DNA from: Chloroflexota bacterium
Lineage (GTDB): Bacteria; Chloroflexota; Anaerolineae; J102
Assembly (NCBI GenBank): GCA_029782215.1
Contig: JAKOVD010000119.1
Span: 32,473-96,472, forward strand
Length of the DNA: 64,000 bases
Direction of reading: 5' to 3'
Under the pieces are notes generated by a model. The model saw nothing but the letters and a program-made list of their open reading frames with translations, was not told where the DNA came from and did not search any database. Of the stretch, positions 1 through 64,000 are shown piece after piece. Numbering within the stretch: position 1 is the first letter of the stretch; each line of letters opens with the position of its first letter. The translations under genes were made by a program, and so were the position numbers.

Positions 1-33
1 CCATGTGATTGGGATCATACCACCAGCGAGCAT
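1..33 (-). CDS. possible start of a further gene in the membrane-protein operon (partial)
   Basis: On the minus strand an ATG at 31-33 directly follows the TAG stop of the upstream membrane protein (stop at 34-36). It opens a frame reading MLAGGMIPITW that runs off the window edge. The zero-base spacing matches the tight coupling of the genes before it. Eleven codons are too few to identify anything, and the second Met is an equally possible start. Confidence 0.3.
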   Translation of the reverse strand, partial: MLAGGMIPITW

Positions 34-726
34 CTACCCCAAGAGACCCATCCAGATCCGCCAAAGGTACTGGACGCGGTCGATGAGCAGGGTCAGGCGG
101 GCGCCGGCGGTGCTGGCCAGCAGGGCGCCAAAGGCCAGCATCACCGCCAGGTAGCCGAGCTTGCCCAGCCCGGCCAGGAGCTGCTCCGACCACAAATCGG
201 CGTCATCGGGATGGGGCTGCCGCCAGCGCTGCTGAAAGTACACCAGGACACTGACCGTAGTCAGAACGGCCAGCACCGTCGCCAGGAGATTGGCTGCCAC
301 CGCCGGCGCCGGCAGGTAGCGAAACTGCCCGGCGGCAAGGATCTGCGGAACCAGGGTGCCGCGCGCGGCCCCGGCCATGGCCAGCGCCGCCAACGCCCCG
401 GCCAAGAGCGCCGCCGGCAGCAGCCCGATCGCCGCCAAGCCCGGACGACGGGCGAAGCGCAACGCCAGCAAGCCGATCAACAGCAACACAAGCCACCTTC
501 CCGGCTCCCCCGTGGGGTCGTTGAGCAAAGGCAGCAGCAGGCCCGGCGCCAGCACCGACCGCAGGGCAACGGCGGCGATGTAGCCGGCGACCAGCCCCAA
601 CAGCAGGTGTTCGGCCAACCGGAAGGCGCCGTTCGTCTGCCACACGCGGCTGAAGATCGCCAACGTCAGGACGGTGGCGAGCAGGGTGCCCACATAAAGG
701 CCGGTGGTGGACAGGAGCTCGCTCAT
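34..726 (-). CDS. uncharacterised polytopic membrane protein
   Basis: A 230-residue, very hydrophobic protein with about six predicted membrane segments, for example around residues 8-28, 40-62, 78-100, 105-125, 145-165 and 190-210. I see no catalytic motif and do not recognise the family. Its ATG overlaps the stop of the zinc-ribbon gene upstream (ATGA), so it is almost certainly translationally coupled to it. Its role is probably tied to the same membrane complex as its two upstream neighbours, but that is inference from layout only. Confidence 0.75.
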   Translation of the reverse strand: MSELLSTTGLYVGTLLATVLTLAIFSRVWQTNGAFRLAEHLLLGLVAGYIAAVALRSVLAPGLLLPLLNDPTGEPGRWLVLLLIGLLALRFARRPGLAAIGLLPAALLAGALAALAMAGAARGTLVPQILAAGQFRYLPAPAVAANLLATVLAVLTTVSVLVYFQQRWRQPHPDDADLWSEQLLAGLGKLGYLAVMLAFGALLASTAGARLTLLIDRVQYLWRIWMGLLG

Positions 727-1886
727 GATGGCGCCCGGCGCAGTGAACGGGCCAAACCCAGGAGGACGATGATGCCGAAGAGAAGATGGACCAGACTCTG
801 GGGAAACTCCTGCGCCGTGGCCGGACCTGCCTGGCCGCGCAGGCCCTCATAGGCCAGGGCGTCGGGGTAGCCGGTCATCAGGGCGTTGACCTGGCCGCTC
901 TGCACGTAGGGTTCCAGCACAGGGCCCACGGCGCCCGAAGCGGCCACCAACAGGGGCGCCTGCCAGCGTGTGGCGATCTGCTCGATCCATTCCCGGCTGG
1001 CGCCGGTCTCGGCGGTGAACTCGACGACCAGGTCAAAGGACTCGACGCTGGCGTCGGGCGCCATCTCCAGGCGGCTCAGGTTGGCCGCGCTCAGGCTGGC
1101 AGTTCCGGCCGGCGAGAGCGCCAGGGCCTGGAGCGCCGCCGCCTCGCCGGGGATGAAACCGAAGTTGGTGGGCCGCGGCGTCGTGATCCCCTGGCCGGTG
1201 GGCCCCTGCCAGGCCGCGGTGTAGGCGGCGGCGTCCGCGGCCATGACCGGACCGAGGGGGCGCAGGCTCATCTGGGCCAGGCGCACGCGCTTGTCCTGCA
1301 GATGGCTCAGGAGCGCCTGGGCAAGCAGCTGCATCTCACCCTGGGTCGTGGGTTCATAGTCCCAGGCAACGAGAACACGCGCCCCAGGCGGCAGCGCCTC
1401 GATCAGAGCATAGGCCGCCTCGACGCCGGGACGCCGGGGGCCGGGAGCCTGTTGGGCGGGCGGAAAGGCAAAGCCGGCCAGGATGGCGATGAGAAAGGCC
1501 AACCCAATCCAGATGGGTCGTGCGGGCGGCTGCTGGACACGCGGGCTGGCTTCCACCGGCGCTGCTGGCGGCCGCCCCGCCGTCACTGCCACAGCCGCCG
1601 GCAGGGCGCGCTGGACGATGTCTTCCACCCGCTGCCGGTCAGCCTCCGTGCCGGGCGCCAGGCGGCCCGTGCTGATGATCGGCTCCGGCGGGATCAGCCC
1701 CTGGATCTGGGCCAGCAGGCGCGGGGGCGGCAGAGACTCCACACCCGGCGGGACTTCCTCCGGCGCTTCCGCTTCCGCAGCGTCAGCGGCTTCCGCCAGG
1801 GACGCGCCGCCAAGCCCGGCGCCGCAGGCGGTGCAGACTCCGGCCTCGTCGTCGTTGTGGGCGCCGCAGTTCGGGCAAACGATCAT
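723..1886 (-). CDS. zinc-ribbon membrane protein of unknown function
   Basis: The ORF track extends to 2186, but the first 100 codons lie inside the neighbour in another frame and look like shadow sequence. The ATG at 1886 overlaps the upstream stop as ATGA and starts directly with a zinc ribbon (CPNCGAHNDDEAGVCTACG). That gives 387 residues. After the ribbon comes an acidic Pro-rich linker, a membrane segment near residues 135-155 (PIWIGLAFLIAILAGF), an extracytoplasmic domain of about 200 residues, and a C-terminal membrane segment (HLLFGIIVLLGLARSLRR). The soluble domain has alternating hydrophobic strands and helices, but I could not assign it. It sits between two small polytopic proteins with overlapping stop/start codons at both ends, suggesting a stoichiometric membrane assembly. 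Confidence 0.75.
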   Translation of the reverse strand: MIVCPNCGAHNDDEAGVCTACGAGLGGASLAEAADAAEAEAPEEVPPGVESLPPPRLLAQIQGLIPPEPIISTGRLAPGTEADRQRVEDIVQRALPAAVAVTAGRPPAAPVEASPRVQQPPARPIWIGLAFLIAILAGFAFPPAQQAPGPRRPGVEAAYALIEALPPGARVLVAWDYEPTTQGEMQLLAQALLSHLQDKRVRLAQMSLRPLGPVMAADAAAYTAAWQGPTGQGITTPRPTNFGFIPGEAAALQALALSPAGTASLSAANLSRLEMAPDASVESFDLVVEFTAETGASREWIEQIATRWQAPLLVAASGAVGPVLEPYVQSGQVNALMTGYPDALAYEGLRGQAGPATAQEFPQSLVHLLFGIIVLLGLARSLRRAPS

Positions 1887-2491
1887 CGCTCGCCCCTCAG
1901 ACGCAGCCGCGACAGCGCCGCCAGAATAACGCCCAAGGCCAGGCCGATGAGCACCCCTCGCCAGGCCGCCGCCGCCGGTCCCACCAGCAGGTTGTGGCGG
2001 ATGCCGGCCAGGTAGGGCGCCAGGGCGGGCGTCTGGCCGAACAGGACCAACAGCAGCCCCACGGCAAAGACCAGCATGCCCAGGTCGCGCAGGCGGAGTC
2101 GCTGGTACAGAGCGAAGGCCAGGAAGATGGGCAGCAGCGCAAAAAGGGCGGCCAGGCCGGGAATAAGAAGCCAGTCCAGCACCCATCGCCCCCAGCCGGC
2201 ATCGTAGCCCTGGGGAAGCAGCCCGCCGGCAAAGGCGAGCAGGAAACCCACCACCACGGCAACGCTGGCCCGGCCATGCCGCAGCCGCCGCAGATGCCGG
2301 GCCAGCAGGTTCAGGCTCCCGAACAGCAGGGCCGCCGCGGTCAGGAGTACGACCGCCTGCAGCACCGGCTGCGCCAGGCTGCTGAGGGGCGGCACCGGCG
2401 CAAAGTAGTTCAGGAACACGATCGCGCCCGCGATCACGCCCAGGGCGAGGGCAAGGACGCGTAGCACGGTGGCGGTGGGCGAGGAGGACAT
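1883..2491 (-). CDS. uncharacterised membrane protein
   Basis: A 202-residue protein with about five to six membrane segments: an N-terminal one near residues 10-30, others near 40-60, 78-95, 108-125 and 135-152, and a last near 175-195. There are no recognisable motifs. It starts 2 nt after the stop of the MTAP-like phosphorylase and its own stop overlaps the start of the zinc-ribbon gene. The whole block 3315 to 34 therefore reads as one minus-strand operon. A link between a nucleoside phosphorylase and three membrane proteins is not one I know. Confidence 0.7.
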   Translation of the reverse strand: MSSSPTATVLRVLALALGVIAGAIVFLNYFAPVPPLSSLAQPVLQAVVLLTAAALLFGSLNLLARHLRRLRHGRASVAVVVGFLLAFAGGLLPQGYDAGWGRWVLDWLLIPGLAALFALLPIFLAFALYQRLRLRDLGMLVFAVGLLLVLFGQTPALAPYLAGIRHNLLVGPAAAAWRGVLIGLALGVILAALSRLRLRGER

Positions 2492-2493
2492 CG

Positions 2494-3315
2494 TCAGGAA
2501 CGCGCCTCCGCGGCGCTGCTGCCAGCCATCCAGTGCCGGGCGGCCGCGATCAGGATGGGCAAACAGGTCATCGCCACCTCAGGGCCAAACTGGCGTCGAG
2601 GCGGCCGGCCTGCGGCGCGCCCGGTGGCATAGTTGGTGAGATAACAGAGGCTGGCGTAAGCCAGACCAGCCTCCTGGGCCAGGAACACCTCCGGCGAGAG
2701 GGTCATGCCGACCAGGTCGGCCCCGGCCGCGGCGTAGAGGGCGATCTCCGCCGCCGTCTCCAGACGCGGTCCTTCCGTACACACGTAGACGCCCCTGGCG
2801 TGCCAGCGCAGGTCGGGCGGAGCCGCACCAGCCAGGGCAGCGCTGATCGCAGCCCGGGCGCCTGGGTGAAATGCCGGGCCTGTAGCGGCTGCCATGCCCT
2901 CAAGGCTAAAGGTCGCCACGCGGGTGCGGGTGAAATCGAGAAAGTCGTGCGGCGCCACCAGGTCGCCCACCTCGAGCTGCGGCGTAATGGCGCCGGTCCC
3001 GTTCCAGGAAAAGACCACCTCGGCGCCCAAGGCGGTCGCCGCCCAAATCAGGGCCCGGTGATTGAGGAACCCCGCCGACCGCTGCAGACGCTCGTGGCCA
3101 TGCCGCGAGCAGAAGGCGATCGGTGCGCCGGTCCGATCGGGATCGAGAAGGACGATCGGCGGGGAAATGCCGTAGGGGGTGTCAATGGCGGCCGGCGCCC
3201 CAAGGGGGCCAAAGGGCGCCAAATCGAGGCCGTAGGCGGCGGTGCCGCCTACGATCAGGACGAGCGCACGGCGTTCAGAGATATCCTGGTTAGAGAACAC
3301 GACGCTGGCCGACAT
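2494..3315 (-). CDS. MTAP/PNP-family nucleoside phosphorylase, predicted 6-oxopurine type
   Basis: This 273-residue protein belongs to the methylthioadenosine/purine nucleoside phosphorylase superfamily. Visible motifs are GGT (residues 23-25, phosphate loop), SRHGHE (70-75), WNGTGAI (104-110), GDLVAPHDFLDF (117-128) and CTEGPRLETAAE (179-190). The base-recognition stretch reads TNYA (227-230). Classical MTAP has Asp-x-Asp here (TDYD); Asn with Ala is the pattern I recall for methylthioinosine phosphorylases and Asn is typical of 6-oxopurine PNPs. So inosine-type substrates (methylthioinosine, 5'-deoxyinosine, or even futalosine) are more likely than adenine nucleosides. Futalosine menaquinone genes lie a few kb away and no mqnB is seen in the window. 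It is the first gene of an operon with three unknown membrane proteins. Confidence 0.8.
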   Translation of the reverse strand: MSASVVFSNQDISERRALVLIVGGTAAYGLDLAPFGPLGAPAAIDTPYGISPPIVLLDPDRTGAPIAFCSRHGHERLQRSAGFLNHRALIWAATALGAEVVFSWNGTGAITPQLEVGDLVAPHDFLDFTRTRVATFSLEGMAAATGPAFHPGARAAISAALAGAAPPDLRWHARGVYVCTEGPRLETAAEIALYAAAGADLVGMTLSPEVFLAQEAGLAYASLCYLTNYATGRAAGRPPRRQFGPEVAMTCLPILIAAARHWMAGSSAAEARS

Positions 3316-3618
3316 GCCGCCTATTCTATCAGTCTCCTGACCAGGAACGCGAGCGCCCGCAGGGCTGGAGGCGATTCATCTTTGCGCGCGCCTCGGAGAC
3401 AGCACCACCCCCAGACGCGCCTGTGCCGGCGAACAAGCGGCGCACGGGTGGCGTGCAAGTTGTCCAGATTTTTCTTTGCAATACCTGGACAATTGGAATT
3501 TCTATTACAGCTATTTGGACTCGATACAGATTAAATGCTTAGCGAAGTGCAATAAATGCCAGACATCTGGCAGGTATTCTCATCACCCGAAATACCCATA
3601 CAATTCCAAGGAACTTCA
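3316..3618. promoter_or_regulatory. divergent intergenic region with two inverted repeats
   Basis: A 303-nt gap between the divergent phosphorylase operon (minus) and ABC exporter operon (plus). The half nearest the exporter (about 3460-3618) is clearly AT-richer than its surroundings, as expected for a promoter region. It holds TTGTCCAG (3460-3467) with its inverse CTGGACAA (3485-3492), and TGCCAGA/TCTGGCA arms at 3557-3572. I could not settle on one convincing -35/-10 pair. The exporter start at 3619 is preceded by an AAGGAA ribosome site. The stretch 3316-3458 shows nothing clear. Confidence 0.45.
3460..3492. promoter_or_regulatory. inverted repeat TTGTCCAG-N17-CTGGACAA
   Basis: Perfect 8-bp arms separated by 17 nt lie in the AT-rich part of the divergent intergenic region, about 130-160 nt upstream of the exporter start. 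The centre-to-centre distance of about 25 nt could suit a dimeric regulator. It is not followed by a T-run, so a terminator is unlikely. No regulator gene is adjacent. Confidence 0.35.
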
Positions 3619-4932
3619 ATGCGCAAGCGAAACATCCTCATCATCGCCGTGATTGCGATCGTCATCCTCTTGGCGGGCGGATTCGCCTTCTCCCGGATGG
3701 GCCGCAGCCAGGCTGCCGCCGCCACGCCGGCGCCAGAAACGGCCGCAGCCGCTGAGGCCCCCGCGGCCGAGCCCGGCGTCGTGAACGCCGATGCCAAGGT
3801 CGTGCCGGTGCAGAGCGCTGAGCTCAGCCTGGCGGCCAACGGCATCGTGGCCGAGGTCCTGGTGGCGGAAGGCGATCGCGTCGAAGCGGGCCAGCCGCTG
3901 CTGCGCCTGGATTCGGCCCGGCAGAAAGCGTCGCTTGCGCAGGCCCAGGCCCAGTTGCAGCGAGCCGAGGCGCAGTTGGCGCAGGCCAAATCCGGCGCCC
4001 GCGAGGAAGAGATCGCTGCCGCCCGCGCCGCCCTGGATGCCGCCCAGGCCCGCCTCGACCGCATCCAGCAGGGCGGCACGACCGCCGCCGCCCAGGCCAG
4101 CCTGGCCGAGGCCGAGGCCGGTCTGCAGAAACTGAAGGAAGGCGCCAGCAGCGATCAGCTCATCGCCGCCGAAACCGACGTCGCCAATGCCGAGGCGCGG
4201 CTGCGCCAGGCCCAGGCTGCCTATGACAAGGTGAGCGGCCTGGCCGATATTGCAGCCCGGCCCGAATCGGCCCAGCTCGAACAGGCAACCAATACCCTGG
4301 GCGCCGCTCAGGCCCGCTTGGCCGATCTCAAACGGGGCGCCAGCGCTGCCGACCTGGCCGCTGCCGCCGCCCGCGTCCGCCGCGCCCAGGCCGACGTTCA
4401 GGGGCTCCAGTCCACGCAGCCGGCCGACGTCGCCGCCGCCCAGGCAGACGTACGCCAGTTGAAGGCCCAGCTTGATCTCCTGGCTGCGGGCTCACGCCCG
4501 GAACAGATCCAGGCGCTGGAGGCGGATGTGGCCGCGGCGCAGGCAGCCGTGGCACAGGCTGAAGCTGCTCTTTCCGAAATCGAGCTCAAGGCGCCCTTCG
4601 CCGGGGCCATCGCCACGCTCAATGCCAAGGTGGGCGAACAGGTCACGACCAGCAAGCCGGTTGTGACCCTCGCCGACCTGGGCCGCTGGCAGATCGAGAC
4701 CGATGATCTCACCGAGCTTGAGGCGGTCAAGGTCATGCCCGGCGAAAAAGTTACCCTGACCTACGATGCTTTGCCCGACCTCAGGCAGTCCGGCACCGTC
4801 AAACTGATCCGCGCCATTGGCACGGACAACCGCGGCGACATCGTCTACACCGTGGTCGTCACGCCCGATGAACAGGATGGACGGCTGCTCTGGAACATGA
4901 CCGCCGTGGTGACCTTCCCGCAGGAGTCCTGA
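3619..4932 (+). CDS. HlyD-family membrane fusion / adaptor protein of an ABC exporter
   Basis: The ORF opens at 3556, but the second Met at 3619 has a ribosome site (AAGGAAC) 5-6 nt upstream and leads directly into MRKRNILIIAVIAIVILL, so I use it; 437 residues. Residues 5-24 form a membrane anchor. A lipoyl half-motif (GIVAEVLVAEGDRVEAGQP) is followed by a very long Ala/Gln/Glu-rich coiled-coil hairpin (about residues 95-320), the second lipoyl half (LKAPFAGAIATLNAKVGEQV), and a beta-barrel domain. Together with the permease and ATPase that follow 4 and 25 nt apart, it forms a DevBCA/MacAB-like exporter. Substrate unknown. In Chloroflexota, often regarded as single-membrane, the adaptor may act without an outer-membrane channel. 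Confidence 0.88.
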   Translation: MRKRNILIIAVIAIVILLAGGFAFSRMGRSQAAAATPAPETAAAAEAPAAEPGVVNADAKVVPVQSAELSLAANGIVAEVLVAEGDRVEAGQPLLRLDSARQKASLAQAQAQLQRAEAQLAQAKSGAREEEIAAARAALDAAQARLDRIQQGGTTAAAQASLAEAEAGLQKLKEGASSDQLIAAETDVANAEARLRQAQAAYDKVSGLADIAARPESAQLEQATNTLGAAQARLADLKRGASAADLAAAAARVRRAQADVQGLQSTQPADVAAAQADVRQLKAQLDLLAAGSRPEQIQALEADVAAAQAAVAQAEAALSEIELKAPFAGAIATLNAKVGEQVTTSKPVVTLADLGRWQIETDDLTELEAVKVMPGEKVTLTYDALPDLRQSGTVKLIRAIGTDNRGDIVYTVVVTPDEQDGRLLWNMTAVVTFPQES

Positions 4933-4936
4933 CTCC

Positions 4937-6091
4937 ATGTCCTTCTACCTTGCTTTTAAAGAACTCTGGCACAACCGCGGCCGGTTCCTGCTCGTCGCCA
5001 TGGTGGTGGCGCTCATCACCACCCTGGTCCTGTTCATCGCCGCCCTGGCGCAGGGTCTGGGCGACGGCTATCGCGAGTATATCGGGAGGCTGAACGGCGA
5101 GCTCCTCGTCTACCAGGCGAACACCAATCTCTCCACCTCCGCCAGTCGCCTGGGCCGGTCCCTGCTGGCCAACGTCCGGCGGGTGGACGGCGTGGAGGAG
5201 GCAGGACAGGTCAGCTTCACCTCCGCCACCCTGGTCTTTCCCGATGACCGCAAACCACTCGACATCGGCCTCATCGGCGTCGAGCCCGGCATGCCGGGAG
5301 AGCCGCCCGCCCTCCAGGGCGTCAATCTCAGCCGCAATCGCAGCAATGAAGCCGTGCTCGACCGCAACACAGCCCTGCGCGGCAATATTAAGGTTGGCGA
5401 CACCATCACCGTCAAGTCGATCCAGGGCACTGAAGAGAAGTTCTACCCGATCACCGTCGTCGGCATCAGCGACAAGCGCCAGAATTTCCTGCAGCCTTCG
5501 GTCTTCGTCCCTTACCTGACCTGGGACAGGATCCGGCCGAAAGGCTCCAGCGAGCCGACCAACGGCGAGTTCATCTCGAACATCATCGTCGCCAAGCTCA
5601 AAGACCCCGCCGACTGGCAAAACATGGCCAAGCGCATCGAGCGAGAGGTCAACAACACCCAGGTGGTGGACCGGGTGACCGCCTATACGGCGTCGCCAGG
5701 CTACTCCGCCCAGCAGAGCACGCTCAACACCCAGCGCTATTTCACCCTGCTCATCGGCATTCTCGTGCTCGGCGGCTTCTTCCAGATCCAAACCCTGCAG
5801 AAAGTCGCCCAGATCGGCATGCTGCGGGCGATCGGCACCTCCCGCTTCACCGTGGGCGCTGCCTCCATGATCCAGATCGTCACCGTCAACGCCGTCGGCG
5901 TCCTGATCGGCACGACGGGAGCCGTCCTGCTCTCGCTGGGCTTTCCGCCAGCCGTCCCCATCACCTTCACGCCAGCGGCGGTTGCCTCAGCCGTGGTGTC
6001 CCTGTTGATCATCGGCCCCCTGGGGGGGCTGGTGTCGGTCTGGGTCCTGTCACGGGTCGAGCCCCTGCGGGCGCTCGGCCTGGCGCAGTAG
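4937..6091 (+). CDS. ABC exporter permease, FtsX/DevC/MacB type
   Basis: A 384-residue FtsX-type permease. It has one N-terminal membrane segment (residues 17-40, FLLVAMVVALITTLVLF), an extracytoplasmic MacB-like domain (about 45-255) and three C-terminal membrane segments, with the family-typical stretch KVAQIGMLRAIGTSRF before the penultimate one. It begins 4 nt after the adaptor stop and ends 21 nt before the ATPase start, so the three are one transcript. The nearest functional model is DevC/MacB. Cargo cannot be read from the sequence. Confidence 0.88.
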   Translation: MSFYLAFKELWHNRGRFLLVAMVVALITTLVLFIAALAQGLGDGYREYIGRLNGELLVYQANTNLSTSASRLGRSLLANVRRVDGVEEAGQVSFTSATLVFPDDRKPLDIGLIGVEPGMPGEPPALQGVNLSRNRSNEAVLDRNTALRGNIKVGDTITVKSIQGTEEKFYPITVVGISDKRQNFLQPSVFVPYLTWDRIRPKGSSEPTNGEFISNIIVAKLKDPADWQNMAKRIEREVNNTQVVDRVTAYTASPGYSAQQSTLNTQRYFTLLIGILVLGGFFQIQTLQKVAQIGMLRAIGTSRFTVGAASMIQIVTVNAVGVLIGTTGAVLLSLGFPPAVPITFTPAAVASAVVSLLIIGPLGGLVSVWVLSRVEPLRALGLAQ

Positions 6092-6112
6092 CCCGGCGGA
6101 GGTCAAAACATC

Positions 6113-6841
<729 letters not shown>

Positions 6842-6891
6842 GCCGCCGTCCCGCCCCGGCCTTTCTCTATGTTGTTTAGGAGGACAGGACC

Positions 6892-7287
6892 GTGCTGGAC
6901 GAATTCAGGAAGTTCATCATGCGCGGCAACGTCATTGACCTGGCGGTGGCCGTGGTCATGGGCGCGGCCTTTGGCGCCATTATCACCTCGCTCGTCAACG
7001 ACATCATTATGCCGCTCGTCGGCGTCCTCATGGGCGGCGTCGACTTCAGCGGACTATCGGTCACGGTCGGGAACGCCACCATTGCCTACGGCGCCTTCAT
7101 CCAGGCCCTGATCAACTTCCTGATCATCGCCACAGCCCTGTTCGTGGTCGTCAAGGCCATGAACACGGCCACCGCCGCCATGAGCAAGAAGGCAGAAACG
7201 GCCGCCCCGCCCCCATCGCCGTCCGCCGAGGCAGCGCTGCTGGCTGAGATACGCGATCTGCTGAAGGAAGGACGGGGAACCCTGTAG
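6892..7287 (+). CDS. mscL: large-conductance mechanosensitive channel MscL
   Basis: A 131-residue MscL. The start is GTG at 6892, preceded by a good AGGAGG site. The N-terminus ([20 protein letters not shown]) is the conserved amphipathic S1 helix and pore-lining TM1, followed by the second membrane segment ([19 protein letters not shown]) and a charged C-terminal helix ([12 protein letters not shown]). It acts as a homopentameric emergency valve in the cytoplasmic membrane during osmotic downshock. It lies 50 nt after the exporter ATPase and may be co-transcribed with it. Confidence 0.95.
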
Positions 7288-7323
7288 ACCGGGAGAACCC
7301 GCTTTTACTCGCGCCCCGGTCTA
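7285..7323. terminator. hairpin between convergent mscL and mtnA-like genes
   Basis: Arms TAGACCGGG (7285-7293) and CCCGGTCTA (7315-7323) are perfect inverse copies. The left arm begins within the mscL stop codon (TAG) and the right arm falls inside the 3' end of the mtnA-like gene on the other strand. The 21-nt loop is long and there is no clean T-run, so it may be a weak bidirectional terminator. Confidence 0.35.
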
Positions 7324-8345
7324 TCACCCTCCCAATACGTCCCCACCCGGTGCGCCGGAAAGACGCCGCGGTCCGTGACGATGCCGCTGATCAGGTGAGG
7401 GGGGGTGATGTCAAAAGCCGGGTAGAGGGCATCGATACCCTCGACGGCGGTGCGCTGGCCAGCCAGGTATAGCACCTCGCGGCCGTTCCGCCACTCGATG
7501 GTGATGCCGCCGGCCGCGGGCGTCTGCGGGTCGGGCCCGTCATAGCCCAGCACGTAGAAGGGCAGGCGGTGGTAGTGGGCAGCCAGGGCGATCTGGAAGG
7601 TCCCTACTTTGTTCGTGATGTGCCCGTCCAGGGTAATGCGGTCGGCGGCGCAAATGAACTTATCGATCAGGCCCTGGCTCATCAGGTGGGCAGGCATGCC
7701 GTCGGTGACCAGGGTACAGGGAATGCCCATCTCGACGGCGCTCTGGCTGGTCAGACGGGCGCCCTGCAGGTAGGGCCGTGTCTCCGTGGGATAGAGGTGG
7801 ATGCGCTTGCCCTGGCTGCGGGCGATCCAGAGCATCCAGCACAGGGCGGCGCCGGCGAAGCAGTGGGTGAGCACACGGTCACCGTCAGCCAGCAAATCAG
7901 CGGCGTACTGGCCACAGGCGCGGCTGACCTGGTTGCCGCGCTCGATCTCGGCATTGACATAGGACAGGACGGCATTCCTGGCATCCTCCCCAGCGGCCAG
8001 GGCTGCCAGCGCCCGCTCCAGCGCCGCCGGGATGACGTGGTGCAGATCGTCGGCCGTGGGGCGCGTGGCCAGCAGGCGGTCGGCGGCGCGGCGGTAGGCC
8101 GTCGCCGTGGGCTCGCTCAGCACCATGCCCAGGCCGGCGGCGTAGGCCAGCGGCGGCCCGCCCTGCACGACCATGTCCTCGACGGCCTGCGCCACCTCCT
8201 CCACCGTGCGGCAGGCCACGTACTCGGTGGCAAACGGGTACTTCCGCCGGTCCAGCAGCACCACCGCCTGTTTCGCAGGGTCATAGCGGAGGGTATTGAA
8301 GCGGTCGGCAAGGACGGCGGGGCAGGGGGGAATGCTAGAAGGCAT
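7305..8345 (-). CDS. mtnA: methylthioribose-1-phosphate isomerase family protein (divergent MtnA)
   Basis: A 346-residue protein with the full MtnA/eIF2B-alpha-like layout: the family loop (here VQGGPPLAYAAGLG), the catalytic Cys162 in LTHCFAG, ETRPYLQGARLTSQSAVEMG, the catalytic Asp235 in AADRITLDG, and TNKVGTFQIALAAHYHRLPF. Canonical MtnA usually has GAPAIG, THCNAG, GADRIAANGD and a conserved STID segment. Several are altered here and STID is replaced by PDPQ. The catalytic Cys and Asp are kept, so it is probably an active isomerase, possibly acting on a related 5-deoxy-pentose 1-phosphate. It begins 6 nt after hypE and is the last gene of the mqnC-mqnP-mqnE-hypE operon. An MTAP-family phosphorylase at 2494-3315 could supply its substrate. 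Confidence 0.75.
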   Translation of the reverse strand: MPSSIPPCPAVLADRFNTLRYDPAKQAVVLLDRRKYPFATEYVACRTVEEVAQAVEDMVVQGGPPLAYAAGLGMVLSEPTATAYRRAADRLLATRPTADDLHHVIPAALERALAALAAGEDARNAVLSYVNAEIERGNQVSRACGQYAADLLADGDRVLTHCFAGAALCWMLWIARSQGKRIHLYPTETRPYLQGARLTSQSAVEMGIPCTLVTDGMPAHLMSQGLIDKFICAADRITLDGHITNKVGTFQIALAAHYHRLPFYVLGYDGPDPQTPAAGGITIEWRNGREVLYLAGQRTAVEGIDALYPAFDITPPHLISGIVTDRGVFPAHRVGTYWEGDRPGRE

Positions 8346-8351
8346 GTCTGT

Positions 8352-9410
8352 TCAGCAGATCCGCGGTAGCTGCTCACCGCTCAGCATGTCCACCACCCGC
8401 AGGCCGCCAACGCGGCTGCGCAGGAAGACCCGGCCGGGGTGGTCTGCGACCACATGGCCGATGACCGCCGCCCCCTGGCCGCGGGGATGCGCCCGCATCG
8501 CCGCCAACACCACCTCGGCGGCCTCCGGGGCGACGATGGCCAGGCACTTGCCCTCGTTGGCCACGTAGAGGGGGTCAAAGCCTAAGATCTCGCACGCCCC
8601 CGCCACGTCCTCGCGCACGGGGATGTCTTTCTCGACCAGGCGGATGCCCACCTGCGCCTGCTGGGCGATCTCGTTCACGACGCTGGCCACGCCCCCGCGG
8701 GTCGGGTCGCGCAGCACGTGCACTCCCTCGCCCCCGGCCGCCAGCATCGCCGCCACCAGGTCATGCAGGGGCGCCGAATCGCTGAGGATCGCAGTCTCGA
8801 ATTCCAGCCCCTCCCGCACCGACATGATGGCAATGCCGTGCTCGGCGATGGAACCGCTGATCAGGACCACGTCTCCGGGCTGCGCCCGCTGCGGCGAGAT
8901 CGACACGCCCGCAGGCACCAGGCCCAGACCAGCCGTGTTGATGTAGAGCCCATCTCCCTTGCCGCGGTCCACGACCTTGGTGTCGCCGGTCACCACCGGC
9001 ACACCCACGGCCTGCGCCGCCGCCTGCAGCGAACGCACCACCTGCCACAGCTCCGCCATCGCCAGCCCCTCCTCCAGGATCATGCCCACCGACAGCGCCA
9101 GGGGTTGGGCGCCGCACATGGCCAGATCGTTGACCGTGCCGTGCACCGCCAGGGAACCGATGTCGCCGCCGGGGAAAAAGCGCGGGCTGATGACGTAGGT
9201 GTCGGTGGAGAAGGCCAGGCGCCCGCCGTTCACGGTCAGGATGGCGCCATCATGCAGCATCCCCAGGGCCGGGTTGGCGAAGGTGGGCGCAAACATCCGC
9301 TCGATCAGCATCTGCGTCAGACGCCCGCCGCCGCCGTGCGCCAGCAGCACCTGCGGGTAGTCGCTGATGGGAATGGGGCACTGCAGGGCAAAGTCGATGG
9401 GAGCGGTCAT
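8352..9410 (-). CDS. hypE: hydrogenase maturation protein HypE (thiocarboxamide dehydratase)
   Basis: HypE dehydrates the carbamoyl group that HypF places on its C-terminal cysteine, giving the thiocyanate that becomes the CN ligands of the [NiFe] centre. The protein ends in PRIC, the required terminal Cys352. Other family motifs are [58 protein letters not shown] and [14 protein letters not shown]. The ORF extends to 9434, but those extra codons lie in a 7-nt repeat array, so the ATG at 9410 is preferred (352 residues). hypE is separated from hypABFCD (57097-62618) by 48 kb and lies instead between mqnE and the mtnA-like gene. Confidence 0.93.
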
Positions 9411-9412
9411 GG

Positions 9413-9480
9413 GGTGGCAGGTAGCAGGCGGCAAGTGGCAGGTGGCAAGTGGCCACCTGCCACTTGCTACTTGCTACCTA
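9413..9480. repeat. bipolar array of degenerate 7-nt repeats between mqnE and hypE
   Basis: From 9413 the plus strand reads GGTGGCA, GGTAGCA, GGCGGCA, AGTGGCA, GGTGGCA, AGTGGCC. It then switches to the inverse orientation ACCTGCC, ACTTGCT, ACTTGCT, ACCTA. This gives a perfect 15-bp hairpin (9431-9445 with 9453-9467) that extends imperfectly to 25 bp. The array fills the whole gap, running into the mqnE stop codon at one end and to 2 nt from the hypE start at the other. A single-orientation array of the same heptamer lies at the start of mqnA (62758-62799). Confidence 0.85.
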
Positions 9481-10671
9481 ATTCAGCTCGACATGCGTGA
9501 TCTTGACTTCCCCACGGCGGGTCTTGCGGCTGCTGGGGGCATAGTTCTCGATGGGCTGGTCGTAGACCTCGACGAGGTTGTAGACCGTGTCGCGTTCGAC
9601 GGGCGTCTTCCCCGCCGCCTTGATCAGGCGCAGCAGGTCGAACTTCTCGAGCTGTTCGTCGGTGGTGGCCCCGGCGTCGTGATAGATCTTCTCCTCCACC
9701 ACGGTGCCGTCGATGTCGTCGGCGCCAAAGTGCAGGGCAAGCTGGGCGATCGGCGGGGTCAGCATGATCCAATAGGCCTTGATGTGGGCGAAGTTGTCCA
9801 GCATGATCCGGCTCACAGCCAGGGTCTTCAGGGTGTCGTGGGCAGTCGTCCAGTCGAGCCTGCGCCCCAGGTTGTTGTTCTCGGGATGGTATCGCAGGGG
9901 AATGAACGTCTGGAAGCCCCCGGTGTCGTCCTGCAGCTCGCGGAGGCGCAGCAGATGGTCGACGCGATGCTCGTAGTGCTCGATATGGCCATACAAGAGG
10001 GTGGCATTGGTGCGAAGGCCCAGGCGATGGGCCGTGCGGTGGACGGCCAGCCAGGTGTCGGCGTCGGCCTTCTCCGGGCAGATCTTGTTGCGGACGTCCG
10101 GGTGGAAGATCTCGGCGCCGCCGCCCGGCATCGAATCCAGGCCGGCATCGATCAGCCGGCGCAGAATGGCCTCGTGGCTCAGACCCATCAACTGGGCGAA
10201 GAAGTCGATTTCGACCGCGGTGAAGGCCTTGAGGTGGATCCGGGGATAGGCCTGCTTGAGCGCCCGCAGGATGTCCTCATAGTAGTCGAAACCCAGGCGC
10301 GGGTGGAGGCCGCCCACGATGTGGAACTCAGTGACGCGTTCGTGGATATCAGGCCGGACGCGCTCGACGATCTCGGCCGGGGTCCAGGTGTAGGCGCCGG
10401 GGCTGTCTTCCAGCGGGCGGGCAAAAGAGCAGAAGTTGCAGTGAAAAGCGCAGACGTTGGTGGGGTTGATGTGGCGGTTCTGGTTGAAGTAGACGTACTG
10501 GCCACCGTTGAGCCGTGTGTTGACCAGGTCGGCCAACTGGCCAATGGTCAACAGGTCATGGCTGCGAAACAGCCGCAGCCCATCGTCGTAACCCAGGCGT
10601 TCGCCGGCCTGGACCTTGGCAATGATGTCGGCAAGATCGCTTGTGTGTGTGCTTGTGGGAATGGATAACAT
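9478..10671 (-). CDS. mqnE: aminofutalosine synthase MqnE (radical SAM)
   Basis: MqnE joins the adenosyl moiety of SAM to 3-[(1-carboxyvinyl)oxy]benzoate, the MqnA product, making aminofutalosine. The [4Fe-4S] ligands are C74, C78 and C81 in CAFHCNFC. Family stretches are YFNQNRHINPTNVC, FHIVGGLHPRLGFDYYEDIL, LKAFTAVEIDFF, LDSMPGGGAEIF, NATLLYGHIEHYEHRVDHL and FIPLRYHPENN; the last few separate it from MqnC. At 397 residues it has normal length. It is 36 nt downstream of mqnP and has a GAGG-type ribosome site. Its stop codon abuts the heptamer array that separates it from hypE. Confidence 0.94.
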   Translation of the reverse strand: MLSIPTSTHTSDLADIIAKVQAGERLGYDDGLRLFRSHDLLTIGQLADLVNTRLNGGQYVYFNQNRHINPTNVCAFHCNFCSFARPLEDSPGAYTWTPAEIVERVRPDIHERVTEFHIVGGLHPRLGFDYYEDILRALKQAYPRIHLKAFTAVEIDFFAQLMGLSHEAILRRLIDAGLDSMPGGGAEIFHPDVRNKICPEKADADTWLAVHRTAHRLGLRTNATLLYGHIEHYEHRVDHLLRLRELQDDTGGFQTFIPLRYHPENNNLGRRLDWTTAHDTLKTLAVSRIMLDNFAHIKAYWIMLTPPIAQLALHFGADDIDGTVVEEKIYHDAGATTDEQLEKFDLLRLIKAAGKTPVERDTVYNLVEVYDQPIENYAPSSRKTRRGEVKITHVELN

Positions 10672-10707
10672 GGCGAAAACCTCGTTGGAGAGGGGATGTA
10701 ATCAGGG

Positions 10708-11595
10708 CTAGAGGGCCACGGCGAGGCCCAGGAGGGTGGCCACGAAGGCGATGATGCTGATATAGCCGTTCATGGTGAAGAAGGCGAGGTTGACCTTGCT
10801 CAGGTCCGTTGGTTTAACCAGGGTATGCTCGTAAACCAGCAGACCGGCCACGATCAGCAGACCGATCCAGTAGGGCCACCCCAGGCCGGCAACGATGCCG
10901 GTGGCTGCTAAGAGCAGGACGGTGAGGACGTGGCAGACCTCGGAAAGGCGCAGCGCCGGCGCAATGCCAAAGCGCGCCGGGACGGACTTGAGGCCGTCGC
11001 GACGGTCCACATCGACATCCTGGCAGGCATAGATGAGGTCAAAGCCGCCGATCCACACGGCGACGGCAGCCCAAAGCAGCCAGGGAATGGGGTTGTTGAG
11101 GCTGGCCGTCACTGCCGCCCAGGCGCCGGCAGCGGCGGCGCCGTCGACCAGACCCAGCCAGAGATGGCAGAGCCAGGTGAAGCGCTTGGTGTAGGCGTAG
11201 CCGACCAGGCCGATCACGGCCAGAGGCGAGAGCAGCAGCACGAAGGTGTTCAACTGCCATGCGGCTAGCAGCATCACGCCCAGGGCAAGAAACCCTGCCA
11301 CCCACACGGCGCGCTTGCTGATGCGCCCGCTCTGGATCGGACGTCCCGCCGTCCGCGGGTTGCGGGCATCGATCTCGGCGTCGATGGCACGGTTGAATGC
11401 CATGGCCGCCGTGCGCGCCGCGCCCATGGCTACCGTGATCCACACAAACTGCCAGAGCAGGGTTGGCCAGGCAATGGGCGTCGCCAGGGCTCCCGTTTCC
11501 GACCACGCCAGGACCATGCCCAGGTAGGCAAAGGGCAAGGCGAAGATCGTATGCTCGAACTTGATCATTTCGAGAAACGTGCGGAAGCGAGACAT
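10708..11595 (-). CDS. mqnP: UbiA-family prenyltransferase of the futalosine menaquinone pathway (MqnP)
   Basis: A 295-residue polytopic UbiA-family protein that should prenylate the 1,4-dihydroxy-6-naphthoate made by the pathway. It has the first Asp-rich motif NRAIDAEIDARNPRTAGRP and the second DLIYACQDVDVDRRDGL, with about eight or nine membrane segments. Its position between mqnC and mqnE in one operon makes the MqnP role much more likely than 4-hydroxybenzoate prenylation. It begins 44 nt after mqnC and ends 36 nt before mqnE. Confidence 0.9.
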   Translation of the reverse strand: MSRFRTFLEMIKFEHTIFALPFAYLGMVLAWSETGALATPIAWPTLLWQFVWITVAMGAARTAAMAFNRAIDAEIDARNPRTAGRPIQSGRISKRAVWVAGFLALGVMLLAAWQLNTFVLLLSPLAVIGLVGYAYTKRFTWLCHLWLGLVDGAAAAGAWAAVTASLNNPIPWLLWAAVAVWIGGFDLIYACQDVDVDRRDGLKSVPARFGIAPALRLSEVCHVLTVLLLAATGIVAGLGWPYWIGLLIVAGLLVYEHTLVKPTDLSKVNLAFFTMNGYISIIAFVATLLGLAVAL

Positions 11596-11639
11596 GATAG
11601 ACAGTGGACCGGAAAGCGTGGAGAGCCGGGGTTGGCGTT

Positions 11640-12857
11640 CTAAAGGCCGGCGACCGGAATGAACTGCGCTGCGCGCTCCTGCAGCCCATCCAGGCGGGTG
11701 GGGATGGGGACGGGCGCCAGCTCCGCCGGCGTCATGACGTGGTCGAAGCTGCGGACGATCCGGTAGCGGCTGTCCCGCTGCGCTGGGATGGAGCCCGCCA
11801 TGCGGATCTGCTCGTGCAGGCGGTGAACGGTCATGCGCTGTTCCTGCTGCGTGTAGGCCGCAGCCTGGCTGACCACGTTCTCTTCGAGCATGGTGCTGCC
11901 GAAGTCGTTTGAGCCGGCAAAGAGGGTGCGCCGCGCCGTATCCAGTCCCTGCGTGGGCCAGCTTGCCTGGAAGTTGGTGAAGTTGTCGAGATAGATGCGG
12001 GCGAAGGCGTTGGTATGCACGTACTCATCATAGCCGGCGCCGTATTTGTGCCGGTGACGGCTGCGGCCCAGGCTGTTGGTCTCGCTGAGCTGCGCCGTCC
12101 ACATGATGAAGGCGGTGAAGCCGTTGCCGTGGCTGGACAGCGATTCGTCCTGCAGGTTCCGCAGGTGGGTCAGGCTGCTGATGCGCTGCTCCATCGTCTC
12201 GTCAAAACCGATGACCATGGTCGCCGAGGTGGTCATGCCCAGCCGTTGGGCGATGCGCATGGCGTGAATCCACTGCGCGGTCTTCGTCTTCTTGGGGGAG
12301 ATGCGCCCGCGCACCTCATCATCCAGGATCTCAGCGCCGCCGCCAGGCAGGCCGTCCAGGCCGGCGCTGTGCAGCCGGGCCAGCACTTCCTCCATCGTCA
12401 TGGTCTCAAGATGGGCGATGTTCTCGATTTCGGAAGGGCTGAAACAGTCCAGGTCGATCTCCGGGTAGGTCGCCTTCAGCCAGGACAGCATGTCCTCGTA
12501 CCACTCAATGCGCAGGGCCGGGTTGTGCCCTCCCTGCATGAGGATGCGGGTGCCGCCCCACGCCAGCAGCTCCTCGACCTTGGCGCCGATCTGCTGCTTG
12601 TCCAGCACGTAGACCTCGGGATGTCCGGGGACGCGGTAGAACGAGCAGAACTGGCAGTCGGTGGTGCAGGCGTTGGTATAGTTGATATTGCGGTCGATCA
12701 GGTAGGTCACCAGGCCCGGCGTTGTGCGCTGCAGGCGCAGCTCATGGGCGATGGCCATGACCGCTTCGGGGTCGGCTTCGGTATAGACCTGCAGGCCTTC
12801 GGCGGGCGTCAGGCGCTCACCCGCTGCGGCCTTCTTGAGCAAATCGCTGGTGATCAT
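11640..12857 (-). CDS. mqnC: cyclic dehypoxanthine futalosine synthase MqnC (radical SAM)
   Basis: MqnC cyclises dehypoxanthine futalosine to the cyclic spiro intermediate and releases 5'-deoxyadenosine. The [4Fe-4S] ligands are C64, C68 and C71 in CTTDCQFC. Diagnostic stretches are DRNINYTNAC, FYRVPGHPEVYVL, LMQGGHNPALRIEWYEDML, FSPSEIENIAHL, LDGLPGGGAEIL and TSATMVIGFDETMEQRISSL. Its 405 residues make it slightly longer than usual, with a C-terminal tail. The start codon overlaps the stop of the DUF697-like gene (ATGA). 5'-deoxyadenosine made here would need salvage, which the MTAP-like and MtnA-like genes nearby might provide. Confidence 0.93.
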   Translation of the reverse strand: MITSDLLKKAAAGERLTPAEGLQVYTEADPEAVMAIAHELRLQRTTPGLVTYLIDRNINYTNACTTDCQFCSFYRVPGHPEVYVLDKQQIGAKVEELLAWGGTRILMQGGHNPALRIEWYEDMLSWLKATYPEIDLDCFSPSEIENIAHLETMTMEEVLARLHSAGLDGLPGGGAEILDDEVRGRISPKKTKTAQWIHAMRIAQRLGMTTSATMVIGFDETMEQRISSLTHLRNLQDESLSSHGNGFTAFIMWTAQLSETNSLGRSRHRHKYGAGYDEYVHTNAFARIYLDNFTNFQASWPTQGLDTARRTLFAGSNDFGSTMLEENVVSQAAAYTQQEQRMTVHRLHEQIRMAGSIPAQRDSRYRIVRSFDHVMTPAELAPVPIPTRLDGLQERAAQFIPVAGL

Positions 12858-14065
12858 GGGGCAACACTGGTGGGTTGGGTGGAAGGTTCGGGGAGCGCCA
12901 GGGACTCCAGGGTCTGGCCGCAGTTGGGGCAGAAGTGCTGTTTGCGGCTCACCTTTTGCTGGCAGTTCGGACAGCGCACGCTGCGGTCGGGCAGGGCCGG
13001 CAGGCGGCGTTGGGCGGCCTTGGGCGTAGAGACGTCTTGTTCCTTGCTCGCGCGCTGGCGCACCGCCGCCAGGAGCCCGGCTGTTCGCACCCTGGCCTCG
13101 GCAGCCGCTTCGGCGGTCAGCGCCTTCATGCGGTCTTTGTCCAGTTGGCTGCCATGCGCGTACCAGTTGTACACGGCGTGGCCGGTGGTGTAGGTGCCGG
13201 AGTAGGAGATGGCCACCTTGGGCACGATGCCCACGCCCGGGATCAATCCGGCCAGGGTGCGGGCTACGGAGCGCCAGATGAAGCTGCCGCCGATGACGCC
13301 TGCCACAGGCCCGACCAGCTCCTGGGTGCTCCCGCTGAAGCCCAGGGCCAGCGCCAGCTTGTAGGAGAGAATGACCTGGTTCTTGGTCAGGACGAAGATG
13401 TCGGCGACAGAAAACGGGATGTTCAACAAGGGGACGATCTCGGCAATGCCCGTCGTTGCCGAATAGCTGGCGTTGGCAAAGCTCGTCTCGCTGATGATCT
13501 GCCGGGCGATGAGGGCGCGCGTGGCCGGAACGTGATGCCCCAGGGCCAGCTCACGTCCGGGCAGACACCGCAGCAGGGCCGGTACCAGGGCCGGTTCGAG
13601 CGGCTTCCTGGCGCCAACCTCGACGATCGCTTCATCGGTGACGCGCCAGAGGCGCCGCTCCTCGGGCGGCTCCAGGGCTACGCCGTCGCTGTTGAGGCCC
13701 TTTAGGTGAACGCTGATCACCGGCACGCTCGCTGACTGGGCGCGCACCTGGGCCAGCGCCTCCTGCTCAACGGACACGTCGGCCTGGTCGGTGGGCAGGA
13801 CGAGCAGAACCACATCGGCCCGCGCCGCTTCGGCCACTGCTTCGGCCTTGGCGGGCAGCCGGTAGGCCCACAGTGTTTGCGGTATCGACATCAGGGTTTC
13901 GTCGAACGGGCTGGTGCGCAGCGCGTCAGCCAACCAATGCACCGCCTCCCGGTCGCTGCCCAGAACCGCAAGATGGAGGGGCGCTTCGGCCTGCAGGCGG
14001 ATGGCGGTAAGGTCGATCTCACGCAGGATGGACCAGACGTTGCCCAACTGGACAAGGGTGCTCAT
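12854..14065 (-). CDS. DUF697-like protein with degenerate GTPase-like N-terminus and C-terminal zinc ribbon
   Basis: The ATG at 14065 (MSTLVQLGNVWSILREIDL) is chosen over the ORF-track start at 14134; 403 residues. The N-terminal part (about 25-190) has alternating strands and helices like a P-loop/Rossmann fold (HLAVLGSDREAVHWLADAL, ADVVLLVLPTDQADVS), but no Walker A Gly-Lys-Ser is present. The middle (about 215-330) resembles DUF697/YcjF: IVPLLNIPFSVADIFVLTKN then LALALGFS and Gly-rich membrane-associated helices. The C-terminus holds a zinc ribbon (CPNCQQKVSRKQHFCPNCG). Its stop overlaps the mqnC start, so it heads the menaquinone operon. Its job there is unknown; membrane assembly or regulation are both possible. 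Confidence 0.75.
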   Translation of the reverse strand: MSTLVQLGNVWSILREIDLTAIRLQAEAPLHLAVLGSDREAVHWLADALRTSPFDETLMSIPQTLWAYRLPAKAEAVAEAARADVVLLVLPTDQADVSVEQEALAQVRAQSASVPVISVHLKGLNSDGVALEPPEERRLWRVTDEAIVEVGARKPLEPALVPALLRCLPGRELALGHHVPATRALIARQIISETSFANASYSATTGIAEIVPLLNIPFSVADIFVLTKNQVILSYKLALALGFSGSTQELVGPVAGVIGGSFIWRSVARTLAGLIPGVGIVPKVAISYSGTYTTGHAVYNWYAHGSQLDKDRMKALTAEAAAEARVRTAGLLAAVRQRASKEQDVSTPKAAQRRLPALPDRSVRCPNCQQKVSRKQHFCPNCGQTLESLALPEPSTQPTSVAP

Positions 14066-14196
14066 GGGCGGAATCGTGAAGAGAGTGAGGCCAAGGACAA
14101 AATGCCAGGCGTCACGGGCAAGCCCCATTCCCACGCAGGCGGTGAGTCATGCCGGGTGGCTTTAGCTTGCGAGCGCCTGGCTCCGATCATTGCTAC

Positions 14197-14202
14197 ATTA
14201 TA
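14197..14202 (-). promoter_or_regulatory. candidate -10 element of the DUF697-mqnC-mqnP-mqnE-hypE-mtnA operon
   Basis: On the minus strand the sequence CCCCTATAATGTAGC holds a perfect TATAAT about 130 nt upstream of the operon's first ATG at 14065. There is no good -35 at 16-18 nt, so the assignment rests on the -10 alone. Confidence 0.35.
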
Positions 14203-14251
14203 GGGGCGGCTGTGTGCAAGAGTTGTGGATTGTATCACAGTCGTGGTCATC

Positions 14252-16003
14252 TTAGCGATATGTGATGGCGCCCACGGCGACAAACGGACTGCCGGCGGCG
14301 CCATCTGGAGGCAGCCACTCGCCGCGGAAGGGGCGGACGCCCACCAGGACCTGGTAGCGTCCAGGACTCGCCGGATTTGGCTGCAGGTGATAGGGGTCGA
14401 TCACGACCGTGCCCGGCTGCCAGCGATCGGTGGGATAGCGGCCCTCGGCAGGGCTGTGGTCCCATTCGGCGGCGAGCCAACCATCCTCATGCACCAGGCG
14501 CACGACCGGACGCAGATCATCAGAGACGGGTGCATCGACCTGCCAGCGCAAACGCAGCGCCAGCGGCGCCCCCACGACCAGCGGTTCCGCCGGCAGATTC
14601 GCGCCCACCAGTTCCAGGTGGTCGCCGAAGACGGCGATGGGCGCGGCAGCCGGCGCCGGGCGCAGCGTCAGGGCAGGGTCTGGGGCAAAGGCGGGCCGCA
14701 GCACGAGCCCAAGCGCCGCCAGCCCAAACGCCGCCATCAGGGCGATAAAGCCCGGAACTAGCACCCGGACCGGCAAGCGCAGACGGTTGGCGCCGCCCGC
14801 CACTCCCACCCCCACCCAACCGGCGATGGCAGCGACCGCCGGCCACATCAGCCGGGCCTGGTCGGTGCCCAGGGCGATGGTGCTGTACTGCACGATGCTA
14901 AGGACGACGAGCGCCGGGGCTGCTGCCAGGAGCAACACCGAGAAGATGGAAGGGTGGTCACGCGGAAGCAGGCGGCGCAGGTAATGGATGGCGCCCAGCG
15001 CCAGCAGGAGGACGACAAGCAGGAACAGCAGATAGTGAGGCGCCGGATAGCGCACCTGCCCGATCGGGCCAAAGCGTCCCCAGAAGTAGGTGAAGAGGCC
15101 GCGCCCCAACCAAACCAGGTCGGCGCCCGTCAGGGGACCGGTGCGCTGGTCCACCGTCGCCCGCACCAGGGACCACCCCATGGGGTCGCCATACAGGCGC
15201 CAGTTGCGCAGCAGCCAGGGCGAAGCAATGGCCAGGCCCAGCCCCCAGGCCAGGACGGCGTGGCCCGCCGCCTCCAGCCAGGCGCGCGGCTGCCGGCGCC
15301 GGGGCCAAAACGCGCCGGCCAGCGCCAGGACGACGAGCGGCCACAGTGACAGGGTCCCCAGCTTGGCCAACAGACCCAGGCCAAAGACCACCCCCAGGCC
15401 CAGGGACCGTTTCCAGGCGGCGCCCCGGCGCAGCGTCTGCGCCAGCAGCAGCAGCGCCAGGCTGCCCAGGGCGCCGGCGGCATTGTCGTTGCTCATGGCC
15501 CCGGCGATGTAGAGAAAGCCGGGCAGCCCCGCCAGGAAGGCGGCGGCCAACAGGCCGACTTCGCTGCGCTCCGGGAACAGCACGCTGCCCAACCGCCATG
15601 CGGCCCACACCGTGACCGCGCCGAACAGCACCGAAAGCAGGCGCCCCAGGTGCATGGCCAGGGCGCCGCCCTGCCACGGGAAGTCCTCCAGGGTGGTGTG
15701 GACGAAGAAGTTAGCGGGGGCGTCAGGACCGAGGGGGAAGGCGTCGGGGTTGGAGCGTAGAAACGCGAAATCCAGCCCGGTCCAGGAGGTCAGGGCCGCG
15801 GCCGCGGCATGGTAGAGGGGCGGGTGTTTGCTCTGCGTCACCTCCGGGCCGGACGGAAGCGCATGGTGCAGGCCCAGGTAGCGCACATAGGCATAGTGAT
15901 CCGCCTCGTCCGGCGCCTCCCCCAGCGGCTGCACCACGGAGTAGGCGAGGGCGAGGATCAGATAGATGGAGAGGATAATCAGAAACGAGCGGCGTGGTGC
16001 CAT
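14252..16003 (-). CDS. GT-C-like membrane glycosyltransferase with C-terminal beta-sandwich-like domain
   Basis: The start at 16003 (MAPRRSFLIILSIYLILALA) is the first Met before the first membrane segment; the ORF-track extension upstream overlaps the preceding gene and looks like shadow. The 583 residues hold about 11 membrane helices after an N-terminal acidic loop PLGEAPDEADHYAYVRYLG, the DE-type signature of GT-C enzymes that use polyprenyl-phosphate sugars. From about residue 455 a non-membrane domain follows (VRLVHEDGWLAAEWD, ASPGRYQVLVGVRPF). A related domain ends several of its neighbours. It is the last of three minus-strand genes starting at 20716. Acceptor and donor unknown. Confidence 0.78.
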   Translation of the reverse strand: MAPRRSFLIILSIYLILALAYSVVQPLGEAPDEADHYAYVRYLGLHHALPSGPEVTQSKHPPLYHAAAAALTSWTGLDFAFLRSNPDAFPLGPDAPANFFVHTTLEDFPWQGGALAMHLGRLLSVLFGAVTVWAAWRLGSVLFPERSEVGLLAAAFLAGLPGFLYIAGAMSNDNAAGALGSLALLLLAQTLRRGAAWKRSLGLGVVFGLGLLAKLGTLSLWPLVVLALAGAFWPRRRQPRAWLEAAGHAVLAWGLGLAIASPWLLRNWRLYGDPMGWSLVRATVDQRTGPLTGADLVWLGRGLFTYFWGRFGPIGQVRYPAPHYLLFLLVVLLLALGAIHYLRRLLPRDHPSIFSVLLLAAAPALVVLSIVQYSTIALGTDQARLMWPAVAAIAGWVGVGVAGGANRLRLPVRVLVPGFIALMAAFGLAALGLVLRPAFAPDPALTLRPAPAAAPIAVFGDHLELVGANLPAEPLVVGAPLALRLRWQVDAPVSDDLRPVVRLVHEDGWLAAEWDHSPAEGRYPTDRWQPGTVVIDPYHLQPNPASPGRYQVLVGVRPFRGEWLPPDGAAGSPFVAVGAITYR

Positions 16004-16019
16004 CTCTTGCCGGAAGTCC

Positions 16020-18266
16020 TCAGGGGAGGTTGATGACGCCAAGGCTCGCCCGGTTGTCGGCGGCCGGCGGTATGGTTTCGAGATTGCGCGGCGCCTCGCC
16101 CAGTTCATACATGCCCGCCTTGAGCCCATAGGCGCCGGGCGGCAGGACAGGCGGTAGGGGAATGCGGTGCGTGTCGGCAATGATCTCCCCCGCACGCCAG
16201 CGGCTCGTGGGGCTGAAGCCGCCGCCGGGGTCGCCGTCATGCTGGCTGACCACCTGGCCCTGCGGGTCCAACAGGTGGACAAAAGCCTTGTAGTTGGCAG
16301 CCGAGTCGCGCAAGGCAAACCAGTAGAGGGTGACGTCAAGGGCCGCCTCTCCTTGCGCAGGATGGACGTCGCGGCCAACCAGGACGGCGACGTCGGCGAA
16401 CTGCGTCTGCACTGGCGGCGGCGTCCAGGCGCGGCGGCCTAGGCCCAGGCTGTTCAGGCTGAGCACCGTGGCCAACACCAGGAGGGCGATGGCCGCAGCC
16501 ACGAACTCGCGGCGGCGGCGCAGCTTCCAGAGGGCGAGCCCTGCCCAGATCAGCACCGCCACCGCGGAGAGGATGGCGCCGATGGTGCGGTAGGGGGTGG
16601 CGCCGAAGCTGAGCGTGATCGTGTGATCGCCGGCAGGCGCCGCCACCGTGACCAGCCCCATCTCGCCGCTTGGGTAGGTAGTCGCTGCTCTGCCGTCGAT
16701 GCTGGCGTTCCAGCCGGGGAGGTGGAACTGGTGCAGACGCAGCTCAAAGGGTTGTTCTGTCTGCGTATGGAGCGTGAATGACGTATACCCGCGCTGGGCG
16801 ATGGTGACTGCCGGCGCGGGCTGCAGCGCATGCCCATCGGCGGCGCCTTCCCGCGGCCGGCCCAGCGCCCACCGCTGTTCGGTGACCGTCAGGGGCAGGA
16901 ACTCCGCCGTCCAGGTGGCGCCTACCTGGCCGGCGTCGGCATCCTCACGCCACATCCTTGCCGGCGACCAGGTTTCGGCGTCGGGGAGAGGAAGCGGCGG
17001 CGTGGGCAGGCGCAGCAGGCCGACCGCCAGGCTGAGCGCGAACACGGCCCCGATCCACACGACAGGACGCACGCGCGGCGCCAGCAAGGGGAGCGTCGAG
17101 GCCGACACGGCCGTGCCCAGGGCTGCCAGCACAAGAAAGCGCCAGGGATACTGCAGGTGGCCGAGCACGAAGGTAAGCGGCTGCCAGAGCCAGAGCGCCG
17201 CCGTGCTCATCATGAACATGGCCACCACGGCCATCAGCAGGTGGAAGACCAGGACGGCCGGATGGGAGGGCAGGCGCCGCTGCCGCCAGCGCCACACCAG
17301 GAGCACGCCCGTGATGGCCAGCAGGCCAAGGGTGAGCCAACTGAAAGGATAGATGACGCCGTGTCCGGCATCATCCCGATATCTATACGCAATGGACTGC
17401 TGGACAAGCGCCGCGGCGTCGAGCAGGTGCTTCGCATAGCCCTGCGACGGCCCCAAAGCCAGGCCGACAGCCCTGGTCTCGCCCAGCACGGGCAGCCAGT
17501 AGACGGCGGTGAGGGCAAGGGCAAGGGCAAGCGAGCCTGCCGCCAGTACGAGCCGCCGCCAACGGCGGGTGGTTGCGGCCAGCATCAGCAGGTAGGCTGC
17601 CGTCGCCGGGGCCACCAGCAGAGCGGTGAGGTTGTGGGTCAACACCAACCCCGCCCAAGCCAGCGTTCCCCAGAGAAAGGCCGCCAGTGGCTCTTCGTCG
17701 CGAAAGGCGGCGGTGTAAGCCCAGAAGATGAGCGGGGGAAAGATGAAGGCGATGTGCTCGGGAATGGCCCCGCGGGTATAGGCGTCCGCCAGGTGGTAGG
17801 GAAAGTACGTGTAGAGGACCGCGGCAAGCAGCCCCGCCGCCGGTCCCCACAGCGACCGCACATAGCCGAACATGGCGAAGGCAGCCAGGAAGAAGCCCAG
17901 GGCGATCACCAGTTGGGCCGCTGCTGCCGGCCCAAGACCGGCCAGCGTAGCCAGGGCGCCCGGCCAATAGCTTAGGGGCGCATAGTAGTTCAGGACAGCC
18001 TGGCCGTAGCCGAAGCCGAACTCGGGAAAGAGGCGCGGATGGAGGACGCCATCCTGCCAGGCTGTGGCCAGGGCGGCGATACGGTAGACGTGGAAGCGGC
18101 CATCATCAGAAACGAAGAAGCCAGGGCGCAGCAATGGCAGCACACTTGGCGCCACCAGCAGGCAGAGGATGAACCAGGGCGAGCGTACAAGCCGCCTCAG
18201 CCGGTGGGCGGCGGACGCCTTGGCCCCGCCAGTTATGGCCCCGCCGGTGATGGCCCCGCTGGTCAC
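16020..18266 (-). CDS. large membrane protein of the YfhO / PTPS-related type with C-terminal beta-sandwich-like domain
   Basis: A 748-residue protein. It starts at a GTG (18266) overlapping the stop of the previous gene as GTGA, and the first codons form a short tandem repeat (AITGGAITGGAK). The first loop carries FVSDDGRFHVYRIAAL and LHPRLFPEFGFGYGQAVLNY, typical of the '6-pyruvoyl-tetrahydropterin synthase-related' membrane family. There are about ten membrane segments up to residue 400 and then a YfhO-like extracytoplasmic part (HQFHLPGWNASIDG). After another membrane segment, the last 125 residues form the domain shared with its neighbours (FVHLLDPQGQVVSQHD, LPPVLPPGAYGLKAGMYEL). Probably involved in surface glycan or glycolipid assembly; specific activity unknown. 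Confidence 0.75.
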   Translation of the reverse strand: MTSGAITGGAITGGAKASAAHRLRRLVRSPWFILCLLVAPSVLPLLRPGFFVSDDGRFHVYRIAALATAWQDGVLHPRLFPEFGFGYGQAVLNYYAPLSYWPGALATLAGLGPAAAAQLVIALGFFLAAFAMFGYVRSLWGPAAGLLAAVLYTYFPYHLADAYTRGAIPEHIAFIFPPLIFWAYTAAFRDEEPLAAFLWGTLAWAGLVLTHNLTALLVAPATAAYLLMLAATTRRWRRLVLAAGSLALALALTAVYWLPVLGETRAVGLALGPSQGYAKHLLDAAALVQQSIAYRYRDDAGHGVIYPFSWLTLGLLAITGVLLVWRWRQRRLPSHPAVLVFHLLMAVVAMFMMSTAALWLWQPLTFVLGHLQYPWRFLVLAALGTAVSASTLPLLAPRVRPVVWIGAVFALSLAVGLLRLPTPPLPLPDAETWSPARMWREDADAGQVGATWTAEFLPLTVTEQRWALGRPREGAADGHALQPAPAVTIAQRGYTSFTLHTQTEQPFELRLHQFHLPGWNASIDGRAATTYPSGEMGLVTVAAPAGDHTITLSFGATPYRTIGAILSAVAVLIWAGLALWKLRRRREFVAAAIALLVLATVLSLNSLGLGRRAWTPPPVQTQFADVAVLVGRDVHPAQGEAALDVTLYWFALRDSAANYKAFVHLLDPQGQVVSQHDGDPGGGFSPTSRWRAGEIIADTHRIPLPPVLPPGAYGLKAGMYELGEAPRNLETIPPAADNRASLGVINLP

Positions 18267-20716
18267 GGCTGCGCCGTCCCCTGGATCTGGATGCGTCCCA
18301 GGGTGGCGAAGTCGCCCCCAGGGCCGCTCAGGCGGGGATACCCGGCTGCGTCCCCGCGATAGAGCCCTGTGATAAGCCGGTAGTCGCCCGCCGGCAGGTC
18401 AAGCGGGAGGGCGACACGATCCGTGATCGTCTGGCCGGCACTGAGCGCCGCCGTGGGCGCTTCGCCCTGCGCCGGCCAGTGGTCGTTCTGGGCCACCACC
18501 TTGTTGTTGGCATCGAGCAGTTGGACGAACACCGTGTAGTTTCCCTGGGGCGCATGGAGAGCCCGCCAGTCGATGGCCACCTGGAGCACGTCGCCTGTAC
18601 GCGCCAGCGCCACACCCTCGTCGCCGGCCGGGGTGATCGCCTGGTCTGGGGTCTGGCGCTGGAGGCTGAGCGTTGCCCGGTCCAGCACCATGTCGCCCAG
18701 GGTCTGTTCTGGAGTGACCGTCAAGACCGGGACGCCTGCCGCCGAAAAGCGCAGCAGCCGGGCCCAGTCACCGTACTGCTGCTCGCCTGCCTTGGCCGTG
18801 TTCAGGGCCAGGTAGCGCTCATAGTCGCGATGGTTTTCAGCGGCGTCGGTTTGGGCGTTGCGGTCCCGCCCCAGCCAGATGGCGCCGTAGCGAGCGCGCA
18901 TGCGCGCCATGAGCGCCGTGTCCACCGGGCCGGGGTCGATGGTGTACCACACGAGGGGCGCCGTCAAGTAGTTCAGGAAGTAGTCGGTTAGCACGGGGTC
19001 GGGCACGATCAAGGCTTCGTTGCAACCCTGCCATCCGCAGGGGCGCTTTGCCAGGTCGGCCATCATGGGCCGGAGGAAGCGATCGACGCCGTAGGGGTCG
19101 AAGCGGGCGTCGCCCTGGCGGTAAACGGACAGCAAAAGTGACCCGCCCAGCAGCATGACGGCCGCCATCCCCAGCGCCACGCGCCCGGCATGTTCGGGGC
19201 GGCGCCAAACCCAGATCAAGGCGGCGATGCTGGCTGCCACCAGAAGCAGCGAGATCGCCAGTCCCGCCGGGACCAGCGCCGAGCCCCCCTGCTGGCGCAG
19301 TTGGACCCAGGCGAAATCGAGGGGCGTCTGGCCTGCCAGCAGGAGGCGCAGATGGCCGGTGACAGGCGACCAGGTGGGGTCCAGGTAGAGGGCCTCGATG
19401 GCCTGGCCGATGCCGCCCCATACCTTGGATTGGCTTAGCAGGAAGTCGAGCTCGTACTTGCGCAGGTCGATGCTGACCCCCAATACCTGGACGAAGGTGC
19501 TGGCGGCAATCAGCAGCCAGGCGCCGAGACGCAGAACCAGGTCAAGGGGCCTTCTGCCTGCCAGGGGAGATGGCCGCGGGTCCACGAGCCAGGCCCACAC
19601 CGGCGCTGCCAGCAGGACGAGGAAGGGCACGATCGGCAGCATGTACCGGGAGCCCCAAGCCACGCCGCCCGACCAGTAGTTGTAGCGGCTGTAGCCGAGG
19701 AGATGAACGGCGATGACCAGCAGGAAGGCGATGCCTTCCCAGCGCCAGCGGCGCAGGAAAGGGAGCGTCCCCACCACGCCCAGCAGGAGGACGGGCGAAT
19801 ACCAGAGCACGCCCTTGTAGGGGCTGATGGTGAGGCCCACGAGCGCCCGCGCCATGCGGATGGGCACCGACTGGGACAACTGCGGGTCGGCGATGTAGAC
19901 GCCCAGGTCGCGGGCAAAGAGCTCGACGCCGCTCAGCGTGGCGGCTTTGTAGACCTCCTGGAGCCCGAGAAAGGCTGCCAGGGGCAGCGCGGCTGCCGCG
20001 GCCGCCAGGGCGCGCTGCCGCCAAATGCCCGGTGAATGACCGCGCTGCCACTCGTACACGCCTGTCAGCAAGAGCAGCGACGGTAAAATGGCCACACTGA
20101 TCTGTTTGGTGGTCAGGGCCAGGCCGACGGCGGCGCCGGCAAGGGCAGGCCAGCGCAGGCGGGTGGGTTCGGTGCGATAACGCAGCAGGCCGTAGAGGAC
20201 GGCCAGGTAGGCCGTCACCGTCAGCGGCTCGCGGAAGAAGGTGCGGCTGTAGGGCCAGAGCATGGTGGCGAAGGCAAACACGAGCGCGCCCAGGGCGCTC
20301 GCCCGGCGACTCACTCCCAACTCCAGGAAGCTCAGGTAGAGCAGTGCCACGGCTGCCGCACAGACGAAGACCCCGAAGAACATCGCCCCCTGGACCATGG
20401 CGCCCAGCCAGCGGCCCCAAACGTAGAAAGGCAGCGCTGCCACCATCTGGGCTGGTTCGTAGTTCGGCACCATGTCACCGGCGGAGGTGAGCATGCCGAC
20501 GTTGGTGTAGTCCCAGTAGATCTGGTTGACGGTGAACTCGCCGCGTTTGAAGAAGCTGTCGACGCCGCTGAACAACGCCCGCTCGTCGTTGCTCTTGAAA
20601 GCACCGGTATACGTCAGGGCATAGACCGCCAGCGCCAAAAAGAAAAGACCGACAACAACCCGTCGGTCCCGGGATGCTGCCGGCGAACAAGGCAGAGTCA
20701 CACGTTGAGTTGTCAT
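18263..20716 (-). CDS. large GT-C-like membrane protein with C-terminal beta-sandwich-like domain
   Basis: An 817-residue polytopic protein with ten to twelve membrane segments. The first extracytoplasmic loop has YTGAFKSNDERALFSGVDSF, where NDE is the likely GT-C acidic motif. A long soluble segment (about 555-690) includes YDYxR-like loops and a Cys pair (PCGWQGC). The last 125 residues hold the domain shared in this cluster (FVQLLDANNKVVAQNDHWP, LPLDLPAGDYRLITGLYRG, LGRIQIQG). It is the first gene of a three-gene minus operon, coupled to the next by GTGA, and is divergent from the gene at 20923. Donor and acceptor cannot be told. Confidence 0.76.
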   Translation of the reverse strand: MTTQRVTLPCSPAASRDRRVVVGLFFLALAVYALTYTGAFKSNDERALFSGVDSFFKRGEFTVNQIYWDYTNVGMLTSAGDMVPNYEPAQMVAALPFYVWGRWLGAMVQGAMFFGVFVCAAAVALLYLSFLELGVSRRASALGALVFAFATMLWPYSRTFFREPLTVTAYLAVLYGLLRYRTEPTRLRWPALAGAAVGLALTTKQISVAILPSLLLLTGVYEWQRGHSPGIWRQRALAAAAAALPLAAFLGLQEVYKAATLSGVELFARDLGVYIADPQLSQSVPIRMARALVGLTISPYKGVLWYSPVLLLGVVGTLPFLRRWRWEGIAFLLVIAVHLLGYSRYNYWSGGVAWGSRYMLPIVPFLVLLAAPVWAWLVDPRPSPLAGRRPLDLVLRLGAWLLIAASTFVQVLGVSIDLRKYELDFLLSQSKVWGGIGQAIEALYLDPTWSPVTGHLRLLLAGQTPLDFAWVQLRQQGGSALVPAGLAISLLLVAASIAALIWVWRRPEHAGRVALGMAAVMLLGGSLLLSVYRQGDARFDPYGVDRFLRPMMADLAKRPCGWQGCNEALIVPDPVLTDYFLNYLTAPLVWYTIDPGPVDTALMARMRARYGAIWLGRDRNAQTDAAENHRDYERYLALNTAKAGEQQYGDWARLLRFSAAGVPVLTVTPEQTLGDMVLDRATLSLQRQTPDQAITPAGDEGVALARTGDVLQVAIDWRALHAPQGNYTVFVQLLDANNKVVAQNDHWPAQGEAPTAALSAGQTITDRVALPLDLPAGDYRLITGLYRGDAAGYPRLSGPGGDFATLGRIQIQGTAQP

Positions 20717-20848
20717 AGAGTAGACAATCGCTGGCTGCGCCTGTTTGTCAGCAGGACACGCTGGCTAGGCTAACATAGCTGTAAAGGAGCGTCAAGACGG
20801 CTTAGATTTGCAGGATGGGACGGCAATCCCGCCAAAGTGCGCAGAGAC

Positions 20849-20877
20849 TAGACGAACCACTTGCCATCGCATAGAAT
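20849..20877 (+). promoter_or_regulatory. candidate promoter of the 20923 gene
   Basis: TAGACG (20849-20854) and TAGAAT (20872-20877) are separated by 17 nt and match the sigma-70 boxes at 4/6 and 5/6. The predicted transcription start is about 40 nt before the TTG start codon at 20923. The rest of the 206-nt divergent gap shows nothing clear. Confidence 0.4.
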
Positions 20878-20922
20878 GACCGCGCGTTTCTGTACACACT
20901 TGATCTTGCTCGGAGGCACTTT

Positions 20923-23304
20923 TTGCCCGCATCCTCTCGTTCGGGAGCCGACAACCGCAGGGGCCGGGTTTTGGCCATTGTGGCCTGGGTATGGCTGCTG
21001 GTCTTGTTGGCGGCCCTGGCCGTCCAGCCGGCGCTGACGCGGGATATCGGCGCCGTGGCCTATGATGCTGCCACCGAGCACGTCTACCGCGGCGTGGCCT
21101 TCTCCGGCGCCATCAGCGATGGCGTGCTGTATCCGCGCTGGGTGCAGACCCTGCACTGGGGGTTGGGGAGTCCCCTGTTCACCTTCCAGCCGCCGCTGCC
21201 CTACTATGGCATGGACGTCCTCGCCCGTCTGGGCTTTTCGCATCCGCTGGGGTGGCGCGTGCTGGTGGCCGGGGGCTTTGCCTTGGCCTTTCTGGGCGCC
21301 TACCTGCTTGTATATGAGGTGACCAGGCGGCGGTGGGCTGCCGTCGTGGCTGCCGTGGCCTACCTCTATGCGCCCTATGTGCTCCGCAATGCCCTGGAAC
21401 GCGGGTCTAACGAGGCTTACAGCGTTCTTCTGTATCCCCTGGTGTTGTGGGGCCTGATCTGGGTGGCGCGGCGTCCGGGCGCCGGGCGCTTCGTGCTGGC
21501 GACGCTCATCTGGTCGGCGTGCATCGCTGCGCACGTATTGGGGCCTTTGATGCTGGCGCCCTTCGCCGCAGCCCTGGCGCTCTACCTGTCCTGGCGGCAG
21601 CGCACGCTGGCGCCTTTGGCCGTGCTCGTGGCGGGTGGGCTGCTCACGGCGGCGATCTGGGCGCCCATGGGGCCCGAACAACAGTGGGTCCATGTGCAGC
21701 GGGACTTCAGCCAGCTCGACGCCATCCCTGCCCAGAACCCGATTCCCCTGGACCGGCTCCTGGCGGCGCCTGCCGTCTACGACACCGCACGCGATAATAA
21801 CAACGTCGGCGACCGCATCGGGCTGGTGCACGCCCTGATCCTGCTGGCAGGCGTCGCGGCCACCTTGTATGCCTGGCGCCGGGACCGCCGCCTCGCCGTG
21901 GCGTTAGGCGCGGCGACGCTGGCGGGCCTGCTGCTCTTCTGGCTTTTCACCAGCGCTTCGGACCCTCTATGGCGTGCGGTCCCGGTCATGGGACGGCTGC
22001 TCTATCGCACACGTTTGATGGGCGTCCAGGCGCTGATGGCAGCCCTGGTGGCCGGGCTCACCGTGGCTGTGCTGCCGCTGCGGTGGCAGCGGCCTGCCGC
22101 CGTGGTGGTGATCGTCCTGGTGGTGGCGGCAGCGATCCCGTCGCTCTACGTGGAACTGCAGCATCGCTACACCACATTTCGCCAGCCCGTGGACCTGGCC
22201 CAGGTGCGTGAGGTGGAGGTGCGCACCGGCGGCACGGCCTTGACCGCGTTTGGCGAGTTTGAGCCCCGCTGGCGCACGGCGCCCTTCGATGACGCCCTGC
22301 TCGCCGACATCGGACCCGAATTCGATCCTCAGACGGCGCCGCTGGCGCAGACGCCTGCGGGGGTGCAGGTGGCATCGACACGAGTGCGCACCGGCGCCTG
22401 GGACCTGGACATCACCGCTTCAACGCCGGCGACGCTGACGCTGCACCTGCTCTACTACCCCCGCTGGCATGCGGCGGTCGACGGGCAGCCCGCGACCACC
22501 GCGCCACAGCCGGAGACAGGCTATGCGCAGGTGGCGGTTCCAGCCGGCCAAAACCGGGTCTCGCTGCGCTATGGCAGCACCCAGACGGAGCGTCTTGGCC
22601 TGATCGTCAGCGGCGCCACCGCGTTAGGCTTGCTCATCCTGGCAGGATGGTCGTTCTGGCGGCGGCAGCGCCCTGGCCGACTGGAAAGCACTGCCGGCGA
22701 TACCATCCCGCCGGATACGGCCCCGCCGCCTCTTTGGCTGCTTGGCGTTCTCACGGCCCTGGTGCTCTTCAAGTGGTCCTATGTCGACCCGTCCACCACC
22801 TGGCTGCGCTGTACTTCTACGCCCTCGCACGTGTGCGGCGCCCAGGCGACGGTCGCAGCCACCTTCCTGGACGCTCCACGCCTGCGTGGTTACAGCGCCT
22901 CGTCGGCGCAATTGGTCCCTGGACAGGTTCTGCGGCTGGACCTGTTCTGGGAGGGCATCTCGGGCGCAGAGGGCTCCGGCCGGAATCTTTCCAGCTTCGT
23001 CCATATCCGCAACAGCAAGCCGGGCGGAACGATGAACCCAGCCACCGGCAGCGAGATTTGGGCGCAGGACGAACATGTGGCGCCGGGCGGTCTGATGAGC
23101 ACCGACTACCTGCCCGGCAAGCTTTACGAGGATGAGTTCCGCCTCCGCCTGCCGGATGACATCCCGCCGGGGGAGTACTACCTGGAAGTTGGCTGGTTCG
23201 ACCCGGCCACGGGCGAACAGGTGGACCTGCCGGTTGATGGTGTCCAGCCGCCTCTGCGCATCCTGTGGCGTTCGGTGCTGCTGCCCTCTATCCAGGTCCG
23301 GTGA
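20923..23304 (+). CDS. large PTPS-related/YfhO-type membrane protein with C-terminal beta-sandwich-like domain
   Basis: A 793-residue protein starting at TTG, supported by a GGAGG-like site (CGGAGGCAC) at correct spacing. An N-terminal membrane segment leads to a loop with YDAATEHVYRGVAFSG and DGVLYPRWVQTLHWGLGSPL, the same layout as the 16020-18266 protein. However, the usual acidic DD pair is replaced by DAATEH, so catalytic competence is uncertain. About nine membrane segments are followed by a YfhO-like module (LHLLYYPRWHAAVDGQPA). The last 140 residues are a shared-type soluble domain (FVHIRNSKPGG, RLPDDIPPGEYYLEVGWFD). It is divergent from the three-gene operon on its left and convergent with the 1420-residue fusion on its right. 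Confidence 0.74.
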   Translation: MPASSRSGADNRRGRVLAIVAWVWLLVLLAALAVQPALTRDIGAVAYDAATEHVYRGVAFSGAISDGVLYPRWVQTLHWGLGSPLFTFQPPLPYYGMDVLARLGFSHPLGWRVLVAGGFALAFLGAYLLVYEVTRRRWAAVVAAVAYLYAPYVLRNALERGSNEAYSVLLYPLVLWGLIWVARRPGAGRFVLATLIWSACIAAHVLGPLMLAPFAAALALYLSWRQRTLAPLAVLVAGGLLTAAIWAPMGPEQQWVHVQRDFSQLDAIPAQNPIPLDRLLAAPAVYDTARDNNNVGDRIGLVHALILLAGVAATLYAWRRDRRLAVALGAATLAGLLLFWLFTSASDPLWRAVPVMGRLLYRTRLMGVQALMAALVAGLTVAVLPLRWQRPAAVVVIVLVVAAAIPSLYVELQHRYTTFRQPVDLAQVREVEVRTGGTALTAFGEFEPRWRTAPFDDALLADIGPEFDPQTAPLAQTPAGVQVASTRVRTGAWDLDITASTPATLTLHLLYYPRWHAAVDGQPATTAPQPETGYAQVAVPAGQNRVSLRYGSTQTERLGLIVSGATALGLLILAGWSFWRRQRPGRLESTAGDTIPPDTAPPPLWLLGVLTALVLFKWSYVDPSTTWLRCTSTPSHVCGAQATVAATFLDAPRLRGYSASSAQLVPGQVLRLDLFWEGISGAEGSGRNLSSFVHIRNSKPGGTMNPATGSEIWAQDEHVAPGGLMSTDYLPGKLYEDEFRLRLPDDIPPGEYYLEVGWFDPATGEQVDLPVDGVQPPLRILWRSVLLPSIQVR

Positions 23305-23345
23305 CAACCGGCCCGGCCACCCCACCCGGGCAGGACGGTGCTCAT

Positions 23346-23378
23346 GGTGTGCGTCGCTCAGATTGAGCGCCGCACACC
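23346..23378. terminator. strong hairpin between convergent giant membrane-protein genes
   Basis: GGTGTGCG (23346-23353) pairs with CGCACACC (23371-23378) and CGCTCA (23355-23360) pairs with TGAGCG (23364-23369), with a 3-nt loop and one internal mismatch. The hairpin covers the stop codon and last codons of the minus-strand fusion gene and lies 41 nt past the end of the plus-strand gene. No T-run is present, so a bidirectional terminator role is likely but not certain. Confidence 0.5.
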
Positions 23379-26300
23379 CAGCTCGACATGGTCGCCGCCG
23401 TCAGTGGTGAGCAGGCGCGGCGCCCCTGGAAGGCCTGGGTCATAGACGGCAAGGATGAGCCGGTAGTCCCCTGGCGGCATCAGCAGAGGCAGCGCCAGGG
23501 GATAGGCAGTGGTGGCGCCGAGCTGGCCGGCGCCAAGGGGTTCATCCGCCTGGGCGACCAGGCGTCCGGCGCTGTCCAGAAGCTGCAGGCTGACCTTCTC
23601 GGCGCCGGTGAGGGCGGCGGGCGAACCCTCCCAATGCAGCTGCACCAACGCCGTGTCGCCTGGGATCAGGGTCTGTGCCTGGCTTCCCGCTGCGGTCAGA
23701 GCCAGACCGTTGGCGAATGCCGCCTGCGTCGGCTTGGGCTCGGAGAGGGGCCGGGAATAGACCTGGACAGGCCAACCGCCCACCTGCACCTCGGTTAGGA
23801 GCTCGTACTGGGATGCCAGGGCGGCCTGGGCGATGCCGCGCTCATCCCAGTAATCGGCAGGCTGCACCACCAGCACCACACGCTCGACGCCTTCGTCGAC
23901 CAGGCGTTGGACGGCTTGGCGGGCGCCGGCCTCGTCATGGGCTGCCGGCGGCAGCACGACATGGTCCACATCTCCCTGGTAGTAATACCACAGGGTGGGT
24001 TCGGGGAAGCTTTGGGCCAGGCGCACCTTAGCAGAAGGCATGCCTGCGGAGAATCGCTCCAGAGTGGTCGCCAGCTCGCGCCAGCCCTGGGTCTTGCTGT
24101 AGGCAGGGTCCGTCTCGTAGCGGACCAACGAGAGCCCGGCGGCGGCCACCATCGCCGCCAGCGCCACCGCCGCCAATCCCTGCAGCCAGGCATCGAGCCT
24201 GCTCTTCCCGGCGCCGGGCGCCTGCTGGAAAGCGGGGGAAGGGCCAGCCACGGCCGCGGCTGCCAGGAGATAGAAAGCGGGAACCGCCGCCACCAGGTAG
24301 CGCTCATTGAAGATGGGTCGGCCCAGGGCGCTGACCCATGTGGCCAGCACCGGCACGCCCAGGTAAAGCGCCAGAAGAAGCAGGCTCTGCCGCAGCTTGC
24401 CGCCAGCACGCAGGAGGCGGATGGCGCCGATGAGCACGACGACTGTCGCCAGCACGGCGATGGGCAGGCGCTGCGCGACGGGCACGGTTTCGCCTGCCGC
24501 GAACACGCTCAGGGCCCGGACCGCCATGGCGCCGAAGACCGGGGAGTCACCGTTCCCGTGGTAGGTGGCAAGGGTGTCGCGGGCGACGATGAGCCAGGGC
24601 AGGTAGAGCAGGCCCACAGCAGCCTGCGCCAGCAGCCAGCGAGCCAGTAGGCGGCGCTGCGAGCGATCGAAGAGAGCCACGCCTAGGACGAACAGATTCT
24701 GGGCGACGAGGATGAAGGCCGAGAAATAGTGATTGTGCAGAGCCAGCCACGTGATCACCACGTAGGCGATCCAGTCCCGCCACCGTGAGTGCTGCAGGGC
24801 TTGCAGCGCCAGCACGGTGCTGGCGAGGGTGAGCGCCAGGCTGATGCTGTACATGCGCGCATCCTGGCTGTGCCAGATGGTGTAGGGGCTGATGGCCAGG
24901 AGCAGAGCGGCTACGACGCCTGCCTTCCAGCCCAGCCGGATCTGTCGCGCCAGCCGGTAGACCAGCGCCACGGCCAGCGCGCCGAACCAGGCGCTGAGGA
25001 AGCGGAAGGCGAATTCGCCGTGCCCCGCGACCAGCAGCCACGCATGCTGCAGGAGATAGCTGGCCACAGGATGCGGCTCGCGCAGCGCCAGCGTCGACCT
25101 GATGATCTCGGTCCAGGGCTCCAGGCTGAACAGGAACCCCAACGCTTCGTCGCCGCGCAGCTCCTGAAAATCCAGGTGCCAGAGCCGGAGGGCGAGGGCG
25201 ATCAGGGCCACAAGCAGCGCCAGCGCCCGGGCGGCGGTTTCGTTCCGCAAGGTCAGGACGCCAGGGGCGCCGGGTCTCCGCCGCAGACGCCGCCAGACCA
25301 GAGCCGCCGCCAGCAGCAGCACCGTGAGGCCGCTGATGAGCAGTCCCACCCGCGCGGAGGCAGGGCGATAGGCCAATTCAATCTGGCTGGCGCCCGCCGC
25401 CACCGGGATGCCCAGCAGGGTCAGGTCGGCCCGCAGGACGGGCAACCGGCGGAGCGCTTGACCGCTTGCATCCAGCAGCGTGGCCTGCCATCCCGGCATC
25501 CAGTTCTCGCTGACAACCAGGAGGCCCCCGCGTTCGCTCTGCACATCGATGCGCAAACGGTTGCCGCCGGTGTGCGCCAGCCTGACCTCATTGCTGCCGG
25601 GATAGGCAAGCAGCGCATCGTGCTGCCAGTCGGGCGCGCTGCCCTCGTCAGGCCAACGCGGCAACAGAGCGACGCTTTCCGGGTCAAACCGGCTGTCGGC
25701 CAGCAAAGGCCGCGCCGTCTCGTCATCCATCAGTTGGACGCGGGTTACCAGCCAGGCGCGGGGGTTCGGATCGATCAGCCGGTGCAGGTAGAGCGGACCT
25801 TCGGGTCCGGTGGTTTCGGCAACGATCTGGCTGGGCTGGTAGAGGTCCCGGCTTGGGTCCAGCACGAACTGCACGCCCAGCAGGCGGCGCATCCGCGCCA
25901 GGGGGAAATCGCCGAACAGGCCGGTGTAGCGGGCCAAGTGCAGTGGGCTGCTGCCCCAGACATCTTCCACGCCCGCCTGCATGCCGTAATCGTCGAAGAC
26001 CTGGAAGCCGTTTTGGGCGCGACCGGCAATGCCAAGGTTCGCCGCGGGTTCGGCGCCCGTTGCGGCTTGCAAGGCGACGGCTGCAGGCGGCAGCGCCGAT
26101 TTGGCTGACGGGGGTTGGTGGTCGACGTTGGCGCCAGCGTTGAACCAGAAGAGCTCAAGCACGGTCACCACGAGCAGCAGGACAGGGCGCCACCGCACCC
26201 AGCGCTCCGGCCACTGGATGACGGCGAAGGCGAGTAGGGTGACGAGCACGATCAGGGCGGCGACCGCGACCTGGACCGAGGTGACCTCCACCCGCACCCA

Positions 26301-27620
26301 GCCCCTTCCTATGACCAGAAACAGGGCGATGGCCGCGGCGGCGAGAACGGTGTACGCAACGGAGACCTGCCGCCGCAGGCGGCCCAACGTCTCCATCTCG
26401 GCGGCGCCCAAACCGGCCAGGAGGCTCAACCCAAACACGACCAGGTAGGCGAGCCTCTCCTGTCCCTGGAAGAGATTCCATCCCGGCAGCCAGCGGTAGA
26501 CAAGCGCAAACAGGAACCCGTAGCGGCCATAGCTGACCAGCAGAGCCAGCCCCGCCAGCAGGCCGAAGTAGAGGACAGCCCACCTGCGCAAACGCAGGTC
26601 GTCTGGGTGGGTGGCGTTGGCCCCGGCGCGTGCGGCAAGAGCCCAGACAACTGCCAGCACCGCCAGCCCCAGCGCGACCTGGCCTACGAAGAGGGGGGCG
26701 AAGACGGTCTGCATGCGGGGCAGCAGCAACTGCCAGGTGTCGGTGAGCAGGAAACCGCCGCTCAGGAAGTCATAGCCGGCGCTGGCCCGCACGCTGAGCC
26801 GTGTGAACTCCAGGCTGGGCAGCCATTGGGCAGCGCTGAGACCCAGCGCGAGCACATAGAAGAGGGCAATGCGCACCGCCAGCGCCTTCCCTTGGGAGGT
26901 GAAGCGGCGGCGATGGGAGAGCAGCAGCACGGCCAGCCAGCCGGCGGCAGCATAGCTCAGGTGGAGAAACGTCTGGGGATGCCCCGCGTACAAGGCGATG
27001 GCATAGACCACACTGGCGGCGAGCCACCAGCGCCACTGTGGGTGTTGGCGCACGGCTGCCAACAGGCACCAAAGCAGCAGCGGCAGCCAGATGGCCGTGC
27101 GCAGGACGGCCAGTTGCAGCGGGGGGTAGCTGGTGAGGTAGCCCGACAGGGCGAAAACGCACCCGGCCAGGAGGGAGGGGACGTAGCGGCGCGTCAGCGC
27201 CTGCGCCAGCAGGTAGGTGAACAAGCCCGCCAGCGCTGTGTGGAGAATGGCGTCGATTTGCAGCCAATAGAGGCGCGCGGCGGGGCTGCTCCAGGGCGAC
27301 GTCAAGGCCAGCAGCAGGTCACTGGCGGGATAGAAGACGGCGGCCTGGATGTCGGCGAGGAAGGGATGGCCGGCGAAGGTGTTCGGGTTCCACAGCGGCA
27401 GCCGCCCGGCCAGCAGCTCCTGGCGCAGAAACAGGCTGAAAGGCAGGAAGTGCTGGTTGAAATCCCCGTCCAGGAAGGTGCGCGTGCCCAACACCAACCC
27501 GCCGTAAAAGACCACCGCCAGGACCACAAAGCCTGCCAGGGCCGTCAAGTGGGGCCGGCGCTGCAGGATGCGGGTGGCGCGTTCGATGAAGGTGGGTGCG
27601 TGGTGATCGGCCGTGGGCAT
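23358..27620 (-). CDS. giant YfhO-like / GT39-like fusion membrane protein
   Basis: A 1420-residue protein from ATG at 27620; an ATG at 27656 is an alternative. Residues 1 to about 760 are YfhO-like: LDGDFNQHFLPFSLFLRQEL and GRLPLWNPNTFAGHPFLADI in the first loop, about twelve membrane segments, then a beta-rich extracytoplasmic module (SENWMPGWQATLLD). A second transporter-sized module starts near residue 800 with a GT39/ArnT-type signature (LRGDEALGFLF at about 820, NERYLVAAVPAFYL near 1106). The last 115 residues are the cluster's shared domain (LQLLDSAGRLVAQAD, LLMPPGDYRLILAVYDPG). Two GT-C-like modules in one chain, with no frameshift between them, is unusual. It may add two sugars or couple two steps. 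Confidence 0.78.
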   Translation of the reverse strand: MPTADHHAPTFIERATRILQRRPHLTALAGFVVLAVVFYGGLVLGTRTFLDGDFNQHFLPFSLFLRQELLAGRLPLWNPNTFAGHPFLADIQAAVFYPASDLLLALTSPWSSPAARLYWLQIDAILHTALAGLFTYLLAQALTRRYVPSLLAGCVFALSGYLTSYPPLQLAVLRTAIWLPLLLWCLLAAVRQHPQWRWWLAASVVYAIALYAGHPQTFLHLSYAAAGWLAVLLLSHRRRFTSQGKALAVRIALFYVLALGLSAAQWLPSLEFTRLSVRASAGYDFLSGGFLLTDTWQLLLPRMQTVFAPLFVGQVALGLAVLAVVWALAARAGANATHPDDLRLRRWAVLYFGLLAGLALLVSYGRYGFLFALVYRWLPGWNLFQGQERLAYLVVFGLSLLAGLGAAEMETLGRLRRQVSVAYTVLAAAAIALFLVIGRGWVRVEVTSVQVAVAALIVLVTLLAFAVIQWPERWVRWRPVLLLVVTVLELFWFNAGANVDHQPPSAKSALPPAAVALQAATGAEPAANLGIAGRAQNGFQVFDDYGMQAGVEDVWGSSPLHLARYTGLFGDFPLARMRRLLGVQFVLDPSRDLYQPSQIVAETTGPEGPLYLHRLIDPNPRAWLVTRVQLMDDETARPLLADSRFDPESVALLPRWPDEGSAPDWQHDALLAYPGSNEVRLAHTGGNRLRIDVQSERGGLLVVSENWMPGWQATLLDASGQALRRLPVLRADLTLLGIPVAAGASQIELAYRPASARVGLLISGLTVLLLAAALVWRRLRRRPGAPGVLTLRNETAARALALLVALIALALRLWHLDFQELRGDEALGFLFSLEPWTEIIRSTLALREPHPVASYLLQHAWLLVAGHGEFAFRFLSAWFGALAVALVYRLARQIRLGWKAGVVAALLLAISPYTIWHSQDARMYSISLALTLASTVLALQALQHSRWRDWIAYVVITWLALHNHYFSAFILVAQNLFVLGVALFDRSQRRLLARWLLAQAAVGLLYLPWLIVARDTLATYHGNGDSPVFGAMAVRALSVFAAGETVPVAQRLPIAVLATVVVLIGAIRLLRAGGKLRQSLLLLALYLGVPVLATWVSALGRPIFNERYLVAAVPAFYLLAAAAVAGPSPAFQQAPGAGKSRLDAWLQGLAAVALAAMVAAAGLSLVRYETDPAYSKTQGWRELATTLERFSAGMPSAKVRLAQSFPEPTLWYYYQGDVDHVVLPPAAHDEAGARQAVQRLVDEGVERVVLVVQPADYWDERGIAQAALASQYELLTEVQVGGWPVQVYSRPLSEPKPTQAAFANGLALTAAGSQAQTLIPGDTALVQLHWEGSPAALTGAEKVSLQLLDSAGRLVAQADEPLGAGQLGATTAYPLALPLLMPPGDYRLILAVYDPGLPGAPRLLTTDGGDHVELGVRRSI

Positions 27621-27724
27621 AGCGAACGGTGCGGCGCAGAGTTGATGCGCCGCCATTCTAGCACGAAGCCGCGGGGCGAGGCAGGAGACGCGAGGCGTGC
27701 GGGCGTCCCGTCCGGTCGATTGAT

Positions 27725-27754
27725 TTGACAGGGTTGATCGATGTGGGCTACAAG
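27725..27754 (+). promoter_or_regulatory. candidate promoter of the DUF2079 gene
   Basis: A perfect -35 TTGACA (27725-27730) and TACAAG (27749-27754) are separated by 18 nt, ending 32 nt upstream of the ATG at 27787. The -10 match is only 4/6. Confidence 0.4.
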
Positions 27755-27786
27755 TCGGCACAGGACCACAGGCTCGTTCACGACAT

Positions 27787-30195
27787 ATGTCCAACCCGAA
27801 CCCGCGCTGGCGAGAACTCGCAGGCTATCTCACCGCACGCACGCATCTGCACAATCTCCTGTTCGTGTTGGCGGGAGGCTATGCGCTTGGCCTGTGGTGG
27901 TGGGAGCGCAGGCATCCGCAGGTGTTGGGACCCTATCTCCTCGGCAATCAAATCCCGGCGGACGCACGTCCCACGCTGGCAGGGCTAATTCTGGCGATGG
28001 GATTGGCGTTTGGGTTGTGGTTGGTGGGTGCGGCGGCACTGACCTTGCTCACCCGGCGCAGCCTGGTCCTGTTTCTGAACCTGGGTTCAGCCCTCCTGCT
28101 GGCCTGCGTTCTGGCCCCGTTGGCACTGGCGCTCGGCGTGCCTGGCATCGAGGCCGAGCGTCCGGCGTTTCTCTTTGCCGTCGTGGGGATGATGGCCCTG
28201 GTGGCGGGAGCGGCGGCCCACGAGGCGGACCGCCAGTTTGGCCAGGTGGGGGCATCCACGCACCCGCAGCGCGATGACCGCCTGGGTTTGGTCCTCATCA
28301 TCCTGCTCGCAGCCGGGTATGCCGTCTACATGAGCGTGCTGACCATAGGCAGGCACAATCTCTTCCTGACGCATGCCTTCGATCTCGGCGTCTACGACCA
28401 GTCGGTCTGGAATCTGCTGCACAGCGGCTATATGCGTTCCACGCAGCATGGTCTGGAAGCCATCAACCATGCCAGCAAACACTTCTCACCGATCTTCCTC
28501 CTGGTGGCGCCCATCTACGCCCTGTACCAGGATGCGCGCAGCCTCCTGGTGCTGCAGAGTGTGGCCCTGGCGGCGGCAGCCATCCCCATCTACCTCCTGG
28601 CGAAACGCAAGACCGGGAGCATCCTGCTGGCCCTGGTTTTGGGCGCCAGCTACCTGCTGGCGCCGTCCCTGCACGGTGTCAATACCTTTGACTTTCACGA
28701 GCTCGCGCTCGTCACCGTGCTCCTGGCCACAGCACTGTATGCGCTCGAAACCAGGCGCGACCTGCTCTTGCTCGTCACACTGGCACTCTCGTTGGCAGTC
28801 AAGGAAGAGGTGGCGCTGACCGGCGCTGCCATGGGCCTGTATCTTGTGGTTGCCAAGCGCCGCTACCGGTTGGGGGCAGGCGTGGCCGTGGTCAGCCTGA
28901 TCTATTTCGTCCTGGTCATCAAGGTGGCCATGCCGGCCCTGGGAGGCGTGCCGCTGCTGGACCGGTTTGGCGGCATGATGACGCCGGAGGCAGGCGGGAT
29001 CACCGGCATTGTCCGCACCCTGTTCACCAATCCCCTCTACGTCTTCAGCTTCGTCCTGCTGGATCCCGCCAAACTCACGTATCTTTTGGAGCTGCTGCTC
29101 CCGGTCGTCCTCACACCGCTGTTGGGCGGTCTGGGCTGGATCGCCGCGGCGCCTGCTTTCGCTGTGCCCTTTCTCTCTTCGGCCGAAACGCAGTTCAGCA
29201 TCGCCTACCACTACTCGGCCCATCTGCTCCCCTTCGTCTACTTCCTTGCGATCCTGGCATTGCAGCGCTGGATCCCCCGCCTTGGGAGCAAGCCTGCCTT
29301 CGCCGCCGCCATCCTGGTGGCCAGCCTGGCCATGAACTACACCTATGGTTGGGTCTTTGCCAAGGGCTGGGAGGGCATGCCTGTGCGCACGGCCCATGCC
29401 GCCGCCATCGAACAGATCATCGAATCCTCCATTCCCCGCGAGGCGGCGGTGAGCGCCATGAGCGACCTGGTGCCCCATGTGTCGGCGCGCCGCGACATCT
29501 ACCTCTTTCCCATCGTCAAGGATGCCGACTACCTCCTCGTGGATACCGACAGCCGCGCCAATTTCTGGCCCTACGAAGGCCCGAAGGCGCAGGCCCAGGC
29601 ACTGGCGGCGCTGCTGCCCTACGTGGCCGGCGGCGCTTACGGCATCGTTGCCGGCGAGGACGGCGCCTTTCTGCTCAAGAAGGGGGCGGCGGCGCCGGAT
29701 ACGGGGGAAGCGGTGCGCCGGGTGCTTGCGGCCCGTTATGAGGCCGAAGCGCTGCCCGGAGATCTCAATGCGCCTGACCTGCCCAGCCAGGGCGCGAGCG
29801 AAGGCATTGCCCGCCGTATCACCCCGGACCTGGTCAATGCCGAAGGCAAGACCGCGATCGTCTTCGGCCCGTATACGACACTCTATCCGGGCAAGTACCG
29901 CGTCAGCTTCCGGATGAAGGTGGAGGGCGAACCCGTTTCAGGCTCTCTTGCCACGGTGGACGTGTTCTCGCACTTCGACGGATATCCGCGCGCTACGCGT
30001 GAGGTGACAGCAGCCGACTTCCCCCGTACCGGCGAATACCAGCCGATCACGCTGGAATTTGACCTGGGTCAGACGCTAGAGGATGTCGAGTTCCGGGCGA
30101 TGTATCACGGCAAGGGCGAGATCTGGCTGGATGCCATCGAGGTGACGCCCCTTGCCGTGCAGTTGCCGCCGGAAGTCTCTGGTCAGAAGCCGTAG
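27787..30195 (+). CDS. DUF2079-family membrane protein with C-terminal carbohydrate-binding-like domain
   Basis: An 802-residue protein. After three N-terminal helices comes the DUF2079 core, marked by THAFDLGVYDQSVWNLLHSG and HASKHFSPIFLLVAPIYAL and about ten further membrane segments. These are GT-C-like multipass proteins of uncertain substrate. The C-terminal 250 residues are extracytoplasmic, ending in a beta-rich module (YPGKYRVSFRMKVEGEPVSG, EIWLDAIEVTPL) that looks like a carbohydrate-binding jelly roll. Its 3' end overlaps the convergent ubiD gene by 13 nt. It is transcribed away from the 1420-residue fusion across a 166-nt gap. Confidence 0.78.
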   Translation: MSNPNPRWRELAGYLTARTHLHNLLFVLAGGYALGLWWWERRHPQVLGPYLLGNQIPADARPTLAGLILAMGLAFGLWLVGAAALTLLTRRSLVLFLNLGSALLLACVLAPLALALGVPGIEAERPAFLFAVVGMMALVAGAAAHEADRQFGQVGASTHPQRDDRLGLVLIILLAAGYAVYMSVLTIGRHNLFLTHAFDLGVYDQSVWNLLHSGYMRSTQHGLEAINHASKHFSPIFLLVAPIYALYQDARSLLVLQSVALAAAAIPIYLLAKRKTGSILLALVLGASYLLAPSLHGVNTFDFHELALVTVLLATALYALETRRDLLLLVTLALSLAVKEEVALTGAAMGLYLVVAKRRYRLGAGVAVVSLIYFVLVIKVAMPALGGVPLLDRFGGMMTPEAGGITGIVRTLFTNPLYVFSFVLLDPAKLTYLLELLLPVVLTPLLGGLGWIAAAPAFAVPFLSSAETQFSIAYHYSAHLLPFVYFLAILALQRWIPRLGSKPAFAAAILVASLAMNYTYGWVFAKGWEGMPVRTAHAAAIEQIIESSIPREAAVSAMSDLVPHVSARRDIYLFPIVKDADYLLVDTDSRANFWPYEGPKAQAQALAALLPYVAGGAYGIVAGEDGAFLLKKGAAAPDTGEAVRRVLAARYEAEALPGDLNAPDLPSQGASEGIARRITPDLVNAEGKTAIVFGPYTTLYPGKYRVSFRMKVEGEPVSGSLATVDVFSHFDGYPRATREVTAADFPRTGEYQPITLEFDLGQTLEDVEFRAMYHGKGEIWLDAIEVTPLAVQLPPEVSGQKP

Positions 30196-31649
30196 GCCTG
30201 CCAGCGCCGGGTCACGCGCTCTTTGATCTCGGCGCTCATGTCGATGGGGGTGGGCCAGCCGCGGGCATAGCCTTCTTCGGGCAGCTTGCGCGTGGCATCG
30301 ATGCCCATCTTGCCGCCAAAGGCGAAGTGATGGCTGCCGTGGTCGAGGGCATCGACGGGACCGTCCTGGATGATGATGTCCCGGCCCCAATCGACGTTGC
30401 CGAACATGTGGAACAGCGCCTCCTGCTCGTTCTGCACGTCCACATCGGCATCCACGATGACGATGCACTTGGTCAGCATCATCAGGCCCAGGCCCCACAG
30501 GCCGTTGATCACCTTGCGGGCGTGGCCGGGGTAGCGCTTTCTGATCGACACGAAGATAACGTTGTGAAAGACGCCGGCCGCGGGCATGTTGACGTCCACG
30601 ATCTCGCCCTGGAAGATCTTCATCAGGGGCAGGAACAGGCGCTCGGTGGCCTTGCCCATCCAGTAGTCCTCCATGGGCGGCTTGCCGACGATGGTCGTGG
30701 GGTAGATGGCATCCTTGCGATGTGTGACGGCGGTGATGTGGAGCACCGGATAGAGCGCAGGCGGCGTGTAGAACCCGGTATGGTCGCCAAAGGGGCCTTC
30801 CAGCCGGCTCTCTGCCGGGTCCACGTAGCCTTCGATCACGATCTCAGCGCTGGCCGGCACCTCCAAGGGCTGTGTCAGGCAGCGCACCAACTCGACCGGC
30901 TTGCCGCGCAGCCAGCCCGCCAGCAGGAATTCGTCAATGCCCGGCGGCAGGGGGGCGCTCCCACACCACATCACGGCCGGATCGCCGCCCAGGCTGAGGG
31001 CGACGGGAACCTGCGCCTGGCCCACTTCCCGGGCCTCACGCTCGTGCTCGGCGCCGCCCTTGTGCAACTGCCAGTGCATGCCCACCGTGCGCTCGTCGTA
31101 GACCTGGACGCGGTACATGCCCACGTTGCGTCCATGGGTGACAGGGTCGCGGGTGATGACTGTGGTCATCGTGATGTAGGGGCCGCCGTCCTCGGGCCAG
31201 CAGGTCAGGATGGGCAGGCCCGCCAGCGTGGCGTCGGCGCCGGTCTTGACGACTTCCTGCACCGGGGCCTTGCTGGTGATGCTTGGCTTGAAGCCCACGC
31301 TGCGCAGGGCGCCAAACAGGTCGGTGGCCCGTCCCAGCGCCGGCCCCAGGCCTTGCGGCAGCTTCATGTCGACCAACCTGGCCAGGTTGTCCCTCAGGTC
31401 GTTCAGGTCGTCGACACCGAGCGCCCAGGCCATCCGCCGCGGGCTGCCCAGGGCGTTGATCAGGACGGGCATATCGGAGCCCCGCACCCTTTCAAACAAA
31501 AGCGCCTTGTTCTTCTCCAGAGGTCCCTTGCTCACGCGGTCGGTGATCTCGGTGATTTCCAGGTAAGGGTCCACGGGCGCGGTAATGCGCAGCAGCTCGC
31601 CCGCATCTTCCAGGCGTTTGATGAAGTCGCGGAGGTCTCTGTAAGCCAT
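30183..31649 (-). CDS. ubiD: UbiD-family decarboxylase, probably menaquinone pathway
   Basis: A 488-residue UbiD-family prenylated-FMN decarboxylase. Motifs include MAYRDLRDFIKRLEDAGELL at the N-terminus, ITSKAPVQEVV, ILTCWPEDGGPYITMTTVIT, GMYRVQVYDERTVGMHWQ, ESRLEGPFGDHTGFYTP and RKRYPGHARKVINGLWGLG. With MqnA, C, E and P in the same window it most likely decarboxylates the prenylated dihydroxynaphthoate. No ubiX, which makes the cofactor, is seen. It follows the nucleoside hydrolase on the same strand but a strong hairpin lies between them, so it may have its own transcript. Its 3' end overlaps the convergent DUF2079 gene. Confidence 0.88.
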   Translation of the reverse strand: MAYRDLRDFIKRLEDAGELLRITAPVDPYLEITEITDRVSKGPLEKNKALLFERVRGSDMPVLINALGSPRRMAWALGVDDLNDLRDNLARLVDMKLPQGLGPALGRATDLFGALRSVGFKPSITSKAPVQEVVKTGADATLAGLPILTCWPEDGGPYITMTTVITRDPVTHGRNVGMYRVQVYDERTVGMHWQLHKGGAEHEREAREVGQAQVPVALSLGGDPAVMWCGSAPLPPGIDEFLLAGWLRGKPVELVRCLTQPLEVPASAEIVIEGYVDPAESRLEGPFGDHTGFYTPPALYPVLHITAVTHRKDAIYPTTIVGKPPMEDYWMGKATERLFLPLMKIFQGEIVDVNMPAAGVFHNVIFVSIRKRYPGHARKVINGLWGLGLMMLTKCIVIVDADVDVQNEQEALFHMFGNVDWGRDIIIQDGPVDALDHGSHHFAFGGKMGIDATRKLPEEGYARGWPTPIDMSAEIKERVTRRWQAYGF

Positions 31650-31694
31650 TTCTGTATTCCGAATAGGAGTTCGGGAGAAAGTATCCGGGAAAAG

Positions 31695-31727
31695 GACTGC
31701 GTACGCCTTGTCGAGGCGTACGCAGTC
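31695..31727 (-). terminator. 13-bp hairpin after the nucleoside catabolic operon
   Basis: GACTGCGTACGCC (31695-31707) pairs perfectly with GGCGTACGCAGTC (31715-31727) around a 7-nt loop. Read on the minus strand it is followed by CTTTTCCC, a short T-run. It lies 49 nt after the nucleoside hydrolase stop and 46 nt before the ubiD start, so it likely ends or attenuates the upstream operon. Confidence 0.6.
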
Positions 31728-31776
31728 TCGCGCCTAATCGCCTGTTTCTCTGTGCGCAGTTTCACATTTGCGGAAC

Positions 31777-32700
31777 CTAGCGCCCCCACTGGTGCATGAG
31801 ATAGGCGAAGAAGGCTTCCTTGTCCACCGCATCCAGGGCCGTGATCCGTTTGCCGCCTTCCTGGACCTGCGTCCGGCCCTGGCTGGGACCGGTGGGGATG
31901 ATGACGGTCTCCCATTCCCTGGTGGTGAACAGGTCGGGCCGGGCCAGGTAGCCGGTGGTCAGCACGTCCCAACAGTAGTAGTCCTGGTGCATGACCAAGG
32001 CGTAGCAGTACCCGGCCAGCTCGGAAACCGGGTACTGCGGGCGCTGTCCCAACTGGCGCACGAATGCCGGCGTGACCTTGACGTGGTTGGTGATGTCGAG
32101 CGGGCACAGAACGATGGGGATACCGGTCTGCCAGACGGCATGGGCCGAAAGGGGATCCCAATAGACGTTCCATTCCATCGACATGTCCTGGCCGCCGTCG
32201 ATCCAGTGGGAGACATTGCCGGGCACGTTGAGCGCCCCGCCCATCCACAGGATGCGGCCGATCTTTGCGGCAAGGTCGGGAGACTGCGCAAGCGCCGCCG
32301 CGAGGGTCGTCAGGGGGCCGGTCTCGAGGATCGTCACTGGCCCCGCGGCTTCCCGCAGGGACCGCGCCTGGAAGTCCTGGCCGGTCTCCGCCAGCAGGGG
32401 CGTGGCGATGGCATCGTGGCGGTTCAGGATCGGAAAGTGATCGACATGGAAGGAGCTGCGCCGGAATGCCCTGGGAAAAGGGTTGATCCCGCGCACCGTG
32501 CTCTCGGCGACCGGGATCGTGGAGCGCCCCATCAGGTCCATGATCTTGCGCGTGGCGCCCACGGCCGGCTTGATGTAGCAGTCGGCCGGCGTGACGATGA
32601 CCCCGAGCAGGTCGATGTGCTCCAGGGTCAGCAGCAGCATCAGGGCCAGGTAGTCGTCCAGGCCGCCATCGTGATCGAAGAGAACGAGCTCGCCAGGCAT
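31777..32700 (-). CDS. inosine-uridine-type nucleoside hydrolase
   Basis: A 307-residue member of the nucleoside hydrolase family, which splits ribonucleosides into base and ribose. The N-terminal Ca-binding cluster is DHDGGLDDYLAL, a variant of the usual DTDPGIDD. Further family signatures are GVIVTPADCYIKPAVGATRK, ILETGPLTTLAAAL, ILWMGGALNVPGN and the active-site region YYCWDVLTTGYL. It lies 23 nt after rbsD, in line with import of nucleosides, hydrolysis, ribose mutarotation and phosphorylation. The altered N-terminal motif keeps the acidic ligands, so it should be active; base preference cannot be read. Confidence 0.88.
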   Translation of the reverse strand: MPGELVLFDHDGGLDDYLALMLLLTLEHIDLLGVIVTPADCYIKPAVGATRKIMDLMGRSTIPVAESTVRGINPFPRAFRRSSFHVDHFPILNRHDAIATPLLAETGQDFQARSLREAAGPVTILETGPLTTLAAALAQSPDLAAKIGRILWMGGALNVPGNVSHWIDGGQDMSMEWNVYWDPLSAHAVWQTGIPIVLCPLDITNHVKVTPAFVRQLGQRPQYPVSELAGYCYALVMHQDYYCWDVLTTGYLARPDLFTTREWETVIIPTGPSQGRTQVQEGGKRITALDAVDKEAFFAYLMHQWGR

Positions 32701-32723
32701 ACCGGCGCCTCCCTTGCCGCGCG

Positions 32724-33200
32724 TTACTTGCCGCCCTGCATCTGCTCAATGCGCCTGCGGTAGGAATCGGGCACGTTGAGTCCGGGCTTGGAGAACCAGA
32801 CGGGCGCATCCACGCCGGAGTAGAGCAGGATGTTGCCCCAGGGTTCAAAAGCGCCTGTCCGCACGATCACCTTGGCTTTGGCCGCCATTTCGTTGAGGAT
32901 GGTGGCATGAGGGATCGGCTCGTAGTCGCAGTCGGTAAAGATGCGGTGAACCAATGCCGCCAGCGGTGGATTGTTCTGGGTCATTTCGGCGGCGTAGGAC
33001 ACCTTTTCGGCGATGAAGGCCCCGGCAATGGCCGAAAGAACGGTCTCCATGTCCGGCACATCAGGCACGACCGCCAGATCGATGCGCCAGGCGCTGGAGG
33101 GAATGGGGAACCCGGCGTCGCAGACCATCATCAGGTCGCCGTGGCCCATCAGGCCGATGGCCGAGAGAAGTTCAGAGTTGAGAAGTTGACCGCGGTACAT
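32724..33200 (-). CDS. rbsD: RbsD/FucU-family sugar mutarotase (D-ribose pyranase)
   Basis: The ATG at 33200 has an AGGAG site just upstream; the longer ORF reading to 33425 is antisense-like shadow of rbsK. The 158-residue protein has the RbsD/FucU motifs LLNSELLSAIGLMGHGD (with the catalytic His), VCDAGFPIP, IPHATILNEMAAKAKVIVRTG and PWGNILLYSGV. It should interconvert pyranose and furanose forms of ribose freed by the nucleoside hydrolase, feeding ribokinase. It sits between rbsK and the hydrolase on one transcript. Confidence 0.9.
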   Translation of the reverse strand: MYRGQLLNSELLSAIGLMGHGDLMMVCDAGFPIPSSAWRIDLAVVPDVPDMETVLSAIAGAFIAEKVSYAAEMTQNNPPLAALVHRIFTDCDYEPIPHATILNEMAAKAKVIVRTGAFEPWGNILLYSGVDAPVWFSKPGLNVPDSYRRRIEQMQGGK

Positions 33201-33255
33201 GGGGTTGCTCCTGGGGTGAGAGGAATGAGTGGTGGATGGTGCGAGGAGTGAGCGA

Positions 33256-34185
33256 CTAGCGATAGTGCTGTTCGTAAAAGGCGTCGACGGCAGCTCGCGT
33301 CGCCAGCGAAGGGATGACCCCCAGCCGCGTACACGCCAGCGCGCCGGCGCAATTGGCGAAGCGGACGGCATCCTCCAGGTCGCTGCCTTCGGCCAGGGCC
33401 ACGGCCAGTCCGGAGTTGAAGGCATCGCCTGCGCCGGTCGTGTCCACGACGTTGACCGACAACCCTGGGACCTCGATCATGCCCTGGTTGGAGAGCACCA
33501 GGGTGCCCCGTTCGCCCATGGTGACGATGAGGTTGCCGACGCCGTGGGCACGCAGCCGCTGCGCCAGCTCCAGCGTCGGGGTGGGATCGTCAGGCGCAAG
33601 CCCCAAGAGGATGCGCAGCTCGGTCTCGTTGGGCGTCAGGTAGTCGACGTTGGCCAGCACATCGTCGCCCAGTTTGGTGGCGGGAGCCGGGTTGAGGATG
33701 GTGTGTACACCGTGCTTTTTGCCGAGTTCCATGGCCTTTGCCGCTGCCGGGACCGGCAGCTCAAGCACACTCATCACCACATCGCTGCGCGCGATCTGGG
33801 CCTCCACCTGGCTGACGAAGCTGCCATCCATCAGCTTGTTCGCCCCCATGTCCAGGATGATCCCGTTGTGTCCGGCCTCGTTGAGGATGATGAAGCCGAC
33901 GCCGGTGGCTGCTTCGTTGGTCTTGTGCAGATGGCTCGTATCCACCCCTTCACTAGCATAGAGGTCAGTGGCAATTTCGCCCAGCTTGTCATCGCCGATG
34001 ATCCCAGCGAAAAAGGAGCGAGCGCCGAGGCGAGCCGTGCCCACGGCCTGGTTGGAGCCTTTGCCACCCGGTCCCATGTCGAAGTCGGAACCGACGAGGG
34101 TCTCGCCAAAGACTGGCATGCGCGACGTCCGCAGGGTCATGCCCACGGCGAAGCTGCCCACGATGGTAATGATGGGTCGGGTCAT
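33256..34185 (-). CDS. rbsK: ribokinase (PfkB family)
   Basis: A 309-residue PfkB-family kinase with ribokinase features: N-terminal VGSFAVGMTLRTSRMPVFGE, the double-Gly substrate loop GPGGKGSNQAVGTARLG, LTPNETELRILLG, VTMGERGTLVL and the catalytic anion hole DTTGAGDAFNSG. It has a strong AGGAGG ribosome site. The gene order importer, kinase, mutarotase, hydrolase argues that ribose from imported nucleosides is the substrate. Confidence 0.9.
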   Translation of the reverse strand: MTRPIITIVGSFAVGMTLRTSRMPVFGETLVGSDFDMGPGGKGSNQAVGTARLGARSFFAGIIGDDKLGEIATDLYASEGVDTSHLHKTNEAATGVGFIILNEAGHNGIILDMGANKLMDGSFVSQVEAQIARSDVVMSVLELPVPAAAKAMELGKKHGVHTILNPAPATKLGDDVLANVDYLTPNETELRILLGLAPDDPTPTLELAQRLRAHGVGNLIVTMGERGTLVLSNQGMIEVPGLSVNVVDTTGAGDAFNSGLAVALAEGSDLEDAVRFANCAGALACTRLGVIPSLATRAAVDAFYEQHYR

Positions 34186-34224
34186 TCATTCCCTCCTGAG
34201 ATTTCGGTTGGTGAAAGCAACTCT

Positions 34225-34256
34225 CCACCCGGCGCCTTGACAAGGCAGCCGGGTGG
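34225..34256 (-). other. intergenic hairpin between permease 2 and rbsK
   Basis: CCACCCGGC (34225-34233) pairs with GCCGGGTGG (34248-34256), and inner GCC/GGC bases extend the stem with one bulge. It sits in the 110-nt gap between the importer genes and the catabolic genes. On the minus strand it is followed by AGAGTTGC rather than a T-run, so it may stabilise or process the transcript rather than end it. Confidence 0.4.
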
Positions 34257-34295
34257 AATGGGTCGGAAAGCTCTGCAACTCCCCCAGCCCGGCTC

Positions 34296-35579
34296 CTACT
34301 CGTCTTTCGAGTAGGGCTTGCCGTCGGCCGCAGGGGCCACTGCCCGCCCGACCACGCCGGCCAGGGCGATCATGGTAAAAATGTAGGGCGCCATGAGCAG
34401 AAACTGCGAGGGAATGGGCACCTTGAGGATCGAAAGCTTGCCTTGCAGCGATTCGGCAAAGCCGAAGATCAGGCTGGCGCCAAAGGCGCCGAAGGGCATC
34501 CACTTCCCGAAGATCATGGCGGCCAGGGCGATGAAGCCGCGGCCTGCGGTCATCAGCTCGTCGAAGCGACCCACCGACCCGATGCTGAAGTAGGCCCCGC
34601 CGAATCCGGCCACCAGGCCGCCCAGGAGCACAGCGATGTAACGGGTGCGGAAGACGTTGATGCCCAGGGTGTCCGCCGCCCGCGGGTGCTCACCCACGGC
34701 CCGTACGCGCAGGCCCCAGCGGGTGTAGAACAGCCCAACGTGGATGACGATCAGCAGGATATACATCCCGAACAGAAAGATGTTGCCTTCGAAGAAGATA
34801 GGACCAAGCACGGGTATCTTGCCCAGGATCGGCAGGGAAAACGGCTTGAACGTCCCCGGGTTGTTCAACTCCGCAAAGGTCTGCAGGAACTTGGCCGAGA
34901 TGAAACTGGTGATGCCGACCGAGAAGATGTTGATGACCGTGCCGCTAATGATCTGGTCAACCCGGTAGTGGATGGAAAGGACGGCGTGGATGGCAGCCAA
35001 CAGGGCGGCGGAGAGCATGGCCGCCATCAGCCCGATCCACAGACTTCCTGTGACGCTGGCGACCAGGGAAGCGACCATGGCCCCCATCAACATCATGCCC
35101 TCGATGGCGATGTTCACGACGCCCGAACGTTCACAGAGGATGCCCGAAAGGGCGCCGATGGTCAGCGGCACCGACCGCTGCACCGTCGCCTTGAGCATTC
35201 CGGCCAGGTTGATCGACTGACCACGCGTCGCCCAAGTCAGGAAGGAGAACACGAAAAACACGATGGCCAGACCGAGCAGGAGCGTGACTCGCCGGCCAAA
35301 CCCACGGGCAAGCTGGTAGGCGCCCAGGGCCACGGTGGCAAGGGCCAGGATGCTGACGGTGCTGTAGGTGGGGAGCACCCAATCGGGCAAGCGCTCGGAC
35401 GCTGGCACGGCTCCTTGATTGAGGCCGAAGGTCGACACCATCCCGGATTCGACGCTGGCGCCAAAGAGCCAGTACGTGGCCAGGCCGAGCAAGATGAATA
35501 TGATGCCGTAGGCGCGGTGGCGCCACTGGTGCGCCTTCTCGGTCCTTGCCGCCACTGCAGCCGCCGTTGACGTCGTCAT
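34296..35579 (-). CDS. nucleoside ABC importer permease (NupC/YufQ type)
   Basis: The ATG at 35579 (MTTSTAAAVAARTEKAHQW) has a GAGGAG site upstream and replaces the longer ORF-track start; 427 residues. It belongs to the BPD_transp_2 permease family that partners BMP lipoproteins. Visible family stretches are GILCERSGVVNIAIEGMMLMGAM, VINIFSVGITSFIS, VGEHPRAADTLGINVFRTRY and GRGFIALAAMIFGKWMPFGA. About ten membrane segments. It forms a heteromeric pore with the permease encoded upstream, energised by the double ATPase at 36940-38499. Confidence 0.87.
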   Translation of the reverse strand: MTTSTAAAVAARTEKAHQWRHRAYGIIFILLGLATYWLFGASVESGMVSTFGLNQGAVPASERLPDWVLPTYSTVSILALATVALGAYQLARGFGRRVTLLLGLAIVFFVFSFLTWATRGQSINLAGMLKATVQRSVPLTIGALSGILCERSGVVNIAIEGMMLMGAMVASLVASVTGSLWIGLMAAMLSAALLAAIHAVLSIHYRVDQIISGTVINIFSVGITSFISAKFLQTFAELNNPGTFKPFSLPILGKIPVLGPIFFEGNIFLFGMYILLIVIHVGLFYTRWGLRVRAVGEHPRAADTLGINVFRTRYIAVLLGGLVAGFGGAYFSIGSVGRFDELMTAGRGFIALAAMIFGKWMPFGAFGASLIFGFAESLQGKLSILKVPIPSQFLLMAPYIFTMIALAGVVGRAVAPAADGKPYSKDE

Positions 35580-35634
35580 GATAGGACTCTCCTCTGCTCG
35601 TACGCTGAAAGATCCGGTGCGGTCGCTGTCACTG

Positions 35635-36873
35635 CTACTTGCCCCAGCCACGCATGAACACGTTGCCTTCGCTGGGACCCGCCTCTTTGAGGTGATAGAT
35701 CTTACGGATGATGGCCGGAGCGGCGATGAAGGCGATGATCAGCGCCTGGATGACGGAGATGATCTCCACGGGGATGCGGGCCACGTTCTGCATGCGGGTG
35801 GCGCCGCTGCGCAGTGTGCCAAACAGGAGCGCCGTCAGCACGACGCCGAGGGGATGGCTCTTGCCGAGCAAGGCGATGGCGATGCCGTCGAAACCGTAAC
35901 CGGATGAGAACGCCAGGGCCAGGTTGTGGTTGACGCCCAACACTTCATTGGCGCCCGCCAGACCGGCCAGCGCGCCCGAAAGGCACATCGTGAGCACGAT
36001 GTTGCGGGTGATGCTCATGCCGGCATAGCGCGCTGCGTCCGGGTTTTGGCCGACGGTGCGGACCTCAAACCCCCAAGTCGTTTTGAACAGGAACCAATAG
36101 ACAAATAGCGCCGCTGCCAGGGCGAGAAAGAAGCCGGCATGAAAACGGATCGGTTCGGGGAAGAAGCGGGGAAACTCCGCTGACTTCTCGATGAAGGGAC
36201 TCACGGGGTTGGCAGTGCCGGGACGCTTCAGCGGTCCCTTGTCGCTGAGCATCCATTCGCTGAGACGGAAGGCAATATAGTTCATCATGATGGTGTTGAT
36301 GACCTCATGCGCCCCCGTCTTGGCCTTGAGGATGCCGGGAATGAACGCCCAAAACGCGCCGCCCGCGGCGCCAGCCAGGATAGCCAGCGGGAGATGGATA
36401 ATCATGGGCAGGCCTTTCAAGGCAAACCCGACATACGTGGCGCAGATGGCGCCGATGAAGAGCTGCCCTTCCACACCGATGTTGAACAGGCCGCCCCGGA
36501 AGCCCACCGCCACTGCCAGGCCGGCGAAAATAAAGGGGGTGGCGGTGACCAGGCTGTCGGTAATCGGGAAGAAAGCATCGGTCATGGCCTTGCTGTCGCC
36601 GCTGCTCACCGCTGCGATCATCTGCGACGGCGAGCCAAGCGATCCCTGGAGCAATGAGCCATACGCCGTCATGATCGCATCCCACATGGCCGGCACGGCG
36701 GCTAGCGGCTGCGTGCGCAGCGCGGCCAGAACCGTCAGGTCGGTGAGCACGATGACCAGGGAACCCAACACCAGCGCTGTGAAGATCGACAACAGCGGTA
36801 TGACAAGTGGCTGTAGGAACCGCCGCCAGCGAGGCGGAGCACTGGAAACCTCAGAAGCTGTGAGTTGCGCCAT
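35635..36873 (-). CDS. nucleoside ABC importer permease (NupB/YufP type)
   Basis: A 412-residue permease of the same family. Family stretches are FRGGLFNIGVEGQLFIGAI, GAHEVINTIMMNYIAFRLSEW, VGQNPDAARYAGMSI and FSSGYGFDGIAIALLGKSHPLG. The N-terminal membrane segment is followed by a long periplasmic loop before the core helices, as usual for this subunit. It starts 66 nt after the ATPase gene and is followed after 55 nt by the second permease. Confidence 0.88.
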   Translation of the reverse strand: MAQLTASEVSSAPPRWRRFLQPLVIPLLSIFTALVLGSLVIVLTDLTVLAALRTQPLAAVPAMWDAIMTAYGSLLQGSLGSPSQMIAAVSSGDSKAMTDAFFPITDSLVTATPFIFAGLAVAVGFRGGLFNIGVEGQLFIGAICATYVGFALKGLPMIIHLPLAILAGAAGGAFWAFIPGILKAKTGAHEVINTIMMNYIAFRLSEWMLSDKGPLKRPGTANPVSPFIEKSAEFPRFFPEPIRFHAGFFLALAAALFVYWFLFKTTWGFEVRTVGQNPDAARYAGMSITRNIVLTMCLSGALAGLAGANEVLGVNHNLALAFSSGYGFDGIAIALLGKSHPLGVVLTALLFGTLRSGATRMQNVARIPVEIISVIQALIIAFIAAPAIIRKIYHLKEAGPSEGNVFMRGWGK

Positions 36874-36939
36874 CGCATCACTCCATGGGGATGAGGAACA
36901 ACCGCGCGGTCTGATGAGCCATCGGCCAGACCGTGACTG

Positions 36940-38499
36940 CTAAAAGACTGCTTCTACTTCTTCACCCTGGTCGGGTGCTTCCACCTGGTCAGGGCTTACG
37001 CCGGCCATCAGCAGGCCAAGATATTCCTTGGTCACCTTGGCCGCATCCAGCACGGCCACGATCTTGCCGCGGAACATCACAGCGATGCGATCAGACAGGG
37101 CCAGGATCTCGTCGAGCTCGGTTGACAAGAGCAGCACAGCGCAGCCAGCGTCACGCTTCTCGACGATCCGTTGGTGGATATACTCGATCGAGCCCACGTC
37201 GAGGCCGCGCGTGGGTTGGGAGGCGATCAGCAGCTTGATCGGCCGCGAAAACTCCCGCGCCACAATCACCTTCTGCTGGTTGCCGCCAGAGAGCGAGCCT
37301 GCCGACGTGTTGATGCTCGGAGTTCGCACGTCGAACTGTTCCACACGTTCACCAGCCGCCTTGTCGACTTCACCTTGCTGGATGACCACGCCCTTGGCGA
37401 ACGGGGGCAGGTAATAGGTGTTGAGCACCATGTTGTCGGTGATCGGATACGACAGCACCAGCCCATCGGTCTGGCGGTCTTCCGGAACATGGGCCACACC
37501 CAACTCCACGACCTGGCGCGGGTTGGCGCGGGTCGTGTCCTTTCCGAGGATGTCGATGCTGCCCGACAGCACCGAACGCAGTCCGGTCAAAGCTTCGACC
37601 AGTTCCGTCTGGCCGTTACCCTGCACCCCGGCAACGCCGACCACCTCGCCCGCCCGGACGTCGAAGGTGACGCCGTCCACCTTCAGATTCTCACGGTCGT
37701 CCAGCACACTTAGGTTCGCAACCTGCAGGACGACATCGCCAGGATGGGCGGGGGTCTTGTGCGCCTTTAGTTCCACGTCGCGGCCTACCATCTGCGAGGC
37801 AAGCTGCGCTTGCGTGGCTGTCTTCGGATCCGCCTCGCCCACGACCTTGCCCAACCGCAGCACCATGATCCGGTCGGCGATGGCCAACACCTCACGCAGT
37901 TTGTGGGTGATGAAGATGATGGATTTGCCCTGGCTCACCAGGGACTTCATCACCTTGAACAGCTCATCGGCTTCCTGGGGTGTAAGTACGGCCGAAGGTT
38001 CATCCAGGATGAGAATATCGGCGTTGCGGTAGAGCAGCTTGATGATCTCGACGCGCTGCTGGACACCTACGGGCAGGTCTTTGATGTAGGCGTCGGGGTC
38101 GACGTGGAGGCCAAACTGCTCAGAGATCTGGCGAACCCTGTCCGCCGATTTCTTGCGGTCGAGGAAGATGCGGCCCCTGAGGGATTCCACGCCGAGCATC
38201 ACATTTTCCGTCACGGTGAGCACCGGCACGAGCATGAAATGCTGGTGCACCATGCCGATGCCCGCGGCGATGGCATCATTGGGACTGTGCACGGTGAGCG
38301 GTTTGCCGTTGACCCTGATCTCGCCTTCGTCCGGCTGGTACAGGCCGTAGAGGATGTTCATCAGGGTTGACTTTCCGGCGCCGTTCTCACCCAGCAGGGC
38401 GAGAATCTCCCCCTTATTCAGCGTCAGGTCGATGTGATCGTTTGCCAATACCCCAGGAAAACGTTTGGTGATGCCGCGAAGTTCAAGGATAGGCGCCAT
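36940..38499 (-). CDS. nucleoside ABC importer ATPase with two nucleotide-binding domains (NupA/YufO type)
   Basis: A 519-residue protein with two ABC domains in tandem. The first has GENGAGKSTLMNILYG, VHQHFMLVPVLTVTENVMLG and ILDEPSAVLTPQEADELF. The second has GVQGNGQTELVEALTG, SGGNQQKVIVAREFS and a degenerate Walker B (LIASQPTRGLDVGS). This one-consensus, one-degenerate arrangement is typical of sugar/nucleoside importers. The motif VPEDRQTDGLVLSYPITDN is characteristic of the family. A terminator-like hairpin separates it from the lipoprotein gene upstream. Confidence 0.92.
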   Translation of the reverse strand: MAPILELRGITKRFPGVLANDHIDLTLNKGEILALLGENGAGKSTLMNILYGLYQPDEGEIRVNGKPLTVHSPNDAIAAGIGMVHQHFMLVPVLTVTENVMLGVESLRGRIFLDRKKSADRVRQISEQFGLHVDPDAYIKDLPVGVQQRVEIIKLLYRNADILILDEPSAVLTPQEADELFKVMKSLVSQGKSIIFITHKLREVLAIADRIMVLRLGKVVGEADPKTATQAQLASQMVGRDVELKAHKTPAHPGDVVLQVANLSVLDDRENLKVDGVTFDVRAGEVVGVAGVQGNGQTELVEALTGLRSVLSGSIDILGKDTTRANPRQVVELGVAHVPEDRQTDGLVLSYPITDNMVLNTYYLPPFAKGVVIQQGEVDKAAGERVEQFDVRTPSINTSAGSLSGGNQQKVIVAREFSRPIKLLIASQPTRGLDVGSIEYIHQRIVEKRDAGCAVLLLSTELDEILALSDRIAVMFRGKIVAVLDAAKVTKEYLGLLMAGVSPDQVEAPDQGEEVEAVF

Positions 38500-38577
38500 A
38501 GCAAATCCAAAAAGGAACGGAACCGGCGTTCAGGCAGTACAACGTGGCCCCAAGTTTAGCACACGGGAGCCGATACG

Positions 38578-38616
38578 AAAACTGGCGGCCCGGTTACACT
38601 GGGCCGCCAGTTTTTT
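38578..38616 (-). terminator. strong hairpin between the BMP lipoprotein gene and its ATPase
   Basis: ACTGGCGGCCC (38581-38591) pairs perfectly with GGGCCGCCAGT (38601-38611) around a 9-nt loop. On the plus strand six Ts follow; on the minus strand, the direction of transcription, TTTT follows. It lies just after the substrate-binding-protein gene, a usual place for a partial terminator that raises the binding protein over the membrane subunits. Confidence 0.7.
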
Positions 38617-38662
38617 GTTGTGGCTGTGTCCGCAACCTGTCCGGTTGGGGCGGAAACGACGC

Positions 38663-39859
38663 TTACTTCAAGGTCGAGAAGCTGTTGACCTTGACCTTGC
38701 CGTCGATGATGTCCTGGGTGACCTTCTTGAGGCCATCCTTGACCTTCTGGGGCACCTGGGCGTCGAAGTTGTGGAAGGGCGCCATGCCGATTTCGCCGTT
38801 GGCGAGGGTGGCAACCTTGACGCCACCTTCGTACTTGCCGTCGGCGACAGCCTGGGTGGCGGTCTGGACGGAGAGTTCGAGGTGCTTGAGAACGCTGGTG
38901 AGGACGATGTCCTTGTACTCGGGGGCGCTGACGAACCAGTCGGTGTCCACGCCGATGATCATGGTGCCGGGGTTTTCCTTGACGGCGGCGGCAGTGCCGA
39001 GGCCGACCGGTCCCGCGACCGGCATGATGATGTCAGCGCCTTCGTCGATCAGGTTCTGGCCGAACTGCTTGCCCTTGTCCTGGTCATTGAAGTCACCCGT
39101 GAAGAGGCCGTCCTTCTTGGCATTGTCCCAACCGAGGAGCTGCACCTTGGTGCCGTTCTCCTTGTTGTAGTACTCGATGCCTTCCTGGAAGCCCACCATG
39201 AAGTCGGCGACAGGCGGAATGTTGATGCCGCCGAAGGTGCCGACCTTGCCGGTCTTGGTCATGGCGGCGGCAGCGTAGCCAGTGAGGAACGCCCCTTCCT
39301 GGGTGGCGTAGACCTGCTGCCAAACGTTGTTGACGGGCTCACTGAAGGCGTTGTCCAGGATCTGGAACTTCTGGTCGGGATTGGCCTTGGCCGCAGCGAG
39401 GGTGGCATCACCGAGCAGGAAGCCGACGGTGACGATGAGGTCACACTTCGACTTGATGAACTCGTTGATGTTCTTCTCGTAGTCGGTCTGCTGCTTCGAC
39501 TCGAGGTAGGTGGCCTCCCAGCCCAGCTTCTTGGCGATGTCCTGGGCGCCAACCCAAGCGGTCTGGTTGAACGACTTGTCATCCACACCACCCGTGTCCG
39601 TGACCTCACAAACCTTGCCCTTGGCCGCTGCCGGAGCCTGGGTTGCTTCGGGCGCCTTGGTGGGTTCGGGGGCCTTGGTCGGCTCAGGAGCCTTGGTGGG
39701 TTCCGGGGCCTTGGTGGGTTCCGGCGCCTTGGTGGCCTCCGGCGCCTGAGTCGGGGCGGGGGCCTGGGTGGGCGCAGGCGTAGCGGCGCCACCGCACGAA
39801 GTGAGGACGAAAGCGCTGATCAGCACGATCGCCACGATGGAATACAGACGTTTCGTCAT
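38663..39859 (-). CDS. BMP-family nucleoside-binding lipoprotein (PnrA-like)
   Basis: The ATG at 39859 (MTKRLYSIVAIVLISAFVL) follows a clear GGAGGAG site; 398 residues. A signal peptide ends in a lipobox (LTSCGG), then an Ala-Pro-Thr-Lys linker with repeated APEPTK units (about residues 27-75) tethers the binding domain. BMP-domain features are VCEVTDTGGVDDKSFNQTAW, GTFGGINIPPVADFMVGFQEG, GADIIMPVAGPVGLGTAAAV and IIGVDTDWF. It should capture purine nucleosides outside the cell and deliver them to the permeases. It is the first gene of the importer/catabolic operon. Confidence 0.92.
   Translation of the reverse strand: MTKRLYSIVAIVLISAFVLTSCGGAATPAPTQAPAPTQAPEATKAPEPTKAPEPTKAPEPTKAPEPTKAPEATQAPAAAKGKVCEVTDTGGVDDKSFNQTAWVGAQDIAKKLGWEATYLESKQQTDYEKNINEFIKSKCDLIVTVGFLLGDATLAAAKANPDQKFQILDNAFSEPVNNVWQQVYATQEGAFLTGYAAAAMTKTGKVGTFGGINIPPVADFMVGFQEGIEYYNKENGTKVQLLGWDNAKKDGLFTGDFNDQDKGKQFGQNLIDEGADIIMPVAGPVGLGTAAAVKENPGTMIIGVDTDWFVSAPEYKDIVLTSVLKHLELSVQTATQAVADGKYEGGVKVATLANGEIGMAPFHNFDAQVPQKVKDGLKKVTQDIIDGKVKVNSFSTLK
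39650..39775 (-). repeat. tandem repeat coding the lipoprotein's APEPTK linker
   Basis: Four to five near-identical 18-nt units (GGTGGGTTCCGG/CGCCTTGGT pattern on the plus strand) encode successive APEPTK and APEATK hexapeptides. It is a coding microsatellite whose copy number probably varies among strains. Confidence 0.75.
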
Positions 39860-39908
39860 GGTTATGTCTCCTCCTTGAGAGAACACCTTGAAGTGACGTG
39901 ACGCGATG

Positions 39909-39967
39909 GAGCAGAGTCAAGCTGCTCGCCCAAGCCCAAGTATACGCGCCTTCGCCGTTTGAGGCAA
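39909..39967 (-). promoter_or_regulatory. promoter and start-site hairpin of the nucleoside operon
   Basis: On the minus strand TTGCCT (39962-39967) and TATACT (39939-39944) are separated by exactly 17 nt, a good sigma-70 promoter about 80 nt upstream of the lipoprotein ATG. Just past the predicted start, GAGCAG (39909-39914) and CTGCTC (39922-39927) form an inverted repeat. It could be an operator or a 5' mRNA hairpin. No regulator gene is adjacent. Confidence 0.6.
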
Positions 39968-39995
39968 CAACTGCAATTACGAATACGATGTGAAA

Positions 39996-42455
39996 CTAGT
40001 CGAAATCCGATGCCAGGATGTCGTCGGTCTCGCCCACCTGCCCCTCTCCCGGCGAGGGCGGCAGGACCTCGCGTCCCCGGCTGCCACCCAGGTCTGGCCC
40101 CACGATCCCATCGTCTTCCATCATCTCGATGAGTCGCGCGGCACGCGAGTAGCCGATGCGCAGGCGGCGCTGCAGCAGGCTGGTGCTGGCGCGGCCGCTC
40201 TCGCGCACCACGGTGACAGCGTCCTTATAGAGCACATCGCGCCCCGACTCCTGCTCCGCCTGGGCAATCAGATCGTCCCAGAGCGGTCTCTGCGTGGGCG
40301 GCTCCATGGCTCCCAGGGTGCTGCTCGGCTCGTCGTCCATCAGGTCCGGTGAGTCGGTGAGAGGCCGTATGCCTCCCAAGGGGGACGTCCCCTGACCACG
40401 CCAGTAGCGCACGATGCGCACTACCTCGGCGTCCGATACGAACGCGCCCTGCAGGCGCGCCAGCTTGGCAGAGTCCGGGCGCATGAACAACATGTCGCCG
40501 CGACCCAGGAGCCGCTCTGCGCCGGGTGTGTCCAGGATCACGCGCGAGTCGATCTGGCTGGTTACGGCGAAGGCAATGCGCGAAGGGAAGTTCGCCTTGA
40601 TCAGGCCGGTGACGACGTTGACCGAGGGCCTCTGCGTGGCAATGATCAGGTGGATGCCTGTGGCGCGCGCCATTTGGGCAAGGCGGACGAGCGACTTCTC
40701 GACCTCCTCCGGCGCCATCATCATGATGTCGGCCAACTCGTCGATGATGACGACGATATACGGCATGATGCTTTTGCCGTCGGCCTGGCGCCGGGCATTG
40801 TAGACGTCGATATTGCGGGCGCCGGCCTTTTCAAAGTCCTTGTAGCGCCGGTCCATTTCCGTGGTCGCCCAATGCAGCACGGCCGTCACCTTTTCGATGT
40901 CTGTCACGACGCTGTCGATGAGGTGAGGGATGCCGTTGTAGCCGGTCAGCTCAACCCGCTTGGGGTCCACCATGACGAAGCGGAGCTGATCGGGCGTGTA
41001 CTGGAACATGAGAGAGCAGATGATGGCGTTGATGCACACCGACTTACCTGAGCCCGTGGCGCCCGCCACCAGCAGATGGGGCATGCGAGCCAGACTGGCC
41101 GCTACGGCGTGGCCCGAGACATCCTGGCCCAGGGCGATGCGCAGCGGCGCTTTCAGGCGCTCAAACTCTTCTGATTCGAGCACACTGCGCAGCGATACCA
41201 TGGCAATGTTGCGGTTTGGCACTTCCAGGCCAACGATGTTGCGGCCCGGCACCGGGGCTTCGATGCGGATCGGCGACGCCGCCAGGGCAAGCGACAGGTC
41301 GTTGGAGAGCGCCTGAATCTGGCTAACGCGCACCTTGACCCGCTTCTCTTCTCCCCGCACCTTGCGCGTGATGTACTCGGGCTTCAAGCCAAATTGGGTC
41401 ACTGCCGGTCCTTTGTTGACCTCGATGACCGTCACGGGGACGCCAAACGCCTCGAGTGTGTCCTCGATCACCCGGGCGCGTTCGGCAAGGTCCTCTTCCG
41501 AGATGTCGGCCACGCCGATATCCTCGAGCAGGCTGGTCACTTCGGGCAGCCGCCAGGCTGTACTGTCACCGCCGATAATCCGCATCACGGGCGGTGGAGG
41601 CGTCAAGGTCGCGGCGGCATGGGGTCGCGGCGGCGTGGGGTCAGGCGGCAGGGTGGTGATAGGGCCTTCCAGGTCCTCATAGCCGGAGCGCGCTTCCGCG
41701 CCGGCGCGGCGCCGCAACGCGACCCAGGCGCGCAAGCGTTCCCAGGGGGAACGGCTCTTACCCAGGGCATCGGGTTCGCCGCGCAGGCGCTGGGGTAAGG
41801 CCGTGATGAAATCGATGACCGCGCGTGCTGCCAGTGTGGCCCCACCCACCAACTGATCCAGGGTGATGCCCAGCACCAACACCAGGCCGATCGCGCCAAG
41901 AAACAGGAGAAACAGGATGGCAAGGTCAGCGCCCACGGTCAGGATGAGCCCCTGACTGATGGCCCAACCCATCAAGCCGCCCGACGAATTGGGGGTTGAA
42001 AGGAAACCGCCGTCGCCAACGCCGAGCAGGTGGGCGGTCGCCTGGAACGCCATCCACAGCAATGTCAGACCGACGACCTGTGAAACGCCGATGTCGATGC
42101 TGTGACCACTGCTCCGCAAGAAGAGGTACAGGCCGGCGCCGACGAACAGGATCGGCATGAGGTAGCGGCCTATGCCAAACAAAGCAGTCAGTTGGTCGAC
42201 CCACCATCCCGTCACCGCACCATTGGTGCTCAGGAGGGCGATGAAGGTCAGAACCCCCAACAGAACCAGGAGCACCCCCCACACAGCGCCATTGGCAATG
42301 ATGGCGAGAAGCTGTTCCTCCAGCGGGGGTTCTGTGCGACCGCTCTTGCCGCGCGGCGCGCTCTTTCCGCCTGGCGTGCCCTTGCCGTTCTTGCTGCCGT
42401 TGGCGGCCGCCTTGCGTTTGGTGAAGAAGGAAATGCCTAGCGGGCGCTTATTCAT
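39996..42455 (-). CDS. ftsK: DNA translocase FtsK/SpoIIIE
   Basis: An 819-residue FtsK-type translocase that moves chromosomal DNA during division. The ATG at 42455 (MNKRPLGISFFTKRK) is preferred to a TTG two codons earlier. A Lys-rich N-terminus and four to five membrane segments (about 55-205) lead to a short linker, the alpha/beta motor with Walker A AGATGSGKSVCI and Walker B IVVIIDELADIMMM, and RIAFAVTSQIDSRVILD. The C-terminal winged-helix gamma domain is present (SGRASTSLLQRRLRIGYSRA). The linker is short compared with E. coli FtsK, closer to SpoIIIE. It is 133 nt downstream of rnj. Confidence 0.93.
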   Translation of the reverse strand: MNKRPLGISFFTKRKAAANGSKNGKGTPGGKSAPRGKSGRTEPPLEEQLLAIIANGAVWGVLLVLLGVLTFIALLSTNGAVTGWWVDQLTALFGIGRYLMPILFVGAGLYLFLRSSGHSIDIGVSQVVGLTLLWMAFQATAHLLGVGDGGFLSTPNSSGGLMGWAISQGLILTVGADLAILFLLFLGAIGLVLVLGITLDQLVGGATLAARAVIDFITALPQRLRGEPDALGKSRSPWERLRAWVALRRRAGAEARSGYEDLEGPITTLPPDPTPPRPHAAATLTPPPPVMRIIGGDSTAWRLPEVTSLLEDIGVADISEEDLAERARVIEDTLEAFGVPVTVIEVNKGPAVTQFGLKPEYITRKVRGEEKRVKVRVSQIQALSNDLSLALAASPIRIEAPVPGRNIVGLEVPNRNIAMVSLRSVLESEEFERLKAPLRIALGQDVSGHAVAASLARMPHLLVAGATGSGKSVCINAIICSLMFQYTPDQLRFVMVDPKRVELTGYNGIPHLIDSVVTDIEKVTAVLHWATTEMDRRYKDFEKAGARNIDVYNARRQADGKSIMPYIVVIIDELADIMMMAPEEVEKSLVRLAQMARATGIHLIIATQRPSVNVVTGLIKANFPSRIAFAVTSQIDSRVILDTPGAERLLGRGDMLFMRPDSAKLARLQGAFVSDAEVVRIVRYWRGQGTSPLGGIRPLTDSPDLMDDEPSSTLGAMEPPTQRPLWDDLIAQAEQESGRDVLYKDAVTVVRESGRASTSLLQRRLRIGYSRAARLIEMMEDDGIVGPDLGGSRGREVLPPSPGEGQVGETDDILASDFD

Positions 42456-42588
42456 AGACAACCGAATAGCTCATTTGTTCGCAAGGCATTATATCAGCTT
42501 CTGTCAAGTTGGGCAATCGTCTGCCGCCAACGGGCGGCGGCGCCATTTCGCTGTCGAAGGGAGTCCATCCTGGCGACGTCTTCCCGCT

Positions 42589-44250
42589 CTAGATCTCCAC
42601 CACTAGGGGCAGAATCATGGGGCGGCGGCGGATGCGGCGATAGCAGAAGTCGGCCAGGGCCGTGTGGACGTGTTCGGCGACTGCGGAGGCGCTCTCCTGG
42701 CGCTCCAGCACATCCCACACGACTTCCTTGGCTTCTTCAATCAACGCGTCGGCGCCCGCCATATGGACGAACCCGCGAGAGAGGATCTCCGGTCCCAGCA
42801 CCACATCCCCCGTCTCCTCGTCGAGGCCGATGACCACGGCGATGAAGCCATCGCGTGCCAGGAGTCTGCGGTCACGAAGCACCACGGCTCCGACGTCTCC
42901 CACTCCCAACCCATCCACGAACACCGGGCCGCAGCTGATCTTCTCGGCAGGCAAGATCCAGTCGGGACCCACCTCCATCACCTGGCCGTTTTCGATGGCA
43001 AAGGTGTTTTGAGGGGCAATCCCCATTTCGCGGGCGAGGTGGGCGTGCAGCACCAACTGCCGGTATTCGCCGTGGATCGGAATCACGTACTGGGGACGCA
43101 GCAGGTCGATCATGCGCTTCTGGTCCTCGCGACTCCCGTGCCCACTGACATGGACTTCCGACAGCTCGTCGTAGTAGACATCGGCGCCCAAACGAAAGAG
43201 GTTGTCCAGGGTGCGATGGATCATGCGTTCGTTGCCGGGAATCGGCGAAGCGCTGACGATCACCGTATCCCCTCTGCCGATGTGGACGTGCCGGTACTGT
43301 CCCTGACTCATGCGCACGAGCGCACTGGTCGGCTCACCCTGGCTGCCTGTGCAGACGATGACAACCTTGTCGGCCGGCAGGTGGCCCATCTGGTCGGCGG
43401 TGAGCAGCCCCTCGACTGGGGGTGTCAGGTAGCCGAGGTCCATGGCCATGCGCGCATTCTGAATCATGCTGCGGCCGGTGACGCCAACACGCCGGCCACG
43501 GTGTTTGGCGGCGTGAATCACCTGCTGGATGCGTGAGATATTGGAGGCAAAGGTGGCGACGATGACGCGCCCGGGCGCCCGCGCCAGCAAATTGTCGAGG
43601 ACCTGCTCGAGTGTCTTCTCCGAGGGTGTGTAGCCGGCCACCTCAGCGTTGGTGGAATCTGACAGGAGCAGGCGCACACCTTCGCTGCCCAATGTGGCCA
43701 GCCTGGCGACATCGGTCAGGCGGCCGTCGACAGGAGAGTCGTCAAATTTGTAGTCAGTGACGTGCACGATCACGCCCACAGGCGTGCGCAGAACGACGCC
43801 CACGACGTCGGGGATGGAGTGGCAGAGATGAACGAACTCGACACGGAAAGGTCCGAGGGGGAGCTGCGTCTGCTCGTCGACGAGGCGCAGGTCGGCGGTC
43901 TCCAACAGCCGGTGCTCGCGCAGCTTATTCTCGACCAGGCCCAGGGTCAGCCGCGTGCCATAGATGGGGACGTTGAGCCGGGTCAGGATATAGGGAAGGG
44001 CGCCGATATGATCCTCGTGCCCGTGTGTCAGGACGATGCCTTTGACCAGGGGTGCGCGGTCCAGCAGGTAGGTGATGTCGGGGATGACCAGGTCGATGCC
44101 TGGCATGTCGTCTTCGGGAAACATGAGTCCAGCATCGACGGCGAGAATGGTATCGCCGTACTCAAAGGCCATCATGTTCTTGCCGAATTCCCCCAGCCCT
44201 CCCAAGGGAATGATGCGGAGAGTACCAGAATTTGAAGCTGCGGTGATCAA
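42589..44250 (-). CDS. rnj: ribonuclease J
   Basis: A 553-residue metallo-beta-lactamase/beta-CASP ribonuclease with endo- and 5'-exonuclease activity in mRNA turnover. Zinc motif HGHEDHIG lies at residues 76-83, with HVTDYKFDDSP, SDSTNAEVAGYTPSE, VATFASNISRIQQV, CTGSQGEPTSALVRMS and VHVSGHGSREDQKRM following in the usual order, then IPIHGEYRQLVLHA. The C-terminal domain typical of RNase J is complete. It follows the uracil-DNA glycosylase by 27 nt in the same direction. Confidence 0.95.
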   Translation of the reverse strand: MITAASNSGTLRIIPLGGLGEFGKNMMAFEYGDTILAVDAGLMFPEDDMPGIDLVIPDITYLLDRAPLVKGIVLTHGHEDHIGALPYILTRLNVPIYGTRLTLGLVENKLREHRLLETADLRLVDEQTQLPLGPFRVEFVHLCHSIPDVVGVVLRTPVGVIVHVTDYKFDDSPVDGRLTDVARLATLGSEGVRLLLSDSTNAEVAGYTPSEKTLEQVLDNLLARAPGRVIVATFASNISRIQQVIHAAKHRGRRVGVTGRSMIQNARMAMDLGYLTPPVEGLLTADQMGHLPADKVVIVCTGSQGEPTSALVRMSQGQYRHVHIGRGDTVIVSASPIPGNERMIHRTLDNLFRLGADVYYDELSEVHVSGHGSREDQKRMIDLLRPQYVIPIHGEYRQLVLHAHLAREMGIAPQNTFAIENGQVMEVGPDWILPAEKISCGPVFVDGLGVGDVGAVVLRDRRLLARDGFIAVVIGLDEETGDVVLGPEILSRGFVHMAGADALIEEAKEVVWDVLERQESASAVAEHVHTALADFCYRRIRRRPMILPLVVEI

Positions 44251-44277
44251 AACGGTCTCCTGCTGGTCAGGGGGTGC

Positions 44278-44907
44278 TCAAAACAGGGTGAGTTGCTCAA
44301 GGTCGTCGGGTTCGTCGGAGGCCTGGCTGGCAGAGCGCTGCTGCCGGATGCTGGCAACGAGAGCGGGAATGGTTGCAAAGTCCTTCTGCAAGTCCTGGTG
44401 CCATTCCGGATTGCGCAGGACGGCGGCAGGATGGTACAGGGGCAGCACGATGCGTCCTTCCAGCGGCAGCGGTTGGCCATGAATGCGGGTGATACGGGCT
44501 GTCGGGGGAAAGAACCGCGCCATGGAGAAGCGTCCAAGGGTCACGATCAAGAGCGGGTCGATGATCTCGATCTGCCTGTCCAGGTAGGTGCGGCAGGCAT
44601 CGATTTCGTCAGGAAGCGGGTCACGGTTGTTCGGAGGCCGGCACTTGATCACGTTGGCGATGAACACCTGCTGCCTGGTCAAGCCGATGCTTGTGAGAAG
44701 GCTCTCCAGCAGTTGGCCGGAGCTACCGACAAACGGCCGCCCCTGTTGATCCTCATGGTACCCAGGTCCCTCGCCGATGAACAAGATCTCGGCATCTGGC
44801 GGGCCTTCGCCGGGGACCGCCCGGACGCGCAGGCGCCCCAGAGGACATTTCTGGCAGCCGCGCACCTGGGTCGCAAGCGCTTCGAGTTCCTGGAGCCTGT
44901 CGCTCAT
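44278..44907 (-). CDS. family-4 uracil-DNA glycosylase ([4Fe-4S])
   Basis: Starts at ATG 44907 (MSDRLQELEALATQVRGC), 209 residues; a TTG at 44961 overlapping the rimI stop is an alternative. The Fe-S cluster ligands are visible as CQKCPLGRLR and, later, CRPPNNRDPLPDEIDAC. Active-site motifs are LFIGEGPGYHEDQQGRPFVG and the LPLYHPAAVL stretch that carries the catalytic-pocket His. It removes uracil from DNA made by cytosine deamination. It lies between rimI and rnj on one strand, within a presumed operon. Confidence 0.92.
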   Translation of the reverse strand: MSDRLQELEALATQVRGCQKCPLGRLRVRAVPGEGPPDAEILFIGEGPGYHEDQQGRPFVGSSGQLLESLLTSIGLTRQQVFIANVIKCRPPNNRDPLPDEIDACRTYLDRQIEIIDPLLIVTLGRFSMARFFPPTARITRIHGQPLPLEGRIVLPLYHPAAVLRNPEWHQDLQKDFATIPALVASIRQQRSASQASDEPDDLEQLTLF

Positions 44908-44957
44908 AAGATGATGGGGCGGCGCGTGGTCGTCCGGCGGTCTGGGGCCTGGCTGTG

Positions 44958-45557
44958 TCAATCAGGCGGGTGGGAGGGTGTTCTGGGGAGAAGACGGCCT
45001 GCTGTCTCAGCTCCCCAAATGCTCTGCAACTGCGTTTCGACGGCAATCAGCTCGGAGCGAACCTGAGTCGGGTCCAGGTGGCTCCGAGTCATAATGATAG
45101 CGTCTTCATTGTTATCACTGTAATAGCGCCGCCGCGTGCCAACGTTCTCGAAGCCATGGCGAAGGTACAAGGCCTGCGCCCGCTGGTTCGAGGCTCGCAC
45201 CTCCAGCGTGATCTCGAAGCAGCCCATTTCGATGGACAGAAGCACCAGCTTGAGGAGCAGGTAGCTGCCAAGCTGCCGGCCGGTGACATCGGGGTGTGTG
45301 GCAATGGTGGGAACATGAGCGGCGTCTCCCATCTGCCAGATGCCGCCATAGGCCAACAAGGGCGGCAGTGATGCCACCGTGGCCCGCAGAACGCGATAGT
45401 GTGACCACGGGTTGGCGGTCAGTTCGCGGCGGTAGATGCCGCTGGTCCAAGCCAGTGAGAAGACGCGCCGTTCGATGGCCATGACCTGGGGGATGTCATC
45501 CAGATGCATGGCATCGAGCCGGAAGGGCAGAGGAGGAAGCGTTGAGGGGTTTGGCAT
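44958..45557 (-). CDS. rimI: ribosomal-protein-alanine N-acetyltransferase RimI-like (GNAT)
   Basis: The ATG at 45557 (MPNPSTLPPLPFRLDAMHL) is used; the 82 upstream codons in the ORF track overlap tsaB in another frame. The 199-residue GNAT protein has the N-terminal DIPQVMAIERRVFSLAW motif, the acetyl-CoA loop DVTGRQLGSYLL, EVRASNQRAQALYLRHGF and the RimI-type end RRRYYSDNNEDAIIM. It lies directly after tsaB, a widespread arrangement. A 30-residue tail beyond the usual end is unexplained. Confidence 0.88.
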   Translation of the reverse strand: MPNPSTLPPLPFRLDAMHLDDIPQVMAIERRVFSLAWTSGIYRRELTANPWSHYRVLRATVASLPPLLAYGGIWQMGDAAHVPTIATHPDVTGRQLGSYLLLKLVLLSIEMGCFEITLEVRASNQRAQALYLRHGFENVGTRRRYYSDNNEDAIIMTRSHLDPTQVRSELIAVETQLQSIWGAETAGRLLPRTPSHPPD

Positions 45558-45613
45558 CGATGGAGGGAACAGCCGGGCGGCCCTCGCACGGACCGATGTG
45601 CGGTGACGTCTTC

Positions 45614-46288
45614 TTAGCCCAGGTAGATGGGGCTGAGGGTGGCGGGATCGTCGAATGCTCCTGCCTGCCAGCGCCGCCACGCCATCTCTGCCAGCACACC
45701 GGCGCGTCGTACCGCCAGGGAGGGCGGCGCGATCTTTGCCTGGCCCGGCCATTGCTTCCGGATCACGTCGGCGTCCTGAGGACTGAGCTCGCCGGCAAAG
45801 CACACCGGCGGGCTTAGCAGCGGCAGGACCTCATCCAGGCGGTCGAGCCGCCAGTCGGTCAGCCGCGACAACTCACTGGTTCCAGGGCCAGCGAGCCCAT
45901 TGCCATGAGGGGCGTAGAGCGCCCAGGCATAGCGTCCCCTGCCCGCCGACACCAGAGCGCAAAGGGGCAGGCTGGGGTCCTGATGAGGATAGGCGACAAT
46001 GTCGAGGGTGGGAAGGCCAATCAGCGGCAGGTTGCGCGCAAAGACGATGCCTTTTGCCAGACTCAAGGCGACGCGGGTTCCCGTGTAGGAACCTGGACCA
46101 ATGCTGGCGGCCACCGCAGTCAAGCTGGCCGGCGTGACATGGACAAGTCGCAACACGGCATCGACCTGGGGCGCCAGGTCAACCGTGTGGCGGCGCTGTG
46201 AACGCCACGTGGTCTCAGCTAGGACCTGCTGCCCATCATAGAGGGCAACGGAGGCGAAGTCGGTGGCCGAGTCAAGTGCGAGTAGCAT
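45614..46288 (-). CDS. tsaB: tRNA t6A-synthesis protein TsaB
   Basis: A 224-residue actin-like-fold protein. TsaB supports TsaD in adding threonylcarbamoyl to A37 of ANN-decoding tRNAs. Family motifs are LALDSATDFASVAL, RRHTVDLAPQVDAVL, IGPGSYTGTRVALSLAKGI and LPLIGLPTLDIVAY. It lies between tsaE and rimI. tsaD and tsaC are not in the window, though the YrdC and Kae1-like domains of HypF at 58898 are homologous to them. Confidence 0.93.
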   Translation of the reverse strand: MLLALDSATDFASVALYDGQQVLAETTWRSQRRHTVDLAPQVDAVLRLVHVTPASLTAVAASIGPGSYTGTRVALSLAKGIVFARNLPLIGLPTLDIVAYPHQDPSLPLCALVSAGRGRYAWALYAPHGNGLAGPGTSELSRLTDWRLDRLDEVLPLLSPPVCFAGELSPQDADVIRKQWPGQAKIAPPSLAVRRAGVLAEMAWRRWQAGAFDDPATLSPIYLG

Positions 46289-46335
46289 GGTCGGATGGCG
46301 GCGGGAGAAAGGCTGCCCAACAGGAGAAGGGGTGC

Positions 46336-46782
46336 TCAGGACGAGCGGTGGTCGGTCAAGACGATGCGGCGCTGGCCGGGTGCGACACCTGTCAGCTCGA
46401 TGTCAAGCCGCGCCTTGGGAAGCAGTGGTTGGATGCGTTCAGCCCATTCGATGAGAACGAAGCCCTCATCGAATAACTCCTCAAGCCCCACTGTTCGGGC
46501 CTCGCTCACGGCCTGGTCGAGGCGTTCACTGAGGCGGTAGCAGTCGGCGTGATAGAGAGTGCCGCCCAGGGGCAACGCGTACTCGTTGATCAGAGTGAAG
46601 GTTGGGCTGGTGACAGGAACGGTGACGCCAAGCCCGGCGGCGAAGCCCTTGACGAGAACGGTCTTGCCGGCGCCCAAATCGCCGTACAGGGCAATGACCA
46701 AAGGGGGGCTCAGGCCCGCAGCCAGTTGCGCTGCCCAGGCCTGCGTGGCTTCGGGGCTGTCGCTCAGAAAAGTCACCGGCAT
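46336..46782 (-). CDS. tsaE: tRNA t6A-synthesis ATPase TsaE
   Basis: The ATG at 46782 starts a complete 148-residue TsaE; the ORF-track extension to 47616 is antisense to the phosphoesterase gene. Motifs are the Walker A GDLGAGKTVLVKGFA, VTSPTFTLINEY, YHADCYRL and FVLIEWAERI. It is the ATPase partner of TsaB/TsaD and is the first gene of the minus-strand run tsaE-tsaB-rimI-UDG-rnj. The 102-nt gap to the divergent phosphoesterase gene should hold both promoters, but I find no convincing boxes. Confidence 0.94.
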   Translation of the reverse strand: MPVTFLSDSPEATQAWAAQLAAGLSPPLVIALYGDLGAGKTVLVKGFAAGLGVTVPVTSPTFTLINEYALPLGGTLYHADCYRLSERLDQAVSEARTVGLEELFDEGFVLIEWAERIQPLLPKARLDIELTGVAPGQRRIVLTDHRSS

Positions 46783-46884
46783 GGGCGGATTGTAGCGGAC
46801 AGAGGGCAGGAGGCCAAACCCCATGTCAAGATCGAGGATTGCTGCAGCCTGGCGCCGATCTTGTGGTAAGCTTGGGATACTTAT

Positions 46885-47628
46885 ATGCGTATCGTTGTCA
46901 TCTCCGACGTCCACGCCAACCTGATCGCCTTGCGCGAGGTCCTGAAAGGCAGTGACGAACTGCAGCGGGACGCCCTCTGGTGCCTGGGTGACGTGGCCGG
47001 TTATGGACCAGAGCCGCAGGCCTGCATCGATCTGGTGCGGGAGGCTGCTTCCTTGTGTCTGGCCGGCAATCACGATCGGGCCGTCACCGGCCAGCTGTCG
47101 TTGGCGGATTTCAGCCCTGATGCCAGGGCGGCAGCCGAGTGGCAGCAAAGCCAGATCGATGCCGAGGGCCTGGCCTGGCTGGCGAGCCTGCCGAGCCTGA
47201 CAGAGGAAGCAGGCGTCACGCTCACTCATGGCAGCCCCCGTGGCCCAGTATGGGAATATGTGATCAACGAAACGATTGCCAGCGCCAACGCCGCCTTCTT
47301 CGACACCTCCCTGTGCCTGATTGGCCATAGCCATCTGGCGATCGCCTGGCTGCTTGAGACAAGCCATTGGCGCCAGCGAGCGGCCCTTGTTCGCCAGGCG
47401 CCGGACGAGCCGCTGAGGCTGAACGAGCCCATGCGGTGGCTGCTCAACCCTGGGAGCGTGGGACAACCGCGCGATGGCGATCCCCGCGCCAGCTATGCTT
47501 TGTTGGACACCGATGCCATGACCTGGACCTGGCACCGCCGGACCTATGACGTTGACGCTGTCGAGCGGGCGATCCGCGAGATGGGGCTGCCACCGCGGTT
47601 GGGACAGCGGCTCCACTCAGGTTGGTAG
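46885..47628 (+). CDS. calcineurin-like metallophosphoesterase
   Basis: A 247-residue metallophosphoesterase with all metal-binding motifs: ISDVHANLIAL, LGDVAGYGPEP, LAGNHDRAV, LTHGSPRGP, and GHSHLAI. The pattern matches the YfcE/ApaH-like group that acts on small phosphodiesters or dinucleotide polyphosphates; the natural substrate cannot be told. Just before the C-terminus, LLNPGSVGQPRDGDPRASY is the usual family ending. It is followed after 81 nt by the DUF4349 lipoprotein gene. Confidence 0.87.
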   Translation: MRIVVISDVHANLIALREVLKGSDELQRDALWCLGDVAGYGPEPQACIDLVREAASLCLAGNHDRAVTGQLSLADFSPDARAAAEWQQSQIDAEGLAWLASLPSLTEEAGVTLTHGSPRGPVWEYVINETIASANAAFFDTSLCLIGHSHLAIAWLLETSHWRQRAALVRQAPDEPLRLNEPMRWLLNPGSVGQPRDGDPRASYALLDTDAMTWTWHRRTYDVDAVERAIREMGLPPRLGQRLHSGW

Positions 47629-47709
47629 CCGGTCATCGTCTGCGGAACAAGGGCGCAGCACCAGGCGTCTTATTGCGCACGAACGCTGCACATCAAGGAG
47701 GAGAAACCC

Positions 47710-48651
47710 ATGAAAAAGTTGTTCTTTGCCCTTATTGTCGTTGTCCTTGTCCTGTCCGGCTGCGGCGCGTCGCGGGCGCCCACGGCCGACATGGGCAGTA
47801 CGCAAGCCGTAGTCGAGGCGCCCGCGGCTGCGGCGCCGGCGCCGGAGGCCAAGGGCTCAACGGCGGGTGGAGGTGGAGCCCCCATGGTCCCGGATGAGAA
47901 GGTCGTGGACGCGCGCATGATCGTCTACAACGGCAACATGACCTTGATCGTCAAGGACACCGATGCTACGGCAAAAGATGTCGAGACCCTGGCCAAGTCG
48001 CTGGAAGGCTACGTGGCCAATGCCAACTCCTTCCGCGACCCAAGCGGCGTCATGATCTACAACGTCACCCTGCGCGTGCCGGCCTCCAAATTCGATGCCG
48101 CCCGCGAGGCGCTGCGAGGGATGGCAGTGCGCGTCGACAATGAATCGGTCAACACGGACGATGTGACCGATCAGTACTATGACCTGGCGGCCCGGCTCAA
48201 GACGCTGCAGGCGACCGAACAGCAGCTCCTGGACCTGCTACAGGAGACACGCGAGCGCGGCGGCAAGGTCGAGGACATCATGTCCATCTATCGGGAGCTG
48301 GTCAACGTGCAAAGCGAGATCGAGTCCCTGCAGGGGCAGATCAATCGTCTTGACAAGCTTGTGGCCCTCTCAACGCTGACCCTCAACATTCAGCCGGATT
48401 CGCTGGCGACGCCCATCAGCACCGGATGGCGTCCGCTGGAAACGCTGAAGAACAGTATCTCCGCCCTTCTCAACGTGCTGCGGGGCCTGGTAGATGTGTT
48501 CATCTACCTGATCGTCGTCGTCCTGCCCGTTCTGCTGATTCTGGCGATACCGGTTATTCTGGTGGTTCTTGTCCTGCGCTGGATCATCCGGCGCCTGCGC
48601 AAGCCGGCAGCCAAGCCGCAGGAACCACCCGCGACGGCGCCAAAGCAGTGA
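47710..48651 (+). CDS. DUF4349-domain lipoprotein
   Basis: A 313-residue protein with a strong AAGGAGGAG ribosome site. The signal peptide ends in a lipobox (VLVLSGCGAS), followed by an Ala/Gly/Pro-rich spacer. The DUF4349 domain spans about residues 70-290: RMIVYNGNMTLIVKDTDA, VSLRVPASKFD-like YNVTLRVPASKFDAAREAL, a coiled-coil (about 150-210) and a C-terminal membrane segment (VFIYLIVVVLPVLLILAIPV) with a basic tail. The function of DUF4349 is not established; an envelope role is inferred from anchor and membrane segment. It lies upstream of the site-2 protease gene. Confidence 0.88.
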   Translation: MKKLFFALIVVVLVLSGCGASRAPTADMGSTQAVVEAPAAAAPAPEAKGSTAGGGGAPMVPDEKVVDARMIVYNGNMTLIVKDTDATAKDVETLAKSLEGYVANANSFRDPSGVMIYNVTLRVPASKFDAAREALRGMAVRVDNESVNTDDVTDQYYDLAARLKTLQATEQQLLDLLQETRERGGKVEDIMSIYRELVNVQSEIESLQGQINRLDKLVALSTLTLNIQPDSLATPISTGWRPLETLKNSISALLNVLRGLVDVFIYLIVVVLPVLLILAIPVILVVLVLRWIIRRLRKPAAKPQEPPATAPKQ

Positions 48652-48674
48652 GTCTTGAAGATCGAAACCGGGTC

Positions 48675-48702
48675 CCGGGGAGCGCCAGCCAGCGCTCCCC
48701 GG
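48675..48702 (+). terminator. GC-rich hairpin after the DUF4349 gene
   Basis: CCGGGGAGCGC (48675-48685) pairs perfectly with GCGCTCCCCGG (48692-48702) around a 6-nt loop, 24 nt past the stop. No T-run follows. The strong stem suggests an end point or a stabilised 3' end before the site-2 protease gene. Confidence 0.5.
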
Positions 48703-48837
48703 CCTCGCGCCCTCGTCCCAACTGTACCACAATGTACATCCTGCACCTTCGTCAGGGTCTAGAATAGGCACCATCACCTATTGTCGCAGGTCGCCATCCT
48801 CGTGCTGTCGTCTGAGGTGGCTTCTTCCGGAGTCTCC

Positions 48838-49941
48838 ATGTTTGGTCAATTCCAGCTTACCAGTCTGGCTGTCATCCCTGTTCTCGGGTTTCTGATTTTC
48901 GTACACGAACTGGGCCATTTCCTCGCCGCTCGTTGGATGGGCATTCGCGTGCTCGAATTCGGCTTCGGCTATCCCCCGCGGATGTTCAAGCTCTTCGAAC
49001 GCAGCGGCGTTGAGTATACGGTGAACTGGCTGCCCCTCGGCGGCTTTGTGCGCATGGCCGGCGAAGATGGTGACTTTGGCGCGGAAGGCAGCATGGCCGC
49101 CGCTCCCCCCTGGCGGCGTATCATCGTCCTGGTTGCCGGTCCTTTCATGAATCTGCTGACGGCAGTCGTTGTCTTCGCCATCGTGCTGACCGCGGGCGTG
49201 CCCACCTATCCCGTGCGTCTGGTCGCCGTGTCAGAAGGTGGGCCGGCGGCGGTGGCGGGACTCCAGGCAGGAGATGTCATTTCGGCCGTTGATGGCAAAG
49301 AGGTGGTGGGTCTGCAGGCGGTCAGCCAGGCCATCCGCTCCCATGCCGGCCAGCCCGTCTCCGTCACCTTCACGCGCGGTCAGGAGACGATGACGGTGAC
49401 GCTTGTGCCGCGTTTGCCCGCGGACACCCCCGCTGGACAGGGCGCCGCCGGGATTCAGATCGAGGAATTTGAGCCGCCGACGGGGCCGCAGCTTGTGCGC
49501 TCGAATGTCGTGAGCGCCTTGATCGGCGGCGTCGACCGCACCATCGGGCTGATCGTCCTGATGGTGGGCGGGTTGGCCCAGCTCATCCAGGGATTGATCT
49601 CACCCAAGGTTGCCCTGCCCGAAGGCGGCGTGGGAGGTGTGGTCGCCATCGGCCGCATCACGGCCCAGGTGGCCCAGCAGGGGTGGCGCCAATTGCTGAC
49701 CCTGACGGCATTTCTCAGCGTCAACCTGGCGATCTTGAACCTCTTGCCCATCCCGGCCCTGGACGGCGGTCGCATCCTCTTTGCCATCGTGGAGGCGGTA
49801 CGGCGCAAGCGCATCCCCCCCGAGAAAGAAGCGCTCGTCCATCTGGCCGGTTTCGCCGTCCTCATCGCCTTCATGCTGTTCATCACGTTTATCGACGTGA
49901 GCAACTGGCTGGCGGGCAAGCCAGCGCTGCCGGGGGGATGA
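48838..49941 (+). CDS. rseP: site-2 intramembrane metalloprotease (RseP/M50 family)
   Basis: The ATG at 48838 (MFGQFQLTSLAVIPVLGFL) has GGAG 7 nt upstream and is preferred to a TTG at 48781; 367 residues. The zinc-binding HELGH motif (FVHELGHFLAARWMG) sits in the first membrane helix. FGFGYPPRMF, the GGFVRMAGE loop, one PDZ domain (about 130-210, GLQAGDVISAVDG) and the C-terminal LLPIPALDGGRILF follow in the standard order. It should cleave membrane anti-sigma factors or signal-peptide remnants; its partner is not in the window. Confidence 0.93.
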   Translation: MFGQFQLTSLAVIPVLGFLIFVHELGHFLAARWMGIRVLEFGFGYPPRMFKLFERSGVEYTVNWLPLGGFVRMAGEDGDFGAEGSMAAAPPWRRIIVLVAGPFMNLLTAVVVFAIVLTAGVPTYPVRLVAVSEGGPAAVAGLQAGDVISAVDGKEVVGLQAVSQAIRSHAGQPVSVTFTRGQETMTVTLVPRLPADTPAGQGAAGIQIEEFEPPTGPQLVRSNVVSALIGGVDRTIGLIVLMVGGLAQLIQGLISPKVALPEGGVGGVVAIGRITAQVAQQGWRQLLTLTAFLSVNLAILNLLPIPALDGGRILFAIVEAVRRKRIPPEKEALVHLAGFAVLIAFMLFITFIDVSNWLAGKPALPGG

Positions 49942-49960
49942 GATAACGTAACCTCGCGCG

Positions 49961-49996
49961 AAGCCGCCGATGGCTTGAATTCTCCATCGGCGGCTT
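49961..49996. terminator. bidirectional terminator-like hairpin
   Basis: AAGCCGCCGATGG (49961-49973) pairs perfectly with CCATCGGCGGCTT (49984-49996) around a 10-nt loop, in the gap between the convergent rseP and GT-C genes. The A/T pairs at the base suit a bidirectional terminator, although the T-runs are very short. Confidence 0.6.
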
Positions 49997-50024
49997 TGCC
50001 TGGGGTCGTCACCGGTGGGGAAGG

Positions 50025-51473
50025 TCAGGGGAGGCGGTAGTGATAGACGCTGACCAGCACAAAGTGGGCCTCAGCGTCACGTTGAGCGTGAGCTTTGAGC
50101 CATCCGCGGATCAGGCCTTTGCGGTCGTAGAAGTCGGCTTCGCTTTCGATCACCCAAACCCCGGTTCGTCCCTGCACCAGATCGCTTAGGCGATCCGGCA
50201 CCTTGGAGGCGTCCGGTTCCCGATTGGCGTAGGGGGCATCGGCTGCCGGGTAGGGGCCAGGGTCGTAATACTCGTAGGTGAAGCGAATGTAGGGCATCAG
50301 GAAGAGCATGAGGTCATCCGGCTTGCGCAGAGGCGCTACATAGGCTGCCGCGCTGCGAAAGTCGGACTTGATCGGTAGGGTAGTCTGCCGCCAGCCCACC
50401 CACAACTGGAAACCCAGCAGGAGGGCGAGGACCAGGATGGCCAACCAGCGGCTGTGCTGGTGCAAGACATGGGCGCCCAGAGCCTGGAGCAAGAGCAGCG
50501 CCGGCAGCACCCAGATCACGTAGCGATCGGTGAAGACGGGTGTAACCAGCGAGATCAGGAAGACGCCCAGGACCGGAACCAGCCACCACGCCAGGCACAG
50601 GAAGCGCGGATAGGCGATCTCGGCCTGCGGGGGCTGGGTTGGCCGTCGGGGCTTGAGGCCGAAAGCCGCCAGCAGCAAGAAGATGGTGGGCGCCAGCACC
50701 ATAGCGCTGGGACGTGGGAGGATGCCCTGGATCTGTGCGCTCCACGCCGTCAACACCAATTGACCGAGGGGGACGAAGGGGTGGCCCGTGCTGAAGCTCG
50801 GATTGGTGAACAGAGCCCACTGCCACCAAACCAGCGGCAGGTAGGGGAGAATGAGGATGGCCAGCGCCGCCAGCAGGCTTCGCCAGCGCCGGCGCCAGCG
50901 CGGCGTTGCCAGAAACCATACAACCTCAACGGCGAGGATCAACACTGCCAGCACATGGATGTAGAAGCAGAGCGACGTCAGGACAAGCCAAACGAGCCAC
51001 CGCCACCATCCCCCCCGGCGCAGCGCCTCGGCGAAGGCCCACAGCGCCAACATGACGATGACCACGAGCAGCGCGTACATCTTGGCTTCCTGGCTGTACC
51101 AAAGCTGATAGGGGTTGGCCGCCAGGAGCAGGGCGGCCAGCAGGCCCGCCTCCAGGGAGAAGAGCCTCCTCCCCCAGGCCAGGATGAGGGGAACGGCAAG
51201 GAGTCCCAACCAGGCGCTGGGGAAACGCAGCGCGTATTCACTTTGACCCGTCATCGCCAACCAGGGGCGCAAGAGCAGAAAATAAAGCGGCCCGTTTTCA
51301 CCCGGACGGGTGAAGTTGCCCAGGACCTGGGCCAGCGGCCGGGTGGCAAAACGCAGGCTGTCGGTCTCGTCGCGCCAAAGCGATTGCGCGTCCAGACCGT
51401 GCAGCCGCCAGGCCCAGGCGGCGAGGATCAGAACAAGGATGAGGACACGCGTGCGCGAAGACAGGCGGTCCAT
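50025..51473 (-). CDS. GT-C membrane glycosyltransferase (GT39/ArnT-like)
   Basis: A 482-residue multipass protein with the GT39/ArnT pattern. The first loop has HGLDAQSLWRDETDSLRFAT with the DE catalytic pair, then GPLYFLLLRPWL and YQLWYSQEAKMYALL. About eleven membrane segments precede TDRYVIWVLPALLLL and a C-terminal soluble tail of about 110 residues. It lacks the extra beta-sandwich-like domain seen in the 14-30 kb cluster. It follows the TDTP-repeat protein by 3 nt, so the two are co-expressed. Confidence 0.84.
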   Translation of the reverse strand: MDRLSSRTRVLILVLILAAWAWRLHGLDAQSLWRDETDSLRFATRPLAQVLGNFTRPGENGPLYFLLLRPWLAMTGQSEYALRFPSAWLGLLAVPLILAWGRRLFSLEAGLLAALLLAANPYQLWYSQEAKMYALLVVIVMLALWAFAEALRRGGWWRWLVWLVLTSLCFYIHVLAVLILAVEVVWFLATPRWRRRWRSLLAALAILILPYLPLVWWQWALFTNPSFSTGHPFVPLGQLVLTAWSAQIQGILPRPSAMVLAPTIFLLLAAFGLKPRRPTQPPQAEIAYPRFLCLAWWLVPVLGVFLISLVTPVFTDRYVIWVLPALLLLQALGAHVLHQHSRWLAILVLALLLGFQLWVGWRQTTLPIKSDFRSAAAYVAPLRKPDDLMLFLMPYIRFTYEYYDPGPYPAADAPYANREPDASKVPDRLSDLVQGRTGVWVIESEADFYDRKGLIRGWLKAHAQRDAEAHFVLVSVYHYRLP

Positions 51474-51476
51474 GTC

Positions 51477-52229
51477 TCAGGCCGGCGGCTCTGTGTTATC
51501 TCCACGTCCGGCCAACTGCCTGGAGCGCCGGTTCAAGAAGTAGATGCCCACGGCTGCGGCAATGAAGACCATGAAGCCGCAGCCCAGAAGGAAATAGGCG
51601 CTGTAGAGAACAAAGGTGTCGATGAGATGGACGAGCGCATCGGCGTTGGGCTGGGCAGCTTCGCCCTCACCCGCCTTGGCGGGGGCGACCGCCACAAGCT
51701 GGCCTTCGGCCGTCAGGGTGATGGCTCCGCTCACGATGGGACCTGCGGTCAGGCCCGGCGCAGGCGTCAGCAGCGCCGGGGCCTGGGGTTGCACGAATGG
51801 AGTAGGGACATTGGTTGGCGTAAGTGTCGCCGTCAGCGCAGGGGACGGGGCAATCGGCGGTGAAGGGATGACGGTCACCACGGCTGGCAGCGTCGGACCC
51901 AGCGTCGGGAACGGCGTCGTCACCGCTGGCGTTTCGGTCGGGACGCCCGGGATCGGCGTATTCGTGGGCACAAACGGCGTGTCCGTTGCTACGAACGGCG
52001 TGTCCGTGGAGATCGGCGTCGCCGTGACAAACACGGTGCCGGTGGGGACGGGTGTGTCAGTGGGAATGGGTGTGTCGGTGGGGATAGGCGTGTCTGTGGC
52101 GACCGGCGAGTTGCTCTGAAAGGCGCGCGCTGCGTAGGGCTGGCTTGTCTCCAGCAGAAGCGTCAGGATCAGAGTCGCCAGGGCCAGCCAGACCAGGGGG
52201 TGGCGGAACAATCGTCGCAGGGGTCGCAT
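51477..52229 (-). CDS. secreted or membrane-anchored TDTP-repeat protein of unknown function
   Basis: The ATG at 52229 (MRPLRRLFRHPLVWLALAT) has an AGAGGA site at good spacing and is chosen over ATG 52250, whose AGGA lies too close; 250 residues. An N-terminal membrane/signal segment is followed by about 60 residues of TDTPIP/TDTPFV repeats, then a Pro/Thr-rich region, a short folded stretch, and a C-terminal membrane segment (FVLYSAYFLLGCGFMVFIAA) with a basic tail. No domain is recognisable. Such T/P-rich linkers are common in Chloroflexota surface proteins and may be O-glycosylated. The GT-C gene 3 nt downstream could be the glycosylating partner, which is inference. Confidence 0.75.
   Translation of the reverse strand: MRPLRRLFRHPLVWLALATLILTLLLETSQPYAARAFQSNSPVATDTPIPTDTPIPTDTPVPTGTVFVTATPISTDTPFVATDTPFVPTNTPIPGVPTETPAVTTPFPTLGPTLPAVVTVIPSPPIAPSPALTATLTPTNVPTPFVQPQAPALLTPAPGLTAGPIVSGAITLTAEGQLVAVAPAKAGEGEAAQPNADALVHLIDTFVLYSAYFLLGCGFMVFIAAAVGIYFLNRRSRQLAGRGDNTEPPA
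51945..52110 (-). repeat. tandem repeat coding TDTP units
   Basis: The plus strand shows repeated GTGTCnGTGGGnATnGGnGT units (about 18 nt, with longer variants) that encode the TDTPIP-type hexapeptides. The repeat lies wholly within the coding frame. Confidence 0.75.
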
Positions 52230-52263
52230 GGGGAAGAATCCTCTATTCATTCCTGACGCTCCA

Positions 52264-52302
52264 GTACCTCGAAACCGGACGAAGACGCGAGGTTCGAGGT
52301 AC
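52264..52302 (-). promoter_or_regulatory. inverted repeat in the leader of the TDTP-repeat gene
   Basis: GTACCTCGAA (52264-52273) and TTCGAGGTAC (52293-52302) are perfect 10-bp inverse copies and extend inward to 12 bp with one bulged A. On the minus strand the hairpin lies between the candidate promoter (-10 at 52344-52349) and the start at 52229. It could be an attenuator or protein-binding site. Confidence 0.45.
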
Positions 52303-52343
52303 AGCCACCCGTTCTGACTATGGCAACCATGAGCATGCGCCGG

Positions 52344-52372
52344 ATTATACACCGCGTGAAAAGGTAAGTCCG
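52344..52372 (-). promoter_or_regulatory. candidate promoter of the TDTP-repeat gene and GT-C gene
   Basis: Minus-strand TATAAT at 52344-52349 is a perfect -10. At 17-nt spacing the -35 is only CGGACT (52367-52372, 3/6). The transcript would have a leader of about 108 nt. Confidence 0.4.
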
Positions 52373-52501
52373 AACGTTTTGGCGTCGCTGTCGAGACATG
52401 CAGGCGCCGGCAATTGACCATCCCTGCCGGCGTTGCTAGACTGGAGCGCAGTAAGCTGCGAGAGCGCGCGTTTTTTTCCCTGCTTGCGGGACCCTTCTGC
52501 C

Positions 52502-54940
52502 ATGACATTCACGATTGCGGTTTTACTCAGTGTCCTGCTCCTACTCGGGGCTTCGGCTGTGCTCTTCATTTACTGGGCGCTGGTCTACCGCCCACACCCG
52601 CGCATCGAAGGTCGTCTGCGCCTGCCCGGCCTGGTGGACCCGGTGGAAGTGCTGCGAGATCGCTGGGGCGTGCCGCACATCTACGCCAAGACCGAAGATG
52701 ATATGTGGTTTGCCCAGGGTTTCGTTCAGGCCCAGGATCGCTTTTGGCAGATGGAGCTGCTGCGCCGGATTGCCTCTGGCCGTGTCAGCGAGGGTGTGGG
52801 CGAGGAAGGCCTGACCATCGACCGGCTGGCGCGCATTGTCGGTTTCCGGCGCAGCGCCGAGGCCCAGCTTCCTCTCCTAAGTCCCGAGGGGCGCCGTGCG
52901 TTGGAGCGTTTTGGCGCAGGCGTCAATGCCTATGTCGACGCCTACCGGCGTCGTCTACCGTTGGAATTCACGCTGTTGGGAATCAAGCCCGAGGCCTGGA
53001 CGCCTGTCGATACCATCGCCATCAGTTTGGTCCTGGGCTGGATGCTCACCGGCAATTGGCAGGAGGAGCTGGTGCGCGCCGACCTCTACAGCCGGCTGGG
53101 TCCCGAGCGGGCGGCCGAGCTTCTGCCCGATGAGCCGAAGGCGAATCCGGCTGTGCTTCCTGGCGAGCTGACTTCGGGTCTCAGCCATCTTCTGCTCGAT
53201 GCCTATCAGCACATGGCCGACTATATCGGCCTGACGGCGCCAGGCCAGGGCAGCAACAACTGGGTCGTCAAAGGCAGCCGCAGCATCACCGGCAGACCCC
53301 TGCTGGCAAACGATCCGCACCTGAGCGTGACGATGCCGGGGCTGTGGCACCTCATCCACCTGGAAGCCGAACAGGGCGCGGCGGGAGAGCCCTTCCGGCT
53401 GATCGGCGGTGGGCTGCCAGGCTCGCCGGGCGTCCTGGTGGGCCACAACCAGCATATCGCCTGGGGGGCGACGATCGCTTTCCCTGATTCCGCCGACCTG
53501 TACGTCGAGAAGCGCCATCCCCAGCAGGAGGATCTCTTCCTCTACAACGGCCAGTGGGAGAAGGCGCAGGTGTGGGAAGAAACCATCCTGGTGCGCGGCC
53601 GCGGCGAGCCGGTGCGGCAGCGGGTCGTCGTCACCCGTCATGGCCCCCTCATCACCGACCTGTTGGCGCCCTTCGAAGCCAATCTGCCTCCCCTGGCGGT
53701 GCGGTGGGTGGGGCAGGAAGCAGGCAACACGGTTGACGCTTTCCTGGGCATGATGCGTGCACACACCTGGAATCAGTTCCGGGAGGCCGCCGGCAAGGTG
53801 GTGACGCCAGCGCTGAGCCTGGTGTATGCCGATGTGCAGGACAATATCGGCTATATGGCTGCCGGGCGGGTGCCTGTGCGCAACCAGGGACTTGGTTTGG
53901 TGCCGGCGCCCGGGCATACGGGCGACCACGAATGGGTAGGTTTTATCCCGCCGGAGGAGATGCCCCAGAGCTACAATCCGGAGGCAGGCCGCCTGCTCTC
54001 AGCCAACAACCGCATCGTTCCGCAGGATTACCCGTACTGGTGGGGAATCGATCACTATCCTGGGTATCGGGCGCTGCGGATTGCCGAGCTGCTGGAGAGC
54101 AGGCCCAAGCTGTCACTGCGCGACATGCAGGGGTTCCAGCTCGACACCTACAACCACTTGGGTCGGACGATCGCTCCCTACTTCACGTTGATTGACCCCA
54201 AGGATCCTTGGGAGCGCAGTGCGCAGAAGGCGCTGCTGGAATGGAACTACAGGATGGACACCGACAGCGCCGCGGCCCTTGTGTTCGAGCTCACGATCTA
54301 CCATCTGCTGCAGATCGTCTTTGTCGACAAGCTGGGTGCGGCGGCCCAGGACTACCTGGGCATTCCCCGGCTGCGCGAGTTTGGCGGCGGCGCTTTCGCC
54401 CTGCAGGCGCAGGTGAAATTGGCCGAGCTGCTGGAACAGGAGGAAAGCTGGTGGTTTGGCGAGGGGAGCACCGGCGCGCCTCGCAACCGCGAGGAGCTTC
54501 TGGGCCTGGCGCTCAAGCGCGCCGTGGAGACCATCAAGAAAGAAGTCAGCGATGACGCGCGGCGCTGGCACTGGGGCCGTCTGCACCAGGTCTTTTGGCG
54601 GCACCCCATGGGCGATGTGCGGTTCTTCCGCAATCTTCTCAACCGTGGTCCATTCCCGGTGCCGGGAAGCGCCCAAACCATCAATGCCCAGCATCTGGAG
54701 TACTCCCTGCCCCTGCGTACGGTGTCAGTGGCCCCTACCTTCCGCATGGTGATCGATGTGGCCAACTGGGATCGTTCCCTGTTCGTCACCTGCCCGGGGC
54801 AATCAGGGCTGCCGGGTCATCGCTTCTACGACAACCTGATGCATATCTGGCTGGAGGGGGACATGTTCCCGATGGCCTTCACGCGGCCCAAGGTCGAGGA
54901 GTCCGACCCGTTGTACCGTCTGAAGCTGCTTTCCGCCTGA
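52502..54940 (+). CDS. penicillin acylase-family Ntn amidohydrolase, membrane-anchored
   Basis: The ATG at 52502 (MTFTIAVLLSVLLLLGASA) starts an 812-residue protein with an N-terminal membrane anchor (residues 3-27). Alpha-chain motifs follow (VEVLRDRWGVPHIYAKTEDD, GFVQAQDRFWQMELLRRIA). The predicted autocleavage point is just before Ser251 in GQGSNNWV, and this Ser is the N-terminal nucleophile of the beta chain. LLANDPHLSVTMPGLWHLIH, HNQHIAWGATI and the late NNRIVPQDYPYWWG fit the family. Relatives cleave penicillins, N-acyl homoserine lactones or other amides; the natural substrate is unknown. The anchor does not look like a cleavable Sec signal, as no clear cleavage site follows. Confidence 0.9.
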   Translation: MTFTIAVLLSVLLLLGASAVLFIYWALVYRPHPRIEGRLRLPGLVDPVEVLRDRWGVPHIYAKTEDDMWFAQGFVQAQDRFWQMELLRRIASGRVSEGVGEEGLTIDRLARIVGFRRSAEAQLPLLSPEGRRALERFGAGVNAYVDAYRRRLPLEFTLLGIKPEAWTPVDTIAISLVLGWMLTGNWQEELVRADLYSRLGPERAAELLPDEPKANPAVLPGELTSGLSHLLLDAYQHMADYIGLTAPGQGSNNWVVKGSRSITGRPLLANDPHLSVTMPGLWHLIHLEAEQGAAGEPFRLIGGGLPGSPGVLVGHNQHIAWGATIAFPDSADLYVEKRHPQQEDLFLYNGQWEKAQVWEETILVRGRGEPVRQRVVVTRHGPLITDLLAPFEANLPPLAVRWVGQEAGNTVDAFLGMMRAHTWNQFREAAGKVVTPALSLVYADVQDNIGYMAAGRVPVRNQGLGLVPAPGHTGDHEWVGFIPPEEMPQSYNPEAGRLLSANNRIVPQDYPYWWGIDHYPGYRALRIAELLESRPKLSLRDMQGFQLDTYNHLGRTIAPYFTLIDPKDPWERSAQKALLEWNYRMDTDSAAALVFELTIYHLLQIVFVDKLGAAAQDYLGIPRLREFGGGAFALQAQVKLAELLEQEESWWFGEGSTGAPRNREELLGLALKRAVETIKKEVSDDARRWHWGRLHQVFWRHPMGDVRFFRNLLNRGPFPVPGSAQTINAQHLEYSLPLRTVSVAPTFRMVIDVANWDRSLFVTCPGQSGLPGHRFYDNLMHIWLEGDMFPMAFTRPKVEESDPLYRLKLLSA

Positions 54941-54965
54941 CCCCTGTGGTGTTGTCCGGCGCCGG

Positions 54966-56078
54966 CTATTTCGGCAGGACCAGGAGAGGATCGATCAGAT
55001 AGCCGAAATCGCGGACCTCAAAATGCAGGTGCGGGCCGGTGGAGTTGCCCGTCGACCCCACCATGCCGATGACATCCCCCTTCTTCACGACATCGCCTTC
55101 TTTGACGTAATACTCGCTGAGGTGAGCGTAGAGGCTGATGTAGTCGATGCCGTGGTCGAGGATGATGCGGTAGCCGTAGCCGTTGTCGGTCCAGCCGGCC
55201 TTGACCACCACACCGGTGTCTGCCGCCCGCACGAGCGTTCCCGCCGCTGTTGCCAGGTCCACAGCCATGTGCTTGCCATTACGGAACCCCTGGCTCACCC
55301 ATACCTTGTCGCGGTCGATGGGCCAGATGAAGTGCCCGTCACCGTAGCGCCAATTGTTGGACGGCTGGCGCGGAATGTTGACGTCTGACGGGTTGCGGTA
55401 TTTGCTGCGGGCATTGGGAATCAGGAGGGTCTGGCCGGCGACCAGCTCTGTACCGGCCAACTGGTTCGGGGCCGCCAGGTCTGCGGCGGGAACTCCATAC
55501 CACGTGGCAATGCTGGCGAGCGTTTCGCCCGCTTTCACCTGGTGACAGAGATCTCCGGCTGCCGGGATGATGACACTTTCGCCGGGTGTGAGCGCCGAGA
55601 CCGCGCTGCCGTCGGCGCGGCGGACACAGCGCATGGTGCTCGCATCGCGCCCGAACTCAAGCGCCAACCCGTCCAGCGTATCCGCCGCTTTCGTCACGTA
55701 GTCGAAGCTGCTGGCCAGGGGGTCCTCTGTCCCATGACTGTTGGAAGCGCCATGCAGGCTAACGCCGCGGCCCAGCCGGGGAAAGAAGAGGCGCTGCACC
55801 TGCGGCGCGGCAGGTGCAGCCGCTGCGGCCGGCAACGCTGCCGGTGGCGCCAGCACGGGCGCAACCGTCGCCGGCGCCACCGGGGTTGCAGTGACGGCGG
55901 GAGGGGCCGTGGGTGTGAACGTGGGAAGCGGCACCGGCGTCGCCGTGGGATGCGCCTCGAACAGGCCCGGCGGCGGCGCGGGCGGCCCAAAGGCCTGCAA
56001 TCTGGACGCAGGCAGAACCAGGCCGATCGTCAGGGCCAGCATTGCAAGACCGAGGGTGGGTTGGTGTCGACGGGCCAT
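54966..56078 (-). CDS. LysM-containing M23 peptidase (cell-wall endopeptidase)
   Basis: The ATG at 56078 (MARRHQPTLGLAMLALTIG) gives 370 residues with a signal segment, a long Pro/Ala/Thr-rich linker (about 35-100), a first degenerate LysM (about 130-185), a second LysM (VKAGETLASIATWYGVPAAD) and an M23 domain (about 265-370). The zinc ligands are seen in GKHMAVDLATAAG and in the pair HLSEYYVKEG and GPHLHFEVRD, with GMVGSTGNSTGPHLHFE the diagnostic end. It should trim peptidoglycan cross-links. It converges on the penicillin acylase gene, 25 nt apart. Confidence 0.9.
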   Translation of the reverse strand: MARRHQPTLGLAMLALTIGLVLPASRLQAFGPPAPPPGLFEAHPTATPVPLPTFTPTAPPAVTATPVAPATVAPVLAPPAALPAAAAAPAAPQVQRLFFPRLGRGVSLHGASNSHGTEDPLASSFDYVTKAADTLDGLALEFGRDASTMRCVRRADGSAVSALTPGESVIIPAAGDLCHQVKAGETLASIATWYGVPAADLAAPNQLAGTELVAGQTLLIPNARSKYRNPSDVNIPRQPSNNWRYGDGHFIWPIDRDKVWVSQGFRNGKHMAVDLATAAGTLVRAADTGVVVKAGWTDNGYGYRIILDHGIDYISLYAHLSEYYVKEGDVVKKGDVIGMVGSTGNSTGPHLHFEVRDFGYLIDPLLVLPK

Positions 56079-56124
56079 GGGTGTACGCGAAAGCGCAAGC
56101 TGGACAGAACCCCAACTCTTCTTT

Positions 56125-56153
56125 ATGATAGCAGGCAGTGTGGGCGTCCGCAA
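56125..56153 (-). promoter_or_regulatory. candidate promoter of the M23 peptidase gene
   Basis: Minus-strand TTGCGG (56148-56153) and TATCAT (56125-56130) are separated by 17 nt (3/6 and 5/6 matches), ending 46 nt before the ATG at 56078. The rest of the 253-nt gap to the PHP gene shows no other clear signal. Confidence 0.4.
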
Positions 56154-56331
56154 TACTTCTTTAGCGCTATTTCGCTGTTCATCTCGCCGTTTTCGCGGAC
56201 AAGAAGACGCGCAGCACTGCTAATGACGGCGCTACTGCACCAAAACGTACCATGCCGTGAACCTGTTTCTTGCCTCTTCGCTGCCCCTCCGGCGCAGCAG
56301 TCTCACCCGTCATTCTTGAATCCCTGACGTC

Positions 56332-57084
56332 ATGGGCACCGCCGATCTGCACATGCACTCCGTCCACAGCGATGGCACGGCCACTGTGGGCGCCATCCTG
56401 CATCACGCCTCTGCCTGTACGGGGCTGGATGTGATCGCCATCACGGACCATGACACCCTGCAGGGCGCTCTGTTGGCCTGCGAGATGGCGCCGCAGTTCC
56501 GGGTCGAGGTGATCCCTGGGATCGAGATCAGCACCCAGGAAGGTCATTTGCTGGCGCTGTTTGTAGACAAGCCCATCCCATCGGGCCTTTCGTACGTGGA
56601 AACTGCGGAGCGTGTGCGAACGTTGGGCGGTCTGCCCTTCGCTCCCCATCCGGCGGGCGCCCTGGTCAGCAGCATCGGCGCCGCCAGGCTGCGCCGCATC
56701 GCGGCGAGCCATCCTGGACTCCTGGCAGGGGTTGAGGCCGCCAATGGCTCGCTGCCGCTGTCTTGGGAGAATACGCAGGCCGAGGAACTGCGCTGGCAGC
56801 TCAAGCTTGCCGGCATCGGCAATTCCGACGCCCACTTGTTGGACCAGATCGGCTGCGCCCGCACGGCCTTCGCCGGCAGTACGGCCCGCGATCTGCGCGC
56901 GGCGCTGGAAGCAGGCACGGTGGTGCCGCTGCCAGTGCGGCGCGCCGGCACTTATGTGCGGGACGTGGCGATGCGCTGGGCCTGGCGCTGGCTCTCGGGC
57001 CGCGCCGACACCCTGGAACTGAACCACCGAGCCCCCTCCGCCGAGGCCGATCGCACGCTGCGCCTGGCGCGCCTGCGCACGTGA
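56332..57084 (+). CDS. PHP-domain metal-dependent phosphoesterase
   Basis: A 250-residue PHP-domain protein. Metal-binding motifs are DLHMHSVHSDGT, ITDHDTLQG, GIEISTQEGHLLAL, FAPHPAGA and NSDAHLL near the end. It resembles the YciV/RnAM-like 5'-3' nuclease and 3',5'-bisphosphate phosphatase group but is shorter. It ends 12 nt before hypA, so it is likely the first gene of the hyp operon transcript. A link between a PHP protein and hydrogenase maturation is not one I know, and the proximity may be incidental. No good ribosome site is seen before the ATG. Confidence 0.85.
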   Translation: MGTADLHMHSVHSDGTATVGAILHHASACTGLDVIAITDHDTLQGALLACEMAPQFRVEVIPGIEISTQEGHLLALFVDKPIPSGLSYVETAERVRTLGGLPFAPHPAGALVSSIGAARLRRIAASHPGLLAGVEAANGSLPLSWENTQAEELRWQLKLAGIGNSDAHLLDQIGCARTAFAGSTARDLRAALEAGTVVPLPVRRAGTYVRDVAMRWAWRWLSGRADTLELNHRAPSAEADRTLRLARLRT

Positions 57085-57096
57085 TCGGCAAGCGAC

Positions 57097-57441
57097 ATGC
57101 ACGAGCTTCCCGTCACGCAGGGCATTCTCCAGGTGGCGCTGGAGACGGCGCAACAGAACGACGCCCACCGCATCACCGACATCCACCTGGCCATCGGCGC
57201 CATGAGCAGCATCGTCGATGACTCTGTGCAGTTTTACTTCGACCTGTTGAGCCGCGACACCCTGGCCGAGGGCGCCCAACTGCACTTCCACCGCAGCCCG
57301 GCCACCGCCACCTGCTGGCAGTGCCAGCACCAGTTTGAGGTGGTCCCGCCCCTGGCTGACGCATGCCCGGCCTGCGGTAGCATCCAGCTCCACGTCACCG
57401 GCGGGCGTGAGTTCTACGTGGAGAGCATTGAGATCGATTAG
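57097..57441 (+). CDS. hypA: hydrogenase nickel-insertion protein HypA
   Basis: HypA, with HypB, delivers nickel to the [NiFe]-hydrogenase large subunit. The 114-residue protein begins MHELPVTQGIL, with the nickel-binding His2-Glu3, and carries the zinc site CWQCQHQF and CPACGSIQL. Length and layout are canonical. It begins 12 nt after the PHP gene and ends 35 nt before hypB. Confidence 0.95.
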   Translation: MHELPVTQGILQVALETAQQNDAHRITDIHLAIGAMSSIVDDSVQFYFDLLSRDTLAEGAQLHFHRSPATATCWQCQHQFEVVPPLADACPACGSIQLHVTGGREFYVESIEID

Positions 57442-57476
57442 CTGAGGACGCCTCGCGTCCCACCCGGAATCCCATC

Positions 57477-58136
57477 ATGACCACCATTCCCGTCGTCAAA
57501 CACATCCTGGACGCCAACGAACAGCTTGCCGCCGCCAACCGCGCTGCCTTCGCCCAGGCGGGCGTGTTGGCGCTCAACCTGATGGCCTCGCCCGGCGCCG
57601 GCAAGACCAGCGTCATCCTGGCGACGGCGGATCGCCTTCCCCCCGCCATCCGCCTGGCCGTGATCGAGGGCGACCTGGCTTCGACCATCGATGCCGACAC
57701 CATCGCTGCCCGCGGCTTGCCGGTCGTGCAGATCAACACCGGCGGCGGCTGCCACCTGGACGCCAATATGCTCGCGGCGGCGCTCCCCAGCCTGCCGGTG
57801 GGTCAATTCAATCTGCTGCTGGTCGAGAACGTGGGTAACCTGGTCTGCCCCGCCAATTTCGCACTGGGGACCCACCTCAACGTCGTCATCGGCAGCATCG
57901 CCGAGGGCCACGACAAGCCCTACAAGTATCCCGGCATGTACGCGGCTGCCGACGTCGTCCTGTTGAACAAGGCCGACCTGATCGATGTCTTTGAGTTCGA
58001 CCTCGACTACTTCCAGCGCGGGGTGACCATGGTCAATGCCTCGGCGCCGCTGTTCGTGATGTCCTGCAAGACAGGGGCCGGCGTTGCAGCCTGGGTGGAA
58101 TGGCTACAAGATGCATGGCATAATGCCACAAGATGA
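57477..58136 (+). CDS. hypB: hydrogenase nickel-incorporation GTPase HypB
   Basis: A 219-residue HypB GTPase. The P-loop is ASPGAGKTS (residues 37-45), with metal-site GGGCHLDANM (C92-H93) and LVENVGNLVCPANF (C124) at the dimer interface, then SIAEGHDKPYKYP and LLNKADLID. It lacks the N-terminal CxxCGC motif and His-rich stretch of E. coli and Bradyrhizobium HypB, so it is the simple, non-storage form. The hyp run continues after an inserted toxin-antitoxin pair. Confidence 0.95.
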   Translation: MTTIPVVKHILDANEQLAAANRAAFAQAGVLALNLMASPGAGKTSVILATADRLPPAIRLAVIEGDLASTIDADTIAARGLPVVQINTGGGCHLDANMLAAALPSLPVGQFNLLLVENVGNLVCPANFALGTHLNVVIGSIAEGHDKPYKYPGMYAAADVVLLNKADLIDVFEFDLDYFQRGVTMVNASAPLFVMSCKTGAGVAAWVEWLQDAWHNATR

Positions 58137-58155
58137 GATCAGGAGAAGACCATCC

Positions 58156-58416
58156 ATGGCCACATTGATGCTCGAAATACCCGAAGAAGTCGTCGATGGA
58201 CTGCGTGTTCCGGAGGGTGAGGCCTTGGCAAGAATGCGTCTGGAACTGGCGGCGCGCCTCTACGAGAAAGAACTGCTTTCCTTTGGCAAGGCGCGCGATC
58301 TTGCCCAATTGGACTACTGGGCATTCAGTGAGTTCTTGGCTCAGGAAGGCATACTTCGACACTACGACGTCAGAGAACTGGAAGAGGACCTGGCCACACT
58401 GGGGCAACTAGCGTGA
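58156..58416 (+). CDS. UPF0175-family protein, probable antitoxin
   Basis: The ATG at 58156 has an AGGAGA site; 86 residues. The sequence fits the UPF0175 family (MLEIPEEVVDGLRVP, ALARMRLELAARLYEKELLS, GKARDLAQLDYWAFSEFLAQ, then IL-RHYDVRELEEDL). These small helical proteins are usually encoded directly upstream of DUF3368/PIN proteins, as here, and are predicted antitoxins. It lies 19 nt after hypB and its stop overlaps the GTG start of the next gene. Its presence inside a hyp operon is unusual and base composition is lower in GC than the flanking hyp genes. Confidence 0.85.
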   Translation: MATLMLEIPEEVVDGLRVPEGEALARMRLELAARLYEKELLSFGKARDLAQLDYWAFSEFLAQEGILRHYDVRELEEDLATLGQLA

Positions 58417-58901
58417 GAGCAGTCGCGGATTCGTCCGTGTTGATATCGTTGAGCAGCATTGGCCTACTTAGTCTCCTGGGCCAGCGCTACAGCGAAGGCG
58501 TGATGGTGCCTCTTGCCGTGTGGTATAATGTGGTCGAACAGGGTGAAGGGCGCCCCGGGGCAGAAGCAGTACGGGCTTGCACCTGGATTCAGGTTGTGTC
58601 GCCAGCGAATGAGGCGCTGGTTCTCGACCTCAGGGCACATCTTGACCCGGGCGAAGCCGAGGCAATCGCCTTGGCGCTGGAACAACGAGCACCAATTCTC
58701 ATGGATGAACGTGAAGGACGCAGGCGCGCAGCCCATTTGGGTCTATCCGTCCTGGGAACCCTTGGCGTCCTGGTATGGGCCAGACGCCAGGGCTTCATTC
58801 CATCCCTGGCTGATACTCTGGTTGTGTGGCAGCAGCAAGGACACTTCCGCGTAAGTGATGCCTTGACCAGACTTGCTCTTGAGAGTGTTGGGGAGGCATG
58901 A
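58413..58901 (+). CDS. DUF3368 PIN-like protein, probable ribonuclease toxin
   Basis: A 162-residue DUF3368/PIN-type protein. It starts at GTG 58413 (GTGA overlap with the UPF0175 gene) and ends in ATGA overlapping hypF. PIN-type acidic positions are visible in VADSSVLISLSSIGLL (Asp6), LDPGEAEAIALALE and LMDEREGRRRA, followed by LSVLGTLGVLVWAR and the family end. Such proteins are predicted RNases whose targets are usually tRNA or rRNA. Here the toxin gene is translationally coupled to hypF, so it must be co-expressed with hydrogenase maturation. Its upstream UPF0175 partner presumably neutralises it. Confidence 0.85.
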   Translation: MRAVADSSVLISLSSIGLLSLLGQRYSEGVMVPLAVWYNVVEQGEGRPGAEAVRACTWIQVVSPANEALVLDLRAHLDPGEAEAIALALEQRAPILMDEREGRRRAAHLGLSVLGTLGVLVWARRQGFIPSLADTLVVWQQQGHFRVSDALTRLALESVGEA

Positions 58902-61240
58902 ATGGCAGCGTCGTGATGCCATCTCGACGCCTGCGCCTGGAGATCCATGGCGCCGTCCAGGGCGTCGGCTTCCGGCCTTTCGTCTACCGCCTGGCCACGG
59001 AGCTGGCCCTGAACGGGTGGGTGATCAACGACACCCAGGGGGTGTTCATCGAGGTGGAGGGGCCCGAATCCCTCCTGACCGAGTTCCAGGCGCGCCTGGC
59101 CGCCGAGAAGCCGCCGCTGGCGCAGATCCATGACCTGGAAGCTGCCTGGCTCGACCCGGTGGGCTATACCCGCTTTGAGATTCGCCACTCCGAAGGCACT
59201 GGCGCCCGGACCGCCGTGGTCCTGCCCGACATCGCCACCTGCGCCGAGTGCCTGGCCGAAGTGTTGGACGCCGGCGACCGCCGCCATCGCTATCCCTTCA
59301 CCAACTGCACCAACTGCGGTCCCCGCTTCAGCATCATCCAGGCTCTGCCCTACGACCGGCCCAACACGACCATGCGCCGCTTCGTCCAATGCCCCCAGTG
59401 CCAGGCCGAATACGAGGACCCTGGTCACCGCCGCTTCCATGCCCAGCCCAACGCCTGCCCCATCTGCGGCCCCTCCCTCACCTTCGTCGACAGCCCGCCG
59501 CCCGACACGCATCTCCCTACGCCCTACGCATCACGTATTACGTCCGATCCCCTGCAAGCCGCCGCCGCCACCCTGGCGGCCGGCGGCATCCTGGCCCTCA
59601 AAGGTCTCGGCGGCTTCCATCTCATGGTGGATGCTCGCAGCGAGGCCGCCGTCGCCCGGCTGCGCGAGCGCAAGCCTCGCCGAGACAAGCCCTTTGCCCT
59701 CATGGCCCGTGACCTGGAGCAGGCCCGCACGCTGGTCGACCTGACGCCGGAGGCTGAGGCCCTCCTGCAGGCGCCGGAGGCCCCCATTGTGCTCCTTTCC
59801 AAATGGCACGACGCCCCCCTGGCCGCAGGGGTGGCGCCCGGCAACCCCAACCTGGGCGTGATGCTGCCCTACACGCCCCTCCATCACCTGCTGCTGCGCG
59901 AGATCAACTTCCCTGTCGTGGCCACCAGCGGCAATCTCAGCGATGAACCCATCTGCACCGACGAGACCGAGGCGTTCGCGCGCCTCGGCCACATCGCCGA
60001 TGCCTTCCTCATCCATGACCGCCCCATCGAGCGGCATGTAGATGACAGCATCGCCTGGTTCATGGAGGGCGAGCCCCGCCTCCTGCGCCGCGCCCGCGGC
60101 TACGCGCCCCTGCCCGTGCTGTTGGCCGAACCGGCGCCGGCCATCCTTGCCGTGGGCGCCCATCTTAAGAACACCGTCGCCCTCAGCGTGGGCAAACGGG
60201 TCTTCATCAGCCAGCACATCGGCGACCTCGAAACCGCCGAAGCGATGGCGGCGTTTGAGCGCGTCATCGCCGACTTCCTGCGCCTCTACGAGGCCGTCCC
60301 CGTCGCCATCGCCCATGACCTGCACCCCGATTACCTGTCGACACAGTGGGCAGTGTTGAATGTTGAACGTTCAACGTTCAACATTCAACCGGCTGCTGTT
60401 GCCGTTCAGCATCATCACGCCCACCTGGCCTCGTGCCTGGCGGAAAATGGCGTCAAGGGGCAGGCCTTGGGCGTGATTTGGGACGGAACGGGCTACGGCA
60501 CGGACGGGACCATCTGGGGCGGTGAATTCCTGCTCGGCGACGCCTCCGTCTTCAGGCGTGTGGCCCACCTGCGTCCTTTCCGGCTGCCTGGCGGCGACGC
60601 GGCTGTGCACGAGCCTCGGCGCGTGGCCCTGGGACTGCTGTGGGAGATGATGGGCGCGGAAGCGCTTGAACGCACCGATCTCGCCCCCATCCGGGCCCTG
60701 ACCGCGGCCGAGCGCCGCCTGCTCGGACAGATGCTGGCAAAGGGGGTCAATGCCCCACTGACCACCAGCGCCGGACGGCTGTTCGACGGCCTGGCGGCCC
60801 TCCTCGACTTGCACCAGATTGCAGGCTACGAGGGCCAGGCGGCGATGGCCCTCGAATTTGCCGCCGCCGGACAGGCCGCTGAAGGTTACACGTTGAACGT
60901 TGAACGTTCAACGTTCAACCTCGACTGGAGCCCCCTCGTCGCGGCCGTCCTGGCCGACATTGGCCGCGGCGTGCCTGTGGCCACCATCGCCGCCCGCTGT
61001 CACTTCGCCCTGGTCGAGGCCATCGTCGCCGTGGCCCAGGCGGTGGGCGAACCTCGCGTCGCCCTTTCCGGCGGCTGCTTCCAGAACCGCCTGCTGACAG
61101 AGCGCACGGCGCAGCGCTTGCGCCAGGCGGGATTCGAGGTGATACTACATCGCCTGGTGCCGCCGAACGACGGCGGCATCAGCCTCGGCCAGATTGCGGT
61201 CGCCGCAGCAAAAACAACGTTTGAACGTTCGCACGTTTGA
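58898..61240 (+). CDS. hypF: carbamoyltransferase HypF with in-frame repeat insertions
   Basis: HypF transfers a carbamoyl group from carbamoyl phosphate to the C-terminal Cys of HypE. The 780-residue protein has an acylphosphatase domain (residues 10-95, IHGAVQGVGFRPFVYRL), two zinc fingers (CAECLAEV, CTNCGPRF, CPQCQAEY, CPICGP, about 114-190), a YrdC domain (about 210-400, LKGLGGFHLM) and a Kae1-like domain (QHHHAHLASCLAE onward). Three short stretches look inserted in frame: THLPTPYASRITSD near 204-217, and two copies of LNVERSTFN at 487-495 and 666-674. They are encoded by palindromic 7-nt-repeat arrays. The C-terminal tail and stop codon also lie in a repeat. The start overlaps the toxin stop (ATGA). 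Confidence 0.93.
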   Translation: MNGSVVMPSRRLRLEIHGAVQGVGFRPFVYRLATELALNGWVINDTQGVFIEVEGPESLLTEFQARLAAEKPPLAQIHDLEAAWLDPVGYTRFEIRHSEGTGARTAVVLPDIATCAECLAEVLDAGDRRHRYPFTNCTNCGPRFSIIQALPYDRPNTTMRRFVQCPQCQAEYEDPGHRRFHAQPNACPICGPSLTFVDSPPPDTHLPTPYASRITSDPLQAAAATLAAGGILALKGLGGFHLMVDARSEAAVARLRERKPRRDKPFALMARDLEQARTLVDLTPEAEALLQAPEAPIVLLSKWHDAPLAAGVAPGNPNLGVMLPYTPLHHLLLREINFPVVATSGNLSDEPICTDETEAFARLGHIADAFLIHDRPIERHVDDSIAWFMEGEPRLLRRARGYAPLPVLLAEPAPAILAVGAHLKNTVALSVGKRVFISQHIGDLETAEAMAAFERVIADFLRLYEAVPVAIAHDLHPDYLSTQWAVLNVERSTFNIQPAAVAVQHHHAHLASCLAENGVKGQALGVIWDGTGYGTDGTIWGGEFLLGDASVFRRVAHLRPFRLPGGDAAVHEPRRVALGLLWEMMGAEALERTDLAPIRALTAAERRLLGQMLAKGVNAPLTTSAGRLFDGLAALLDLHQIAGYEGQAAMALEFAAAGQAAEGYTLNVERSTFNLDWSPLVAAVLADIGRGVPVATIAARCHFALVEAIVAVAQAVGEPRVALSGGCFQNRLLTERTAQRLRQAGFEVILHRLVPPNDGGISLGQIAVAAAKTTFERSHV
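59518..59544 (+). repeat. 7-nt-period array inside hypF (zinc finger-YrdC linker)
   Basis: Degenerate heptamers TACGCCC, TACGCAT, CACGTAT, TACGTC run in tandem and translate in frame as part of PYASRITS, in the linker between the second zinc finger and the YrdC domain. Family alignments usually have a short linker here, so this looks like an insertion tolerated at a domain boundary. Confidence 0.6.
60355..60389 (+). repeat. 35-nt palindromic heptamer array inside hypF
   Basis: Heptamers GTTGAAT, GTTGAAC, GTTCAAC, GTTCAAC, ATTCAAC form a palindrome that is perfect except for its central base. It is read in frame as part of VLNVERSTFNIQ, between the LSTQWA and VAVQHHHAH segments of the Kae1-like domain. 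It shares 25 of 28 core bases with the array at 60892-60919. Confidence 0.88.
60892..60919 (+). repeat. 28-nt perfect palindromic heptamer array inside hypF
   Basis: GTTGAAC, GTTGAAC, GTTCAAC, GTTCAAC form a perfect 28-nt palindrome. It is read in the same frame as the array at 60355, giving the identical nonapeptide LNVERSTFN, between GYT and LDWSPL in the Kae1-like domain. Confidence 0.88.
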
Positions 61241-61255
61241 ACGTTTTCACGTTTG
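61216..61255 (+). repeat. 8-nt-period array spanning the hypF stop codon
   Basis: AACGTTTG, AACGTTCG, CACGTTTG, AACGTTTT, CACGTTTG run in tandem from the last hypF codons into the hypF-hypC gap. The hypF TGA (61238-61240) lies inside the third/fourth unit, so the HypF C-terminus (KTTFERSHV) is repeat-encoded. Confidence 0.8.
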
Positions 61256-61265
61256 GAGTCTTCCC

Positions 61266-61523
61266 ATGTGTCTTGGCGTTCCCGGCAAAGTGATCAGTAT
61301 CGAGCCCAACCCGATGGGCATGACCATGGGCCGCGTCAACTTTTCGGGCATCACCAAAGAGGTGTGCCTGGCCTACGTCCCCGAAGTGCAGGTGGGCGAT
61401 TACGTGGTCGTCCACGTCGGCTTCGCCATCAGCAAGGTGGATGAAGCCGAGGCCCAGGAGGTCTTCGCGTTCCTGGAGCAGATGGATGAATTGGGTGAGC
61501 TGGAGATTGCCCAGCCCGAGTAG
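61266..61523 (+). CDS. hypC: hydrogenase maturation chaperone HypC
   Basis: The true start is ATG 61266 (MCLGVPGKVISIEPN); the ORF-track extension runs through the repeat. The 85-residue HypC/HupF/HypG protein has the essential Cys2 in MCLGVPGK and the conserved VGDYVVVHVGFAISKVDEAEA. With HypD it carries the Fe(CN)2CO precursor to the hydrogenase large subunit. It ends 3 nt before hypD. Confidence 0.95.
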   Translation: MCLGVPGKVISIEPNPMGMTMGRVNFSGITKEVCLAYVPEVQVGDYVVVHVGFAISKVDEAEAQEVFAFLEQMDELGELEIAQPE

Positions 61524-61526
61524 GCG

Positions 61527-62618
61527 ATGAAGTACATTGACGAATACCGCAGCGAGGCCAGCGCCCAGAAGCTGGCCCAGGCGATCCGCCAGACCACCAC
61601 CAGGCCTTGGACCTTGATGGAGATCTGCGGCGGCCAGACACACACCGTGGTCAAGTTCGGCATCGACCACATGCTGCCGCCCGAGATCACGTTGGTGCAC
61701 GGTCCGGGCTGCCCGGTCTGTGTAACGCCGCTGGAGCTGATCGACAGGGCGATTGCCATCGCCCGCCGGCCGGAGGTCATCTTCACCTCTTTTGGTGACA
61801 TGCTGCGCGTGCCCGGCAGCCACGATGACCTGCTCAGCGTCAAAGCGCAGGGCGGGGATGTGCGCATGGTCTACTCGCCGCTGGATGCGGTCAAGCTGGC
61901 CCAGGCGAACCCCGACCGGCAGGTGGTGTTCTTTGCCGTTGGCTTCGAGACGACGGCCCCCGCCAACGCCATGTCGGTCTACCAGGCCCGGCAGCTAGGG
62001 CTGGCCAACTACTCCATTCTCAGCTCGCACGTGCTCGTGCCCCCCGCCATGGAGGCCATTCTCGGGTCGCCATCCAGCCTGGTGCAGGGGTTCCTGGCCG
62101 CCGGCCACGTATGCGCCATTATGGGTTACTGGGAATACGAGCCGATTGCCGAGCGCTACCGCACGCCCATTGTCGTCACCGGCTTCGAGCCGCTGGACCT
62201 GCTCCAGGGCATCTACCTGACGATTAAGGCCCTGGAGGAGGGGCGCTGGGGGGTGGAGAACCAGTACAGCCGCGCCGTCACGCGCCAGGGCAACGTGCCT
62301 GCCCAAACCCTGATGGGCCAGGTCTTCCAGGTCATCGACCGCTCCTGGCGCGGCATCGGTCTCATCCCGCAGAGCGGGTTGGGGCTGCGGCCGGAGTACG
62401 CCGCCTATGACGCCGAGCAGCGCTTTGACGTGGGCGGGATCACGGCCGAGGAATCCCCCATCTGCATTGCCGGCGAGATCATGCAGGGTTTGAAGAAGCC
62501 GCACCAGTGTGCGGCGTTCGGCACGCTGTGTAAGCCCGAGCATCCCCTGGGTGCGCCGATGGTCTCGTCCGAAGGCGCCTGCGCCGCCTATTACCAGTAC
62601 GGAAGGATCGAAGCGTGA
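61527..62618 (+). CDS. hypD: hydrogenase maturation protein HypD
   Basis: A 363-residue Fe-S protein forming the scaffold for Fe(CN)2CO assembly with HypC. Motifs are [63 protein letters not shown], and the C-terminal cluster-binding region with Cys in [28 protein letters not shown] and [13 protein letters not shown]. It starts 3 nt after hypC. hypE, normally next, is missing here and lies at 8352-9410; mqnA follows instead after a 169-nt repeat-filled gap. Confidence 0.95.
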
Positions 62619-62624
62619 GGACGT

Positions 62625-62690
62625 GATGCGTGTTTCGTGTTGCGTCATGACGCAGTAGCCGCCGCAATTCGCAATCCGCATTTCGCAATT
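62625..62690 (+). repeat. two 7-nt-period arrays between hypD and mqnA
   Basis: Array one (62625-62652) reads GATGCGT, GTTTCGT, GTTGCGT, CATGACG and contains the perfect palindrome TGCGTCATGACGCA (62641-62654). Array two (62663-62690) reads CGCAATT, CGCAATC, CGCATTT, CGCAATT. They fill most of the gap after hypD. Their consensus differs from the array at mqnA but the 7-nt period is the same. Confidence 0.75.
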
Positions 62691-62757
62691 CTCTTTTCCC
62701 CCAACACCTCCCTGACGGTCGGTGCTCGGAATGGGCGACCATCCGGGAGCCACCCCT

Positions 62758-62799
62758 ACCTGCCACCTGCTGCTTGCTACCTGTCCCATGCCACCTGAC
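62758..62799 (+). repeat. 7-nt-period array covering the mqnA start codon
   Basis: ACCTGCC, ACCTGCT, GCTTGCT, ACCTGTC, CCATGCC, ACCTGAC run in tandem; the mqnA ATG (62788-62790) is inside the fifth unit. It matches the ACCTGCC/ACTTGCT half of the array between mqnE and hypE (23 of 26 bases in one alignment) and, in inverse orientation, the other half. Confidence 0.82.
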
Positions 62800-63702
62800 A
62801 CTCTCACCATCGGCATTATCGACTATCTGAACGTCGAGCCGCAGTATTACCGGCTGCAGGAACGCCTGGGCCCGCGCGGGGTCACCTTCCGTCGCTCCGT
62901 GCCATCAGAGCTCAACCGCGCCCTGGCCGTGGGCGAGATCGACCTGGCGCCCATCAGCAGCGTCGCCGCCGCGGCGATGGCGGATCGGGTCGCCATTCTT
63001 CCCGACCTGTCCATTGCCACCATCGGCGCGGTCAAGACCGTCGTCCTCTTCAGTTGGATGCCAGACCCACGCGAGCTCGACGACTGCCGCATCGCCCTGA
63101 CGGACCAATCTGCTACCTCGGCCGAGCTGGTCAAGCTCCTGGCGCGTCGCTTCTGGTGCATCGAGCCGCGGTATAGCACTGAAGCTCAGGACCTCACGCA
63201 GATGATGCGCCGCGCCTCGGCGGCCCTTCTGATCGGCGACGGCGCCCTCGTGGAGTCCGCCCATCGCCGCGAGATTCCCGGCCGCGGCCAACCCTATGCC
63301 TTCGATTTGGGCGACGAGTGGCTGAAGTGGACCGGTCTGCCCTTCGTCTTCGCCCTGTGGGCCGCCCGCCGCGAAGCCCTGCCCCTGATGCAAGAGCTCG
63401 GCATCGTGCCGGCGCTCTACGAGACCAAGGTGGAAGGCCTGGCTCACATCCCGCAAATCGCCCAGGCATACGCCCCCCGGCTGGGACTGCCTATCGGCGT
63501 GCTCACCAAGTACCTCTACGATCTGCGCTACGACCTGAGCCCTGCCGATCGCAGCGGTCTGCTGACCTACCTGATGCAGGTGCTGCCGGACTTCGACCCC
63601 GACCAGGTACAGAGCTGGCACCCGGATGAAGGGCTGCGCCCCCTGTTTGAGGGCATCGAGCCGGCCGCACTCATGCAGACGCCCGCGCCTGTCTCTTCCT
63701 GA
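62788..63702 (+). CDS. mqnA: chorismate dehydratase MqnA
   Basis: MqnA converts chorismate to 3-[(1-carboxyvinyl)oxy]benzoate, the first committed step of the futalosine menaquinone pathway. The start at ATG 62788 (MPPDTLTIGIIDYLN) is preferred; upstream codons lie in the repeat array. At 304 residues it has the family layout of a periplasmic-binding-protein fold: GIIDYLNVEPQYYRL, VPSELNRALAVGEIDLAPIS, LPDLSIATIGAVKTVVLFS, LLIGDGALVES and DLGDEWLKWTGLPFVFALW. The remaining mqn genes are at 9478-12857. mqnB/mqnX/mqnD are not in the window. Confidence 0.93.
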   Translation: MPPDTLTIGIIDYLNVEPQYYRLQERLGPRGVTFRRSVPSELNRALAVGEIDLAPISSVAAAAMADRVAILPDLSIATIGAVKTVVLFSWMPDPRELDDCRIALTDQSATSAELVKLLARRFWCIEPRYSTEAQDLTQMMRRASAALLIGDGALVESAHRREIPGRGQPYAFDLGDEWLKWTGLPFVFALWAARREALPLMQELGIVPALYETKVEGLAHIPQIAQAYAPRLGLPIGVLTKYLYDLRYDLSPADRSGLLTYLMQVLPDFDPDQVQSWHPDEGLRPLFEGIEPAALMQTPAPVSS

Positions 63703-64000
63703 CCGCCTGCGGGGTACGCGTCCAAGTCCTGCTGAAGGCTGAAGAGCCACCCATCGCGGTCTTCAGCCCGACAAAAGCGGACAAAAAACGTCCTATTGAC
63801 AGGCTCGGTTCCATCTTGTGTTGGTGACACAAGATCGTGTGTTGGTGGAGCTTGCCGGAATGAAGACAGGCGCAGCTTTGGGCTTCCGTCGCTTGGTGTC
63901 GGGTCCGGACAACAAGCGACGGTACCGTGGGCGCTTCACAATCCCAAAGCATCGAGATAGCTGACTTGTCCTGGAGGAACCCCGGCGACTTGAAGGGCGC
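63703..64000. other. non-coding end of window with two strong hairpins
   Basis: No credible gene is seen; the short minus-strand ORFs here have no family features. ATCTTGTGT (63813-63821) pairs with ACACAAGAT (63827-63835) around 5 nt. CCGTCGCTTGGTGTC (63886-63900) pairs with GACAACAAGCGACGG (63908-63922) with one mismatch around 7 nt. Neither is followed by a T-run. They may be repeats, a terminator for mqnA, or the edge of a mobile or RNA element beyond the window. Confidence 0.5.

Follow-up and report, generated by a model that had tools for sequence, protein, structure and literature searches.

A proposed futalosine phosphorylase of the MTAP fold in menaquinone gene neighbourhoods of Chloroflexota

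In the futalosine route to menaquinone, MqnC links the benzoate ring to sugar carbon C4' (PMC8210684), and MqnA and MqnD are both placed in PF02621 (PMC3914697). Ravcheev and Thiele (2016; PMC4746308) have predicted that a PF01048 protein, MqnZ, takes the place of MqnD in Firmicutes. Outside this pathway, phosphorylase, isomerase and aldolase reactions are established for the disposal of 5-deoxyribose and MTA and for the DHAP shunt (PMC6079011, PMC10986504). Many futalosine-pathway bacteria apparently lack two textbook enzymes, which makes their menaquinone pathway look incomplete. We analysed a stretch of 64,000 nucleotides (the window) from an Anaerolineae/Caldilineales-like Chloroflexota genome (G000; 6.3 Mb, 98.6% complete). 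It encodes a protein, hereafter the candidate, that we regard with reasonable though not strong confidence as the purine-base-removing enzyme of the futalosine pathway where MqnB, MTAN and MqnD are absent, most likely acting as a phosphorylase.

Base pocket and phosphate site of the candidate

2494..3315, minus strand: MTAP-fold nucleoside phosphorylase, proposed futalosine phosphorylase (ORF, PF01048, signature residues L185, E186, T187, N228, A230 and G232, pLDDT 89.9, PDB fold matches to MTAP and MTIP)

The ORF is stop-free, begins with ATG, encodes 273 residues and has exactly these bounds; its initial ~17 called residues (window 3265-3315) are unconserved across the family, and the real start may be internal. 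The protein matches PF01048 (E 8.5e-29) and falls below the cut-offs of the MTAP model TIGR01694 (161.3 vs 274.85 bits) and the MTIP model PRK09136 (137.1 vs 223 bits). The MqnB model TIGR03664 does not match it at E 0.001, nor does it match anything in the whole G000 genome. Among proteins of solved structure, MTIP (3ozb) and MTAPs are its best relatives, and the AlphaFold2 model, with 52 family members as input (pLDDT 89.9), matches structures of both.

The initial annotation had read TNYA in place of the classical TDYD, correctly: the base-recognition stretch is CYLTNYATG, the second MTAP of the genome has VTDYD at this place, and the equivalent in Pseudomonas aeruginosa MTIP (3ozb) is LVVNPAAG. 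The pairing of Asn with Ala, given there as a methylthioinosine phosphorylase pattern, is indeed found in 3ozb. A second specificity change was missed by that reading: the Ser of MTAP is replaced by Glu186 (EGPRLET), as in MTIP and PNP. Both adenine-recognising elements, TDYD and the Ser before Thr in GPRFST, are replaced in the candidate by TNYA and EGPRLET, and its Asn/Ala/Glu base pocket equals that of 3ozb. Glu186 is present in 76/76 family members, and Asn228 together with Ala230 in 75/75, so the signature is no chance feature. More broadly, Leu185, Glu186, Asn228, Ala230 and Gly232 vary little or not at all over 75-76 members and are common to MTIP; the Glu, Asn and Ala are also common to PNPs, and MTIP and PNPs all act on 6-oxopurines. 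The invariant residues Trp104 and Gly106 are confined to the candidate's family and the salvage-type group that is its sister.

The phosphate ligands (Thr/Ser25, Arg71, His72 and Thr205; T25, R71, H72 and T205 in the candidate) are kept family-wide, and together with the fold search they place the protein in the nucleoside phosphorylase I (PNP/MTAP) fold. Given the signature residues and the kept phosphate ligands, we predict from the sequence a phosphorylase that acts on hypoxanthine-type nucleosides. The earlier view of a 6-oxopurine-specific MTAP relative is supported.

Pathway genes of the source genome

All the menaquinone genes that had been noticed in the window (mqnA, mqnC, mqnE, mqnP and a ubiD) were found, as was an MtnA-like gene:

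7305..8345, minus strand: divergent MtnA-like aldose-1-phosphate/ketose-1-phosphate isomerase, proposed post-phosphorylase partner (profile scores, Cys162/Asp235, adjoins the candidate's gene in L117, L118 and L149)
9478..10671, minus strand: mqnE, aminofutalosine synthase (TIGR03700, 512.6 bits, cut-off 434.6)
10708..11595, minus strand: mqnP-like UbiA prenyltransferase (NF041586, 345 bits, cut-off 430; TIGR01475 above cut-off)
11640..12857, minus strand: mqnC, cyclic dehypoxanthinyl futalosine synthase (TIGR03699, 412.6 bits, cut-off 428.1, best family)
30183..31649, minus strand: ubiD-like decarboxylase, late menaquinone steps (PF01977, PF20695, PF20696; linked to mqnC in L117)
62722..63702, plus strand: mqnA, chorismate dehydratase, the genome's sole PF02621 gene (PF02621, solved-structure comparison)

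Interleaved with the mqn genes are hydrogenase maturation (hyp) genes (8352-9434, 57477-58136, 58898-61240 and 61527-62618; hypE by NCBIfam, hypB-, hypF- and hypD-like by eye), with hypE between mqnE and the mtnA-like gene and the hypD-like gene immediately ahead of mqnA. Adjoining ubiD, positions 31777-39886 hold an inosine-uridine nucleoside hydrolase, a ribokinase-like gene and nucleoside-uptake-type ABC transporter genes. We rejected this hydrolase (31777-32700) as a futalosine hydrolase: it has no match in 80 neighbourhoods of the candidate's relatives, and it adjoins the ribokinase-like and nucleoside transporter genes.

Four PF01048 proteins are encoded in G000: an inosine/guanosine PNP (above cut-off), the TDYD MTAP, the candidate and a degenerate paralogue. 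Neither MqnB nor MTAN is among them, so that the lack of mqnB, first seen in the window, holds genome-wide. A clear mqnB or MTAN gene elsewhere in the genome, which the initial annotation had named, together with a strong preference for MTA, as what would speak against it, was looked for genome-wide and neither is present. The ordinary PNP and MTAP are disfavoured as enzymes of the MqnB step, since neither tracks mqn. MTA/SAH-type deaminases are encoded in G000, and the TDYD MTAP has its own deaminase gene nearby; near this classical MTAP gene lies an MTA/SAH-deaminase-like amidohydrolase (L005:736-2757, G000:C195) whose long C-terminal extension resembles, by eye, a CYTH domain.

Beyond what had been noticed before, MqnD is missing as well and an MtnA-like isomerase travels with the candidate. 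A PF02621 search of G000 gave mqnA only, and because both MqnA and MqnD are assigned to this family (PMC3914697), we read the single gene as absence of mqnD. No NCBIfam model separates the two proteins, so they were told apart by solved structures, against which the G000 protein is of the MqnA type.

The MtnA-like protein scores 229.6 bits with TIGR00512, below the cut-off of 279, and passes the PRK05720 cut-off. Its Cys162 and Asp235 are invariant and align with 'LTHC' and 'ADRI' of the solved MtnA structures 1t9k and 2yrf, positions that we take to be the catalytic Cys and Asp of MtnA.

Distribution, neighbourhoods and relatives

Across a set of 199 genomes from the class, orthologues of the candidate (~49% identity or more) occur in 19/21 genomes with mqnC and mqnE and in 0/178 others (Fisher p 1.3e-24); the 21 genomes were counted from strong matches, leaving out five with a lone match near 355 bits that we read as CofH. 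The two mqn genomes without an orthologue are G142, with a completeness of 87%, and G166, with 83%. Among four families in which mqn is patchy, the candidate is present in 9/10 mqn-bearing genomes and 0/18 of the remainder (p=1.4e-6), a within-family association for which shared ancestry alone is an insufficient explanation. Orthologues of the MtnA-like gene (at least 58% identity, one a fragment) show a similar profile, with 20/21 mqnC+mqnE genomes and 0/178 others, unlike ordinary MtnA (about 35-41%), which is widespread in the class. TIGR03664 gave matches above cut-off in none of the 199 genomes, and its matches were all rejected as mqnB, every one being sub-threshold.

Scanning GTDB genomes yielded 235 relatives of the candidate, of which the best 80 were kept for neighbourhoods. 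The complete Anaerolineae chromosome CP059258 (L117) has the order ubiD-mqnC-mqnP-mqnE-mqnA-mtnA-candidate. The order deaminase-mqnE-mqnC-candidate is found in L139, L147, L165 and L167 and is seen in Nitrospirota, and mqnE-mqnC-candidate in L151, L168 and L171. In Nitrospirota, Methylomirabilota and Schekmanbacteria the gene lies downstream of mqnC or mqnE, often immediately. An amidohydrolase nearest the aminofutalosine-deaminase family heads the operon or comes after the candidate, and such a deaminase-like neighbour would match a 6-oxopurine substrate. Co-occurrence and operon linkage both tie the candidate to the futalosine pathway. Among the 45 genomes in which PF02621 genes were counted, there is a single gene wherever mqnA is clear (the gene being in fragments in three of these genomes), and five genomes have none or weak/partial matches; in the two cases set against solved structures, the lone gene is of the MqnA type. 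In G202, G210, G211, G212 and G215 (G210 and G212 being Nitrospirota) the full PF01048 set is a normal MTAP, sometimes a PNP, and the candidate.

In the tree, the candidate's family and the degenerate paralogues form one clade with 100/100 support, and MTAPs, PNPs and P. aeruginosa MTIP fall outside, the latter (3ozb) being flagged as a long branch. The sub-clades comprise 49 Chloroflexota rows, 27 mqn-linked rows of other phyla, and five rows of a Spirochaetales/Bacillota/Chloroflexi group, of which both genomes examined (G206, G209) are without a clear mqnA. A search of the Bacillota group of G209 gave one clear family member, that of G209 itself; other matches were ~60 bits lower. At L154, L155, L160 and L162 a candidate-like phosphorylase lies with ABC transporter genes and has an mtnA-like gene ~4 kb upstream; these phosphorylases probably serve nucleoside salvage. 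Another phosphorylase group (GPRFET, Asn-Trp-Ala) stands beside a 45-46% MtnA-like gene at L053 (G187) and L062 (G174), in genomes without the candidate or mqn; the pair is a candidate module for salvage of 5'-deoxyinosine or MTI.

L004:1318-2097 (G000:C172:4216-4992): degenerate PF01048 paralogue, phosphate ligands lost

At the phosphate-ligand positions of this paralogue Thr is replaced by Gln/Leu, Arg by Tyr, His by Phe and Thr by Asn. We rejected it as the missing enzyme on account of these losses and of its distribution, since it occurs in ~14 non-mqn genomes and is absent from several mqn genomes. It runs with ubiE and ubiX in G000 and lies directly downstream of the candidate's gene within the same family; its homologues in non-mqn Anaerolineae (L099-L110) also adjoin ubiE, and once ubiX. 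The paralogue is possibly a non-phosphorolytic enzyme or a partner subunit in quinone synthesis. In Herpetosiphonaceae (L157:10759-11421, L156, L164 and L163) there is a 4-nt overlap between the candidate's gene and another PF01048 gene, which is degenerate and encodes ~220 aa.

A putative route, its rivals and known systems

Three substrates had been suggested at the outset. Futalosine or its cyclised form is favoured among them because of the near-perfect co-occurrence with mqnC and mqnE and the location in mqn operons; 5'-deoxyinosine is the main rival, and methylthioinosine is unlikely, given that the genome has a normal TDYD MTAP as well. In the route that we propose, MqnE and a deaminase would make futalosine, and the candidate would bind it, or the MqnC-cyclised product, through Glu186 and Asn228. 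Phosphate would then attack C1', giving hypoxanthine and a futalosine-derived ribose-1-phosphate; we infer both this substrate and its place relative to MqnC, as well as phosphorolysis over hydrolysis. In Chloroflexota the MtnA-like isomerase may turn the sugar-1-phosphate into a 1-phospho-2-ketose, a step that ordinary MtnA would have to perform elsewhere. With C4' joined to the ring by MqnC, retro-aldol cleavage of C3'-C4' would yield DHAP and 1,4-dihydroxy-6-naphthoate, which is MqnD's job; by our own chemical reasoning, the C2' ketone should make this break a plain retro-aldol. In genomes that encode a class II aldolase, this enzyme would be the catalyst; in others the cleavage may be catalysed by another enzyme or be spontaneous. 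The MtnA-like enzyme and the aldolase would in this manner replace MqnD and release DHAP. Such a phosphorylase-isomerase-aldolase scheme would account jointly for why MqnB and MqnD are absent and why the candidate, the MtnA-like protein and the aldolase are present.

Several observations count against the scheme. The known MqnC substrate is base-free DHFL, not a 1-phosphate (PMC8210684). Spirochaetales/Bacillota members (L154, L162) are found with mtnA-like and ABC transporter genes and no clear mqnA, and the fold therefore also serves another nucleoside. No dedicated MtnA-like gene was found outside Chloroflexota in the candidate-bearing genomes examined, which have one ordinary MtnA instead, or none in the small assembly G210. 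Aldolase linkage is narrow: the window's own family, whose operon comprises the candidate, the degenerate paralogue, a class II aldolase, ubiE/menG and ubiX, and one Herpetosiphonaceae genome. In G000 no class II aldolase was found beside the candidate or L004.

The strongest rival is a disposal of the DHAP-shunt type sited in menaquinone operons, which we consider unlikely. Here the candidate would salvage the by-product of MqnC: 5'-deoxyadenosine would be deaminated to 5'-deoxyinosine and phosphorolysed by the candidate, the MtnA-like protein would isomerise 5-deoxyribose-1-phosphate, and the aldolase would give DHAP and acetaldehyde. Clusters of phosphorylase, MtnA and class II aldolase are known for 5'-deoxyadenosine disposal (PMC6079011, PMC10986504), the Asn/Ala/Glu set is that of a 6-oxopurine nucleoside phosphorylase, and mtnA-like genes adjoin related members in genomes without mqnA. 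Yet all radical SAM enzymes yield 5'-deoxyadenosine and the candidate occurs in none of the 178 non-futalosine genomes, whose bearers must likewise depend on such enzymes; salvage would moreover leave the absence of MqnB/MTAN and MqnD unexplained. It is improbable that the protein is instead a futalosine hydrolase using water, that is, a functional MqnB on an MTAP scaffold with MqnD replaced by something unrelated. Canonical MqnB, which belongs to the same superfamily, is a hydrolase, and the base-free MqnC substrate (PMC8210684) would suit this reading, but the phosphate ligands of the phosphorylase site are all kept in the family, and MtnA, a family that handles sugar 1-phosphates, travels with the candidate in Chloroflexota.

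The absence of MqnD from candidate-bearing genomes, together with the clustering of a PF01048 protein with mqnEAC in mqnD-less Firmicutes (PMC4746308), would also be consistent with an enzyme acting solely after MqnC in place of MqnD, for example on base-carrying cyclised futalosine. We find this quite improbable, as MqnB and MTAN are absent too and base removal would still need an owner, while the 6-oxopurine pocket suits futalosine directly. Methylthioinosine phosphorolysis for MTA salvage, as in Pseudomonas aeruginosa, is very improbable: the pocket is that of 3ozb and MTA/SAH-type deaminases are encoded, but the genome already has its normal MTAP with a neighbouring deaminase gene, the distribution follows mqn and not methionine salvage, and 3ozb, albeit a long branch, lies outside the supported clade.

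Futalosine phosphorolysis by the candidate, our preferred reading, would name a specific gene for the pathway gap in Chloroflexota, Nitrospirota, Nitrospinota, Aquificota and others, offer a chemically sensible replacement for MqnD, and tie menaquinone synthesis to enzymes of 5'-deoxynucleoside salvage. Annotations as 'MTAP' or 'MTIP' inside these mqn operons are probably wrong, and inhibitors directed at MqnB/MTAN need not affect a route based on the candidate. Searches of the mostly open-access literature turned up neither a futalosine phosphorylase nor the MtnA-like isomerase. We regard the proposed pathway as a hitherto undescribed variant of the futalosine route and place the candidate in a new family within the nucleoside phosphorylase I fold, MqnZ being compared through its published description.

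MqnZ is, like our candidate, a PF01048 protein found alongside mqnC and mqnE in mqnD-less genomes (PMC4746308), but it has been proposed solely as the Firmicutes substitute for MqnD. MqnB (TIGR03664) and MTAN share the superfamily and the proposed step, base removal from futalosine or aminofutalosine, whereas the candidate has no TIGR03664 match, bears the phosphate site of a phosphorylase and is found where both are absent. Classical MTAP (TIGR01694) has the same fold and phosphate ligands and provides the closest solved structures; it differs in its adenine-recognising Asp/Asp/Ser, against Asn/Ala/Glu in the candidate, which lies under the curated cut-off. With MTIP (3ozb) the candidate shares the PNP/MTAP fold (Foldseek E about 2e-19), Glu and Asn for the 6-oxopurine, Ala for the second Asp, and Leu before Glu, but MTIP is about 30% identical, falls outside the clade, has Val/Ala at Trp104/Gly106 and shows no link to menaquinone genes. 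Finally, the DHAP shunt and 5-deoxyribose disposal (MtnP or MtnK, MtnA/DrdI, Ald2/DrdA) resemble the proposed route in combining a phosphorylase, an MtnA-family isomerase and a class II aldolase with DHAP as a product; in contrast, the genes described here accompany the futalosine pathway, and the product predicted besides DHAP is 1,4-dihydroxy-6-naphthoate.
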